From: Argopecten irradians
Taxonomy: Eukaryota > Mollusca > Bivalvia > Pectinida > Pectinidae
Assembly: GCF_041381155.1 (NCBI RefSeq)
Contig: NC_091143.1
Span: 24,579,695 to 24,643,694 of the forward strand
Direction: 5' to 3'
DNA length: 64,000 nt
Position 1 is the stretch's first letter. Each line of letters opens with the position of its first letter. The notes beneath the pieces were generated by a model that saw nothing but the letters and a program-made list of their open reading frames with translations, was not told the origin of the DNA and made no database searches. Position numbers and translations under genes: made by a program. Below are positions 1-64,000 of the stretch, piece after piece.

Positions 1-414
1 ACGCCACGGAAAATGTTTGCCAGGAGTAAAAATGTGGACAACACAACCACTGATATAGGGGACAATATCATTAGCACAATAAATTATTTCTCAATATTCC
101 AAAGAACGAAAATAACCACCTACGGACATTAGATATATAAAAGATTAAATTAATTGAGATACAATACAATGTACTGTATAATATGATTTCCCAGCATTGA
201 TATGTGCGTAAAAACCACACACACATTTAAAACGAGATTAATGTAATGTGATATAAAATAAACAGTCTCCACCCAACCTCAGGTTTGCTACTGACACACT
301 ATGTAAACATTACCTGTGTTATGCGTTGTGGGAGTGACAATAAGTACAAGTAGAGTAAAGAAGAGGAAATTGTCTGATCAAAGTAAGACAACTCGTATAT
401 TGTTCATCCCAGCA

Positions 415-645
415 TTCCCACACTGAAATTGGCCCGTCCAAACATCAAATGTTCCCACACTGAAACTTCTCCCGTTCCAGCATCACGTGTTCCCGCACTG
501 AAACTTCTTCAATTCCAGCATCACGTGTTCCCGCACTGAAACTTCTTCCGTTCCAGCACCACATGTTCCCGCACTGAAACTTCTCCCGTTCCAGCATCAC
601 GTACGCGTACCCGCACTGAAACTTCTTCCTTTCCAGCATCACATG
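415..645. repeat. Minisatellite, 38-bp unit, about six copies
   Basis: Tandem copies of a 38-bp unit beginning TTCCC(A/G)CACTGAAACTTCT and ending CCAGCATCACGTG. Units start near 415, 452, 490, 528, 566 and 608. The first is the most diverged and the fifth carries a few extra bases (ACGCG). The 89-residue open frame on the minus strand here is only the translated repeat. Confidence 0.9.
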
Positions 646-1064
646 ATCTTGGTCACAACATACGATTTCAATCAAGTTCAAATTAAAGTTTTCTTCCACA
701 TGCCAAATGAACATAACTCATAAAACATATCCACAGGAATCAGTAAAAGTCAAGACATCGAACTCATGAGACAGTTAACAATGTTATGGCTCGCATGTGC
801 ATAATTTGATTTCCTTTGAGCTCTTATATTTCTTGGCATAGTGAATGTTTTCCAAGTTAATGTATTATCAGGCATCAGTTATAAGTAACTTTGCAGTATA
901 CATGTAGTTGCAAACTTAATGATCTTCTGTGCTGACGAGTAAACATTTTCCTATGACGATCTCTTCTTTGTCTTTTACGTTATGGAAATATGAGTTCGTA
1001 CCAAAGTTTATTATGAAATAATAATAATAATAATATTGTCGTGTGCTTATTTTAAGTTACTGTG

Positions 1065-1632
1065 AATCAAAGATAGCTATTTGATACAAATTGTGATTTA
1101 TCGCAATTTCTCTGTTTTGACCAAAGATACGACAAACTAAATGTTACCCTTACCACAAAATTTTAAATGATGAAAATAACAATTTTTGACAGATTCAATG
1201 CTTCACATATTTTTTTTATTGACTAACCTTTGCTATGGCCTTTTTTCTGTTCAAAAGCAAAAGCAAAACGGTTGGTATTTTTATGATGGTTTTAGAAACA
1301 GCAACATTTTTGTTTTTTGGAACTGCAAAATAAAAAAAAGTTAGTTCTCATTCTGAAGCGTTAAATCTGTCAAATTTTGTAAAAAAAAAAAAAAAACAAG
1401 GTATTTTCATCTTCAAAATTTAGTGGGTAAGGGGAACATATACAGCTGTTCTGAGCAAAAATAATGAGTTGAGAGTTTGATATCATTTTGCAATGAAAAC
1501 ATTGGTTTTGTCAATTTTTGGAATACTCATACTTATCAGACTAATAATTTACAAAGCATTGCTTTAGTTTGTCGTGTGTATGCTCAAAACAGTGAAATGC
1601 CGGTAAAATACGCCAAATAGCTATCTTTGATT
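1065..1632. mobile_element. Foldback/MITE-like element with long imperfect inverted arms
   Basis: The outer 19 bases at 1065-1083 (AATCAAAGATAGCTATTTG) recur as their exact reverse complement at 1614-1632. Further inward, GACAAACTAAA (about 1130) pairs with TTTAGTTTGTC (about 1565), and a stretch of about 37 bp at 1141-1177 pairs imperfectly with 1402-1438. Arm order is conserved and spacers differ. There is no coding capacity, so it is probably a non-autonomous hairpin element. Confidence 0.7.
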
Positions 1633-2484
1633 AATAATACCTCAAAATTATACTATTATACTATAATTATAATATTATTTTTATTATAATTTTAGCTTTG
1701 GTTGGAATTTCTATTATATAATTTGACTTTTCACCAGAGCAGATCCTTGATTGAATATTTTGAAGTTAAAAAAAGGTGAAATTTTACCTTTCTACAAAGC
1801 GTAAGAAACGCTATTTTTCAAATTGGTTGCCAAATTATTTTTTTTTGCGTATTAAGCATTCTACCAGCTAATGAAGTCCATTTTTCTATATGACAAATTC
1901 TACAAATTATTGTTTTAAAAATCACAAAAAAAAAAAAAATAATGTTGAAACGAGACTTCCGTGACGCTAAAACTTCGACAGAGGAGACCATTAAAGATAT
2001 CGGTACATTATAATACAATGATTTGAGCAATTTGAGGTCTAGAGGTATAGTTCTGTTATTGCATGATAAAAACGACTTTCAATAGTATTCACATCGGTAT
2101 AGCTATATTGAACCAATGATACTACATATAAGTATTGAATTTATGGACTTGTTCTACGCCACTGAGATATCGCTCAATTATAAATCCAATTCATATTAAA
2201 GCCTATGAAATGTGTACATAAACTAGTCATAAAAGCAATTCAACTATAAAAACGTCTGTTAAAACAATGTAAGAATGATAATTTATACATATTAAAAAAA
2301 ATGTGGAAGCCGATGAATAACGTTCGGCATTTTACATAATGAAATTATTACTTCTGTTTGCGTTATTGATATAATCAAAACAATTATGTTTTAACTGCAT
2401 GTTACATAAAAGTCCTATATCTGAACAAAATCACACTAAATCAAAGATGTGTTACATTTTCAATCACCCCAGTAGATTTTAAAA
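1633..2484. other. AT-rich intergenic stretch, nothing recognised
   Basis: Contains poly-A/T runs (for example near 1925) and short open frames without recognisable protein character. No splice-linked exons or structured repeats were seen. Confidence 0.4.
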
Positions 2485-2785
2485 TGGGAGGTACATGTAG
2501 GCTCTGGGTTCTGTCCCCTGGCCGAGACACACCATCTATTGTCTAATAAAGTGGTAGTTTCTGCTCCTTCTTAGCGTTCAGTATTCAGAAAGTGGGACGA
2601 ATGGTTCGTCCGTTATCAGTCTAATGTAACCGGGTGGGGTGTACCTGTGTACAAGAAGACACAATACCAATATACCGCATTCTCCCAAAACATGCACAAT
2701 ACACGTTACACGCCACATACATGGGAGTCCGTCCTTTAAATGATCATGGTCATTAATTTATTCAAACAAACAAACACACAAATGA
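2485..2785 (+). mobile_element. SINE-like dispersed repeat with CAAA-rich tail
   Basis: Carries a Pol III B-box-like sequence GGTTCTGTCCC at 2507-2517 followed by CTGGCCGAGACACACC. The 3' part reads GTCCTTTAAATGATCATGG then TCATTAAT and ends in (CAAA)n near 2765-2780. The same type of 3' domain (GTCCTTACATGACCTGG, CTGTTAATGGGAC, A-rich tail) closes the SINE at 38915-39130. From memory, repeats of this form are common in bivalve genomes. The A box is not evident, so the head may be truncated. Confidence 0.6.
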
Positions 2786-2789
2786 AACA

Positions 2790-3660
2790 ATGACAGTAAA
2801 TATTATCTACGCACTATTCTAACATTCCTTCCGTTTCATGTGTAACTATGATGAAGTTTAAATCCACATAGATTAAAAGTGACTTAACTACATAATGTAT
2901 AAAAAAAAATAACATGGCAGACAAAGGCTGTATCATTACGATGCAAATCTGGTGAAAAAGCTTAAATGTAAGCTTTTTACTCTGCTGATATCAAATCAAA
3001 CAGAAATATAAAACATTTTTAAAAATATCTACTTGTCAGTCTTTTTATTTTATTTATAGCATGCTAATCAGGAATTATCAAATTTTATACTCATCAATTT
3101 CCTTTTTCGTTACCAGTGTAACTGGGTTATTAATTGTTTAAAAAGACACGGAAAGTCCATTAAACATACGCATCTTGTTTAAGTGACACACACTGATCAG
3201 TATGATACATAGACATAATAACTAATGACGCGTCAATGATGGAGTGACACAAACAAAAAACTGACATTTCTAGTCCTGGTTCTGGTATCTCAAGGTGCAC
3301 GTTTGTATGATTACAGCACAGAGAATGCTGATCACTGACATTGATAGCCATTACTGTTTATAATCTACATCTAGTCTATTTTAAAGTATTACATTCTGAA
3401 AGTCCCGTGAAAAGGTTACGATAGTAAAACGATGGTGTGTGTCTAGCGAGATCCCAGTTACAACGGTCAAACGAGTGGGTGTTAAGGTAGAAACTGGTGT
3501 TTCTGTGACAGACTCATAATTTATACAGGGTGTGTTCAGCAGTTAGATCTGACACTACAATTGTATAACAAAGGTATATTTTAGGCCTAGATGTTGAGCA
3601 CACTGATAAGACAAAGACCAACTATACTAATATGGATATGTGCTGACATTAACTCTAACA
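2790..3660. other. Intergenic, nothing recognised
   Basis: AT-rich. The 63-residue minus-strand frame at 3160-3351 has no recognisable motif or splice context. Confidence 0.35.
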
Positions 3661-3823
3661 GACCCCAGTTTCATGAACATTTCTTAACTTTAAGGAATTT
3701 CTGAAGAAAAAAAAAAAAAACAACATATCCACCGGAAAACATTACAAAGAAAAGTTTTCCTTAACTTCTGTAATGCTTTCCTATGGAAAATTTTAAGTTA
3801 AGAAATGTTGACAAAATAGGGCC
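3661..3823. mobile_element. MITE, family with CCCAGTTTCAT ends (copy 1)
   Basis: The left end (CCCCAGTTTCATGAACATTTC) is the approximate inverted repeat of the right end (GAAATGTTGACAAAATAGGG). The whole element folds into an imperfect hairpin with a central A-run. A second copy lies at 12621-12763, with the same internal CTTAACTT..CTGTAATG..TTTCCTATGG order. Confidence 0.7.
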
Positions 3824-4750
3824 TAGTTTGTAATACAATTATAGAAGTAGGCCAAACGTGGTTATTGACCGTAAAACAAGTTGAGCATGCGTTTACGAAC
3901 GCATTAATCATATAATCATATTATCATATAATCTTGTATAAATAGCAAAAGCAATATGTAAAAGAAAAACATCTATTAAATAGGAAACCATTGTATATTA
4001 TCTCATGAACTCAAAATGTACTTATTTCTATGAAATCATTCTATTGCCAATCAGAAGCGATGTTTCAAACAGCGACGTAATTTGTTCCTTTTAAGCACGA
4101 ATGTGACATGAATTATTAGATCATATTTAAAATATCTTATAAAGGTCTAGATGTTTGCATAGTTCGATTTGTTTAGAATAATTAATTAAACTCAGGTTTA
4201 GACTCGTGGAATCTTTGTCTCACTGAATAAAGACTACTGGATCCTACTACATGTACCTCACCAATAAATGATACAAACCTGTTGATATTTACACGCCACG
4301 TCAATTCAAAACAAAATAATTAGAATTCAATTTGATTTTCTACTGAAACATGAAATTATGACTAATATCATTACAGTATGTGCTATTCTTTAGTAAACAA
4401 TTCCGATGCGAAATATTTGTCATTATTTGCCTTAAAAGAAACGGCATTAATTGGGTATATTGTTCCTTGTTCGACCAGTTCATAATTAGCTTCTTTAATT
4501 TACTTATCATAAATGATTATACAACTTTGAAATTAGTTAATGTATTGTACGCTTGAGTTTTGTTTGAGTGTTATATTAGAATTTGATTTAGAATGCCCTG
4601 AAAGCTAACCAGTCTTTTAAATGTGTGTAGTTGTTCTATCTGTCATGTCTGTCTCCGTTTGATTAAAATCACCTCACGTCCAACTAAATACCACATCTAC
4701 ACCACACACGGAAGACAGCCCCAAACAACGTCCACGAATGTTTTTGTTGT
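3824..4750. other. Upstream region of gene 1, no element recognised
   Basis: AT-rich sequence between the MITE and the putative promoter of the first glycine-rich gene. No open frame of note. Confidence 0.3.
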
Positions 4751-4755
4751 ACCAT

Positions 4756-4762
4756 TATAATA
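4756..4762 (+). promoter_or_regulatory. Possible TATA element of gene 1
   Basis: TATAATA lies about 80 bp upstream of the ATG at 4838. That predicts a start of transcription near 4785 and a leader of about 50 nt. The match is weaker than the TATA boxes of genes 2 and 3. Confidence 0.4.
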
Positions 4763-4837
4763 TGGCATTAAAGAAAAAACTTCTCCACTAGTTTGACAGT
4801 GTTTTCGTGAGGCTAGTCGCAGGATCCAGGCGAAAAC

Positions 4838-7800
4838 ATGAGGTAAGTCAATTAAGCTTTATTACTCTTTATCAAGCCTTTGTTTTAATACAAAATTTCG
4901 CGAATATCTTATATCCAAAATGATGTGTTTTTTAATGCATCGAATGTTTTGAAAATATTAAAATCAAGCATTTTATTATTTTGCTTATGTTCCGGATAAG
5001 ATTTGTATAGAAACAATAAAAAGATTAAATAGATTTCTAACAATTCTTACTCGATATTGTTGTTCCATTGAAATTATTTCAATATTAAAGATTTCCTCTA
5101 TCAAAAACAGGAGCAGACAAATTAGTGTTTTTCTTCAGTTACAGAAGTTACTTAATTTACACCATTACCACCATTGAAAAGTTTGAGCTTCTAGTTTTAG
5201 TTCAAGATAAAAATATCAAAACATTTTAATTGCATTCCTTGGCAACATGTCCTTTATGGAATGAAGTACTGACTGCACATGCACCAACCGCAAATTAATT
5301 ATTTTATTTTATTTTTTGTGTTTATTAGACATATACATACACGATTAAAAACAAATAATGCTCAAATAATGAGTATCGTTTATACTCTGTCGGCGATGGA
5401 GCATCTTTAATGATGCTATATTTTCAAATTAATTCAAATAGATAATAATAACTTCGAAAGCTTGAGCTTGGTATAGAAACTCCAATTTGATGCTTTCTTT
5501 AGTGACCATTAATCGAAAGATTCTAATTACGTACTGAAAAGTAAAATACAATGTACCTATATAACACCGAAATTCAGATACGACAAACTTTAAAATCACA
5601 AAACCTAGATCTTTTTTCCATTTTTTAACATTTGCAATTGTACAATCTTCGTACTTTTTCATACATTTCATACATTTTTTTCTTGCAAATCTTTACCAAG
5701 AAGTGCCTTTAATATTTTATGTTAGAGATATGGCTGAAGGCCATTGATTACATGAAAAAGTCTTAAAAATATCGCTATGTTTGATTTTGTTATACAAATA
5801 ATAGCGAGATTTTTCTATAATCAGATCAAATACATCATTTATCTTTGTATATCGACACAATTTAGAAATTGAATGAAAATGCTATCGACAAAAACAATAA
5901 TCAAACATTAAAACGAGAATACTTCGAAGGAAACGAGGAAATTATTCACATCCTTGTTCGCTATGAAACTCTTTTCCTTGCATTAAGGTGTGTGTAATAA
6001 AAAAAATACATAAAAAAAACATAAAAATGTTTTGCTTTTGGTGTCTGTGCAATCAGTACCCCTTTCAATATAGTGCATAGTGCCGTGAAGTTTTTCAAAG
6101 GAATTAATTGTGTTAAATACGTTTATATTAAAGGAAAATAAGAAAGTCAAACTTTGGTAATAGTGAAAAGAGTAAGTAACTTTGGCTACTAAAGAAAATA
6201 CTAACTCATCTGATTCTGTTATTGATAGAGAAAAAAACCATTCGTCAGCGGTGTAACATCTTTCAAGTTCATCTGGTAATTTAGTAGAATTGATAGTAAT
6301 AAATGTTTTATATATTTTAGGGAAGCGTCGCCATCCCTGCTTTTAGTGCTATGTTTTGTATATCACATCACAATGGTCGACTCCAAAGTAGTACTATCGG
6401 GTAAGTTGGACATTATTGTGAAGATTATTTTGAAGGAATCGTATACGTACCTGTTGCTAAACTGAGTGAGAAAAAAACCCTTTTCAAAGTCATATATAGA
6501 CGCTTTTCTGGAATGCTTTTCTTTTCATTGTCCATTTTTTTAAAAATTGAGTGAGGATGGAACGTTATATCTATAAAAAAACTGTATTAAAAAGGGTTTC
6601 CATAATCCTATACTTATATAACAAAACAGCAAAAGTAGCTTCCATTACCAATAAGTTTAATTTATCAATCTTTATCTTTCGTTTAGTTTCGTTATAAACG
6701 CTTTGATGTAATGGTCACGCTTTCTCTTTTGTAGATTTAGTCGATAAAAACATCCGACCAATAGCCATGACGTCGATACCTGAAGACCGTAAATTTCTGT
6801 TACAAAACAGATTCAGTTCTCACATACCAGTACATGCAACACTGCCAAATATGCAAGAGACTGTCTATCAACAGATATATGAACTACCACAGACTCTTCC
6901 GGGACAACAATTTCCACAGGGTCCCAACATTCAGAAAATCATGCAAAATAGCGAACAAAATACTAATATGATAATGCCGTCAAATTCCATGCCACCGCTT
7001 ATTCCTCAAATGCCACCGCCCATTCCTCAAATGCCGGCACCAATACCACCAAAGATACCCCAAATGTCACCGCCATTTCCACCGATGCCGCCTCCTCTGC
7101 CACAATCGCAAAGCAGTCCCACCCAAGTTCACAACAATTTTTTCATTAAAAGTAATAGCGATATGAGTGGAGTACAAAGAGCGGGTGCCACCGGAAGTTC
7201 TGATGCGAGAAGTAGTTCTCAGAGTTCGCCAGTTCAGAAACAAGGAGGTCTGCGAGCTTTGTTGGAATCATCAGGCAGTGGGCTTACAGGTATCCCTTCG
7301 ACTGGAATGCAGGGTGGCAGAGGGATTGGTATTGGAGTTGGTGGCGCCGGCGGTGGCGGTGGCGGCGGCGGCGGCGGCGGTGGTGGCGGTAGTGGTTCTA
7401 GAGGTTTTCCTATGGGAGGATTTGGCGGAAAAGTACCCAGAGATGTATCTGGAATGAGCGTTGGAAACGGAATACTTTTAGCTGGAGGTGGCGGTGCTGG
7501 AGGTGCTGGAGGTGCTGGAGGTGCTGGAGGTGGAAGTGGTTTCACAGGATTTCCTGGAGGAGTTGGACCTGGTGTCAGCGTTGGTATTATTGGCGGTGGA
7601 GGCGGAGGGGGAGGAGGTGGTGGTGGAGGTGGAAGTGGTTTCACAGGATTTCCTGGAGGAGTTGGACCTGGTGTCAGCGTTGGTATTATTGGCGGTGGAG
7701 GCGGAGGGGGAGGTGGTGGTGGTGGTGGTGGAAGTGGTTTCACAGGATTTCCTGGGGGAATCGGTTCTGGTGTCACCGTTGATATTATAGGTGGTGGAAG

Positions 7801-8758
7801 CGGAGGGGGAGGAGGAGGAGGTGGAGGTAGTGGTGTTGGTGGAGGTGTAACATTTCCTTCAGGATTTACCGGTGGTAAAAGGTGGAATAGGAACACTGGA
7901 TTTATGGGAGGAAGCGGAGGTAGTAAACTGGGATTCCGTATGAGTGGATATAATCCAAATGGATTTATGTTTGGTCGTGGTGCCAACGGGGGGCCAAATC
8001 AATGGAAGCTCCGTAGCGGAATGGGTACTGGTTTATATGACGGTGGTGTTTATTACCTGAATAACGGCATGTACATTGGCAATGGAAGGGACATTGGTTA
8101 CGACGGGTGGCAACGCTATAGCGGACGATTCGGAACAGGTGGACATGATAGGTTCACTGGTGGTGGATTCGCTATAAATCGAGCCCCTTTTACATCTAGT
8201 ATGCAGCATAATCGTTTAGGAATAAATGACGGTTTGCAGGGACATAGAAAATTTGCGAACAGGGGAATGGATGGTGGTTGGTCTTCAAGTTCAGCCAATG
8301 CATTTAATAGTGGTTCATCACCTGGGTTTCACGGTACCTCTTCTGCCGTTGGACGAGCACAGGGAGGCAACCAAGCCAGTTCTGGAATATTCAACTCAAA
8401 TAATATATTAACTAATTTATTAACTTACAAAGCTCTATCAAGTATGATAGATTCACGGGCGGAGCAGGCTGAAAGTAGATCCGGAACCAACGCCATGATT
8501 TTAAAAGCACTTTTAGGGGGTTCACAAGGATCTGCTGGGATGGGTGGCGGTGGTTCATTCGGTAGAGGTCTCTGGGGCTCAAGCGGTGGTTCTGGTTCAT
8601 CTGGCTCATGGAATTCAGGTATGGGCAGAGGTTCCGGTGGTGGCTGGGCATCTGGAGGAAGACATGGTACTTCTGGTGGAAGTGGGGGATCGTTTTCATC
8701 TGGAGGATGGGATGGGTCCGCGTATTCAGGTGATAATGATGAGGACGACCGAAAATGA
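4838..8758 (+). CDS. Secreted poly-glycine structural protein (shell matrix/silk-like), 702 aa, three exons
   Basis: Exons 4838-4842, 6321-6400 and 6735-8758, joined by GT-AG introns (4843-6320, phase 2; 6401-6734, phase 1). Splicing replaces the apparent internal start at 6767 with a true N-terminus, MREASPSLLLVLCFVYHI, a clear signal peptide. Residues 29-110 are non-repetitive and hydrophilic. About 110-160 is proline-rich (MPPP/IPQMP). About 215-400 is poly-glycine with three 33-residue repeats (GGGSGFTGFPGG..PGVSVGIIGG) encoded by a 99-bp repeat at 7532, 7631 and 7730. A G/Y/N/R-rich part follows, then a short less repetitive helix-like part (about 565-600, NNILTNLLTYKALSSMI), then Gly/Ser/Trp-rich repeats and an acidic end (DNDEDDRK). 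Stop TGA 8756-8758; AATAAA at 8768-8773. The composition fits secreted mollusc shell-matrix or byssal proteins, but I recognise no named family. The 250-residue proline-rich frame on the other strand is a shadow. Confidence 0.85.
5083..5413. mobile_element. MITE with GATGCTCCATCGC ends (copy 1), in intron 1 of gene 1
   Basis: About 330 bp aligning with 27255-27622 over shared blocks: GGAGCAGACAAATTAG, TTTTCTTCAGTTACAGAAG, ACACCATTACCACCATTGAA, AAGTTTGAGCTTCTA and TATACTCTGTCGGCGATGG. The right terminus GCGATGGAGCATCTTTAA is present. The left terminus is degraded. Confidence 0.75.
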
Positions 8759-8767
8759 CGTAATTTG

Positions 8768-8773
8768 AATAAA
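8768..8773 (+). terminator. Poly(A) signal of gene 1
   Basis: AATAAA 10 bp after the stop codon. Cleavage is expected near 8785-8800. Confidence 0.7.
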
Positions 8774-9312
8774 ATAGTTTGAATTAATGAATGCTTGCAA
8801 ATTGTTTGTTTTTATTACATCAATTATATATGTATGTCGAGTAAAGAACAAGCTTGGAGACCACAGATATGTTTGATCAGATATACGCGTAAATCACTGT
8901 TTACAGAGGGAACACTGATAAACGGTATGACATTTCATCCCATTTCAAAAGTTTTGAATATTAATAAAAAAAAATATAACAGATTAAACACCAAATACAC
9001 AAGATGTCAAGCACGTTTTTAAAACTAACTGCAACATTCATTTGACTGTTCATAGAGCTTTTGTTTAATTCAGGATGCAGCGGTGATCCCGATTACCAAA
9101 GCATTGGCCCTTGAAAGAGTATAAAGTCAAAATTAGAAAGAAAAGATAAAGAGTTGAACGATCCGGAAGAACATGTCTTCACTCGGACGCTTGATACAAC
9201 AGTAACAATCGAATATTCATGTACATGTATAATGGAATGAAAAATGACCCAGACTTCAGCATTACATAATAATTGCAACCAATCTGAATGTGATATTTCG
9301 GAGTCAATTTAG

Positions 9313-10071
9313 CTTCAAGCAGCACGCATTATAACTGGTTTAAGAAGAGGAACAAGTCACTCTATAATTTATAGAGAATCTGGCCAAGTATCACTTATTA
9401 AACGAAGACATCTACATCGAATATAACTTTTTTAATATTTTAATAAAAATTGCCCTTCTTATATTTATGAATTATTACAACCCTCTTTAAATATTCGTGA
9501 TAATTACAATTTCCGACATACATGTAACAGATTATTAAATGTTCCTGCTGCTAGAACCCAGTTATAAAAAAACAGCTTCCTCACTTCTATTATGACCGAG
9601 TGGAATGAACCGTCCTGTCCATTTCCTACAATGTCATCTGTTAGAGCCATCAAAAGTTTTACAGGAAATACATATTTCTTTAATGGTGATCGTATGTCAA
9701 ACATTTTATTATTTCAGTTGAGAAATTTTGCTAGTAACCTTAATACGGATCTCTTTAATTCTCATCTCAGTGACAGTCCAGCCTGCCAGTGTGGATTTCA
9801 AAACGAAGATTGTGAACACTATTTTCTATACTGTCCTTTATACGTCAACCCAAGACGGCTCCTTTTTAATTCTATCTTGGAACTTGACAATGATATACCA
9901 CTGACAACACAAACATTTTTACATGGCTCTGAAAGACACGATATCAACATTAATAAAGCTATATTGGTTAACGTTCAGTGCTTTGTCAGGGATACCAATG
10001 TATTTCGCTGAATTTTGTTGAATGGATTTCGTTGAATTCGTTGAATATCTTGTAAAATCTTTTTTTTCTAT
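9313..10071 (+). mobile_element. LINE 3' fragment (end of the reverse-transcriptase ORF)
   Basis: The frame from 9313 reads LQAARIITGLRRGTSHSIIY, the familiar segment after the RT domain of many LINEs. It ends in stops and shifts, and coding resumes at 9592-10011 with a C-terminal zinc-knuckle motif (CQCGFQNEDCEHYFLYC). The coding part is followed by repeated GTTGAAT motifs (10016-10046) and a short T-run, which resembles a LINE tail. It is 5'-truncated and decayed. The clade cannot be fixed from this fragment. Confidence 0.75.
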
Positions 10072-11690
10072 TAGTAATGATATGAACTAGGAGACATTTT
10101 GTATATGATGTTTATCAATATCTAGCTTGACGTTATAGTATATCATCATCATTAAATAAAAATAGCAATTGAGATTATCTATGTATATATATATTGATTT
10201 GTATGTACTGTTAATATGTAAGGAGAGGGAGTGTATAGGCATATTGCCTATTGCCCAATTCCGATTTTCTTTAACATCAGTCAATAAAATATTCTGAAAC
10301 TACATAATATTAGTAATATGTCCATTTGTATAACTAATATATCGATATATTGTTCATAACGAACTCGTTCTTGCGTCCGTTCACCTTATTTCGCATATGC
10401 AAGCTTTATCTATTTGGTGTTTTAAACAAAAACGTTTTGGTTTTATAAGAGAGACAAAGAAAGCTGTTTGCTTGTGAATACAATATATACAATGTACTGA
10501 AGTTTCTTCGAATTTGAAAATCTTTTATATTTAAGGTGGTTTTTTTTAAACAAAATGTAGTACAATGTTTTCGTATAAAAAATAAATTGTTTGATTATTT
10601 AATTTCGATCCATCTATACACCAAACTCCGTGTATACCGAACTGAATTTCCATGTCCTTTGGAATTCGTTATAAACGAGTTTTACTGTACACGAGCTTAT
10701 TGAAGAATAACAGACAGTTTATGAAAACATATATGACCTAGTATGTTTGTATTAACCTGACCGTTCTATCAAACTAACGGCTCTTTTTATAGAAACGTGT
10801 ATGGCAGTTTATTTTAAAAAAATGCAATGAATTGTCGTAGATATCAAGTGTTAAAATAATAAATGTGTTTCATTTTCTATAGTTTCCTCAAAATTGGAAG
10901 AAGTACAGTTGAGTTCTAAAGGTGAACCTTTTTTATAAACTAAATCATATCTTTACTCTTGGATGAATTTCAAGCTACTTTTGTGTATGGAAAACAATAT
11001 TATTTAAACAATATATTTTCATATGATATTGCATCACCGGTTATAAATAAAGTGATAAACAATAAAAAAAATGTTGCGAAGCTTTATACGTATATAGGCT
11101 TACCCAAAACTGCATCACCGTAAATATGTACTGTATTTTGTTTTTCCCATTGTGGTCAGCGGAGAGAAAATAACAATAATTGGAATAGTGAATTAATAGC
11201 ATTGCTTTTGAGTACGTGAAGTTTTGTTGAAATTGACATATACGGAAATTCAGGAAGAACTATTGAAAAAAGGTAAAATATAGTAAAAATAACTTATGGG
11301 GACTCATTTATGTAATACACCTGTTCTGTGTGCAGAATAGCCTCTACCTCCATGATATAATGCGATATAACAATAATTCAATGCAGCATCTTAAGATAAA
11401 AACAACATTGATAAGGTCACTATCAAAGGGCTAAATTTTGCCTATCATATATTTTTTTTTAATTTCTAATTTTATTTGCTGCTTTTCAAAGGTAGGATGG
11501 AATGTAGAAGGTTGAAAAAAGAGCCAAATATGCTTGTGGTTTAGACTCAAACGCATTTGACAAAAAATGGCAATATGTTAAGTGATCTAAATGATATTGT
11601 AAATGAACAATACTCTTTTTTTTAATTCTATAACTCAAAAGGTTCTGTATTTGACGTGGCTAATCAGGAAGCTTTCTTTAATAACAATAT
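10072..11690. other. AT-rich intergenic stretch
   Basis: No gene recognised. The sequence at 10659-10690 (AATTCGTTATAAACGAGTTT) and TTCATAACGAACTCGTTC near 10350 resemble each other in inverted orientation. They could be the ends of a small decayed DNA element, but the match is too short to call. Confidence 0.3.
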
Positions 11691-11749
11691 ATAAATAAGT
11701 TGATATCAAGACAAAGTATCTCCATGAATGGTCCTATTCCTAATGTTTT

Positions 11750-14200
11750 GATTCATTGAAACATACGAACAATGGTAGGTCTCCAGGACTTGGTGGCTTT
11801 ACCGTGAAGTTCTATACAAAATTTTCTTTTAAACTCTATTAACCCACTTACCTACAAAACATGTTAACCCCAAGGATTATAAAATGTTAGCCAAAACAAG
11901 GAAAATCCAAACTATTCATAAACATTGATGCCAGTTTCACTTTTGAATGTTGGTTAGTATAGTATTAAACCTTTTAAACCATATATCATAAGTTCAAGTT
12001 AATCAGGTTTGTAAAAGGTCATATATATTTCGTAGTGTACAAGACAATTCATGGCATCATTAGAAAATTAGTGGATATTAATGTACCGCGTATTTTATTA
12101 ATATTAGGTTTTTTAAAATGAATTCGATTGGTCATTTAAAGACAAAATGTATTTCTTCGATTTAAGTGATTTTATTGATTAGTGTTTTAGAAATTCTATG
12201 TTCTGATGTAACAGCTTTTGTTGTAACACAATGGTACCTCGCCATTGTTTTCAATGTAAGTCATGGCGTTTGATAAAAGCATCCTCTCTCTCCTTATCTA
12301 TTTATCATATTTTAGTGTTCTGCCGAACAACATGGATACATTTTTGTAGATCCGGCCTTCGGCAGCCACTGCCGAAGGTTAAATTGCGGCGCTCCATTGT
12401 GCTGTATAATTTAATATTTGTCTACTTTGTTCCGCATTACTGTTCGTATCCTATTATGTAATCGTGTTCGTTTTGTTTGTCTTGATAAAGGCGCAGATCG
12501 CCTCGAAAATTTGACAATTTTGTTTTGTCCACACGGTTGTAATTACTTCCTTGTCCCATATCTATTCATTATATTTATTTAAATTTTAAGTCTACATTAA
12601 ACTATGAACTTGATAATATAGAGCCCAGTTTCATCAACATTCATGACTTAAATTTCCCCATAGAAAAGCATTACAAAAAGGGGAAACAATTCTTAAGTTA
12701 AGGAACCTTCCTCAAAATCTGTAATGATTTCCTATGGAAATGGATGTTCGAGAAACTGGACCCAGGGATAATAGTTGATACAATGAGTATTTAATGAGTC
12801 ACTATGCAGATGATTCGACTCTTATAATGGATGAGGATAAACAGTATCTGTAAAGAGGTCTTTACATTATTGACATCTTTGAAAAATGTTCTGACTTAAA
12901 ACAAATATTGAAAATCTCAAGCTAAATTGATTGGGGCGAATATGGGGTATGGTCAATACGAAGAAGACAATATTTTTCGAACAGAAAACATGAAAGACCT
13001 TAATGGATAAAACAACAGAAAAAACAAAAGATGTTTACAACGATAAAAATCCTTGTAGTCCCAAAAGCTATTTTATAGACAATCTACATCAATGATAAAA
13101 TTTATCAATATCTGAAGCAAGATGCCATTTGCAGATTTTATCAAAAAATTAGACTTCTATTGCTTATACACAGGGATTTCAGGAAATGACCCATTTGGCG
13201 ATCTGTTTGAAAAAATGATTTTCTTCGCTTTGAGTAGTGCCAATTTTTCACCTGTTTTTACTCTTCAATTACTTTTACTTAAATTATCATTAGGACACTC
13301 TTTTTAGCTGTAATGGGTTATTTTTTTTCAGTAAAAATTCACTAGGTTCTTTGATATTGAAATATTAAGTAATAATGTTGAAGCAGATACACTGTTGTCT
13401 CTTCATTTTTATATTTTACTGTTTAAACTAGTGCATTATATATCTCACAATAAAGGGGTAGACGTAGCATATGTTGCTTTTCTGAGGATCAAACATAATT
13501 GCTATATTATTAAAGAGAACCCCTGTGCAATAAATTCTGCAAACTTAATACGCATTAAAGAACCTATTAAGATAATATGGTTTAATTTATCGTGTATATG
13601 ATCAAAATGTCATGAAATCCAATATTATACCAATAGGTATCTTCGAGTGTCAATAGCTTAAGAACAAGAACAAGGACATATGCTTTCTTTCTTCCATTTT
13701 CTTTCTATGGAATGAACTCCTATTTCCATATATACTATATGACAAAAATTAATACAGTACAATTTTGACTTCCCAGAGGTAAAAATAAAACAAAAACAGA
13801 AAAACTTCTCGAAAATGGAGAATGTAATGGAGCATCAGAAACAATTTACTCAGTTATGTATAATTATGATATTGTCTCAAATGGGAAACCTGATTTTTCC
13901 ACTATTTGGGGCCAATTGAAATTGGAAACCTTTAGGATTTAATATCTTAATCCTGCTTATGTCATTTATCTTACTAAAAAGACAATATAAATAATAACCT
14001 GATTGGGAAATATGCAAAAATACTTTTATCAGAAATTAATAGAAAAGTGTTAAACGTATCCTAGAATAAATTAAACAAATAACAAAGCACACATGAATTA
14101 AAGTATGAAAACCGTAAACTCACACTGGAAACATCATTAACGAGAAGACCCTCAGTACCTACATCCCAAAATATGTCCAAAATGATCTGATATACACATA
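11750..14200 (+). mobile_element. Decayed LINE (L1/Tx1-like reverse transcriptase remnants)
   Basis: Translated pieces in changing frames match the order of an RT domain. NGRSPGLGGFTVKFY (11771-11815) corresponds to the K-SPG-DGF-EFY motif. A short stretch near 12290 may correspond to the P-LSPYLF motif. YADDSTLIM with the catalytic YADD lies at 12803-12814. Weaker L1-like C-terminal similarity follows to about 14200. Many stops and frameshifts separate them, so the copy is old. A MITE (12621-12763) and an unrelated stretch (about 12310-12600) sit between the RT motifs. Confidence 0.65.
12621..12763. mobile_element. MITE, CCCAGTTTCAT family (copy 2), inside the LINE
   Basis: Ends GCCCAGTTTCATCAACATTC and GGATGTTCGAGAAACTGGACC are imperfect inverted repeats. 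The interior matches copy 1 at 3661-3823 (CATTACAAA, AAGTTAAGGAA, CTGTAATG, TTTCCTATGG). It lies upstream of the YADD motif of the surrounding LINE, so it inserted after the LINE. Confidence 0.7.
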
Positions 14201-14419
14201 ATAAATTTTTCCTTGTTTTTATAAATCTGGCTTTCTGATTGGTCAATAATATTTTGCATACCACTATGAAAAAGAATATCCGAAATTGGCGCGAAACCCC
14301 AATGTTATCGTGACGTCACAATGGAGACATTGGCGTTACAAATTGATCACTATAGTGGTACATGTTTATTAAACATATTTTATAAAAGGACATCTTTTGG
14401 GAACAATGTAAATTTGATG

Positions 14420-16841
14420 TTATATGTAGCAACATAAATGCAAACCCTTGAAATAAATTTAAAAAGTGCAAAAGGTCCCAGGGCTTGTGCTATGGCCAAA
14501 TTAAAATTGCCCTGTAGGTGTGTCCCTTTTTTATCCAAAACGGTATCAAAATCTTCTTTTATGTTGTCAAACTGTATTGTGTTCTGAAGAGCATAAATAG
14601 TTACATATTATGATTACAAATATGTAGACAAACTGTAACATATACAATTTTGGCAACATTTTTAAGACAGAAAATGCCGAAATTTAGGTGTTATTTTCGT
14701 CCATGTCAATTATTAACAAAGGGGATTCACCCACTTCCAGTTTTAGTGCACCAAAAATGTTTTCTAAAAGTTGACTCATTTGAGAAAAATCGTGGACCGG
14801 TAAATTTGAATTAAAAAAAAAACTGGTTAGAGAAGATTATTTTGTATTAGGATAAAGTTTTTACCAATTTTCACACACATATATATACTATATTGTACAT
14901 GTTTAATGTCGTTTTTTAAATACTGAGCTGTCAAAATGTTGGCAATAACATCAAATCACACTATTTCAGGTTTTTTATGTGATAAAAAACAAACACAAAT
15001 TTTATACATGATTTTTTTTCAAAATTGCAATAAATTTGTCATATTTGATATTTCCTAGCAGTTAAATATTTAGTTTGTTCAGAATATTATTAATTACTGA
15101 AGTTTGATTTTGTGTTTTTTATGGTTAATGAAATACACAATATAGTCAATAGTTTTCGGGGCCACAGTTTTATTTTTCAGAATTATCTTTGTGTATCAAA
15201 AACACATTCTACTATCAATCAAAATGGTTTATGTTTGTTTATCTTGTATTTTTTGTTATGAAATATACATGTTAGGGGGAGCCAAATGAATTAATTTATA
15301 CATGACACAATGCTGGGGTTAACATACAGTAGATGTGTAGATTTCCAATTAGATCGGACACTCTCATTTTCTGTTTGACTATTTCTCCATTATCTCTGTA
15401 TGATTAATACTACACGTATATCCCCAATTGACATTTATAGAAACTCAGTGTTTATGTTCATAAGGATTTCTTTCAGAATTACTAATAAAACTAATATAAG
15501 TTCTGTAATTATATAAGTCCAAAGTCAGTTTATACAGAGTAGAATGAAATGATAAAACGTTCCATCGCCACACACTTTATCACTGGAATATACATGTACA
15601 CCATATACTGCGACCAAAACCTTTTTCTTTTGTGTCTAAAACTAATGTATATGTAAAGCTATCTAATATTCTAATGATCAAATAATACTGACATGGAATT
15701 CAAATATGATTATTGACAACGCAGATAAGAAGATAAGATCAAGTTTTGACGATTTTTAACGTGTTCTCATCATTAAAAGCGCCTACATTCAGTTAGTTAT
15801 TTTGCAAATTAAAGAAGTATTTGTCATTAATGTATCAACAATGATACATAAATGAGTTACCTGACCAAATTAAACTTAAAATCTTAAACAATAATTATAT
15901 AAAGATGTGAAAGTGATAAGTTTTTAAATTATTAGAATTAATCAACATGAGGGTCAATCTATCAGGAGTATGAAGTGTTGTATCAAATATTAGTATAGCC
16001 CTGCAAATAATTGAACTAGGTTTGTAACACTGACCCCTTTAACCTGGTAACTCTCAAACCGCACAATTATAGAATCTCATTATATCCGCTCTCTTCAATT
16101 TAAATGCGTGCTATAATTACACATAAATTATTAGAACGGGACATGTTAGTGAAGCAACATCAAATGCAAAACAGTTTATAATGGTCTTAAAATACTCAAA
16201 TTGTTTGTAATTTTGATTGTGTAAAACTTAATTTTTCTACAAAATATTACTAAATAAATCAATTTGAAATCTTAGCAAGCTTAACAAATAATTATTGGAT
16301 TAAATATTGATGTTGACACCGTTAGATTCGTGATTAATGGTCTAAAATAAGCATATTCATAACATTTTGAAACGTTACTAAAATAGACCTTGCCTCACTA
16401 GGACCTTTAATCGACAAATTTACCGGTCCACGATTTTTCTAAAATTTTCACTATATTTACGTCAGGTAATGAGCCAACTTTTTAAAAAATATATTTGGTG
16501 CACTCTAACTGAAAGTGGGTGAATCCCCTTTGTTAATAATTGACATGGCCAAAAATAGCGCCCGAAATTTCGACATATTCTGCCTTAAAAATGTTGCCAA
16601 ATTTTTTGTTGTTACATTTTGTCTACATATTTGTGATCATAATATGTAATTTTTCATACTCTTCAGAAAATAATACAGTTTGACGACGTAACACATGATT
16701 TTGATACTGTTTTGGATCAAAACGGGAACCCTGTCATACACATCTACAGGGCAATTTTAATTTGGCCATAGCACAGGCCCTTGGGACTTTTGAATTTTTA
16801 AACGTATATCAAGGCTTTGCATTATTTTTTGCTACGTATAA
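14420..16841. repeat. 2.4-kb structure with about 400-bp inverted arms
   Basis: The left arm, 14420-14809, and the right arm, 16413-16841, are inverted copies. Matching landmarks are GTGCTATGGCCAAATTAAAA versus TTTTAATTTGGCCATAGCAC, CAAAGGGGATTCACCCAC versus GTGGGTGAATCCCCTTTG, and ATCGTGGACCGGTAAATTTG versus CAAATTTACCGGTCCACGAT. The arms differ by scattered substitutions and small indels. The 1.6-kb AT-rich interior has no recognisable coding sequence. It may be a large foldback transposon or two head-to-head copies of one repeat. Confidence 0.75.
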
Positions 16842-17039
16842 CATTCAGTTTTAATAAAATTGGTTAGTGGACTTCCATTCTTCATGAAAGAAGTCACAAA
16901 AATTTGCAAAACAAATATGTTTTTCATATCCCGATGAAATTAAAAAAAAAAAAAAAACCAGTGACATCAATTCTTATTCGTATTACAGATAATGACAAAC
17001 CTCGGAGGCTAAATAAACTACCAACGCTTTTCTATTTAC

Positions 17040-17586
17040 TTTTATCACAGGGATGTAGAAAGACTACGACAAAAATTGATGACTAGATCATCTTCTAGTC
17101 AAGTAGACCAAGTACGGTAATAAAGGATTTGGATAAGAAAAACGATGAAACTCGAGGATTTGCCCACCTATTTCATCAACTTTAAGAAAAATTGTTATGA
17201 ACTCAATCTCAACAAATCCACCAGTCTCCAAAAAGAGTTATAAAAGGGGTATAATAAAGACACAAATCTTGTCGACTAACAAATTTGCCCCATCCCAACT
17301 CTTACTTTTTGATTTTACTATCCCACTGAACCATGCCGCTGGAGACACCTACATGAACATCGTACTGACAATAGGTAAACCAATCGTCCCAATCCCTTTA
17401 TGTTAAACGCAAAGCAGGAACAGGAATTAACTCTTTTATAGACTATGATGTGTCTCGGCTAGGGGACAGAACCAGAGCCTTCCTCACATGGGCGAACGCT
17501 CAACTCAAGGCCAAAAGTGAGGCGGTGTCAAGGAAGACGGAAGGAAGAAGAAAATCAGAGAGTATAGAAAAGATAAGGTTATATCC
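17040..17586 (+). other. Degenerate coding-like stretch, unrecognised
   Basis: The base composition is less AT-rich than the surroundings and short frames look protein-like, notably SRLGDRTRAFLTWANAQLK (from 17450) followed by a Lys/Arg/Glu-rich stretch. No family recognised. It is probably a piece of an old repeat, but a decayed host exon cannot be excluded. Confidence 0.25.
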
Positions 17587-17599
17587 ATTATTTTCTTCC

Positions 17600-19140
17600 C
17601 TGTCACTACAACTTTTATTTACATGCACTAATTTTCTAATATGATAATGATTATAATACATGTATTAAACAAGTATCTCCTTTTTATACAAATAATATCA
17701 CTTAAGATAGTTTGAAATTTGGTTGTGTGTACATTTTAGACAGATACAAATAATAACAACGTAATTTAATGTAAATCTATCGAGGAATCACAATTGTGAT
17801 AAAGAATTTCTTTCTTCTTTTTATGATAGAGTTACTTCCCTTTGCTTTATATGTGTATTTCCTTTTTCAAAATTAGCAAAAAGTTGTAATTTCACATATA
17901 TTATAAATGTATTTAATTACAATAAAAATCCATGAATATATTTGTGATTTAAGTATGAAAATGAGAAATTAAAATGCTAAACAAAACTTGTTTATATTTA
18001 ATAATAGTATTTACATGTATGCAAGGTGGACGTGGAATGAGTCAAGTGACTATATGACAATTATACGTATCTGTTTTTTAAGTTTAAAGAAATAAATTGA
18101 TTTTCTGTAGAAAAATATATGTTAAAACTGAAAAAATGATACTATAAAAAAGAAGCTCACAGTGACCTATATTTGAAAAATACCTATTGCCCATTGTGTA
18201 TTTTCTTATCTCTTAAGCATCAGCAAACAAATGTTGTCATACTCTGTATTACTCTCAGGTCACTGTCAACTTTACACATTCAGTTCAAAGGTCAAATGAG
18301 TGCTTAATTTTTCAAATGAAATCTCCTAGGATGATAACTGTTATAGGTAAATAAGTGAATCTAAGTTTGCAATAACATACATTATACATATACATTAACC
18401 TCCACCATGTCTTCTTATGCCCCAGTTTCCTCAAATTCAATGCATTCTTATAATAAATTCATGACATTGTTTAATGTAACACATCATTATACATATTATA
18501 ATACTCGCAGGTATCACTGTAATATTTAGGCACCAAATAGTCTTAACGTTTTGTATACATGTAATAGGCATTTATTCTAAATGAGGTCACTGCGACCTAC
18601 CTTTAACAGTTAGGTTGTCTTTAAGATGTTTTAATTTAAGTATAATTTTGCATAATAGTTAAGAAAAAACAAATTCATAAATATCCTTTGGTATGTATTA
18701 TAATATAACTTATTTTATCACTGAACAAAACAACAGAGATGCATCCATTCAATGAAATATATTTTAGCATCACAGGATATATGATTGAATTGATGACGTC
18801 AGGTCAAGCTGTGTCCTGTTAAATGAATCATCATTAGTTTGAGTACTCCCTCGAGAGCCCTGATAAAAAAGCAAACAGACGTTTCCTTTCTTTGTAAATT
18901 TCATGTGTTAATCATTCGATGTTTCTTTTAACAAAAGCCAAAAACATTAACTGTTGCATATTAACGTCATCTTTATATTTGCATTATTTCATTGACATTT
19001 CACCTATGAATCAACAATGAAACCAGCCTGTTACATTGTCAAGTAAACATGATTAACATTACTCACAGGTCAAAAAGCTACATCGATGCAACTGCTTTAC
19101 ACGTTTACAGACAGATATTTTACAAGTAGCAATTAACATA
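17600..19140. other. Upstream region of gene 2
   Basis: AT-rich and non-coding. A CRE-like palindrome TGACGTCA at 18794-18801 lies about 375 bp upstream of the TATA box and is the only conspicuous candidate control site. Its use is unproven. Confidence 0.3.
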
Positions 19141-19168
19141 ACTGCAGAGGTCCTTCCTTGTCGGGTCC

Positions 19169-19175
19169 TATAAAG
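19169..19175 (+). promoter_or_regulatory. TATA box of gene 2
   Basis: TATAAAG in a locally GC-richer context, about 30 bp upstream of the inferred start of transcription near 19199. The leader exon 19199-19235 ends at AAG|GTAAGG. Confidence 0.7.
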
Positions 19176-20277
19176 GCGAAGGTGCCCAGGAGACAGGTAC
19201 AGTTCCACTGGCAATCCGAACCCCTCCAGATCAAGGTAAGGTGTCTGTAGTTATCGTAAAGATCTTCAGGGTAATGACTTATTTTGTTAAACATTTATCT
19301 ATCTTATTTAATTCATTTATCATCGACAGATATTTATATTGTTCAGAATACTTGGTAACGATTACATCTAAACACATTGAATTAGAATAATTAGATAAAT
19401 GTTGGAGTCAAGTTTTATCAATTTTCAGAGGAACAAAAATGTTTTTTCGCCATCAGAAAAAGATGGCATTATGATATTCAAAACAGTTAATATATTTGTT
19501 ATAGATGAAAGTAGATTAATATTAAGAAGTTACATCTCAACCTATAATTATATCATTTTTTGTTTTCATGGTTTGGTCTGCAATAAGTTTTATTTTATAA
19601 AGCCAGTTGATGTTATTTAATTTAATCATTTAATCAACTGATTCTGTTATTGAACTATAAAATGAAGCATTTTTAAAGCTTAAATGTCGTTATTCGGATC
19701 GTTCATTTAATTCACACATTGACTTAAAGAAAATAAATATGATCAGGGCCATGTTAATAAGTGCAACCAAAATCGCTAAACTTTGTAGAAAATGTTGTTC
19801 AGTAATTTTTTAATAGCAAATCGTCAACCAGAACTCTAATTAAACCTATGTAAAGCTCGATGGTATAAAACGCTCACTCCGATAATAACTGATTAAGTTT
19901 TTTTTTTAATTTTGAAAAAAAACACCTACACAATGGTTTTGTACATAGCTGAAAGAATACGTGGCTTACCTAATATCATACTAAAGTTATTTGTATATTT
20001 GCTATGGCACTTTCCGTATAAAATGTACACAATGCTAATGCCCGGCCCTAATGACATGGGACATTTAGTGGACTGTCATGTTTGTGTTGTCATAAATTGT
20101 TCTGAAATGAAGTTAAATATAATGACACTTAATGCTGGAGAGAGTGCACATTTGTGTTAACAGTTTTAACCACTTGAAGAGACATTAATCAATTGTTATA
20201 ACTATTTTACCTACATAACCCTACACAATTCCAACATACAAGGTATGTACTACTTTGGCCTGTTCTATTTTTAGAAA

Positions 20278-22338
20278 ATGCTGCTGATTGTGGCCGTACT
20301 TCTCGCCTGCTATGCTGCCCAGCCAGGAATTGGCACGTTTTGGGGTAAGTATTTATTGTCCTATATTCCATATCCTTCCTCCTTATAACACTATACAAAA
20401 CAATATTTTAACTTTTTATTTATGTTAAGATTGAAAAAAAACCGACTTCTGATGTTACAAAATATGCGAATGCAAAGCAGAATGTTATTATCTATTCCTG
20501 TATTTTCGGAAAATTATATTGTACTAAAATGAGTAACTACATGTTAATACTGTCTGTCCGATATTGGTTTCCCGATGATAGTTTGAAAACGGAGGGATAG
20601 ATTATGTTGAAACCTCCTAGAATAGTTGTTTATGAGGGGGAAAGTTTTGGGAATAAATGTGCAGTCAAACTGTCTCTCAAAGGTCACTGTTACTAAAATA
20701 GATTGTTTTTGCAAATGTTATTTTCAAACGAGAACTTAAGAACTGATTGATTGGTTTTGTTGAAACTTTGTGTAATGGTTGCCTATGATGGAGCAAAACT
20801 TGAAATTGAATTTGAAGTCAATATATCAACCCAAAGGTCACTGTTACTAAAACTAAGTTGCTTTAGTTAATGTTGGTTTCGAAACGATTACTTCATACAA
20901 AAATAGCTTATGAGTTTGAAATCTGTAAGTCATCTGTAAACAGATGGAACCCCAACGAAAATATTGCTATAAATGTATTGCTGTATTAAACAGAAACTAT
21001 GCTTTGAGCTATCAAACCTTTCCATATTACCGCCTACAACCTTTCGTTGAAGAACATAAGTATCTTATTAAGAATGAATTATAATATTTGATCATTTCAA
21101 TAGGTGGCGGAAGTGGAATGTCAACAATGACGTCTCCAATGTCTGGTTCTAATTGGTACAGCAGTCGAAGCGCTAGTAGTGTACCCTGGCAAATGCCCAT
21201 CAGTGGCGGATCATCCTCATACTACAAACGTCACTCAGTGTCCGTAGGACAACCCGTAATCTCTTCCATTTATACCACCACATACCCAATGGGCGGTATG
21301 GGCTCAATGGGCGGTATGGGCTCAATGGGCGGTATGAGCTCAATGGGCGGTATGGGCTCAATGGGCGGTATGACCTCAATGGGCGGTATGGGCTCAATGG
21401 GCGGTATGACCTCAATGGGAGGTATGGGATCCATGGGCGGCATGGGAGCTACAGGTGGTATGACTTCTATGGGTGGCATGGGATCTATGGGTGGTATGGG
21501 ATCTATGGGTGGTATGGGCTCTATGGGTGGTATGGGCGCTATGGGAGGAATGACTTCCATGGGCGGTATGGGAGCTACGGGTGGTATGACTTCAATGGGT
21601 GGCATGGGCTCTATGGGAGGTATGGGTGGTGCTGGAGGATGGAGTTCTATGGGCGGTATGGGTGGAATGGGTTCAATGGGCGGAATGAGCTCAATGGGAG
21701 GTATGGGATCTATGGGAGGTATGGGATCTATGGGAGGAATGGGAGCTATGGGAGGTATGGGATCTATGGGAGGTATGGGAGCTATGGGAGGTATGGGAGC
21801 TACCGGTGGCATGACTTCAATGGGCGGTATGGGTTCAATGGGTGGAATGGGCTCAATGGGAGGTATGGGCTCTATGGGTGGTATGGGCGGAATGGGAAGT
21901 GCTGCACGCTGGTCTAGCATGGGTGGTATGGGTGCTACTGGAGGGATGTCTTCCATGGGCGGAATGGGTGGTATGGGAAGCATGGGAGGTATGGGAAGTA
22001 TGGGAGGTATGGGAGGCATGGGCGGTATGGGAAGCATGGGAGGTATGGGAAGCATGGGCGGTATGAGTTCAATGGGTGGTATGGGTTCAATGGGCGGTAT
22101 GAGTTCAATGGGTGGCATGGGTTCAGCTGGAGCAACCATCGGAAGAGGTGGAAAAAAAAGAGGTAACTATGATGTAGTTCATTGATCTAAGAATTAAAAA
22201 TCACTTTAAATAACTTGGGTGAGGACCATATCGTTATGCCTACATTGTTTTAAAATGGCTACACCAGATGTATGAGGAACTGTTATAATGTTATAACTAA
22301 TACATCAACATACTTTCTCCATTACAGGTTCTTATTAA
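20278..22338 (+). CDS. Secreted Gly/Met hexapeptide-repeat protein (abductin/shematrin-like), 378 aa
   Basis: Non-coding leader exon about 19199-19235. Coding exons are 20278-20344 (exon from 20275 after TTTTTAG), 21104-22162 and 22328-22338, all phase 1. Exon 2 encodes a signal peptide, MLLIVAVLLACYAAQPGIG, with likely cleavage after CYAA. The mature N-terminus to about residue 80 is Ser/Tyr-rich and non-repetitive (SGSNWYSSRSASSVPW, HSVSVGQPVISSIYTTTYP). Residues about 85-360 are near-uninterrupted GSMGGM-type hexapeptides with variants GAM, GAT and TSM, interrupted twice by Trp-containing spacers (AGGWSSMG, AARWSSMG). The end is GRGGKKRGSY, where GSY comes from the last exon. No cysteine in the mature chain. 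AATAAA at 22465-22470. Gly+Met richness matches hinge-ligament abductin; the basic tail ending in Tyr recalls shematrins. Role (ligament, shell or byssus) is inferred. The gene is paralogous to 35636-38446. Confidence 0.88.
20677..20852. repeat. Two imperfect copies of a roughly 150-bp repeat in intron 2 of gene 2
   Basis: AAAGGTCACTGTTACTAAAA occurs at about 20679 and again at about 20831, each preceded by similar sequence (GTTGAAAC, TGTTTATGA/GCCTATGATGG, GTCAA). This is an ancient tandem or dispersed repeat. Confidence 0.5.
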
Positions 22339-22464
22339 AATGAGATACGGACTTCTCTCAACCAGAAAAGAAACGACGCCCTGATGTTGAAGACAAGCAT
22401 TGCCTAATTATAATCCCCTGTCATTAGATTTGTGCATGTTATAAATACCAGTTAAATTATTATA

Positions 22465-22470
22465 AATAAA
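22465..22470 (+). terminator. Poly(A) signal of gene 2
   Basis: AATAAA 127 bp after the stop. The 3' UTR has a stretch (GACGCCCTGATGTTGAAGACA, about 22375) similar to the gene 3 3' UTR. Confidence 0.7.
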
Positions 22471-22499
22471 CGTCATTGCCATAAAAATCACTGCGTTAT

Positions 22500-23940
22500 A
22501 GTAGTTCATGTATACATTTACTATATTATAGTTACGCCATTCACTTGACGTCCGCTACAAGCGACAGTAATGAAATCAGTGTAGCAACGAGAATGGAACG
22601 AACCAGTAAAAGTAATGACAGCTTTCGTTTTGAAAGCTACTTTTTTGTGTTATACGAAATCAAATAGCACTTAACCAACCTGATCTCCAAGAGTTGCTTC
22701 ACTTCATTTCACACAGTCAGTACTGAAGGAGTGACACGAAGGGAAGTCACTCTGAAATATCATAATGTCACCAAATATATATCTGTTAAAACGCAAATTC
22801 AAAGTAATCATAATAAATGCTAATCAATATAGAAAATGTCTATCTGACTGTGATATAACCGATTAAACTTTACATTTATTGCTTACTAATACTTCCGTGG
22901 AAACATGGTAAAATATCGACAGAATAACTAAGTGGTTTTTTCCGAAGGATATATTTTAGTGTTATTTTGAAATCACCATGGAAATTTTACGACACAACTG
23001 ATAATTGTAATAACTGAGTAATCACATATCTATCATTGTTTTATAATAGCGTTTACTCAAATTCAATTTCATGTTTATTATTTCATGATTTTGCATAATC
23101 ACAACAAATAAACGTTCAATTTTTCGAAGACTTAATTGTAAATGAGTGTTCATTTCATATACGATTCATGAAACAAGACTTAGATGTCTTTATTTTACTG
23201 GACTTGTTACAAAAGATAAATCTGTGAGAAGAGTTTCATAACATCCCTTCACTGCATACTTCCAAACTCTCACAAAGGAAAAGTGTGTCCAATAAATCTA
23301 TTGCTACCACAGTTTAGCCAACCCACAATACCCTTTCTTGGCCAATCAGGATTACATGATCACGAAAGGGACTGGACATGTGTGCAGTCGACCATGGTAA
23401 CAGTTGTTGTAAGAAAGGGGGAAAATCATTACCTATCTCGCTCTAATGATTAGGTCAATCAATAGACCAACTGACTATTGCTGAAAAGATTTTTAAGATA
23501 CAATGCAATAATTTAAATGAACATCAAAAGTCTTCATTAATTAATTTCTTTTAATTATCATATGATAGCTGTATATGATAGTTTTAACTCTTTAGGAACC
23601 TTTATATCAAGAAATATTAATTTGAAATTAATATATGTATTCCATTAATTGAACAGATGAAATTAATTTTAAAAACAATTTACTTACACATTTAGATCTT
23701 CCGAAAATTTATAAATTCATATACCAACCATTTTCCTTCGATTCGTTAAACAGAGCTTGATAATAATCCAATTTTTTCATACTGCTCATATTCAATAATA
23801 CATTTTGGTGCAGCATTTCGCAAAGTGAAAGTTTTTATCTCTACACATTACAATCATCCTTGTGCTTCTTACGATGGGTATTGACAAACTGATGTGTTAA
23901 CATTGAGCCAAGAACTCTCTAGTACGGAAAAAGTACTCAC
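22500..23940. other. Intergenic, nothing recognised
   Basis: AT-rich sequence downstream of gene 2. No open frame or clear repeat unit was identified. Confidence 0.35.
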
Positions 23941-23942
23941 AA

Positions 23943-24062
23943 GCATATCCTGTACCATCATCGGTAACCCAGGCGATATATACACTAACGTTAATATAAC
24001 GTTGATAAGTGTAGCGTAGTGTAGTGCGATCACTCGTGGGTCTCCGACGATGATCCTGTACA
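23943..24062. repeat. Small foldback (hairpin) element
   Basis: CATATCCTGTACCATCATCG at the left is paired by CGACGATGATCCTGTACAG at the right, with inner pairing ACACTAACGTT / AACGTTGATAAGTGT. An imperfect hairpin of about 120 bp, probably a short MITE. Confidence 0.6.
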
Positions 24063-24432
24063 GCTAAATAAAACAGACAACAATCAGAGAGTGGGGTATG
24101 GGGATGGAAAGGTGAAAATTTTCAAATCAACGTGTCTTTTTTGTTCGATTCGAGGTTAAGAAGGATGCAGGAAGTCAGTTATTGCATGATTTTTCGTCAC
24201 TCGGGACTTATTACCCCCTCGCTTCGCCCGGGTGTAATAAATTCCTTATTAATCAAAAGCCATGCAATAACCTTTACATATGAAGTGAACACAAATCTAA
24301 GATACTTTGCATCAATTAATCTCAAAACCAATATTTTAAAACAAAGTATCACAATATGTAGTAGAGGTAGCCATTCGTCACTCCGTCAATCGTAGATTCT
24401 TCACTCACATCGTTACCTTACACTCGTTCCAT

Positions 24433-24592
24433 GTCATATTACACCGGTATCATTTCAATGTGATATTGCACTAGTATCATATTCAGGTCATATTTCATTA
24501 GCATTATTTCCAAGTCATTTTACACTAGTATAATTTCCAGGTCATATTACACTAATAAGATTTCTACATCATATTACACTAGTATCATTTAA
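24433..24592. repeat. Minisatellite, 27-bp unit, six copies
   Basis: Six diverged units of the form GTCATATTACACTAGTATCA plus TTTCCAG. A single similar unit (GGTCATATTACACTAGTGGCA) occurs at about 59933. Confidence 0.75.
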
Positions 24593-24715
24593 AAAAAATG
24601 TCATGGGTGAATTCACAGGAATACCGACAGATCATATGATATATTACAGATTTACATTTCATGCAAAGGATCCAAACATTTTCCATGCAGTTATTTTGCC
24701 TCTTCTTATATTCTA

Positions 24716-24908
24716 TGCATTATTACAATTTTTCATTGAATATACCTGATTGATACCTTATGGATAATATTCATTGTGAAGTCATTATTTTGTGAGCGAT
24801 ATTCACATCGTTTTCTCTGAAAAATATGACGTTATAATCGCAAATACATGACTTCACGAACAATACCTACCCACAATGACAAACAACTCTGTAATATGCA
24901 AATACAGG
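24716..24908. mobile_element. MITE family P, copy 1
   Basis: The right end reads CCTACCCACAATG..CTCTGTAATATGCAAATAC. The left end has GCATTATTACA and GGATAATATTCATTGTGAAG. It has the family layout: TIRs around TGCATATTACAGAGTT, a GGGTAG segment, and an ATTGTGACGTCAT-like inner arm. This is a diverged copy. Confidence 0.55.
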
Positions 24909-24909
24909 A

Positions 24910-27250
24910 TAATTTACCGGTGTGGAATTTGTGAGAAATCGGATCCTTTTAGAAAGCAATGGATCAGAGATATTTCTCGACAAGAGGTAACAGGAAAGAA
25001 TGCATCAACATATTGATAAGAACAAAGAGGGAAACACGGTCAGTTTTAATGGTACATAAAAATAATGACACGACAGTTATATCTTTTTTACCATCTATAC
25101 ATAAAATTGGGCAATTGCAATTTATGATTGTGTAAATCCATAGATAATACAGGGAACATTGTCAGTGTGGAAAGACAATCACCTCGGTACTCCGACAATA
25201 TGAGTTGATGTGTTCTGACTTTTTATCTGTATTTCATACAACAACCAACGATAGCTCCTTTAAAATCTGAACTCAATAATTACATTTCAATTAGGGCTCT
25301 AAAATGATATGAAAAGGTAGGATTTCGTACCTTGTCATCAATACCCAACGATTTTATCGTATAAAAAGAGCTGCAGAATGTAATGTTGATGATTTGTCAT
25401 ATCGTTTACAGTGTAATATAATATTATATTGTAACAGCGGTATACCATATTGATTAAATGTATTACTACGGTTATCATTTATTAGTGTGATGATGAGTAT
25501 GGCCCTGTAAACGCCACATTGTAGTGGCTTATAAAGGTCATACCTTTTGACCCTGTTGATGGAAACGGAAGGTAGAGGCGCGATACATGTAAAAATATCA
25601 CTAACAGTATTTTTTTTTTATCTTATAATAGGAATTTTATGCAAATTTTGGTCAATTTTGGCGCGGAATTCAACAAGATGGCTGACCTTTAGTGTATCTT
25701 TGTATTGTTTCTCATTAAATCATTCTTGTTTGATGTCAGTATGACGCATTCCACTTGAGTTTATTTCTTTAATACGTTTAGTTTTCTGTTACCATATTTA
25801 CTGGATATCATGACATAATGTCATTCGGGTAAGACGATTAAGTTATAAGAACGCAAAACATATTGGAGAAAAGAAAAGGCCAATAAAATCTGAAAAGTTA
25901 ATTTTCAATATATCATAAAAACAATGTGCTTGATTTGTTTTCGAAATAAGAGATCTGTTACCACTGAACATGACGTTTAACATCCCCCGTCACGTAAATC
26001 CTTACACATAAAGAAAACTTAATCGGATGGGACTATATACTTATTTGTGAGGTAATAATTTTGAAAATATGTTTTTTATTATTAAAATGCTTGAAATCGT
26101 ATTCATAAAGAAACGTCTGATTACACACCGCGATATGATTTGTTTTAGTTCGCTTGTTTTATTTTTGAGGATAATTGTATTGCAAGTAAGGGATTAAATG
26201 ATATTCTTTTTATTGAACGTGGAAACGTCAACACTCTGACAAGCGGAAATCCCAATGAACAACATTCTTCCACCTGGGATGGCTTAGTATGAATGATATG
26301 TCCCCTGTGTTTACAATGTATCATCTAATGATATATATAAAAAGAGAGATAGTGACAGTTCATTTAGTAGATCTGAATTAGAATGTACTTGGCACACAAT
26401 TTTAACAAATATCCATTGTTCCCGTTCCATGTGTGCTTTGTTTCACTCTCACGACTATCTGTGTCCTGGTACGGAACGTGTATTCACTAACAACCATTCA
26501 GTGTCCAGTGTCTGTAACCTGATTGAGGTTAAACTTGTATATATCTATCACCTTGACATACGAAGCTCGTCTTACATAGATTTAGTGAAAATTATGTCAA
26601 AAAAGCAATACTTCTTTTTCTCACCTTTTCGTACAATTATCAAATCAATCAGAATAACTTTCTGAACGACACTTTTTTGCTTGAAGGATTTATAAGATAA
26701 AAAAAAGAGAAACATAGGAAATATTTTGACATGTGTCGAAGTGTGAGACGAATGCATTTCGTTATATCATTTCATAAACGGAAATAATTGTGATATGAAT
26801 TGGAACCTGACTAAAGGAATTTTGTAACGTTGTTCTATAAATAAATTTTATTACCAATAATGCAATGTCAATTGGGTGATTTAGAAAGGTGAGGAACATT
26901 TTTGTTCTGTTTTATAAACGAAACAATGTATAATGTTGTAAAACATCTATACATCGATCGCGAAGGAAAACAAATTAAAATGAATTGAATTTGATTAAAA
27001 GATTGGAGTCGTTTGAAAACCTGCAGATGATGTTGGCAATCTGTTTGGTATAGTAATACCAAATGTATTGTTCATTTTAAAGGAAAAACAAACTGCAGCA
27101 AGGTTTACTATAGATGGTAAAACGGGGAAATAAAGAAAGAGCTTACTTGTGCTTTGAATTCTTACTTTCATTAACTTTACATTAGTTGTTTAGTTCATGA
27201 GATAAAACCATACATTAGAAATCGGAACATTTTTTATTATTCTATAGTGT
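24910..27250. other. Intergenic, nothing recognised
   Basis: Several short open frames (for example 25547-25744 and 26429-26665) show no recognisable family, signal peptide or splice-linked partner. Confidence 0.35.
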
Positions 27251-27254
27251 CGTA

Positions 27255-27622
27255 CCTTAAAGATGCTCCATCGCTGACAAATGGTATTTTTTCACTATCA
27301 AAATTAGGAGCAGACGATTTAGCATTTTTCTTCAGTTACAAAAGTTACTTACTTTACACCATTACCACCATTGAAAAGTTTGAGCTTCTAATTTAATTTT
27401 ATGTTAGAAATATAGAAAAATAATTAATTGTATCCCGAAAAAAATCTGTGGTACTATATCCTATATGGAATAAAGTACTGATTGTGCATTCGCCAAAGGC
27501 AAAATAAATTATTTTATATTATTTTTTTCAGTTAATTAGACATATATATATACATTATTAAACATCGATTATTGTTTAAATGAGGAATATCATTTATGCT
27601 CTGTCGGCTGTGGAGTATCTTT
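27255..27622. mobile_element. MITE with GATGCTCCATCGC ends (copy 2)
   Basis: Left TIR TTAAAGATGCTCCATCGCTG and right TIR CGGCTGTGGAGTATCTTTAA are inverted repeats. The interior matches copy 1 in the same orientation. No coding capacity, so it is a non-autonomous DNA element. Confidence 0.75.
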
Positions 27623-27710
27623 AACAACAGATATTACAAATCCATGATTAGAATGGTGTTTTACAACATAAAATTCCCCAAACTAATGGTAACACTCCAT
27701 TAACTGTATT

Positions 27711-27871
27711 CGTATATTACAGAGTTATCTGCCCTTCTGGGACAGGATTAATTGTTACGTAATGTTTTTATGAGTGTAACGTCAGATTTCTTTCTGAGAA
27801 ATCGACGTCTTGTTTGACCACGAAGCGATACCTTGACGAAAAAAAGATAACTCTGTAATCCCCAAAGACGG
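27711..27871. mobile_element. MITE family P, copy 2
   Basis: GTATATTACAGAGTTATCTG at the left and GATAACTCTGTAATCCCCAA at the right form the TIRs. It lies directly against the start of the 41-bp minisatellite. Confidence 0.7.
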
Positions 27872-30800
27872 AATTTTAAATGACTGCATATGACATGGTT
27901 ATGTGACAAAACAATTGTAAATGATAGCATATGACATGGTTATGTGACACATGAATTGTAAATGACAGCATATGACATGGTAATGTGACACAAGAATTGT
28001 AAATGACTGCATATGACATTTCTATGTTACACAAGAATTGTAAATGACAGCATATGACATGGTAATGTGACACAATAATTGTAAATGATAGCATATGACA
28101 TGGTTATGTGACACAATAATTGTGAATGACTGCATATGACATGGTAATGTGACACAAGAATTTTAAATGACTGCATATGACATGGTTACATGACACAAGA
28201 ATTGTAAATAACTGCATATGACATGGTAATGTGACAAAGAATTGTAAATGACTGCATATGACATGTTATGTGACAAAGAATTGTGAATGACTGCATATGA
28301 CATGGTAATGTGACACAAGAATTGTAAATGACTGCATATATGACATGGTTATTTGACAAAAGAATTGTAAATAACTGTATATGACATGGTAATGTGACAC
28401 AAGAATTGTAAATGACTGCATATGACATGGTAATGTGATACAAGAATTATAAATGACTGCATATGACATGGTAATGTGACACAAGAATAGTGAATGACTT
28501 CATATGACATGGTAATGTGACAAAGAATTGTAAATGACTGTATATGACATGGTTATGTGACACAATAATTGTAAATGTTAACATATGACATGGTAATGTG
28601 ACACAAGAATTGAAAATGACTGTATATGACATGGTTATGTGACACAAGAATTGTAAATGACTGCATATGACATGGTTATGTGACACAAGAATTGTAAATG
28701 ACTGCATATGACATGGTAATGTGACACAAGAATTGTAAATAACTGCATATGACATGGTAATGTGACACAAGAATTGTAAATGACTGCATATGACATGGTA
28801 ATGTGACACAAGAATTGTAAATAACTGCATATGACATGGTAATGTGACACAAGAATTGTAAATAACTGCATATGACATGGTAATGTGACACAAGAATTGT
28901 AAATGACTGCATATGACATGGTAATGTGACACAAGAATTATAAATGACTGCATATGACATGGTAATGTGACACAAGAATTGTAAAGAACTGCACATGACA
29001 TGGTAATGTGACACAAGAATTGTAAATGACTGCATATATGACATGGTAATGTGACACAAGAATTGTAAATGACTGCATATGACATGGTAATGTGACACAA
29101 GAATTGTAAATGACTGCATATGACATGGTAATGTGACACAAGAATTATAAATGACTGCATATGACATGGTAATGTGACAAAAGAATTGTAAATGACTGCA
29201 TATGACATGGTAATGTGACACAAGAATTGTAAATGACTGTATATGACATGGTTATGTGACACAAGAATTGTGAATGACTGCATATGACATGGTAATGTGA
29301 CACAAGAATTGTAAATGACTGCATATGACATGGTAATGTGTGACACAAGAATTGTAAATGACTGCATATGACATGGTTATGTGACACAAGAATTGTAAAT
29401 AACTGTATATGACATGGTAATGTGACACAAGAATTGTAAATGACTGCATATGACATGGTAATGTGATACAAGAATTATAAATGACTGCATATGACATGGT
29501 AATGTGACAAAAGAATTGTAAATAACTGCATATGACATAGTAATGTGACACAAGAAGTGTAAATAACTGAATATATGACATGTAAATGTGACAAAAGAAT
29601 TGTAAATAACTGCATATGACATGGTAATGTGACACAAGAATTGTAAGTGAATTCATATAACATGGAAATGTGACACAATAATTGTAAATGAATGCATATA
29701 ACATAGTAATGTGACACAATAATTGTAAATGACTGCATATATGACATGGTAATGTGACACAAGAATTGTAAATGACAGCATATAATATGGTTATGTGACA
29801 CATCAATTGTAAATGACAGCATATGACATGGTAATGTGACACAAGAATTGTAAATGACTGCATATGACATTTCTATGTTACACAAGAATTGTAAATGACA
29901 GCATATGACATGGTAATGTGACACAATAATTGTAAATGATAGCATATGACATGGTTATGTGACACAATAATTGTGAATGACTGCATATGACATGGTAATG
30001 TGACACAAGAATTTTAAATGACTGCATATGACATGGTTATATGACACAAGAATTGTAAATAACTGCATATGATATGGTAATGTGACAAAGAATTGTAAAT
30101 GACTGCATATGACATGTTATGTGACAAAGAATTGTGAATGACTGCATATGACATGGTAATGTGACACAAGAATTGTAAATGACTGCATATATGACATGGT
30201 TATTTGACAAAAGAATTGTAAATAACTGTATATGACATGGTAATGTGACACAAGAATTGTAAATGACTGCATATGACATGGTAATGGGACACAACAATTG
30301 TAAATGATAGCATATGACATGGTAATGTGACACAAGAATAGTGAATGACTTCATATGACATGGTAATGTGACAAAGAATTGTAAATGACTGTATATGACA
30401 TGGTTATGTGACACAATAATTGTAAATGTTAACATATGACATGGTAATGTGACACAAGAATTGAAAATGACTGTATATGACATGGTAATGTGACACAAGA
30501 ATTTTAAATGACTGCATATGACATGGTTATATGACACAAGAATTGTAAATAACTGCATATGACATGGTAATGTGACAAAGAATTGTAAATGACTGCATAT
30601 GACATGTTATGTGACAAAGAATTGTGAATGACTGCATATGACATGGTAATGTGACACAAGAATTGTAAATGACTGCATATATGACATGGTTATTTGACAA
30701 AAGAATTGTAAATAACTGTATATGACATGGTAATGTGACACAAGAATTGTAAATGACTGCATATGACATGGTAATGGGACACAACAATTGTAAATGATAG

Positions 30801-33334
30801 CATATGACATGGTAATGTGACACAAGAATAGTGAATGACTTCATATGACATGGTAATGTGACAAAGAATTGTAAATGACTGTATATGACATGGTTATGTG
30901 ACACAATAATTGTAAATGTTAACATATGACATGGTAATGTGACACAAGAATTGAAAATGACTGTATATGACATGGTTATGTGACACAAGAATTGTAAATG
31001 ACTGCATATGACATGGTTATGTGACACAAGAATTGTAAATGACAGCATATGACATGGTAATGTGACACAAGAATTGTAAATAACTGCATATGACATGGTA
31101 ATGTGACACAAGAATTGTAAATGACTGCATATGACATGGTTATGTGACACAAGAATTGTAAATAACTGCATATGACATGGTAATGTGACACAAGAATTGT
31201 AAATGACTGTATATGACATGGTTATGTGACACAAGAATTGTGAATGACTGCATATGACATGGTAATGTGACACAAGAATTGTAAATGACTGCATATGACA
31301 TGGTAATGTGACACAAGAATTGTAAATGACTGCATATGACATGGTTATGTGACACAAGAATTGTAAATAACTGTATATGACATGGTAATGTGACACAAGA
31401 ATTGTAAATGACTGCATATGACATGGTAATGTGATACAAGAATTATAAATGACTGCATATGACATGGTAATGTGACAAAAGAATTGTAAATAACTGCATA
31501 TGACATAGTAATGTGACACAAGAAGTGTAAATAACTGAATATATGACATGTAAATGTGACAAAAGAATTGTAAATAACTGCATATGACATGGTAATGTGA
31601 CACAAGAATTGTAAGTGAATTCATATAACATAGTAATGTGACACAATAATTGTAAATGACTGCATATATGACATGGTAATGTGACACAAGAATTGTAAAT
31701 GACAGCATATAATATGGTAATGTGACACAAGAATAGTAAATAACTGCATATGACATGTTATGTGACACAAGAATTGTGAATGACTGCATATGACATGGTG
31801 ATGTGACACAAGAATTGTAAATGATAGCATATGACATGGTTATGTGACACAATAATTGTGAATGACTGCATATGACATGGTAATGTGACAAAGAATTGTA
31901 AATGACTGCATATGACATGGTTATATGACACAAAAATTGTAAATAACTGCATATGACATGGTAATGTGACACAAGAATTGTAAATGACTGTATATGACAT
32001 GGTTATGTGACACAAGAATTGTGAATGACTGCATATGACATGGTAATGTGACACAAGAATTGTAAATGACTGCATATGACATGGTAATGTGACACAAGAA
32101 TTGTAAATGACTGCATATGACATGGTTATGTGACACAAGAATTGTAAATAACTGTATATGACATGGTAATGTGACACAAGAATTGTAAATGACTGCATAT
32201 GACATGGTAATGTGATACAAGAATTATAAATGACTGCATATGACATGGTAATGTGACACAATAATTGTAAATGATAGCATATGACATGGTTATGTGACAC
32301 AATAATTGTAAATAACTGCATATGACATAGTAATGTGACACAAGAAGTGTAAATAACTGAATATATGACATGTAAATGTGACAAAAGAATTGTAAATAAC
32401 TGCATATGACATGGTAATGTGACACAAGAATTGTAAGTGAATTCATATAACATGGAAATGTGACACAATAATTGTAAATGAATGCATATAACATAGTAAT
32501 GTGACACAATAATTGTAAATGACTGCATATATGACATGGTAATGTGACACAAGAATTGTAAATGACAGCATATAATATGGTAATGTGACACAAGAATAGT
32601 AAATAACTGCATATGACATGTTATGTGACACAAGAATTGTGAATGACTGCATATGACATGGTGATGTGACACAAGAATTGTAAATGATAGCATATGACAT
32701 GGTTATGTGACACAATAATTGTGAATGACTGCATATGACATGGTAATGTGACAAAGAATTGTAAATGACTGCATATGACATGGTTATATGACACAAAAAT
32801 TGTAAATAACTGCATATGACATGTTATGTGACACAATAATTGTGAATGACAGCATATGATATGGTAATGTGACACAAGAATAGTAAATAACTGCATATGA
32901 CATGGTTATGTGACACAAGAATTGTGAATGACTGCATATGACATGTTATGTGACACAAGAATTGTAAATGATAGCATATGACATGGTTATGTGACACAAG
33001 AATTGTAAATGATAGCATATGACATGGTAATGTGACACAAGAATTTTAAATAACAGCATATGACATGGTTTGTGACACAAGAATTGTGAATGACTGCATA
33101 TGACATGGTTATGTGACACAAGAATAGTAAATAACTGCATATGACATGGTTATGTGACACAATAATTGTAAATAACTGCATATGACATGGTTATGTGACA
33201 CAAGAATTGTAAATAACTGCATATGACATGGTAATGTGACACAATAATTGTAAATAACAGCATATGACATGGTAATGTGACACAATAATTGTAAATAACA
33301 GCATATGACATGGTAATGTGGCACAAGAATTGTC
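27872..33334. repeat. 5.46-kb minisatellite, 41-bp unit, about 130 copies, higher-order repeats
   Basis: Unit: ATGACATGGTAATGTGACAC followed by AAGAATTGTAAATGACTGCAT. Common variants are GGTTATG for GGTAATG, AATAACTG for AATGACTG, 39- and 43-bp units, and GATAGCAT. Diagnostic variants recur at fixed spacings. A block of about 490 bp (12 units) at about 28150 recurs at 30003 and again directly at 30493. AAGAAGTGTAAATAACTGAA recurs at 29551, 31519 and 32341 (spacings about 48 and 20 units). The minus strand is open over long stretches (up to 481 codons). Because 41 is not a multiple of 3, the frame rotates every unit and gives a three-unit, 41-residue peptide period, so the open frame is a property of the unit and not evidence of a gene. 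Confidence 0.95.
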
Positions 33335-34385
33335 ATCCTTGCAATAAAAGAAAGGAGAGAACTGTGTATACGGTCAAGGGATAGAAATGTTCGTGAGTGT
33401 TATTTTTTAAATCATACACTTCATATTTGTGTTTTCAATTATTTTGTCTATTGTTATTTCCTCTCAAATGTTTGTACACCGAAAGAAACTGATCATTTTC
33501 TATGGCAGCATTTTCAAAATTTTTCGTTTCCCAAAGTCTCTTGTCTCAAAGTCAAATGAAACATTTAAATAATTTCTTGAAAACAAAGGAACAGATTTTT
33601 TTTTTTACATTTTATCGTCTGTGTGGAAAAGTTCATAGTTATAACTTAAAAAATAAAGTTAGACTGACTAAATGTGAAAATCCATAAATAAAACAAATAA
33701 TGACTGTGATGGATGTTTGTGTCTCTTTACTATACGTTTGGCGTAATAAAACATAGAGTGTTTGATGTTACGTTATTGATTTTTAAAATATATATATCTC
33801 AACTTAGCTTTAATGACAGTTGTTTACTATGGCCGCTCTAGTTGCAATGGTTACCTTCAAAAACATGCATACATTAATCTGCTGTTTAAGATATTCCACT
33901 ATCTAAAAGAAACTGATCATCATAAAAAAACATATTTCTAGGAAATCAGGTTTTAGCTATTCATCAGACCACACTGTCTGTCACCAGCTTAAATGACTTG
34001 TATGTAATGCGTATCCACACATCTGCTTATCATTTAACCCTTGATGTTGAAAAGACAATTAAGGACGTAAAAAGTACAGCACGAACTTATATATTGAATC
34101 GCTTGTAGCAGAATGCCACTTTTTATATGAGCTTACAGTTACACGTGTATACTGCATGTCTCTAGACTGAAACAAAAACGACTAAAATGCGATGAATCAT
34201 ATGAAATAGATAAGGATTAATTGTCCATATTAAAAGTTATGCTCAGTTAATTATATGTTTCAGTCGGGGTCAACATGTCTGGTAGGCAGAAAGGTGAAGG
34301 AAAAACAGAATCTATGCATGTTTATAGATGTTTTATGCTTTCGATACAGCATGAAATTACGTTTGTGAAAATGTCTTCCTTGTTT
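33335..34385. other. Upstream region of gene 3
   Basis: AT-rich intergenic DNA between the minisatellite and the gene 3 promoter. No gene recognised. Confidence 0.35.
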
Positions 34386-34390
34386 GTTCA

Positions 34391-34397
34391 TATAAAT
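34391..34397 (+). promoter_or_regulatory. TATA box of gene 3
   Basis: TATAAAT about 30 bp upstream of an inferred start near 34420. The leader exon of about 35 nt ends at CTAG|GTAAGG (34454). Spacing and leader length mirror gene 2, which supports the call. Confidence 0.6.
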
Positions 34398-35054
34398 AAT
34401 CTTTTCTTTTTCAATGAGTTGTCACCATTGTCGGGACGTCTATCGGAGAGCTAGGTAAGGTATTTAAATGCTACCTTAATAAGTAATAACTAAAGCAAAC
34501 TTTTGTATAGTATTAATTTAGTACTACGTATGATTATTGTTTAATTATAGTAAGCTTCGTTACCATTACGATATCTTTATAGAAAGACCCATCGATGTTT
34601 GAAATAGTGTTTTGTAGATGATCCTATTCAATTAACTGTGTATTCAGATTCAGATTATCTTATTTCCTTGTTTTATCACTATGGAGATTTGACATAAACA
34701 TATACAATAACAAAGTAGTTAGTGCTAGACAAAAATATAACTACATTTTGCATAAAAAACCAGGTACATTATATTATTAATTATGTATTTAAACCATTTT
34801 ACCAGACATAAAATCAATTGTTTCATAATGCATGTTTAAAATCTTGCAAATGTTAATATTAATTATCTTAAATTCAAAATTAAATTATCTCGTCGCTTTA
34901 AAGCAGAATCTATGCATTCTTCTGTTGAATTCCCCTATATTCTCGGTTGATAATTAAAGTACCAACTTAAACACACCAGGGCTTCTGTAATAATATGATT
35001 TGAAATATTTTTTCTTACATCAAAGTATCTTCAATATCATTAGCATTACATACC

Positions 35055-35482
35055 TCACACAACCTTTGAATTCCCTGACGATTCCAAAATCTCACTTTTT
35101 TCCATATTTAAATTATGTGAACTTAACATTGAACGTGCAATAGTCTTCTTATGTGCATTATTAATGGATTTTACTCGTTCTTGTATATAAACATCGCACG
35201 ATCTATTCTCAATAATTTTATAAGAAACTTTATCATCCATTATCGTACCATTCCAGAGATATGTTAATCCTAATTCATCTAATTGTCCCATATGTTTAAA
35301 ATCCAACTGTGATTAGATCGTATTCTGTCTTCGAATCCCATTGTGTTTATTTTTTTAGAAAATGAATTGCTTATTTCCATGGTAATGTCATTGCTGTTAT
35401 TTATTATAAACTGATGTGTAACCAGTACATTCATTGTTTTAAGTATAGTGGTGTCATGTGTACAGCTGATTTTCACAGACAT
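35055..35482 (-). mobile_element. LINE fragment in intron 1 of gene 3
   Basis: Minus-strand frames read SWILNIWDN then LDELGLTYLWNG, IIENRSCDVYIQERVKSINN and a Lys-rich end. This resembles the C-terminal part of L1/Tx1-type LINE ORF2 (W, GL-YLW, I-R-D-YIQ-W). It is short and decayed, and antisense to gene 3. Confidence 0.55.
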
Positions 35483-35635
35483 TGTCTTTGTCGGGATTCA
35501 TGCTTAAATCGGAAAATATTTTCCACTTATATTAGCGTCCGTAATCAGGATGTCATTATCGCATTTTATAAAATTTTTACTGGTAATGCTATTTTCATAA
35601 CAAAAATGATTTATTTATTTATCTAATTTTAGATA

Positions 35636-38446
35636 ATGGGGTGCCATTCGGTACTAGTTGTACTCTTCTACTATGCAGCAGTATGTGTTGACCTTGCCAG
35701 AGGTGAGTACTAATTATATCTATACATATTGTAAATATGTTGTCATGGTAACAAGTAGGTCAAAACTATATTTTATACACATCATATGTATAAAAAAGCT
35801 ATAGTTAATTTTACATGTATGTATTTTATCAGTAAAATTGGTAAGTCAATTTTGTACATCAATTGTATACATGTAGAAAGTAAAGGAATTATCATCTGAA
35901 GGGGAAAATAAGCTTATAATTATCAAACATTGACACATATAAACGATTCGGTAATTTATCGAAAAATTTGGAAATATAAATAATAATAATGAAAATAATA
36001 TGTCTAATATTTGACGCTCTGAAAAAAAAAGATAAACTATCTTATTATTTATCGAAGAGTTTGAAAATATGAATAATAATAGTAGTGTCTAATATTTGAA
36101 GTTTAGAAAAAATAAGACAAATTCACCATGTAATTTATCGCAGAAATTATGAATTAGTTAAGCATTACTCTCAATATCTTATCTTTTGGGATTATGAAGT
36201 CATAGACAAAAAACGGAAGGACATTCTTCATAGACGCGAAACGTCTTGAAAAAGAATGTCCGTCTGTTTTTTTGTGTCAATGACTTTATAACCCCAAAAG
36301 ATATTGAGAATAATGCTTATAATTTAATTCAGATAACTCAATCTGGTACTAATTAGGCATAAATATCAGTAATTTTACTTACTTTTCCCATAAAACAAAC
36401 CGAGTTGTGGCGCATTGATATCTTTTCCGATAATTCAATTTGGCCAATGATTGTGCCGCTTTTAAAATTCCCCGCGAAAAAGTTTTGTACGTATGACGTC
36501 ACAATACGTGACGTACAATTCTTTCGGTTTATGGAAAACTAACCTCAAAGAACTAACCAATATAAATGAGCGTAACACATACAATTAAATTATAGTAAAA
36601 TGGACAAGAGCAATCTAAATTTCAAAATGTTGGTATATATATCTATGAACAAATCCCTCCCAAATTTGACATATTTCGACATTTATTATTTTACTATTCA
36701 CAATGCACAGTTATTTTCTTCTATGAACTGGTGACATTCAGTCAAACGGTTCTTCCAAAACACATACCAATGGAGGAAAAAGAGTCTCATATCAAATAAA
36801 TAACCAACGTTTACCTTCGTAGTAATTTTAAATAAATCTACGCAGCCCCATCCTCAATATTTCAGTGGTTTCTTTCACTGCCGTAATATTCATTACAGGA
36901 TTATCGAGGATGACGCTGACCTTTTAATGCATAATTATTATAAATAACACATTTGTTTTCTGTTTTATTCATCAGCAATGACAATTTTAAATATCTTCGC
37001 TTACTAGGGTCAAAGGTTGCTAACGACGACTATTGCAAATATCAACTCTTACTTGTTTTCTGTTAAGGTCAATGTTCACCGCCATTGCCTATTGTAAATA
37101 TCATAAATGTTTCTGTTTTAGGCACAGGTTCGCCAGGAATGACTAGTATCTTATCCGGGGCATCATCAGGAGCATCCGGTGGCGCAATGATCCCTGCCTC
37201 TTCCGGTACTGGTATCATTACCAGCGGTGGGATTTCTGGTAGCGGAATGATATCCGGTGGTAGTGGAATGGCTACTGATGGAATGATGGCAGGCGGAAGT
37301 GGAATTACTGGTGGTGATGACTTTGGCATGATAAGCAGTACTGCAATCCCATTTTCCGGGATAGGTAGCGGAATATCTGCCGGAATGTGTACCATGATAC
37401 CGGGAAGCAGCTGGACATTCTATCGCTCAACTGGGGGAATACCAACATATGGAATTGGAGGAGGAATGATGGGAGGTGGAGCAATGGGCGGGGGAATGAT
37501 GGGAGGAGCAGCTATGGGAGGAGCTATGGGAGGCGGAGCGATGGGAGGAGCAGCTATGGGAGGAATGGCCAGTGGGGGCATGGGAGGAGGAATGATGGGA
37601 GGAGGAGCTATGGGAGGCGGGGCTATGGGAGGAGGAGCGATGGGAGGAGCAGCTATGGGAGGAATGACCAGTGGGGGCATGGGAGGAGGAATGATGGGAG
37701 GAGGAGCTATGGGAGGCGGGGCTATGGGAGGAGGAGCGATGGGAGGAGCAGCTATGGGAGGAATGGCCAGTGGGGGCATGGGGGGAGGAATGATGGGAGG
37801 CGGAGCTATGGGAGGCGGAGCGATGGGAGGAGCAGCTATGGGAGGAATGGCCAGTGGGGGCATGGGAGGAGGAATAATGGGAGGCGGAGCTATGGGAGGA
37901 GCTATGGGTGGAGGAATGATGGGAGGCGGGACTATGGGCGGGATGACCAGTGGGGGCATGGTAAGAGGAGCTATGGGAGGAGCTATGGGAGGAGCTATGG
38001 GAGGAGCTATGGGAGGAGCTATGGGTGGAATGACCAGTGGGGGCATGGGAGGAGGAATGATGGGAGGAGGAGCTATTGGAGGTGGGGCAATGGGTGGTAC
38101 TATGGGAGGAGCTATGGGTGGAGGAATGATGGGAGGAGCAGCTATGGGAGGAGGAATGACGGGAGGAGCAGCTATGGGAGGCGGAGCTATGGGTGGAGGA
38201 ATGATGGGAGGAGGAGCTATGGGAGGAATGCGCAGAGGAGGAATGTCCTTCATTAATGTCAGACGCAAATCAAAAGTAGGTAAGAACCCTATCAGTTTCT
38301 ACATTATGTGATAAACATCCCGGTATAAAGAAAATACAGTTATTCATATCATAGAGAGTTATTATGTACTTTTTATATTGAAAGCGACCTAGGACACATA
38401 TTCCATTAATTGTGATATAATCTTTTGAATTACAGGATCCTATTAA
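35636..38446 (+). CDS. Secreted Gly/Met/Ala pentapeptide-repeat protein (abductin/shematrin-like), 411 aa
   Basis: Leader exon about 34420-34454. Coding exons are 35636-35702 (exon from 35633), 37122-38279 and 38436-38446, all phase 1. The first coding exon has 67 coding nt, as in gene 2, and gives a signal peptide, MGCHSVLVVLFYYAAVCVDLA. Residues 23 to about 135 are Gly/Ser/Ile/Met-rich and irregular, with one cysteine (residue 112, GMCTMIPG). From about 137 to 390 the chain consists of GGGAM, GGGMM, GGAAM and ASGGM pentapeptides arranged in 33-residue higher-order repeats (99 bp). The end is RRGGMSFINVRRKSKVGSY, where GSY comes from the 11-nt last coding exon. Stop TAA 38444-38446; AATAAA at 38534-38539. 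Composition, exon phases, tail and a similar 3' UTR stretch make it a paralogue of gene 2. Function in ligament, shell or byssus is inferred. Opposite-strand and second-frame open frames (282, 289 aa) are shadows. Confidence 0.88.
36144..36329. mobile_element. Foldback element in intron 2 of gene 3
   Basis: A near-complete hairpin. AGCATTACTCTCAATATCTT, TTTTGGGATTATGAAGTCAT and GGACATTCTTC on the left pair in order with GAAAAAGAATGTCC, ATGACTTTATAACCCCAAAA and GATATTGAGAATAATGCT on the right. The loop is near 36230-36240. Confidence 0.75.
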
Positions 38447-38533
38447 ACAAGAGAAATCAATCTACTGTAGACGCCCGGTGATGATGGACATCCGTTCTCA
38501 TTGTAATGCAAATCCCTTTATTGTCATTTTGAA

Positions 38534-38539
38534 AATAAA
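38534..38539 (+). terminator. Poly(A) signal of gene 3
   Basis: AATAAA 88 bp after the stop codon. Confidence 0.7.
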
Positions 38540-38914
38540 TGTTAAAGCTCGGTTTAAGTTTGCTTTATTTTTTATAAATGTTGGCGATCAACATCAAAAT
38601 AACTGCTGGCAGTTACTGGGAAATATTCCCTATAATTTGGTTTGATGTAATATGCATGATGAGGTATACATGCTAAGATAAAAAGTTTCCCAGGGCTAAA
38701 ATTTTACATACAAGCAATAAAACTCAGGATGGACTGATATAGTTTACATGATGTTATGACACTAGTCCCCGGTGACAAAATAAATTGCAAAATAAACTAT
38801 AACATACCACTCTCCTTTGACGATACTTACGTCGAAAGATACGCATTTCTTATCAGAGTTCACATGATGGGCTTCTATTCTATCAACACTGTCTTTGGTG
38901 TTGTGTAGATGATG

Positions 38915-39130
38915 AGCTGCGGTGGCCGAGTGGTTAAGATGTCCCCACATATTACCACAAACCCTCCACCTCTGGGATTCAGGTTCGAATCCAATGTGGG
39001 TCAGTTGTCAGGTTCTGACCGCTGGTCGCTGGTTATTCTCCTGGTACTCCGGCTTTCCTCCACCAACAAACCTGGCACGTCCTTACATGACCTGGCTGTT
39101 AATGGGACATTTAACTAATAAAAAGCAAAA
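38915..39130 (+). mobile_element. tRNA-derived SINE
   Basis: The tRNA-like head has an A box (GGTGGCCGAGTGGTTAAG) and a B box (GGTTCGAATCC at about 38983). A body with CTCCGGCTTTCCTCCACC follows, then a 3' domain GTCCTTACATGACCTGGCTG / TTAATGGGAC and an AAAAGCAAAAACAAAACAAA tail. The layout fits bivalve MetaSINE/BivaMD-type SINEs, although the domain assignment was not checked. An intact tRNA gene is excluded because the acceptor stem does not close. Confidence 0.85.
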
Positions 39131-39139
39131 ACAAAACAA

Positions 39140-40370
39140 AGATGGTGGATGACTTGGCTTCCCCCAAAAAAGACCAAGGACAACAGCTAACACCTAGCTA
39201 CTCAATAGTTGACGGAACCAATAGAGGATACGATGGAGTATAAGTCTTTTTTCGGTTGTACGGTTATTGGGAAGCAAATAGGAGTTAAAGTATGAATTGT
39301 GTTTTCTCACACAATGTTTGATACGCGTCTTGTCCGACAAAATTTCCTTCAGACACGATATATTTTTCTAATAAGATTGACGCTTATTAATACACAATGC
39401 ACATACATTTATCAGTATTTCTTTTAGTAAGTTTTGTTTGTTTGTTAATTTTAAATAATTGAACCTTAAAGAAATGCACGACATATGGAGCAAAGGACGT
39501 TTAATTATATATGAAATTGAGGTGAAAATTTGTATATTTCAGGCCGACAACAAAAGTGCCATCATTTATAATACATAACATGCAATGTGTCTGTCACTTT
39601 TAAACACAAAATTTCCAAAGTGTCAGTAAATTATAACAGAAATCACAAAGTGGCAGTCAATACTAAATACAAAATATAAAGTGTGTAAATTAAAGATCAT
39701 GTAATATTTGGGAAAATACAAATGAAAACATTTGCAGTAATTTACATGATCATTTTCAAATAAATTGTAAATCAATTTTGGTAAGAAAGGTCGCATATCT
39801 CTCTTCTGAATCTTGTATTGCGCTCGACATGCATTTTATGGTAAATAGATGTGATTTGTATTCATTTTACAACTTCATGCACCAATGAACACGAATGGAT
39901 TGTTTCAGTTCAATGACTATATCATGATAAGTATCCGTATATCAATAGCCGCTTGCGAAGCGAGCATTAACATTTAAAATCTAATTTATTTTATTGTTCG
40001 TTTGTGCGGAAATGTAACACTTACTCATCAATAAATACATCTGTCATTAAAGTTAGTACTAAAACTACTTAGATAATACAGTTTTAACTCAGGTTTTTGG
40101 TTAGGCTTTTAATTAGAGTTACACAACATGGTAGTGTTAAATCCATACCTCACAACTAATTTGACCTTCGCTCAGCAATTACTCCTCCGAAAATTGTGAA
40201 AGAGTTATCTATCTTTATACTTTGAAAATGTCAATGCCGTTTTATAAATAAGTAAGATAAAAACAATAATTTTTTGCGTAAAGTAAATTTAAACAAAACT
40301 ACAAGGAAGAAACATATGTTTCTATTAAGGATTTTGAACTAAGATAATTGCTCGCAAAACTGCGAATTAA
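39140..40370. other. Intergenic, nothing recognised
   Basis: AT-rich. No significant open frame or repeat unit seen. Confidence 0.35.
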
Positions 40371-40379
40371 CAACCACAG

Positions 40380-40681
40380 TTTAGAATCGAGGTGGACAGG
40401 GTAAAAAAGATCCCCCTCCTCTGCGGTTATGCAATTTTTTTAATGAAATTGGGGATGAAACCCACGTTATTTTTAAGTGTTCCGTTAGCTCTACAGTGAG
40501 AACAAGTAGTTAAAAGTGTTAAAAAGACATTTGAACTGAGGAAAGCTGGCTTGATAAATGTTTAAGTTGTTGTTTTGATCTACTGTGTGTTATGTACATG
40601 CATTTTTGCTATCGATCCATTTTGTAAGAATGTAAGGGGCAATGAAGTTGAATTGAATTGAATTGAATTGAATTGAATTTA
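40380..40681 (+). mobile_element. LINE 3' end with TTGAA-repeat tail
   Basis: The frame PLLRLCNFFNEIGDETHVIF followed by KCSVS is the C-terminal zinc-knuckle (C-x2-C..E-x-H..C) of a LINE ORF. It is followed by about 170 bp of 3' UTR and then a tandem (TTGAA)n tail of about seven units at 40648-40680. Short repeat tails of this sort mark the 3' end of several LINE clades. Confidence 0.65.
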
Positions 40682-41137
40682 AACCGTAGAGTTTTTTGTT
40701 GAATGTTTTACAGTACCACACAGAACCCTAAGAGATGAGATAAATCCGTGAATTCAAACGTGAAAAAATACAGTCTATTGGAACATAAAGTCGTTATATG
40801 TACATTCGCTGTAGTCATTCAAATACCAATTACGTACCTGGACAAGGTGTTTATTTGTCGTCACTAACATACAGCGGGGTCATTGTCCTCCCTGCCTCAT
40901 ACTAATGACATGTAAATAGGATGTAATGTGTTCTATTATCTACAATGTTAGTTGTTCTATAGACACATCATCATCGTTTACAAATCAATGTTACTTGTTT
41001 GTGTAGCGAATGCTCAGTATTCTAGTCATTATTCCCCTTGTTAATTATCATGGAAACGAATATCACATTTTTTTACTAAACATTAAATAATAACACAGGT
41101 ATATAAAAATATTAAAGCTATATAGGTCAGGGTACTG

Positions 41138-41967
41138 TTAAAGGGACATGAACCTTAAATAAGTTGTTCTGTATGCTTAGATATGGTTTTCAGATGTTTA
41201 TTGAATATTTTATCACAATGATTGGTTATCTAAAACGACAGGAAAACATGGGGAATACCTACGTCAAAAATGATAAAAATAGACCGACATATTCTATTTT
41301 TGGAACACAAAACGAAAGCTGGCCGAAAGCAAGGTTATAATGAACAATTAACAAACTTGCTAACATGACACGGAATATTTGTTTTCCACATTTTAAGATT
41401 ATTTTCTAATTTACGATGGTTGACAAATGAAGTTTAAGCTATATTTGTTATTAAACGATTTATATATAGCGTAAGAATGATAAGTCAAAAGTCAAACGAG
41501 ACTTTTTATTCGACAGGGCACCGCGAAGTGAGGTTCCTGACTTATTGCACATATGTACATTACGCAAGTATAAAGTGGGGAGTTGCTCCCGTCTCTTGCA
41601 TTTCAGCGATCCATTTATATTTACCTACTTTTCAAATCGCGTACGTAACTGACTCTTGACGTAAATGTACACTGTTTTCTATCAGAATTCGTTTGTGTTC
41701 GCTTCACCCACGTTTTTGACCCACCATTTTGTTTATATTTGTGCAGTGCATTGTGGGAGGTCACTAAAGTTCAACACTTCTATACTATCGTTACAAAATT
41801 CGACCGGGCCGGCTCAAAATACAGGAAGATGGAATTTCCATTATAATTATTTTATTTGACACATTTACACAATACCTGTAATATATTACTTAGTAAGGTA
41901 TCTGACACGTCTTAAATATGTATTTTACTCAAATTTACATGGTTTATTTAGGTTCATGTCCCTTTAA
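41138..41967. mobile_element. TTAA-flanked non-autonomous DNA element, 830 bp
   Basis: Left end TTAAAGGGACATGAACCTTA and right end AGGTTCATGTCCCTTTAA are inverted repeats of about 25 bp. Each end is bounded by TTAA, the target site of piggyBac-type (and some other) transposases. The interior has only short frames (60 and 64 codons) with no transposase motif. Confidence 0.75.
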
Positions 41968-43460
41968 ATGTAGGTGCAATAACACTAACGTCTGACGAAA
42001 TTGATTAAAGTAGTGAAAATAATTCAAATGATCAATTTTCTACATACAAAAAAAATATTGATTTTGTGCACATTCTGTATGATTTTAAACTTTGATGTAT
42101 ATGCGAGTTAGTAAGTTATGCCATCTTATTCACATCAGACCAATATAGTTGTAGAGTGATGGTGCGATCTGATATCTCAAAGACACAAGTATATATCGTG
42201 TCTTTTGTACCATCCATCACGATTCGTCAATAATTCTAGTTTGAAATTTCTCTGAAATAATCAGAGGATATCGATTGTCTGACTTGTATAGGCATTAGCA
42301 CCCGGCTACCAAAGAGAACATAAAGTCTATCAATGTGTCCTTCATTTCAAAGAGAACAAAGGACTTACTGTCTGTATAAAAAGCGGGTAAACATATATAG
42401 CAATATTTGATGAGATTCCTATGGCGAGGATGATTGAACTGTGAGGATTCGATTTGTAGGTTCTAGACCAGGTTCAATGCTCACAGTGGTATCACAGTAT
42501 CATCGCAGTTGTATTCAGTTCTTTAATGTTGACTTCCTGTGCCGAACAGCCACTGTTTTCTAGTAACGGATGAGGTAAACACTGTACCACCGTGAATAAT
42601 GAGTTTATTCAGAAAATTGATGAGTTCTAGGAAAACAACGAGTGAAGGAGATAAAAAAAATCCAATACAAAGCAGTTCTACAAAGTGTTATATGGAACAC
42701 AAGTTCAGCTGATCTTGATGCATTAAAATTTTAATGTGTTGCGACTAAATGATGATATTATTGAATAACAAAACGGATCTAGCTACAGAAGGTCACTAGA
42801 ATTTTAATGTAATATTCCCGATGTAATTGTCAGTCATTGTGTTTGAGTTATTGTTAGAATTTATGTTGTATAAATCGGATGTATGATTATGATCAAGGCT
42901 GTTCGAAATCAACACTATATCGATTTATCTATTGTGCTATTTCTGATGCGATGTCAAAGACCTTATTGATGTTATATCATTTTACGGTGCACGTTGATAA
43001 ATAGTTTATCATCTGGGTTACAATTGCATTAATTTTATCCATGGGATGAAATCGAAACTGCTCCTGTGTACTCTAGAGAAGTCCAATAGCACCACCAGAC
43101 ATCTGACCACCTGAAGAACGAAACATGTCGTTTTGATCGAACTATATTGGAAAATACGTGAACAAAAGGCTTATATGTTATACGTAACATTTAAATTGTT
43201 TGGCATTATGTTATTATATGTTAGGATAGGTTGCCAGACTATACCAAAGTATGGACCACACGTTCCACAAGACCAATCGTTAAGTTAAGCTATACATTCA
43301 AGTGACGAGCGTTCGTATAGCTGTTGTTTTTGAACTACAATGTAGGTAACACAGCATGCGAATGATTACGCATTTTCAGAAAGATTATTATTTTCTGATC
43401 ATAAAAACTAAATGATAAAATCCATTAAAAATATAAATAGGACTATATGGATGTTCCTTT
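41968..43460. other. Intergenic, nothing recognised
   Basis: No gene or structured repeat identified. Confidence 0.3.
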
Positions 43461-43466
43461 CATATC

Positions 43467-43700
43467 AGATTTTATGAAACGAGTATAAGAATTTTTTTTT
43501 TCTTTTCTATTTTTGCGAGCCTTGGCGAGAACCCAACTACAACAACCTACATTTCGAAGAATTTCACGTCTACATGTATTTCATAAGTCCATTGGAGGCA
43601 CCTATTTTGTCCCGTCATTTTTCCTGACGTCATTTGTTTCTGTCATGACGTCACCGGATATGACTGGAAATCACAGGATATTAGGTGGATTATATAATAA
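43467..43700. repeat. Dispersed repeat family Q, copy 1
   Basis: Shares ordered blocks with 58393-59990: AGATTTTATGAAACGAGT, TTTTGCGAGCCTTGGCGAG, AAGAATTTCACGTC, CATTTTTCCTGACGTC, TGTTTCTGTC, a GACGTCAC-like block and CACCGGATAT. This copy is uninterrupted, so it shows the ancestral layout of copy 2. Confidence 0.65.
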
Positions 43701-43709
43701 ATCTTCCTA

Positions 43710-44091
43710 TTGACCTACTTATGTAATTCTAACACGCATGGCCATATGCATAGCAAACTTGCATACTTTTCATACTTCACCGGTTTCAAGCACCTTTTTG
43801 AAACGTGCGCAGCAGACTGTTATCACTAGATCAGGCATTTGAAAATTGTCTTTTCACGGAATGTAGGATCAGCCTTTGTGTACATAGTCACCTTTTTGTG
43901 ATTTCAATGGAAGAGTCTCTCTCGTTAAACTTTGATTTATAGCTGCGGGTATTTACATTTAGTTGAGTAATATTGTTCTATGATCAATATTATTACATTG
44001 TCAAGAATTTTGTCTTTTAGATTATGGAAATTTCTAACATGAATGCTAGTCTTTGTCCTTGCATTTTATACTCCGGTAAAATTTTTTTTTT

Positions 44092-44125
<34 letters not shown>

Positions 44126-46560
44126 AAGAAAGATGTATGTACTGCCAAATCTTATTTTAATTTCGATAAAATATCGTGGAAAAATACTTCTTTCGATAAC
44201 ATTTTCCAATGAATGCAATTATCAAATTAAACCACGGATTTCTACAAAACAACACTTTATGGAAAGCAATAAAAACAGCAATTTCTGAAGTCAATAGTGG
44301 TCTACGTGATTTCGATGTAATACGAACTGGTTATGATAGTAACATTAACATAAATAACTGTACAGCTATTTGTACAACAATATCCTCATGACATTTAACT
44401 AATGCACGATAATTAAAATAGGATATAATAATATAATGTAATATCATTGTGTATTTAAAACGAAAGGTGACATGACATTTGTCGTTATCCAATCAATAGA
44501 TAGCGTTGTCAAGGGAGATTATCGATCCAGACACTGAATCATTTACATATCTACTCTGCTTTGGTACTGATAGTCAACAATATCTCCTCGGAGACCGATG
44601 GTAATGTGGAAATAATAAATTCATCATTTGGTTTCTCTTCACTCCATGTCAACCCTCGTAACGGATAGCTGTGCATCAAGGTCTGACACCGCCTAAGTTT
44701 ATCATCGGGTAATATTTACCAAGAGGGAAAATGGTAACAGCTAAATGGTCAAAAATATCTAATACCACTTAAGGTATACTGTGAGGGAAATGTTCTTGTA
44801 TGCCAAATACACCAGAGTTACGACATGATAAATGTTCAATATAGATTAAACCTAGCCGAAGGGAAGGGGGGAGCCTACCTGATAGAATTGAAGTGAAAAC
44901 CCGACGAGGCACTGCCGTGAAAAAAATTCAAATACCGTGAGTTGTGAAGCCACCAGATAAATGTCTATATCATCTTTAGCAAGATGTTTGTAAATAATTA
45001 GGCCACTACCTGCTTTATTGATGAAGGGATATCGTAGATTTCTATCCGATCTAAGAAGTCTTTGGTTTATGTTCCATTTGTTCTGCTCTATTGGCACACA
45101 GATAGTCGCTATTTTAGGTTGCTAATATAGAAATGATATGTCTGACTGATGAAAGTTCCATCTTTCAACTGTTACATAATATTACATCAATGAATGACAG
45201 CATAAATATGCCGTCCTAATTAAACTCTTTTGACTTATAAACAGAAACTTGCACCAGAGCATAATGTAGGAAGCCACGTTAAAACAAACCCATCAACAAC
45301 AAGTTTGATGAAGGAAGGCTTCATGAATCCTAAAACGGACGAAGAAAAAATATCCCCATAAAGATGATTTATTGAATGAAATTATACAGTATTTATCCAA
45401 CAATGAAAAACAATATCCTTATCTTTCACTGAGGTGGAACAATACACATTTGATAGAACACAACGTATACACGTCCAATTATTGATAACTACATGCACTG
45501 TTAATGTCAAAAATACTTTCAGAGTAGTCCAAATTCTATTTTACTTTGTAGGTGTATTTGAGCATGCCTGATATGGTAACCTGGCCACTTCACTAGTAAC
45601 AATGTCAACAGATTATTGTTTTATTCCAATAAATCTCTGTACGGAAGGCATTGATTGTGTCTAGGCCACTGTTTACATATGAAACATATAGCATGAAAAC
45701 CCTATTGAGATTTTATTGAACGGTTAAATTGGGTTCAGTGCTATTTTCTCACATGTCCATTTGGGTGATGTACTTGGTTTTGATCGATCTTTAATTAATG
45801 ATATCGGTTATATGGGATTGTGGAACTTATATATATACATACAATACGTGCCTTGATATATTGGCCATGGTTGGAAGATTTAGACTGATTTGGAAGTAAG
45901 AAGAAGACAAAGAGTTTACAAGTATTATATAACAAACAAAAAGTAAGATTACTGTAGAGGATAACAAAAACCGATGTAAGCACATTTAATGTAGAATGTG
46001 AAAGTGGATTTCTTTGAAAATTGAAGGAAAGCGTTCCTGAGGATGTATTTATAGTGTTTGATTTTTAGTTTAGCATGAGACACAAATCCATTATTATTAT
46101 TATTATGTTGAGCTATATAGAAAAGAGGTCCCAGATTTAGTCGCCTTTAACAGTCATGCAATGGGTAGAAGACACAATTTTAAAATAACTAAAAACCTGC
46201 TATAAACATGAAATTGTTAAAATAGTTGAATATTTTTTTTTATCATTACTGCTATGATGGATATCAAATTTTTATTTTATCAGATTGTAAATTGGATCAA
46301 AATCTAAAAAAAAAGACTTTTTTGTAAAATAGTACATTTGCAATGAACATTTTACATTTACTTATCACAACCCTGTTGACTGTTACTGTGACAGTGTTTG
46401 ATTGCCATATTTGACATTCAATGTTTTTGTACCGTTTTGTCAGATGCATTCTTCCTTTGTGGCTGAGTTCTTAATATACGGGAACTGACCAATGCATGGA
46501 TGGGTATTATTTTACAACTTGGATTATTACCAAAGTTGAGTTGGTGCTTTCTTGACATGT
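43710..46560. other. Intergenic, homopolymer tract, otherwise nothing recognised
   Basis: A T-run (44082-44101) is joined directly to a G-run (44102-44121). An ATT microsatellite lies near 46090. The minus-strand frame at 44852-45097 (81 codons) has no recognisable character. Confidence 0.35.
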
Positions 46561-46566
46561 ATTATG

Positions 46567-46963
46567 TGTCTGCATATTACAGATTTATTTGCCTTTACGG
46601 GTAGATGTTGATTGTGACGTCACGTGTTTGCGAACGAAACGTCATACTTTTCAGAGACCAATCTCTCTCATGGTTCATTGCGGTCCCCACATTCATTGAC
46701 TGGATTGCCTGTCGTAGTTTTTATACTCAACGCTAGGTTTCGCTCCGAAAATACAATAGGAGCGATGCCTAACGGAGAGAATTGGTACTAAGGTAGGTAA
46801 TCCAGTCTACCCACATTCATTGAAATTGTGGCGACCGCAATGCATCCTAGGAGAGATTGTTCAGAGACGTGAAGTTCAGAGATTGGAAGTTCACTCAGAA
46901 AATAATGACGTCACAATCAATACCTACCCGGAAGGGAGGTAACTCTGTAATATGCAAAGACGG
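46567..46963. mobile_element. MITE family P, copy 3, carrying a nested element
   Basis: Left TIR TCTGCATATTACAG and right TIR CTCTGTAATATGCAAAGA. The inner arms ATTGTGACGTCACGTG and AATGACGTCACAATCAAT are inverted. A 202-bp element (46659-46860) interrupts the centre. Confidence 0.8.
46659..46860. mobile_element. hAT-like MITE nested in family P, with 8-bp target duplication
   Basis: Ends CAATCTCTC and GAGAGATTGT are inverted repeats, and the inner TTCATTGCGGTCC / GCGACCGCAATG continue the pairing. TCAGAGAC occurs on both sides (46651-46658 and 46861-46868), an 8-bp duplication typical of hAT transposition. Confidence 0.8.
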
Positions 46964-46969
46964 ATACGG

Positions 46970-47920
46970 TTATGCAAGGTAAACTACTTGAGGTTTTTCT
47001 CTTTTGTAGACATTTCATAATAACATTTTAAAATTACCGATATCGATTCCAACATTAATGTTTCCCATTTAATACTGTTTTGGCTTCTTTTATCCCACAT
47101 TATAATGATTTCATATTTTACACAGACACACTTCCGAAGGATCAATAAAAAATGATCAATTAACATTACATAATTTGTGCCACTGTCAACAATAAAACAT
47201 TATGTATTGGACCAGGCCTGTCCCTCGCTGTGCCAGGCTTCAGCATCAGTACATTGAATAACGACCGTCGCTTTAATTGATTACATCTAACGGCAGAAGA
47301 ATTGACTAGTTCTCTCAGTCTCCGAGCAGGACATGTAGCTGCAGGGTGCTCACACGTGGTTTACTTGGCTGGGATAGCATTTTCTACCTGGAATATCACC
47401 TCTATTATTACCACCTGGATAGGACAATGTTCCACCTGAAATAACACATCCTATTATAGCGACGACAATTTACCTGTATACAACAATACTATTCTACTGC
47501 AATATGACGTTCCAAAATCAGCAAGGTAGGAGAGTCATTAGTTAACCAAGACAGTGTTGTCCTCTTTAAAAAGGACGTCCTATTATAATCAAGTAGGACC
47601 TACCGTTATTTTCTCGGAGAAAAGTGTCGCCTAGAAAAGTGGACAGTTTAATGTCTGATTAAAGAAACAACATACCATATTTCCAGAGTTCGAAAGACGT
47701 ACTGGAACCAGAATATCGGAGAAAGGATGTACGTCAAAAGAACCATTTCTAGATTCCTCGCCTTCTTCAGTTTACCTTAATAAAACTGAATGTGTTCGCG
47801 ATGTTTAAACCTAGAACGAGACTTTACCTTCACATACACATTTGATTTTCGACTTCAAAATTTATTGGAATACCATTCTCGACATCGTAATCCTTAAAAG
47901 GTGAGTTGAATAGAATTCTG
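46970..47920. other. Intergenic, or possible upstream exon region of the channel gene
   Basis: The sequence at 47280-47530 is less AT-rich and ends at CAGCAAG|GTAGGAG (about 47525), which could be a splice donor of a 5' UTR exon. There is no supporting coding sequence, so this is only a possibility. Confidence 0.2.
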
Positions 47921-47923
47921 CAT

Positions 47924-48097
47924 TTACATATTACAGAATTATCAGCCCTTGTGGGTAGGCATTGTTTGTTACGTCATATGTTTGCGAGCGTAACGTAATA
48001 CTTTTCAGAGCAAACGCCGCAAATTTCGTTCAAAAATAATGACGTCACAATGATTACGTTTCCGCAACGGAGGTATCACTGTAATATACGAAGACGG
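47924..48097. mobile_element. MITE family P, copy 4
   Basis: Left TACATATTACAGAATTATCA and right GGTATCACTGTAATATACGA with inner arms TTGTTACGTCATATGTTTG / AATGACGTCACAATGATTAC. This uninterrupted copy lets the nested insertion in copy 3 be recognised. Confidence 0.75.
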
Positions 48098-48099
48098 AA

Positions 48100-50030
48100 T
48101 ATCACAATATGGAGATTCATTCACATATCAATAGTTTTAATAATGATTGTACTCCGAAGCTAATTTCTGATTGATATCGATAACACAACGTAATATATCT
48201 GCATAAAAATGAAACATACTTAACATATGTTAATAGTGTTTTGTGTTTGCTTAAATATAGCACATATAATTGCATTTCCTGACTACTATACTATGTTTGT
48301 CGTCACACATGGAGCATTGTAAGATAAATGAATTTAGATTCTAGCACGGTAAATATCGACTTAATATATATAGAACAAATTTGTGATAAAGCAGTTATAG
48401 GTAATTTTTGAAACAAAATATTACGTTACATTTTTACATTTATTGAAGTTTAAAAACAAAATACAACAAAACACATTAAACAAAAATACAATTCAACAGA
48501 ATTCGGAGATGTTGGAAAATAAATATCTGAGAGAGAACGTCCCTTGTTCCATACAAGGTTTGTTAGCACAATGTGGAAGCGAATATAGTTCATTAACAGA
48601 AAAAAATGTATAAAAATAAAAACTGTTAGTAATATGTCATCAAGAAAAGATAAGAAAACCATCGACGTATGTAGATACTTAACTGTGTCAATAATGATAA
48701 CAATATATTAGAAATTTTTATTCTATTTTTCTATATAACATAATGGCACGTGTCCACATTCACCTGAGTAATGACAAACTAGCGTTTGAGGCCTGAAATC
48801 AATTAGATTTTGAGATAGCCATTGTAGCGTTAAGAATTTCTCTAATGTGATTGTTACTGTGAGCTGGGGCCCTGTGTAAATATTATTACATGTTAAAACA
48901 AATAAGCCATACAAACATGCCGATGAAATCACAAGTTTTACCAAAATCAATAGAACTATGGCAGAAACGAAAACTGTTAGAAACAGAAATCTAAATAGTA
49001 ATGATATTTTTACTATTATATGTACTAAGAAAGATTAGGTTTTAATCGCTCTTGCACCGCTTGGACGTCTGAAACCGTCAGAAAAGGCCAAAAAGGTAGT
49101 GCGTGTTCTCAGAAGAGGGGTGCTGGCTTCAAAATACGTTTTAAATCAAATTTCTTGAATGTATTAAAATCATGGTATTTTGTAAGAAACATTATTGGGG
49201 ATACACACGCCATGTTTATATGCATGATTGTTTCAAGGTATGGGGCACATTATTCTGATATTATATGCATGTGCCTTGATATGTGAATTACAACCTACAT
49301 TTTAATTAACCAATTAATGTAATTAAGTAATTTACAACTTATTCCGCATTAAAACTACACAAGTTTGTATCGTTTATACATTTTGTATATCGAATGATTT
49401 TCTGTGTATAATAGGTCAAAGCCACGGTTATCATGCTGTTAAATCAACATTGAAAAGCATAAATAGTAAAAATCAATAAATTGTTATCGATTATTAATAA
49501 ACATACCGAGGATAGAATGAGCTACCCTCAATTTATAAAAAAACACCAACACCTATTCACATATTATGATCCAGAACAGAATAAACAATGAGATAGTCGT
49601 TTCACACACAAATGACTTATAATGAATATCCACAACAGTTCTATTTTTGACTGATTTTCAAACTAATATAGAAAAATATTGATCAGGGAAATATGATACA
49701 GATACAAAAATACCCGAATAAAATCGATATATTTCTGTGTAGAACATACGCCCCCATTGACGGGTTGACAATATGTTTTCTATAATTTAAGAACCTGTGG
49801 AGCAGGTATCGGCTCCATTTATAATGAGATAATTACATTTACTTGTCACTTCTACTATATAAACTAAACAAGGCAAAGTGAAGTATATGACGGTATAACT
49901 GACACCCAAAACGTGACCATTATGACATCACTAATGCTGTTCTATCCTGTGGATTAAACCATCGTTGATAAACGGTTTTCCTGGTCTAGCTTAAACAATC
50001 TTAATACAGAGACCCTAAAATTAATTGATA
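48100..50030. other. Intergenic, nothing recognised
   Basis: AT-rich. The minus-strand frames at 48450-48662 and 48723-48950 have no recognisable motif. Confidence 0.3.
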
Positions 50031-50040
50031 ATGTATATAA

Positions 50041-50176
50041 CCATTAAACTATCTTACTCTGGCAACTATGGTTTATATAGATGCCAGAGCTTTGCACACA
50101 ATCATCTCATAATGCGCTAACGCGCATTATAAAGAGCATCTATTAGACCATAGATAAGGAAGATAGTTTAATGCTT
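50041..50176. repeat. Foldback element with perfect central palindrome
   Basis: CATTAAACTATCTTACTCTG on the left pairs with ATAAGGAAGATAGTTTAATG on the right. The centre contains the perfect palindrome AATGCGC-TAA-CGCGCATT-like core near 50115. Confidence 0.65.
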
Positions 50177-50589
50177 AAAACATTACAACTACTTACAGAC
50201 ATATTCTGACGGGATACACAGAACAAACGCCATTAAATATAGAACTATATGACAATGATACAGTGAATAAACACCATGATTTTATCTTGTTTGCAACAAG
50301 CATTTGCATTGGCTCAAAACTATGTTATCAACGCATAGCGTAAAAATGACGAATCCATTTATAACGCCGCATTTGATTGGTTGATTGGTAGGCAGAGTAA
50401 TGATTTCAAAGAGAAAAGAGTCCATCAATAAAAGTAAGAGTTACAGGTAAAAAATAAATTATATGGATTACCTTGAATTTATTTTATAGAGTACATTTAG
50501 AATTCTGTGTTATATATCATAGCATAAAAATACATCAAGTCAATCCTTAAAGGATAGCCTAATTGTGCTATTCTCTGATCAAACTATAT

Positions 50590-50920
50590 TTAAAGGCCCA
50601 CTGCCTTTCCGAACACCTAACATATGCAAGATTTGCTGTGTAATATATGAAAGCAGTGGAGAGTCAATTCGCTGTTTTGACGTCTGGCGCAGTGATAGTC
50701 AACTATCGCGCGGTATTTAGGACGACGGCGGGAAACATAAGACGATCCGCGTTATAAAGATTAACATTTTATTTATTTTAATTAAATTGTTCAGAAGATG
50801 ATGATAAATGTAGTATTGACGATAAATAATAACTTTTGTGACTCTACAAAATTATCGATCTCGTTTTACATTCCCATTTAAAAAATCAAAAGCCGTTTTG
50901 GAAAGGTAATGGGCCTTTAA
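50590..50920. mobile_element. TTAA-flanked MITE, 331 bp
   Basis: Left end TTTAAAGGCCCACTGCCTTT and right end AAAGGTAATGGGCCTTTAA are inverted repeats inside TTAA sites. No coding capacity. Same TTAA target type as 41138-41967 but a different TIR. Confidence 0.75.
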
Positions 50921-50924
50921 GGTA

Positions 50925-53200
50925 CAGTCCTGTTATATACGTTCTGGTTGATTGGATCTCTGTTTGAAAACCATTATATATATCAAATACGCTCTCTATT
51001 GCTGAAAGAAGATTGAAAACAAACTCTTATGAAATTGAAGTATCCAGTGAAAAGCAGATCAATCGATTGCATGAAACCTTATTACAAGTCGTTTATAGGT
51101 CAGTTTTTATGCCGTCGGTGAACTTGGAATCACTGACAATACAAACAATGAATACGAGATATTCGATTATTATACCGACTCGGTGATATCCATTTCATCA
51201 GTTAATGGATGAAATGAACAGGTCGGTATGAAATGTACACGAACACTTGAATTTGTCAAACGAAGGCATAAATAATTGATCAGCAGTCACGGTGTATTTG
51301 GTACAGTGGCTGACACTTCGGTGCCATCATGTAATGCTCGCTCTTTTGGTTGTCAAAACAACATTAAGGCTCAATAAGCTAACTATTGTATCGACTTCAC
51401 CATTGTGGAACTATTATATCATATCAATTATCTCTCGATTGTTCCATTAGGGTTATTTCACCGTGTAAAACGCAGGTAGAATGAAGTCCAGTACTGTCAC
51501 ACTGAGAGATAGTCCTGCTTAGGAGCGTAAAACCGAACTCAGCGTTACTTCATTGGATAATTCCTGGATTTATTAGATAAGAGGTATAACCGGAAACGTT
51601 TTAATGGAGTAATGTGTTTTAACTTCATTGTACAATATTACCATAATCCTGGATTATGCTGATTGGGCGTTTGGAATTATAGACAGATTTACTTGATTAA
51701 GACGTTTAAATGTGTGAAACCGAACACAGGTTTAATTAGTTGATTATATAGTAGGATCACAGTTTTTTATGAAGGTGTCAAGACGTGAAAACCCGCATAA
51801 ATGTTGATTCAATCCAGTGTTATCAAATGGCGAGATCAAAATGACTAAATCATTTTTATAGAAATATATTACGAGGGTGGACATGCATCTCTTAATATCT
51901 TTGATATCTGGATGTAACTGGAAAATGTTCACCAAGTCCTAAGTTGTCTCTATATACCTTTGGCTTGGCATCTTTTGAAACTATGGTTAAAGAAACAAAT
52001 GGTATAAGAATCAGGTAAATTAATTTAACTTATTATGTTATATATTGATTATGTTTGTTCTGCTATTGTATTGACTCAGGGTCTTTTTGATCTTTTTGTG
52101 TATGTAAGATATAAGAAATAACACATAAGACATTAATAACACAATTTTGGAATACACCAGTGAAATTGTTAAATACAGTGCGTACCTTTTGATGAATGAT
52201 TGGAGTTTTTTAGTGAATAAGAAAATATATAATAAGAAAGGTCAAAATTGATATACATTTAAATAAAAGATGCTGAGTTACTGCTTTAAAATTAAATATA
52301 TTGAATATGTATTGGATATAACTACTGTATCTAGGTATTAATGCATTGCATACGTTTGTTAAAAAATAATGTTGAAAAGGCATACGACATTTCTTAATTT
52401 CAAACATACATGCTACATGTAAACTCTGTAAATTTTAACATGTTTACCAAACTTGTTAAAGGTAAATTATATTTATAAATCTATGGAACTTATTAATCAG
52501 TATAGAAGTATACAATAGTCAATTCCGCACAATACATAGCTATCATTTGGATATCACATATTAATATTTTGAAAAATAATTAAATGTTGAAAAAGCGTAT
52601 TATATTTTCTTAATTTTAAACATATATTACATTGAAATAAAGAATTTACTAATACATAAGTATATAATGGTCAATGCTGTACTATAGTTTTATAGTTTCG
52701 GATATTATATATTAACATTTTTAAAATTTTGGATATACTTGTTACTTAAAGTTTTGCGATATGAATTTTTACTATGACGCTTGTTTTAATGCTTCAATAG
52801 TGAAGATTTGTTTTTATACGATAAGTTGTGAGTTCTCTGCTTTATCAACTAATATTCCAATACAATATCATATATATGAACTACAAGGTAGTTTGTCCCC
52901 ATTTCAGTGTTTTACAGACATTCTGGTCATGCATTAAGCTTTATGAAGATAAACATTATTTAACAATGTTTCTGCCTATTGACATAGCTTAATAAAGGCA
53001 TTGATGTTATGATTTTATTCAACAATTAATAGCCTTATAAAACATTTTCACAGTTTGGGAATATATGCAATAGTATTCGGGGATTGAAACAATTTTATGG
53101 TACAAGTAGTTACGTGGATGGATTTGATGTCAATATAATGTCTCATTCGTCAATGCTTCGTTACAATCTCTTCATTAATCTATATGGACATTTTTGTTTC
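50925..53200. other. Region upstream of the channel exon
   Basis: AT-rich, no gene recognised. It ends at the splice acceptor TTTTTGTTTCAG (53202) that opens the channel exon, so it is probably a 5' UTR intron. Confidence 0.35.
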
Positions 53201-53344
53201 AGGTGCAGATTGCATTTGTTCTTGAAGATGTGATCGCTATCCTTCATATTTGAAAATGTGATGTCGTGAGTATGTGATTATTAGACCAAGTGTTGGGTAA
53301 TCAGTGATGTACACATGATGTTTTAACCATACATCTCAACGACC

Positions 53345-53638
53345 ATGGAGTTTATAAAACGAGACAGAGAAACTTCAAAAAGCAAGAAATCTGACAAAAG
53401 AGTCAAGTTGAATATCGGTGGAGAGATTTTCGAATCCTGGGTGTCCACTTTAGAACGAATTCCGGGGACAAGACTAGCCTTGTTAGCCCACCTTCAGGAG
53501 GCAGACGAATCCTGGGATAAGGAAAGGGACGAATTCTTCTTCGATCGGCATGCAGGGGCCTTTATTTCGATTCTGCACTACTACCGGACAGAGGAATTAC
53601 ACGTCGACCAGAACATTTGTGGGAACATCGTCCGAGGG
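53345..53638 (+). CDS. Voltage-gated K+ channel, T1-domain exon (Shaw/Kv3-like), 5' part only
   Basis: The exon runs from an acceptor at 53202 to a donor GGG|GTGAGT (53639). The ATG has a good context (ACGACCATGG). The 98 encoded residues hold a T1/BTB tetramerisation domain from about residue 19: VKLNIGG, STLERIPGTRLALL, DEFFFDRHAGAFISILHYYR, then LHVDQNIC. The H-x5-C is the first half of the HX5CX20CC zinc site that characterises Kv2/3/4 channels and is absent from Shaker (Kv1). The FFFDRH and ILHYYRTEELH match is closest to Shaw/Kv3. The rest (second half of the zinc site, S1-S6, pore TVGYG) was not found in the 10.3 kb downstream. Either the next intron is long or this is an orphan exon. 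The usual PLFEEEL after the cysteine is replaced by GNIVRG just before the donor, so the true donor could lie a few bases off. Confidence 0.8.
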
Positions 53639-54188
53639 GTGAGTTGGTTTAGCATGTTTTCCTGAGTGTAAGCTCTTTGTTACATATTGTCCGGGGTTAA
53701 ATTATAAGTTACATGTTGTTCGAGGGGCGAATCTTCTGAAAGGAAAGTTATTAGTTACCTGATGACAGGCAGTAAAGCTTTAAGTTACATGCTGTCTTAG
53801 AAGTAAGTTCTTAATTACATGCTTTTCCTGGTGATCTCTCAGTTACATGTTGACAGGCAGTTTAGTTCTTTTAAAATTACATGTTGCCAATTATATGCTG
53901 AGGAATTTTTGTACATTCTTGTTTTCTGGGTAATGCATTCTTAGTTACATGCTGTCTGTGAGGTACGTTCTTAGTAATTACATGTTGCCCTCTGAGGCTT
54001 TGTTTCTAGTTGCATGTCCGAACACAGGTAAGGTATCAGTTAGGTTGTGCGATGTACCCGTTCATATTTTTGAACTTTCCATAAGATTTAGTTTTAGTGT
54101 CGACAGCCAGTCACTTTCATATTACACTTTGAGTATCTTCCATTGATTTGATTACAAGCTGTTAAACTACTACCTTCAAGTTAACTAT

Positions 54189-55751
54189 CAGTGGCGTAGG
54201 AAGATGAAACGTAATGGGGGGGGGGGGGGGGGGGGGGGCAAAGGTGCTCAATATTTCGTAACCCCCTCCCTCCTCGCGCACCCCGAACCCACAGGAGATA
54301 CTTGATATACTTTTTTCATATATCATTACATATAATCCTTATACACATCTATAGACAGTGGCGTCGCTAACAGGAAATTAATGAATACGCAAATAAGCGT
54401 GCGACTTTGGGGGTTCCGGGGTGTTCACTGGAAAAAAATATTACGATTTAAAATGATTGTGATGCATTTTGATGATTTTGCGAGCGCCGAAGGCGCGAGA
54501 TTTTGGTGTTCGGGGGACGGGAGGTCTCCCCGGGAAAAATATGTACGATTTAGAATGGCAGAGATAAGTTTTTACGATGCATTTTGTTGATTTTGAGAGA
54601 TTCGCTGGCGCGAGATTTTGGTGTTTGGGGGACCGGGGGGGTCTCCCCCGGGAAAAACATAACGCTTTTAGAATGGCTGAGATTAATTTTACGATGCATT
54701 TTGTTGAATTTGCGAGATTTTGGTGTTTTGGGGAGTTTTTTTTTGATGAATTTTTGAAGGTGTGAGATTTTGTTGTTTGGGTGGGGTCTTGTGTTCTCCC
54801 CCGGAATAAAAATTACGATTTAGAATAGCTGAGATGAATTTTACGATGCATTTTGTTGAATTTGGGAGCGCCGAAGAAGCGAGATTTTGGTGTTGGAGGG
54901 GGAGGGGATTTAAGATTTAGAAATGGCTGAGATGAGTTTTTTTGATGAATTTTAAAGGTGTGAGATTTTGTTGTTTGGAGGGGTCTTGTGTTCTCCCCCG
55001 GAAAAAAAAATGCGATTTATAATGGATCAGATGAGTTTTACGATGTATTTTGATGAATTTGCAAGCGCCGAAAGCGCGAGAGAATTTGTTGGGGGGGGGG
55101 GGGGGGGGTGTCCGAGGGTCTCCCCCGAGAAAAAAATTACGATTTGGAATGGCTGAGATGAGTTTTTCAATGTATTTTGATGATTTTAAAGCTTTTCACG
55201 GTAATTTTTCGATTTAAAGTAAACCGCATTAAGAAATGATACTTGTGAGTTTCGTCATACCATTTTGTAACCCAGCTCGATCTGAACATACCGGATTCAC
55301 ACCATCGGCACATTGTTGTGTAACTCAAAATAATAATGAATTGAAGATATAGAAACAAATTAAGTAATTTTTCTTTTTTTAAGAAACATTTTTTGAAATA
55401 GTATAATTCATTGGTGGACATTTTTAGTGTAGTTCGAGTATATTGAATTTTTATTATTAAAGGTTTGAGCATTACGTGCTTGAACGTTTTAGGAAACGCG
55501 CCGCGCAGCGGAAAATTTTAAAATGAAGTGCAAATATGTACAGGAGGACTCTTTTTTCTTTCAAATATGCATTTTTAGAACATTTCACTCGGCAAAATGG
55601 GGGGGGGGGGGGCTAAAAATTACGTTTGCCCCCCCCCCCCGTCCTACGGAACGGGGGGGGGGGCAATTGCCCCCCACCCCCCCCACCCCCACCCCCCATA
55701 CCCCTCACCCCCCCCACCCCCACCCCCCCCACCCCGCTTCCTACGCCCCTG
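54189..55751. mobile_element. hAT-like element with internal tandem repeats and G/C tracts
   Basis: Left end CAGTGGCGTAGGAAG and right end CTTCCTACGCCCCTG are inverted repeats of 15 bp. ACTAT occurs at both flanks (54184-54188, 55752-55756). A second similar terminus (CAGTGGCGTCGC) at 54356 suggests one element inside another. The interior holds about seven diverged units of about 100-130 bp (GCGAGATTTTGGTGTT, GGTCTCCCCCGGGAAAAA, ACGATTTAGAATGGCTGAGA, GCGCCGAAGGCGCGAG). G-runs occur near 54217, 55090 and 55600, and C-runs at 55630-55735. No transposase seen. It lies in the presumed intron of the channel gene. Confidence 0.7.
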
Positions 55752-55759
55752 ACTATATG

Positions 55760-57700
55760 CTGGGGATTCACACCAGCCTGGCGCACATGAATGTGTGCAG
55801 AATCTAACCACCTAGGTGTTTAGGAGACTTTAAACTTATTAGCATTGTACTTTCCAAGCCCTCCTAAACAGCACCAGACTTATCATCCTAGTACTAATAC
55901 TATCATCCATATCACCTATTTATCACATATGTCGCCATCACAATTTACACGACACTTTCTCTAGCTCTTATCGCAGTTCACATCGTAATGAATTTCAAAT
56001 AATTGTTAGACGACATCCAATCGTATGCAAGGTACCTCGGTCTGAAATGATCACTCTGAATATCTGATCCCTGTGTAAAGTTATGGCAGAATTTATAACC
56101 GTTGACACTATGGTTATAGGAGTACTCTAGGGGAATGTAACCTGATCACATATAATACTCAGTTTATCCAATTAAGCTGGGGCATGTTTATAGGAAAAAG
56201 TAGAGCACATGAATTTAATGAATGAGTAAATTAATTAATTAGTGTATAAGGCTATAAGTACACATGTTGACCCATTGGATATTAATTTATTGGAAATCGT
56301 TTAATTAATCGATTGAAAAGAAAAATCAATTTAGGAAAAATGAGAATTCACGAACATGCTTAATAAAAAGGTTACTGTTTTTGATGATTAGTCAAAGAAT
56401 TTTCTTACTTTGGGCAGGATTTGTGTAAGGTATATAAGCATTATATCGCTAATTTGTAAAACAGACATCAATACACTATATATAAAAAAGTTCCTTTAAA
56501 ATTATAATCAAAATCTGATCGTAGGATATTTTTCAGTGAATTCCTTTTCTGGTAGTCAAGTGATAGTTTCAAAAGATTTCTCATGTCATACACCAACTCA
56601 AAATTAAAAATAAAATAATAAAACTTGGTATGAAAGTAAAATATTTTACTGGACATTGCCCAAAGATTTGACACATTTTCCATTATATGTAAATTATTGC
56701 GCAATAGAAAAGTGTTAAGATTTGATCAATGAAATAGTATCTTTTAAAATAGTTTTCCATGTTTACAATTTAAAAATTAATAAAATTAAAATTAATTAAA
56801 ATAGTAATTTGGTCTGTCAACGTAAATATAAGCCGCTTTAATATTCGGGATTAAACACCAAAGAGTAGAATTTCATTAATTACTTCTATACTTCGAAAGA
56901 TCAGCATTTAGTAAATCAGTAGTACATAATATGGTACCGTATTAGTTTGGGAACTAGTGCCATTATTTCGCTTTGTCCTTTTTTTAAATGTAACACCAAA
57001 GAGTTTTTATATCATTAACAACACTTGTATAACGTAGCGTAGGAGAATCCTAATTGGTTTCCAATATCAATCACTTCCTTTCCCACGGACAAAGGAACTG
57101 GCCTATTGAGTCCCGTAGTGTTACTACCATACAGCATAATGTAACATTAATTCCAGAGACACACTGGCTATTTAATCTGGTTATACAGTATGACTATACG
57201 GTAATGTAACTGTAATTCATTTTATATATTTACAATATCTACCAGGCGTTATTTGCAACGTTTTATGTTTAAAGTAATTCATCCCTTTTCACATTGTTAT
57301 TATTTTCTTCCAGTCTGCCAATGTCATACTACGTAATTATATATAAAGGTTTGAAATAAACAGTAAACGATTATTTGAAATCCATTTTGTTAAAAATACC
57401 TGCCAGGCCTGGTTCTCACAGTTAAATTCTGATGTGTTGTCAATGTTATATCTATATAACCAGATTAAGTTTATTTAAATATCTCCTAAAACGGTTGTTA
57501 ACGCTAGGGACCTTAAAAGCTAAAATGAAATAATTGTATATTAACAAAAAAATCTAATAATTTCGGAACACATATTTCAGAATTTGTTATCAATATACAT
57601 TGAATACCATCCCAAGAGAAAGGCCTTGCAAAATTTGAACACTGAGTCACTAAAAGCATGGAATTCAATACTTTTTCTATTTCGTCGAAAATAATTAGAG
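55760..57700. other. AT-rich, nothing recognised
   Basis: Presumed intron or intergenic DNA. The 78-codon minus-strand frame at 56468-56704 has no recognisable motif. Confidence 0.3.
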
Positions 57701-57713
57701 GATATTCTGTTTC

Positions 57714-57840
57714 TTGATGAATACCAGTTATATTTCATCTCGTGAGGTAGAAACTTTGATAAAAATGTAGAAGTTTCAACCTCACGAGATGAAATATGAA
57801 TACTGATATTCACGAGATGAAATATGAATACTCTATTTAT
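57714..57840. repeat. Hairpin with repeated right arm
   Basis: TATATTTCATCTCGTGAGGT on the left pairs with ACCTCACGAGATGAAATATG. The sequence CACGAGATGAAATATGAATA is then repeated once more directly downstream, giving two right arms. Confidence 0.7.
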
Positions 57841-58392
57841 TACATTTGTTTTTTTCGCTTCCATTTACAGAAGACCATCACTATTATTTCCGCCAAATGT
57901 TAGTCCGCCTTTGCATTTTACATTTTATTTGCCCTTGCGATTATTACGTTTATTTCGTCAGTTTTGTGAACAAACGTCATATTTTTACACAAAAAATGAC
58001 GTCATTTTTGTGCATAAACTAATAACATAACAATCAAAATGATATTTTCACTGTCAATGCTGCGATTGGTCAAAAGCGATTTTCACTGGAGTGAAGTATA
58101 TCGCATTAACATTCACCGTAAAACCTTACATTTCACTGCAAAAAAATGTAATTTAAAAAATTAATATTACATGATGATAAAAAGAAAAATCCGTATGCGT
58201 GACGATTTCCTGAATACTATGACTGATTTATTCGTTATAGTCCTGTTTATGTTAATTATACTAAATGAAACTAAAGTCCTATACCTGTTATACTTCTGAT
58301 TATAGTATACTTACTTCAAGTTACAACTGTTTATCTGTGTCATTTTTTATACTAAATTTAATACATGTAAGATCTTACATGAGTGTTTAGTT

Positions 58393-59990
58393 TATGTGAG
58401 ATTTTATGAACGAGTCTAAGAAGTTTTTTTTGTGTTTTTGGTGTTTTTTTTGCGGGCCTTTGCGAGCAAAAATTAAAACTTTGAAACGAGTTTCATAAAA
58501 TCTCATATGAAATGAAACACAAATTTAAGATACTTTTATCATATAACTACGAAAACCTACATAAGAAAGAATTTCACGTCAAAATGTTCCCGGCGACCAC
58601 GGTAGCCCCGTTTTCCCGAAACGTGGTGCGCCGTGGAATTTTGGGCTACTTTTTGTCTCTGTATTCAAGTTGAGCTAGGTCTTGTGAAGTTTTGCCACGG
58701 TCTTTTAACGGATTACGTTGTGGACCGTGGATATAAGGGAAGTGCTGTTCCCGGAGGTTAAAGGTACACTACGGCTTTAGCACGGTCTATCAAGGATACC
58801 ACTACGTTCTCTCTAGGCCTGTTACGATCTGATGAGGTCTGCTACGTTTTACACGTTTTGATCAAGCTCCGATACGTTTTTCACGGTCCGCCAAGGCTTA
58901 CTAAGGATGAAAGCTTGATTACGGGGCTTTTTTGGAGCAAATGAAACAATATTTATTGCCGAAAATGTCATTTCAAACACGTTTAGTTACAAAATGTGTT
59001 AAAAGAAATATATAATTATTATAGCCAAGTGTTTCTACGCATTTTTTTTTCTGTAATTGTTATCACTTAATCTGCCTTTTACAATAATAGGTTTCGTATA
59101 ATTTGATGGTTTAAATGTGTTTGATAATGACTATTTCTATCTATTAAAACAAATAATTCCAAAAAGTAGCAAAATGCACCAGGCCAGGCAATGATACTTC
59201 ATCAGGTATTGGTTACAACGTAAGACCGTAATAAGACGTAACACGCCGTATCACGTCGGGCTTTCAATCGCTACAAGCCGTGATGTGCCTTGACAGAACG
59301 TATCGAAACGGTTATCATCCACCTTGGCTTGCCGTCAAAACCTTGACAAACCTTGACAAAACGGCACAAAACGTGCAGCCAATCTGCATCAACTTTGGTA
59401 AAACGTGGAAAAAACGCAACAGAACGTCACAAAACTTGAAATCACCGTGAGATTCCCGGGAACGTGCTTGCTGCCCGTTCCACCACGGACCGTCTGGAAG
59501 TTTTGTTACGGCCTCGTACGCGCTGTTACGTTTTGTTACGTCAATGCCGTTTTATTACGTCCTGTGGCGTTCACCATCTGTACCGTGACTGCCGTGGCAA
59601 ATTTTTTGACAGTTTTAAAAATCTGGCACGGCATCCACGGTAATCACGACCGCTCACGTTTGTCTATCACGTCCTTCTGCGTTGTCTCACGTTGTCTCGC
59701 GGTCACCACGTTTTGTCCACGGTGATCTGAAACGGGGCTGCCGTGGCTGCCGGGAACATAGTGTAAACCTAGCATAAGAAAGAATTTCACGTCAAAATGT
59801 ATTCCGACCGCCATTTTGTCCTAACGTCTTCGTAATCGTGACGTCACGTCATTTTTCCTGACGTCTTTTTATTGTTTCTGTCTGGCGTCACATGAATTTC
59901 CAGCCGATGAAAATCGCTCCAGGTCATATTACACTAGTGGCATACGCAAAAATATTACATGGACGAAATCACCGGATATCGGGGAAATTA
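58393..59990. repeat. Dispersed repeat family Q, copy 2, interrupted
   Basis: Begins with a hairpin (GAGATTTTATGAACGAGT / ACGAGTTTCATAAAATCTC, 58395-58512). It continues as family Q to 58587 and resumes at 59768 through CATTTTTCCTGACGTC and CACCGGATAT. The block CATAAGAAAGAATTTCACGT (plus CAAAATGT) is present on both sides of the insert at 58584-59759. Confidence 0.7.
58584..59759. mobile_element. GC-rich 1.18-kb terminal-inverted-repeat element dense in CACGG/ACGTT motifs
   Basis: Ends ATGTTCCCGGCGACCACGGT and CGTGGCTGCCGGGAACAT are inverted. The next GCCCCGTTTTCCCGAAACG / GATCTGAAACGGGGC continue the pairing. The interior is strikingly unlike its surroundings, with dozens of short variations on CACGG, ACGTTTT, AAACGT and CCGTG in both orientations. 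The 106-codon frame at 59405-59725 is not convincing as protein. It is flanked by a direct repeat of about 30 bp (58559-58587 and 59772-59800). Confidence 0.7.
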
Positions 59991-60304
59991 TGTGATGAAA
60001 TTACATATCAATTGTTAAATTGATATTTCAGTTTCATGTCTGTTACATCTGTTTATACAAAACTTGATACTCTTACTGTATATAGCTTTAACATTATATT
60101 GACGGAAAACTGCTACATAGTTACATTTCTATGACATGAAAATCGAATCACGCTAGTTATAAGTGACATTGGTACTCACATTACACCTGACCAGACAGCT
60201 GCCACGCCTACATATATATTTATATTACTCAATCTACAATTTTTTAACATTAAATCAATGAATCTTTATATAGTACATATTCCATATGTGAATAGTTTAT
60301 TGGG

Positions 60305-60660
60305 CTATTGATGTTGATACCCCCGTAATGAAGTGAACCGTGCACTACGTGCCGGCTCTATTGGAATACCAGTCAGGTGTGCGATAGCTTTGAAAAGCAC
60401 GGAAACTAATCCCCGATGTAATGGTTCTTGTTTGTTCTCGTCAATCGTTCTGATCAATGGTAAAATGTATTTAGAGTACACTGGGTCTGTCAGCATGTAG
60501 GGGAGGTTCGATTTAGTGCAGATCTTGTTATCATTCGTTTGTGATAAATAGCTGCTGCAAAAGGCATGATTGTAAGTCATATCTGTCGTATGGTTATGTA
60601 AAGAAGAGATATTGGAATTTCCATACAAATCATTATCAAAATGTGCGTATACATTAACGG
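60305..60660 (-). CDS. Unrecognised minus-strand ORF with adjacent poly(A) signal
   Basis: An open frame reads from about 60652 through DNDLYGNSNISSLHNH, LTDPVYSKYILPLIRTID and GLVSVLFKAIAHLTGIPIE to a stop at 60305-60307. AATAAA on the same strand (60296-60301) follows within 4 bp. The residue composition looks protein-like, more so than the other short frames here. I recognise no family. No splice acceptor was found just upstream on this strand. It could be a last exon of a host gene or a fragment of an unrecognised mobile element. Confidence 0.3.
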
Positions 60661-61229
60661 ATCATATGAGAAATATGATACAAATTAATGTGAAAATCAA
60701 CCGCACACCTTAATATTATCTAGGTATTAAGTTTGTCCTCAAATTTTACTGATTTAATTTGAATGATATGGGTAGTGGCGAAACCTAGTCATTAAATATA
60801 TTGACGAAGATTTTGTCATACAATTTAAGTATTAAATTTTTGACGGATGTTTTGTCCCCCAGTTCAATCATAAGGAATATTAACATAAACATTTTATGTC
60901 TTTTTCCTATACAATAAATAACAAAATAAGCGTCAAAAGTATAAACAAGAAAAAATAGGATTTGGAAACAAGTTTAAAACTTAAATAAACCATATCCTAT
61001 GCAGAAATACAACTAAACTATTATAATATTTGAACAAAAGAATAGCAGAACTGAGAATATTTCATATGAAGACAGAGGGATGGGGTTAGGGTAGCAGAGA
61101 GGTGAGATGCTCATACATATACTATTCAAGTAATATGATGTATGCAGTATCAAGAATACGTATGAGTGAAGAGACCCAGACAAGTGTTCTGTAATATAGA
61201 CCATTATTCAAATCGTTAGAAATTTAAAA

Positions 61230-62440
61230 TAGAATAAAAACAAAATGTTGAACACTTTTGATAAATTCTCGCCAATAAGTAGCAACTCACATGAAAATGG
61301 ATAGAAAGAGCAGCAAAGGCTTAGATAAAAACTTAGGAAGGGGGGCTACAATGTGATAGATAGTGCTCCTTTGTCTCTCCATTATCAAAGCATGCACAAA
61401 ATGGTTTATCGATAGGATTGCCACGGTACAAATCATATCGAAATGAGCTACACTCCATTTTCAATCTCGATTGATGGATCTACCCAATCCTGCTACCCGA
61501 GTAGTAAAATGGTGGAACTCTGTGTACATTATCAAACAGGATTTTTTTTAAATTGATGGATCGTTTTAATATAGTATTTTTAGGTAAGGAGTTCCTAAGT
61601 TCTGTTAATGAGGGGAAACATGATTTGCTATAAAGGTTTGTGCGACAAGGAATACAAAGAATAGGACAGCAATAGGAGGACAATTATAACCAATACGTGT
61701 ATTGTAGTCGTGAATACAGTTATTGTGCATTGGTGCTCCACCATGGATCGTTTTGTGGCATTTGCGTCTTTGTTCTAGAGGCAGTCAACTAGTTTAAATA
61801 TGTAGTTTGACTCTATTAGTCAACCGACTTCTAGTCAGTCCTACTTCTAAGTGGAGATCTTTCAATAAATCAGACATTTAGTGAGGCAATCCCAAATAAC
61901 ACCACCGTACTCTAATATAGGTCGAATTAATGAAAAATACATTGCTTGAAACTTCTTCGATCTAGTGTAAACTTGAATTTTCTTGAAACATTAATTTTTG
62001 GTGACATTTACATTGAATATATTTGATATGATCAATTCATCTACTATCACCAGAAAAGAAATAAACCAAGATGTTTATGCGTGGTAACTTCAGCAAATAC
62101 AGTAGTGTGCATAAGAGGTACATATGTAGGAGTGGATATTGGCAGCAAATTTCGACTTATTAAAACAGTTTCTGTTTTGGCAGGGTTAAAATTTACCATT
62201 CGTGGGATAAATTATTTGAAATCCGTTCAGCATCCGTTCTTGGGGAATTAATAACAATTAATAACAATGTACAATGAAGTGTCGTCTGCAAATAATTTGA
62301 TAATAACATTTATGTCTTTAACAATGTCAATCATAAAAAATACGAACACATGGAGCCCAAGGATAGAACCCTAAAGAAGATGTAACTCACTTAGGTATAC
62401 TGATGTAGAGTTTCTCTTCATTATTTTGAAATAGGTTTTA
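61230..62440 (-). mobile_element. Decayed LINE, minus strand
   Basis: In minus-strand order: GSILGP-like motif near 62375, LFADDTSLHC with catalytic FADD at 62281-62292, a GGVIW-like segment near 61890, LPLEQRRKCHKTI near 61770, FPSLTELRNSLPKNTI near 61590, then RLKMECSSFRYDLYRGN and a C-x-C..E-HYLSHCS knuckle near 61390. The order is that of the second half of a CR1/Jockey/RTE-type ORF2. Multiple stops and frame changes show that it is old. Confidence 0.7.
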
Positions 62441-62442
62441 TC

Positions 62443-63418
62443 CAATTAAATCGTGAGTCATAGTGACAAAGCGTTTGTCCATCAGTGAAATCATGAGGCA
62501 TAGTGACAAAGCGTTTGTCCATCAGTGAACTCATGAGGCATAGTGACAAAGCGTTTGTCCATCAGTGAAATCATGAGGCATAGTGACAAAGCGTTTGTCA
62601 TCAGTGAAATCATGAGGCATAGTGACAAAGCGTATGTCCTACAATTAAATCATGAGGCATAATGACAAAGTTTATGTCCTTAAATTAAATAGGCATGGTA
62701 ACAAAGCCTTTGTCGTTCAATAAAATTATTGAGGCATAGTGACAATGCGTTTGTCCTTCAATTAAATCATGAGGCATATTGACAAAGCGTATGTCCCTCA
62801 ATTAAATCATGCGGTCCCTCAATTAAATCATGCGGTATAGTGACAAAGCTTTTGTCCTTCAATTAAATCATGAAGCATAGTGTCAAAGCGTATGTCCTCC
62901 AATTCAATAATAATGCATAGTGACAAAGCGTATATCTTCCAATTAAATCATGAGACAAATTGACAAAGCGTTTGTCCTTCAATTAAATCATGCGGCATAG
63001 TGACAAAGCGTTTTTCCTCCAATTAAATCATGAGGATTAGTGACAAAGTGTATGTCAAATCATGAGGCATAGTGAAAATGCGTTTATCCTTCAATTAAAT
63101 CATGAGGCATAACAACAAAGCGAATGTCCTTCAATTAAATAGGCATAGTGCCAAAATGTATATCCTCCAAAAAAACCATGAGACATAGTGACTGCGTTTG
63201 TCGTTCAATTAAATTATGAGGCATAGTGGCAACGCGTTTGTTCTTCAATTAAACCATGAGGTATAGTGACAAAGCGTTTACCCGCCAATTAAATCATGTG
63301 GCATAGTGCCAAGCGTTTGTCCTTCAATTAAATCATGAGGCATATTGACAAAGCGCAGGTACTCCAATTAAATCATGAGGCATAGTGACAAAGCGTATGT
63401 CCTCCAATTAAACCATAA
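62443..63418. repeat. Minisatellite, 40-bp unit, about 24 copies
   Basis: Unit AATCATGAGGCATAGTGACA followed by AAGCGTTTGTCCTTCAATTA. The first four units have CCATCAGTGA in place of CCTTCAATTA and are the most alike. Later units are more diverged, with deletions (for example near 62690 and 63050). It abuts the 5' edge of the decayed LINE. Confidence 0.9.
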
Positions 63419-63424
63419 TTACCG

Positions 63425-64000
63425 TTGTCCTGTCTAATTATGTACCCCCCAAACAAAAGTTGGGGGGACATATTGTTTTTGCTCCGTGTTTTCTTCTTCA
63501 TATTGTTATTTTTATTATTTTTTCTTCCACTTTCTTCCGCCAGGCGGGTTTCTGCAGCTTTTCTCAGAAACTACTTGGACGATTATCACGAAACTTCGCA
63601 TACATACTCATTTGGGTGTGGGATTGTGCATAAAGGTTTTTTCCCCAACCAGAAGTCCAAGATGACCGCCAGAGCCCATTTCCGGTTTTGAGATTTTGGA
63701 GTTGGAATTTCGATGAAAATTTGATATAGTGGTTATTTGGGACACCGAATAACATGGCAGCATTTTCGAAAAGTTCAGTTGCCATGATAACGAAATATAA
63801 GCCTCTGATTGGTACATGAGTTTTGAGGTATGCTTATCAACATGGAATCAGTTTTGAAAAGCTGTGCTGTCATGGTTACCTAATGGAGGCATCTGATTGG
63901 TTGAAATTTAGATTTAATCTGAACACAATGGTTATGAGGTATGATGAACAACATGACATCATCTTTGAATAGCTGTGTTGCTAAGCTCTTTTACCATCGT
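63425..64000. repeat. Probable dispersed repeat, runs off the window
   Basis: Starts with an inverted CCCCCCAAAC / GTTGGGGGGACATATTG hairpin, then CAGCTTTTCTCAGAAACTAC and CACGAAACTTCGCATAC. From memory, sequence of this form recurs widely in bivalve genomes. The later part has two similar stretches, each with ATCTGATTGGT-like motifs and GAACATGACATCA / CAACATGGAATCA, suggesting internal duplication of about 100 bp. The 88-codon frame at 63425 is probably a by-product. Confidence 0.35.

What the first reader, a model, noticed from the sequence alone, without database searches (positions are those of the whole stretch)
19169..38555. Paralogous pair of Gly/Met elastomer-like secreted proteins with identical gene architecture
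Genes 2 and 3 encode different repeats (GSMGGM hexapeptides versus GGGAM pentapeptides). They share a TATA box, a leader of about 35 nt, a signal exon with exactly 67 coding nt, all-phase-1 introns, one long repeat exon, and an 11-nt last coding exon that adds Gly-Ser-Tyr after a Lys/Arg-rich stretch. The 3' UTRs share a GACGCCC-GATG stretch. Gly/Met richness is characteristic of bivalve hinge-ligament proteins (abductin repeat GGFGGMGGGX), while a basic tail ending in Tyr recalls shematrins. These may be Phe-less relatives of abductin, or a separate Met-rich matrix family.
Basis: partly seen in the sequence, partly recalled or inferred. Interest (0 to 1): 0.8.

Follow-up and report, generated by a model that had tools for sequence, protein, structure and literature searches.

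The report
Two abductin-like glycine/methionine elastomer genes
Two neighbouring genes of a scallop-like animal encode long glycine- and methionine-rich secreted proteins built on the same gene plan as abductin, the rubber of the scallop hinge, which suggests that abductin has relatives among cross-linked matrix proteins.

Summary
Genes 2 (378 aa) and 3 (411 aa) have canonical splice sites, a 67-nt signal exon, phase-1 coding introns, one Gly/Met repeat exon and an 11-nt last coding exon giving Gly-Ser-Tyr-stop. Promoter, N-terminal motif and 3' UTR similarities support common origin; their leader exons do not. The abductin guess gained support: the same genome has five abductin repeat-exon loci on C9. 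The one I could read matches published landmarks (Tyr4, Cys6, Cys10, Tyr20) and has the same plan: TATA box, leader exon, phase-1 signal exon, one repeat exon, phase-1 intron, micro-exon adding Gly-Tyr-stop. Gene 2's leader exon resembles abductin's (22/30); gene 3's does not. In all three proteins Tyr lies only in the N-terminal part and at the last residue. Repeats lack abductin's Phe decamer, so these are relatives, not abductin. Best reading: Gly/Met polymers joined at their ends through Tyr, in hinge or shell matrix. Gene 2's core is almost strictly Gly-X-Met triplets. Expression, location and cross-linking are untested, and how common this gene plan is was not surveyed.

The parts
19153..19174 (+). 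gene 2 core promoter CTTCCTTGTCGGGTCC + TATAAA; block shared with gene 3
19199..19235 (+). gene 2 non-coding leader exon (start assumed about 30 nt after TATA; end at donor GTAAGG); its last 33 nt resemble the abductin leader exon
20275..20344 (+). gene 2 signal exon (ATG 20278, 67 coding nt, phase 1)
21104..22162 (+). gene 2 repeat exon: Tyr/Trp-containing N-terminal part, about 93 triplets mostly Gly-X-Met, basic stretch
22328..22338 (+). gene 2 last coding exon, 11 nt, Gly-Ser-Tyr-stop
22339..22470 (+). gene 2 3' UTR with GACGCCCTGATG and AATAAA (22465)
34375..34396 (+). gene 3 core promoter CTTCCTTGTTTGTTCA + TATAAA
34421..34454 (+). gene 3 non-coding leader exon (start assumed; end at donor GTAAGG); not similar to gene 2 or abductin leader
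35633..35702 (+). gene 3 signal exon (ATG 35636, 67 coding nt, phase 1)
37122..38279 (+). gene 3 repeat exon: Gly/Ser/Ile N-terminal part with Tyr123 and Tyr132, GGGAM-type repeats, basic tail
38436..38446 (+). gene 3 last coding exon, 11 nt, Gly-Ser-Tyr-stop
38447..38539 (+). gene 3 3' UTR with GACGCCCGGTGATG and AATAAA (38534)

Best explanation
Genes 2 and 3 are diverged, Phe-less relatives of abductin: secreted, long Gly/Met polymers that are cross-linked outside the cell into an insoluble elastic or tough matrix, most likely in hinge ligament or shell/periostracum. Shown: gene plan, composition, kinship marks of the pair, an abductin gene with the same plan in the same genome, gene 2's leader similarity to abductin. 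Inferred: the repeat core has no Tyr, while the N-terminal part and the C-terminal residue (on its own micro-exon) carry Tyr, so oxidative Tyr coupling would join chains mainly at their ends ('telechelic' polymers) and leave the Gly/Met core as an entropic spring. In gene 2 Met recurs every third residue (78 of 84 spacings), which fits a polyproline-II/polyglycine-II helix with a Met stripe, as reported in part for the GGM tails of GroEL; gene 3 (Met spacings mostly 5 and 4) should be less ordered and closer to abductin rubber.
For: Gene models, splice sites, third-position variation. Shared promoter block, N-terminal motif and 3' UTR of the pair. Abductin gene in the same genome with Tyr4, Cys6, Cys10, Tyr20 as in PMC13052691 (passages), the same exon plan and last exon G|GCTATTAA = Gly-Tyr-stop. 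Five repeat-exon loci within 54 kb on C9; four of them have an acceptor + Gly-Tyr-stop string 283-350 nt downstream (9 genome hits, 5 elsewhere, control 2) and four have the leader-exon end upstream (7 genome hits: these four, gene 2, two others; control 2). Gene 2 leader against abductin: 22/30 anchored at the donor, 0 of 20,000 shuffles; local alignment p 0.0035, one of nine comparisons. Tyr: gene 2 12, 41, 62, 63, 79, 83, 378; gene 3 12, 13, 123, 132, 411; abductin 4, 20, 136. Met spacing. PMC12571646 (passages) reports PPII helices in GGM tails and cites abductin as PPII. PMC7591529 (three of six parts) reports Met-rich insoluble proteins, including ligament LMP, in pearl oyster.
Against: Gene 3's leader is like neither gene 2's nor abductin's (10/30 each, p 0.95 and 0.92). 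Upstream regions and 3' UTRs of genes 2 and 3 do not resemble abductin's (p 0.84-0.99). Abductin's N-terminal part against gene 3: p 0.14; against gene 2 p 0.0065, but low-complexity. Repeats lack the Phe decamer. Abductin's signal exon is 55 nt and its tail Gly-Tyr. The leader window and patterns were chosen after seeing the two sequences. PMC3291537 (passages) describes abductin as repeats interspersed with tyrosines, which is not what the copy here shows and does not favour end-linking; PMC13052691 calls it a random coil. PPII content in GGM tails is only about 22-35% in the simulations quoted. No expression, proteome or orthologue data; the gene plan could be a common template of secreted genes, which I could not survey.
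Confidence: 0.65

Rival explanations
1. Separate Gly/Met-rich (silk-like) shell-matrix proteins that converged on abductin's composition and use a gene plan common among mantle-secreted proteins; no special kinship with abductin.
For: Silk-like and Met-rich matrix proteins occur in mollusc shells (PMC4944945 passages; PMC7591529). Upstream region and 3' UTR not shared with abductin; gene 3 leader not shared.
Against: Gene 2 leader similarity; C-terminal Tyr micro-exon in all three. Gly-rich gene 1 of the same window does not share the plan: ATG in exon 1, stop inside the repeat exon, tail DNDEDDRK.
Confidence: 0.25
2. Same polymer type and kinship, but deposited in periostracum, byssus or shell layers and not in the hinge ligament (overlaps with the best explanation).
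For: Met-rich insoluble proteins are reported from nacre, prisms and ligament alike in Pinctada fucata (PMC7591529).
Against: Kinship with a hinge protein; no acidic region (gene 2 has no Asp/Glu, gene 3 four Asp), which PMC7591529 gives as a mark of its ligament proteins.
Confidence: 0.35
3. Gene 2 is a collagen-like or other Gly-X-Y triple-helix fibre (Y = Met).
For: Gly at 79 of 93 triplet starts; phmmer of gene 2 against PDB chains gave 28 sequences at E up to 1, the best an entry named spindlefibril/axialfibril (E 6.1e-24), most others collagen chains (best 1.6e-16), matching along the triplet register.
Against: 14 of 93 triplets lack the leading Gly; the only Pro of the core is its first residue, 84; gene 3 and abductin have other periods; no Pfam family at E 0.001.
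Confidence: 0.05
4. Decaying or unexpressed simple-repeat ORFs.
For: The repeat exons are tandem repeats; other frames of them are open and long repeat frames occur elsewhere in the genome.
Against: Complete gene structure, splice sites, TATA and poly(A) signals, third-position variation.
Confidence: 0.03

Closest known systems
Abductin (scallop hinge rubber; Cao et al. 1997, not read, as described in PMC13052691 passages)
   Same: Secreted Gly/Met polymer, low Pro, phase-1 coding introns around one repeat exon, C-terminal micro-exon ending in Tyr, Tyr only near the N-terminus and at the last residue; leader exon similar to gene 2's.
   Different: GGFGGMGGGX repeats with Phe; 136 aa in the copy read, against 378 and 411; signal exon 55 nt; Gly-Tyr tail; different chromosome; different upstream region and 3' UTR; gene 3 leader not similar.
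Pinctada fucata Met-rich insoluble proteins and ligament LMP (PMC7591529)
   Same: Met-rich cross-linked matrix proteins, LMP a major ligament component.
   Different: Sequences not available to me, so no homology was tested; some nacre and prism ones carry acidic regions.
Shematrins
   Same: Gly-rich shell proteins with a basic C-terminus ending in Tyr.
   Different: Their tails are RKKKY, RRKKY or RRRKY; here KKRGSY and RRKSKVGSY.
GroEL/Hsp60 GGM tails (PMC12571646)
   Same: Gene 2's core has the same Gly-Gly-Met triplet idea, there reported to adopt PPII helices in part.
   Different: Unrelated chaperonin tail of about 19 residues, against about 280.

Membership tests
Abductin (strict) | GGFGGMGGGX repeat with Phe | tested here: not met
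   gene 2 has Phe only at 21; gene 3 Phe at 11, 90, 100, 122, 399, outside the repeats
Abductin (strict) | N-terminus with Tyr4, Cys6, Cys10, Tyr20 | tested here: not met
   gene 2 Cys11, Tyr12; gene 3 Cys3, Cys17, Tyr12, Tyr13; the C9 gene meets it
Abductin-like family (broad, my definition) | leader exon, phase-1 signal exon, single Gly/Met repeat exon, phase-1 intron, micro-exon ending in Tyr-stop | tested here: met
   rarity of this plan in the genome not tested
Abductin-like family (broad, my definition) | homologous leader exon | tested here: inconclusive
   gene 2 22/30, 0 of 20,000 shuffles; gene 3 10/30, p 0.92
Abductin-like family (broad, my definition) | tyrosines only in the N-terminal part and at the last residue | tested here: met
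   positions
Abductin-like family (broad, my definition) | located in hinge ligament, Tyr-derived cross-links | not testable with these tools
   needs proteomics and amino acid analysis
Shematrin | C-terminal RKKKY, RRKKY or RRRKY | tested here: not met
MRNP34 / LMP / NU-5 Met-rich proteins | sequence homology | not testable with these tools
   sequences not open to me; PMC7591529 main text read in part
Collagen | regular Gly-X-Y rich in Pro/Hyp | tested here: not met
   gene 2: 79 of 93 Gly, one Pro at the start of the core; no Pfam hit

The most novel reading that the evidence does not exclude
Abductin is one branch of a wider family of 'telechelic' Gly/Met elastomers in which the C-terminal cross-linking tyrosine sits on its own micro-exon while the repeat exon is freely replaced; gene 2 is a natural fibre of about 93 mostly Gly-X-Met triplets folding as a Met-striped polyglycine-II bundle, a type of extracellular structural protein that I saw described in none of the papers I opened.
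Probability: 0.25. Interest if true: 0.8.

Novelty: new variant of a known kind. Interest (0 to 1): 0.6.

Why it matters
Elastomeric proteins, abductin among them, are described as having arisen independently (PMC3291537, passages). A gene plan shared with two very different Gly/Met polymers would give abductin an evolutionary context, would show how a repeat exon can be exchanged while the secretion and end-linking exons stay, and would offer three natural Met spacings (3, mostly 4-5, and 10 residues) for testing how spacing sets stiffness in a rubber-like protein.

Tried and rejected
Further copies of genes 2 and 3 by protein search: 111 matches reported for gene 2 and 12 for gene 3, including the genes themselves. 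Loci were held for 30 gene 2 rows and all 12 gene 3 rows (L011-L052). One search showed one Met/Gly-richest frame for each locus with a frame of 100 aa or more; besides the two genes these were tandem-repeat or unrelated frames. The remaining gene 2 rows were not read, and the search tool says counts of repeats are lower bounds.

Abductin search: 24 matches; L053 is abductin. My first look at the other 23 read only the + frames although most matches lie on the minus strand; one search read the matched strand of all 23 and found tandem repeats or unrelated repeats, none like abductin.

Further Gly-Ser-Tyr micro-exons: 12 genome sites of TTNCAGGNTCNTATTAA, control 4; of the 12, only genes 2 and 3 have a Gly/Met frame within 1.5 kb upstream. 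Longer introns and other codons were not excluded.

GACGCCC-GATG as a family mark: 39 hits, control 31; of the two genes it can match only gene 3, the spacing differs in gene 2. The tail-plus-GACGCC pattern hits only these two genes, control 0, but was made from them.

Promoter block elsewhere: the two genes at 0 mismatches (by construction), three places at 1 mismatch, control 4; not followed up.

Abductin last exon with 3 mismatches: the source copy, one further C9 copy with Gly-Tyr-stop, and one C1 place that lacks the AG acceptor and the stop; control 0.

Shematrin and collagen membership rejected (see table). Pfam at E 0.001 gave no family for genes 1-3, gene 1 given as its repeat exon frame. 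Rfam at gathering scores gave nothing. Structure prediction was not run: low-complexity chains without an alignment would not give a usable model.

Print: listings of searches with abductin terms, with Met-rich, ligament or scallop terms and with repeat strings (five papers, judged by title to be chance letter matches) showed me no title or abstract about these genes or an abductin gene cluster. Searches list only 25 of 626, 25 of 10,628 and 15 of 32 papers, and subscription papers are not held.

Model errors on the way: searches had off-by-one borders (mended); gene 1 was joined wrongly and correctly.
Full report
What is there. The window lies at C10:24,579,695-24,643,694 of an 845.8-Mb genome in 1,508 contigs. 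Both have a TATA box, a short non-coding leader exon, an exon 2 that begins 3 nt before the ATG and carries 67 coding nt, phase-1 coding introns, a single repeat exon (1059 and 1158 nt) and an 11-nt last coding exon giving Gly-Ser-Tyr-stop. Gene 2 is 378 aa with 38% Gly, 24% Met and 16% Ser; gene 3 is 411 aa with 42% Gly, 18% Met and 12% Ala.

Is it more than chance? Other reading frames of these repeats are also open, so an open frame proves little. Codon position 3 varies most (gene 2: 0.35 against 0.10 and 0.06 over 38 units; gene 3: 0.24 against 0.08 and 0.11 over 37 units), as a constrained protein would show. For the kinship of the pair: the 17 nt before TATA are 12/17 identical, a value reached by 21 of 12,403 TATAAA pairs in the window; the N-terminal parts share GSGxSxxMxxxxxGSxWxxxRSxxxxP with one gap (p 0.029); the 3' UTRs align at p 0.036. 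The tails give p 0.061. The leader exons of the pair are not similar (p 0.36; 10/30, p 0.95). Fisher on the first three values is 1.8e-4; with the leader value added 3.8e-4 or 8.3e-4, if independent.

Abductin in the same genome. A synthetic tandem of the published consensus gave 24 matches, of which one stands out (84% identity); the other 23 are tandem repeats or unrelated. The gene at that place (L053, read on the minus strand) encodes MNAYICLAACLIAAVSAAGY followed by GGFGGMGGG-type repeats, 136 aa in all. Tyr4, Cys6, Cys10 and Tyr20 agree with the landmarks reported for bay-scallop abductin in PMC13052691 (passages). Its third tyrosine is the last residue, encoded by a micro-exon (G|GCTATTAA, Gly-Tyr-stop). 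The gene also has a TATA box, a non-coding leader exon and a phase-1 signal exon (55 coding nt). A search with this protein gave five repeat-exon loci within 54 kb of C9, four on one strand and one on the other with an internal TGA. The four same-strand loci each have the leader-exon end TCCAGATC-(3 nt)-AAGGTAAG upstream and an acceptor + Gly-Tyr-stop string 283-350 nt downstream. I read the sequence of only one of them.

Link between gene 2 and abductin. Gene 2's leader exon ends TTCCACTGGCAATCCGAACCCCTCCAGATCAAG; abductin's ends TTCCACCGTCAGATCAAACCTATCCAGATCTTCAAG. Anchored near the donor this is 22/30 identities, not reached in 20,000 shuffles (the window was chosen after seeing the alignment); local alignment p 0.0035 of 2,000 shuffles, the lowest of nine comparisons. 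A pattern of the shared positions, with up to 3 mismatches, hit gene 2, four abductin loci and four other places, control 3. The donor-side pattern hit 7 places: four abductin loci, gene 2 and two others, control 2. Gene 3's leader does not match abductin (10/30, p 0.92), and abductin's upstream region and 3' UTR match neither gene (p 0.84-0.99). Gene 3 is therefore tied to abductin only through gene plan and through gene 2.

A local comparison. Gene 1 of this window (ATG 4838; exons 4838-4842, 6321-6400, 6735-8758; 702 aa, 28% Gly) is also Gly-rich with a signal-like N-terminus, but has its ATG in exon 1, its stop inside the repeat exon and the acidic end DNDEDDRK. So the plan is not shared by every Gly-rich gene here; one gene is no survey.

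How it may work. In gene 2, gene 3 and the abductin copy, Tyr occurs only in the N-terminal part and as the last residue. PMC13052691 ascribes abductin elasticity to networks of random coils, with Tyr as likely cross-link sites (passages); PMC3291537 instead speaks of tyrosines interspersed among the repeats (passages), which the copy here does not show. I infer end-linked chains: secretion, then oxidative coupling of Tyr at both ends, with the Gly/Met core as the spring. Gene 2's core keeps Met at every third residue (78 of 84 spacings; 79 of 93 triplets start with Gly). PMC12571646 reports PPII helices in the GGM tails of GroEL, with populations of about 22-35% in the simulations I saw, and cites abductin as PPII (passages). 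A Met-striped PPII/polyglycine-II bundle is thus a possible fold for gene 2, and a looser coil for gene 3 (spacings mostly 5 and 4) and abductin (mostly 10). Met-rich insoluble proteins are reported from nacre, prisms and ligament of Pinctada fucata (PMC7591529, three of six parts read).

Species. An abductin gene and at least 16 contigs reaching beyond 20 Mb fit a scallop such as Argopecten; the chromosome number of Argopecten is recalled, and no call names the genome.

Verdict. Observation confirmed; the abductin-relative reading is supported, with gene 3's leader, the unsurveyed gene plan and the lack of expression data as the main gaps. Not abductin in the strict sense, not shematrin by the tail test, not collagen.

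Holding the report against the calls led to one further call (65), which read 23 loci on the right strand, recomputed compositions and the Fisher values, and corrected two promoter starts by one base.

Noticed in passing
window 4838-8758 (+): Gene 1: 702-aa Gly-rich (28%) protein with a signal-like N-terminus, poly-Gly runs, GSGFTGFPGG units and an acidic end DNDEDDRK; different exon plan from genes 2 and 3.
   Followed up: partly
window 27871-33333: 41-bp satellite, about 133 copies, 89% matches, in the space between genes 2 and 3.
   Followed up: no
G000:C9:40821563-40875109: Cluster of five abductin repeat-exon loci, four on one strand and one inverted with an internal TGA.
   Followed up: partly
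G000:C12:34441162 and 34475929: Two places 35 kb apart with the gene 2/3 promoter block at one mismatch; possibly further tandem genes, but the number of hits is at the control level.
   Followed up: no
window 53327-53665 (+): Exon-like frame with a BTB_2 (BTB/POZ) domain, Pfam E 4.1e-18.
   Followed up: no
window 9568-10011 (+): 147-aa frame with a Cys/His pattern that recalls (from memory) the end of non-LTR reverse transcriptases; no Pfam hit.
   Followed up: no
window about 62450-63420: Degenerate tandem repeats of about 40 bp around CATGAGGCATAGTGACAAAGCGTTTGTCC, seen by eye.
   Followed up: no
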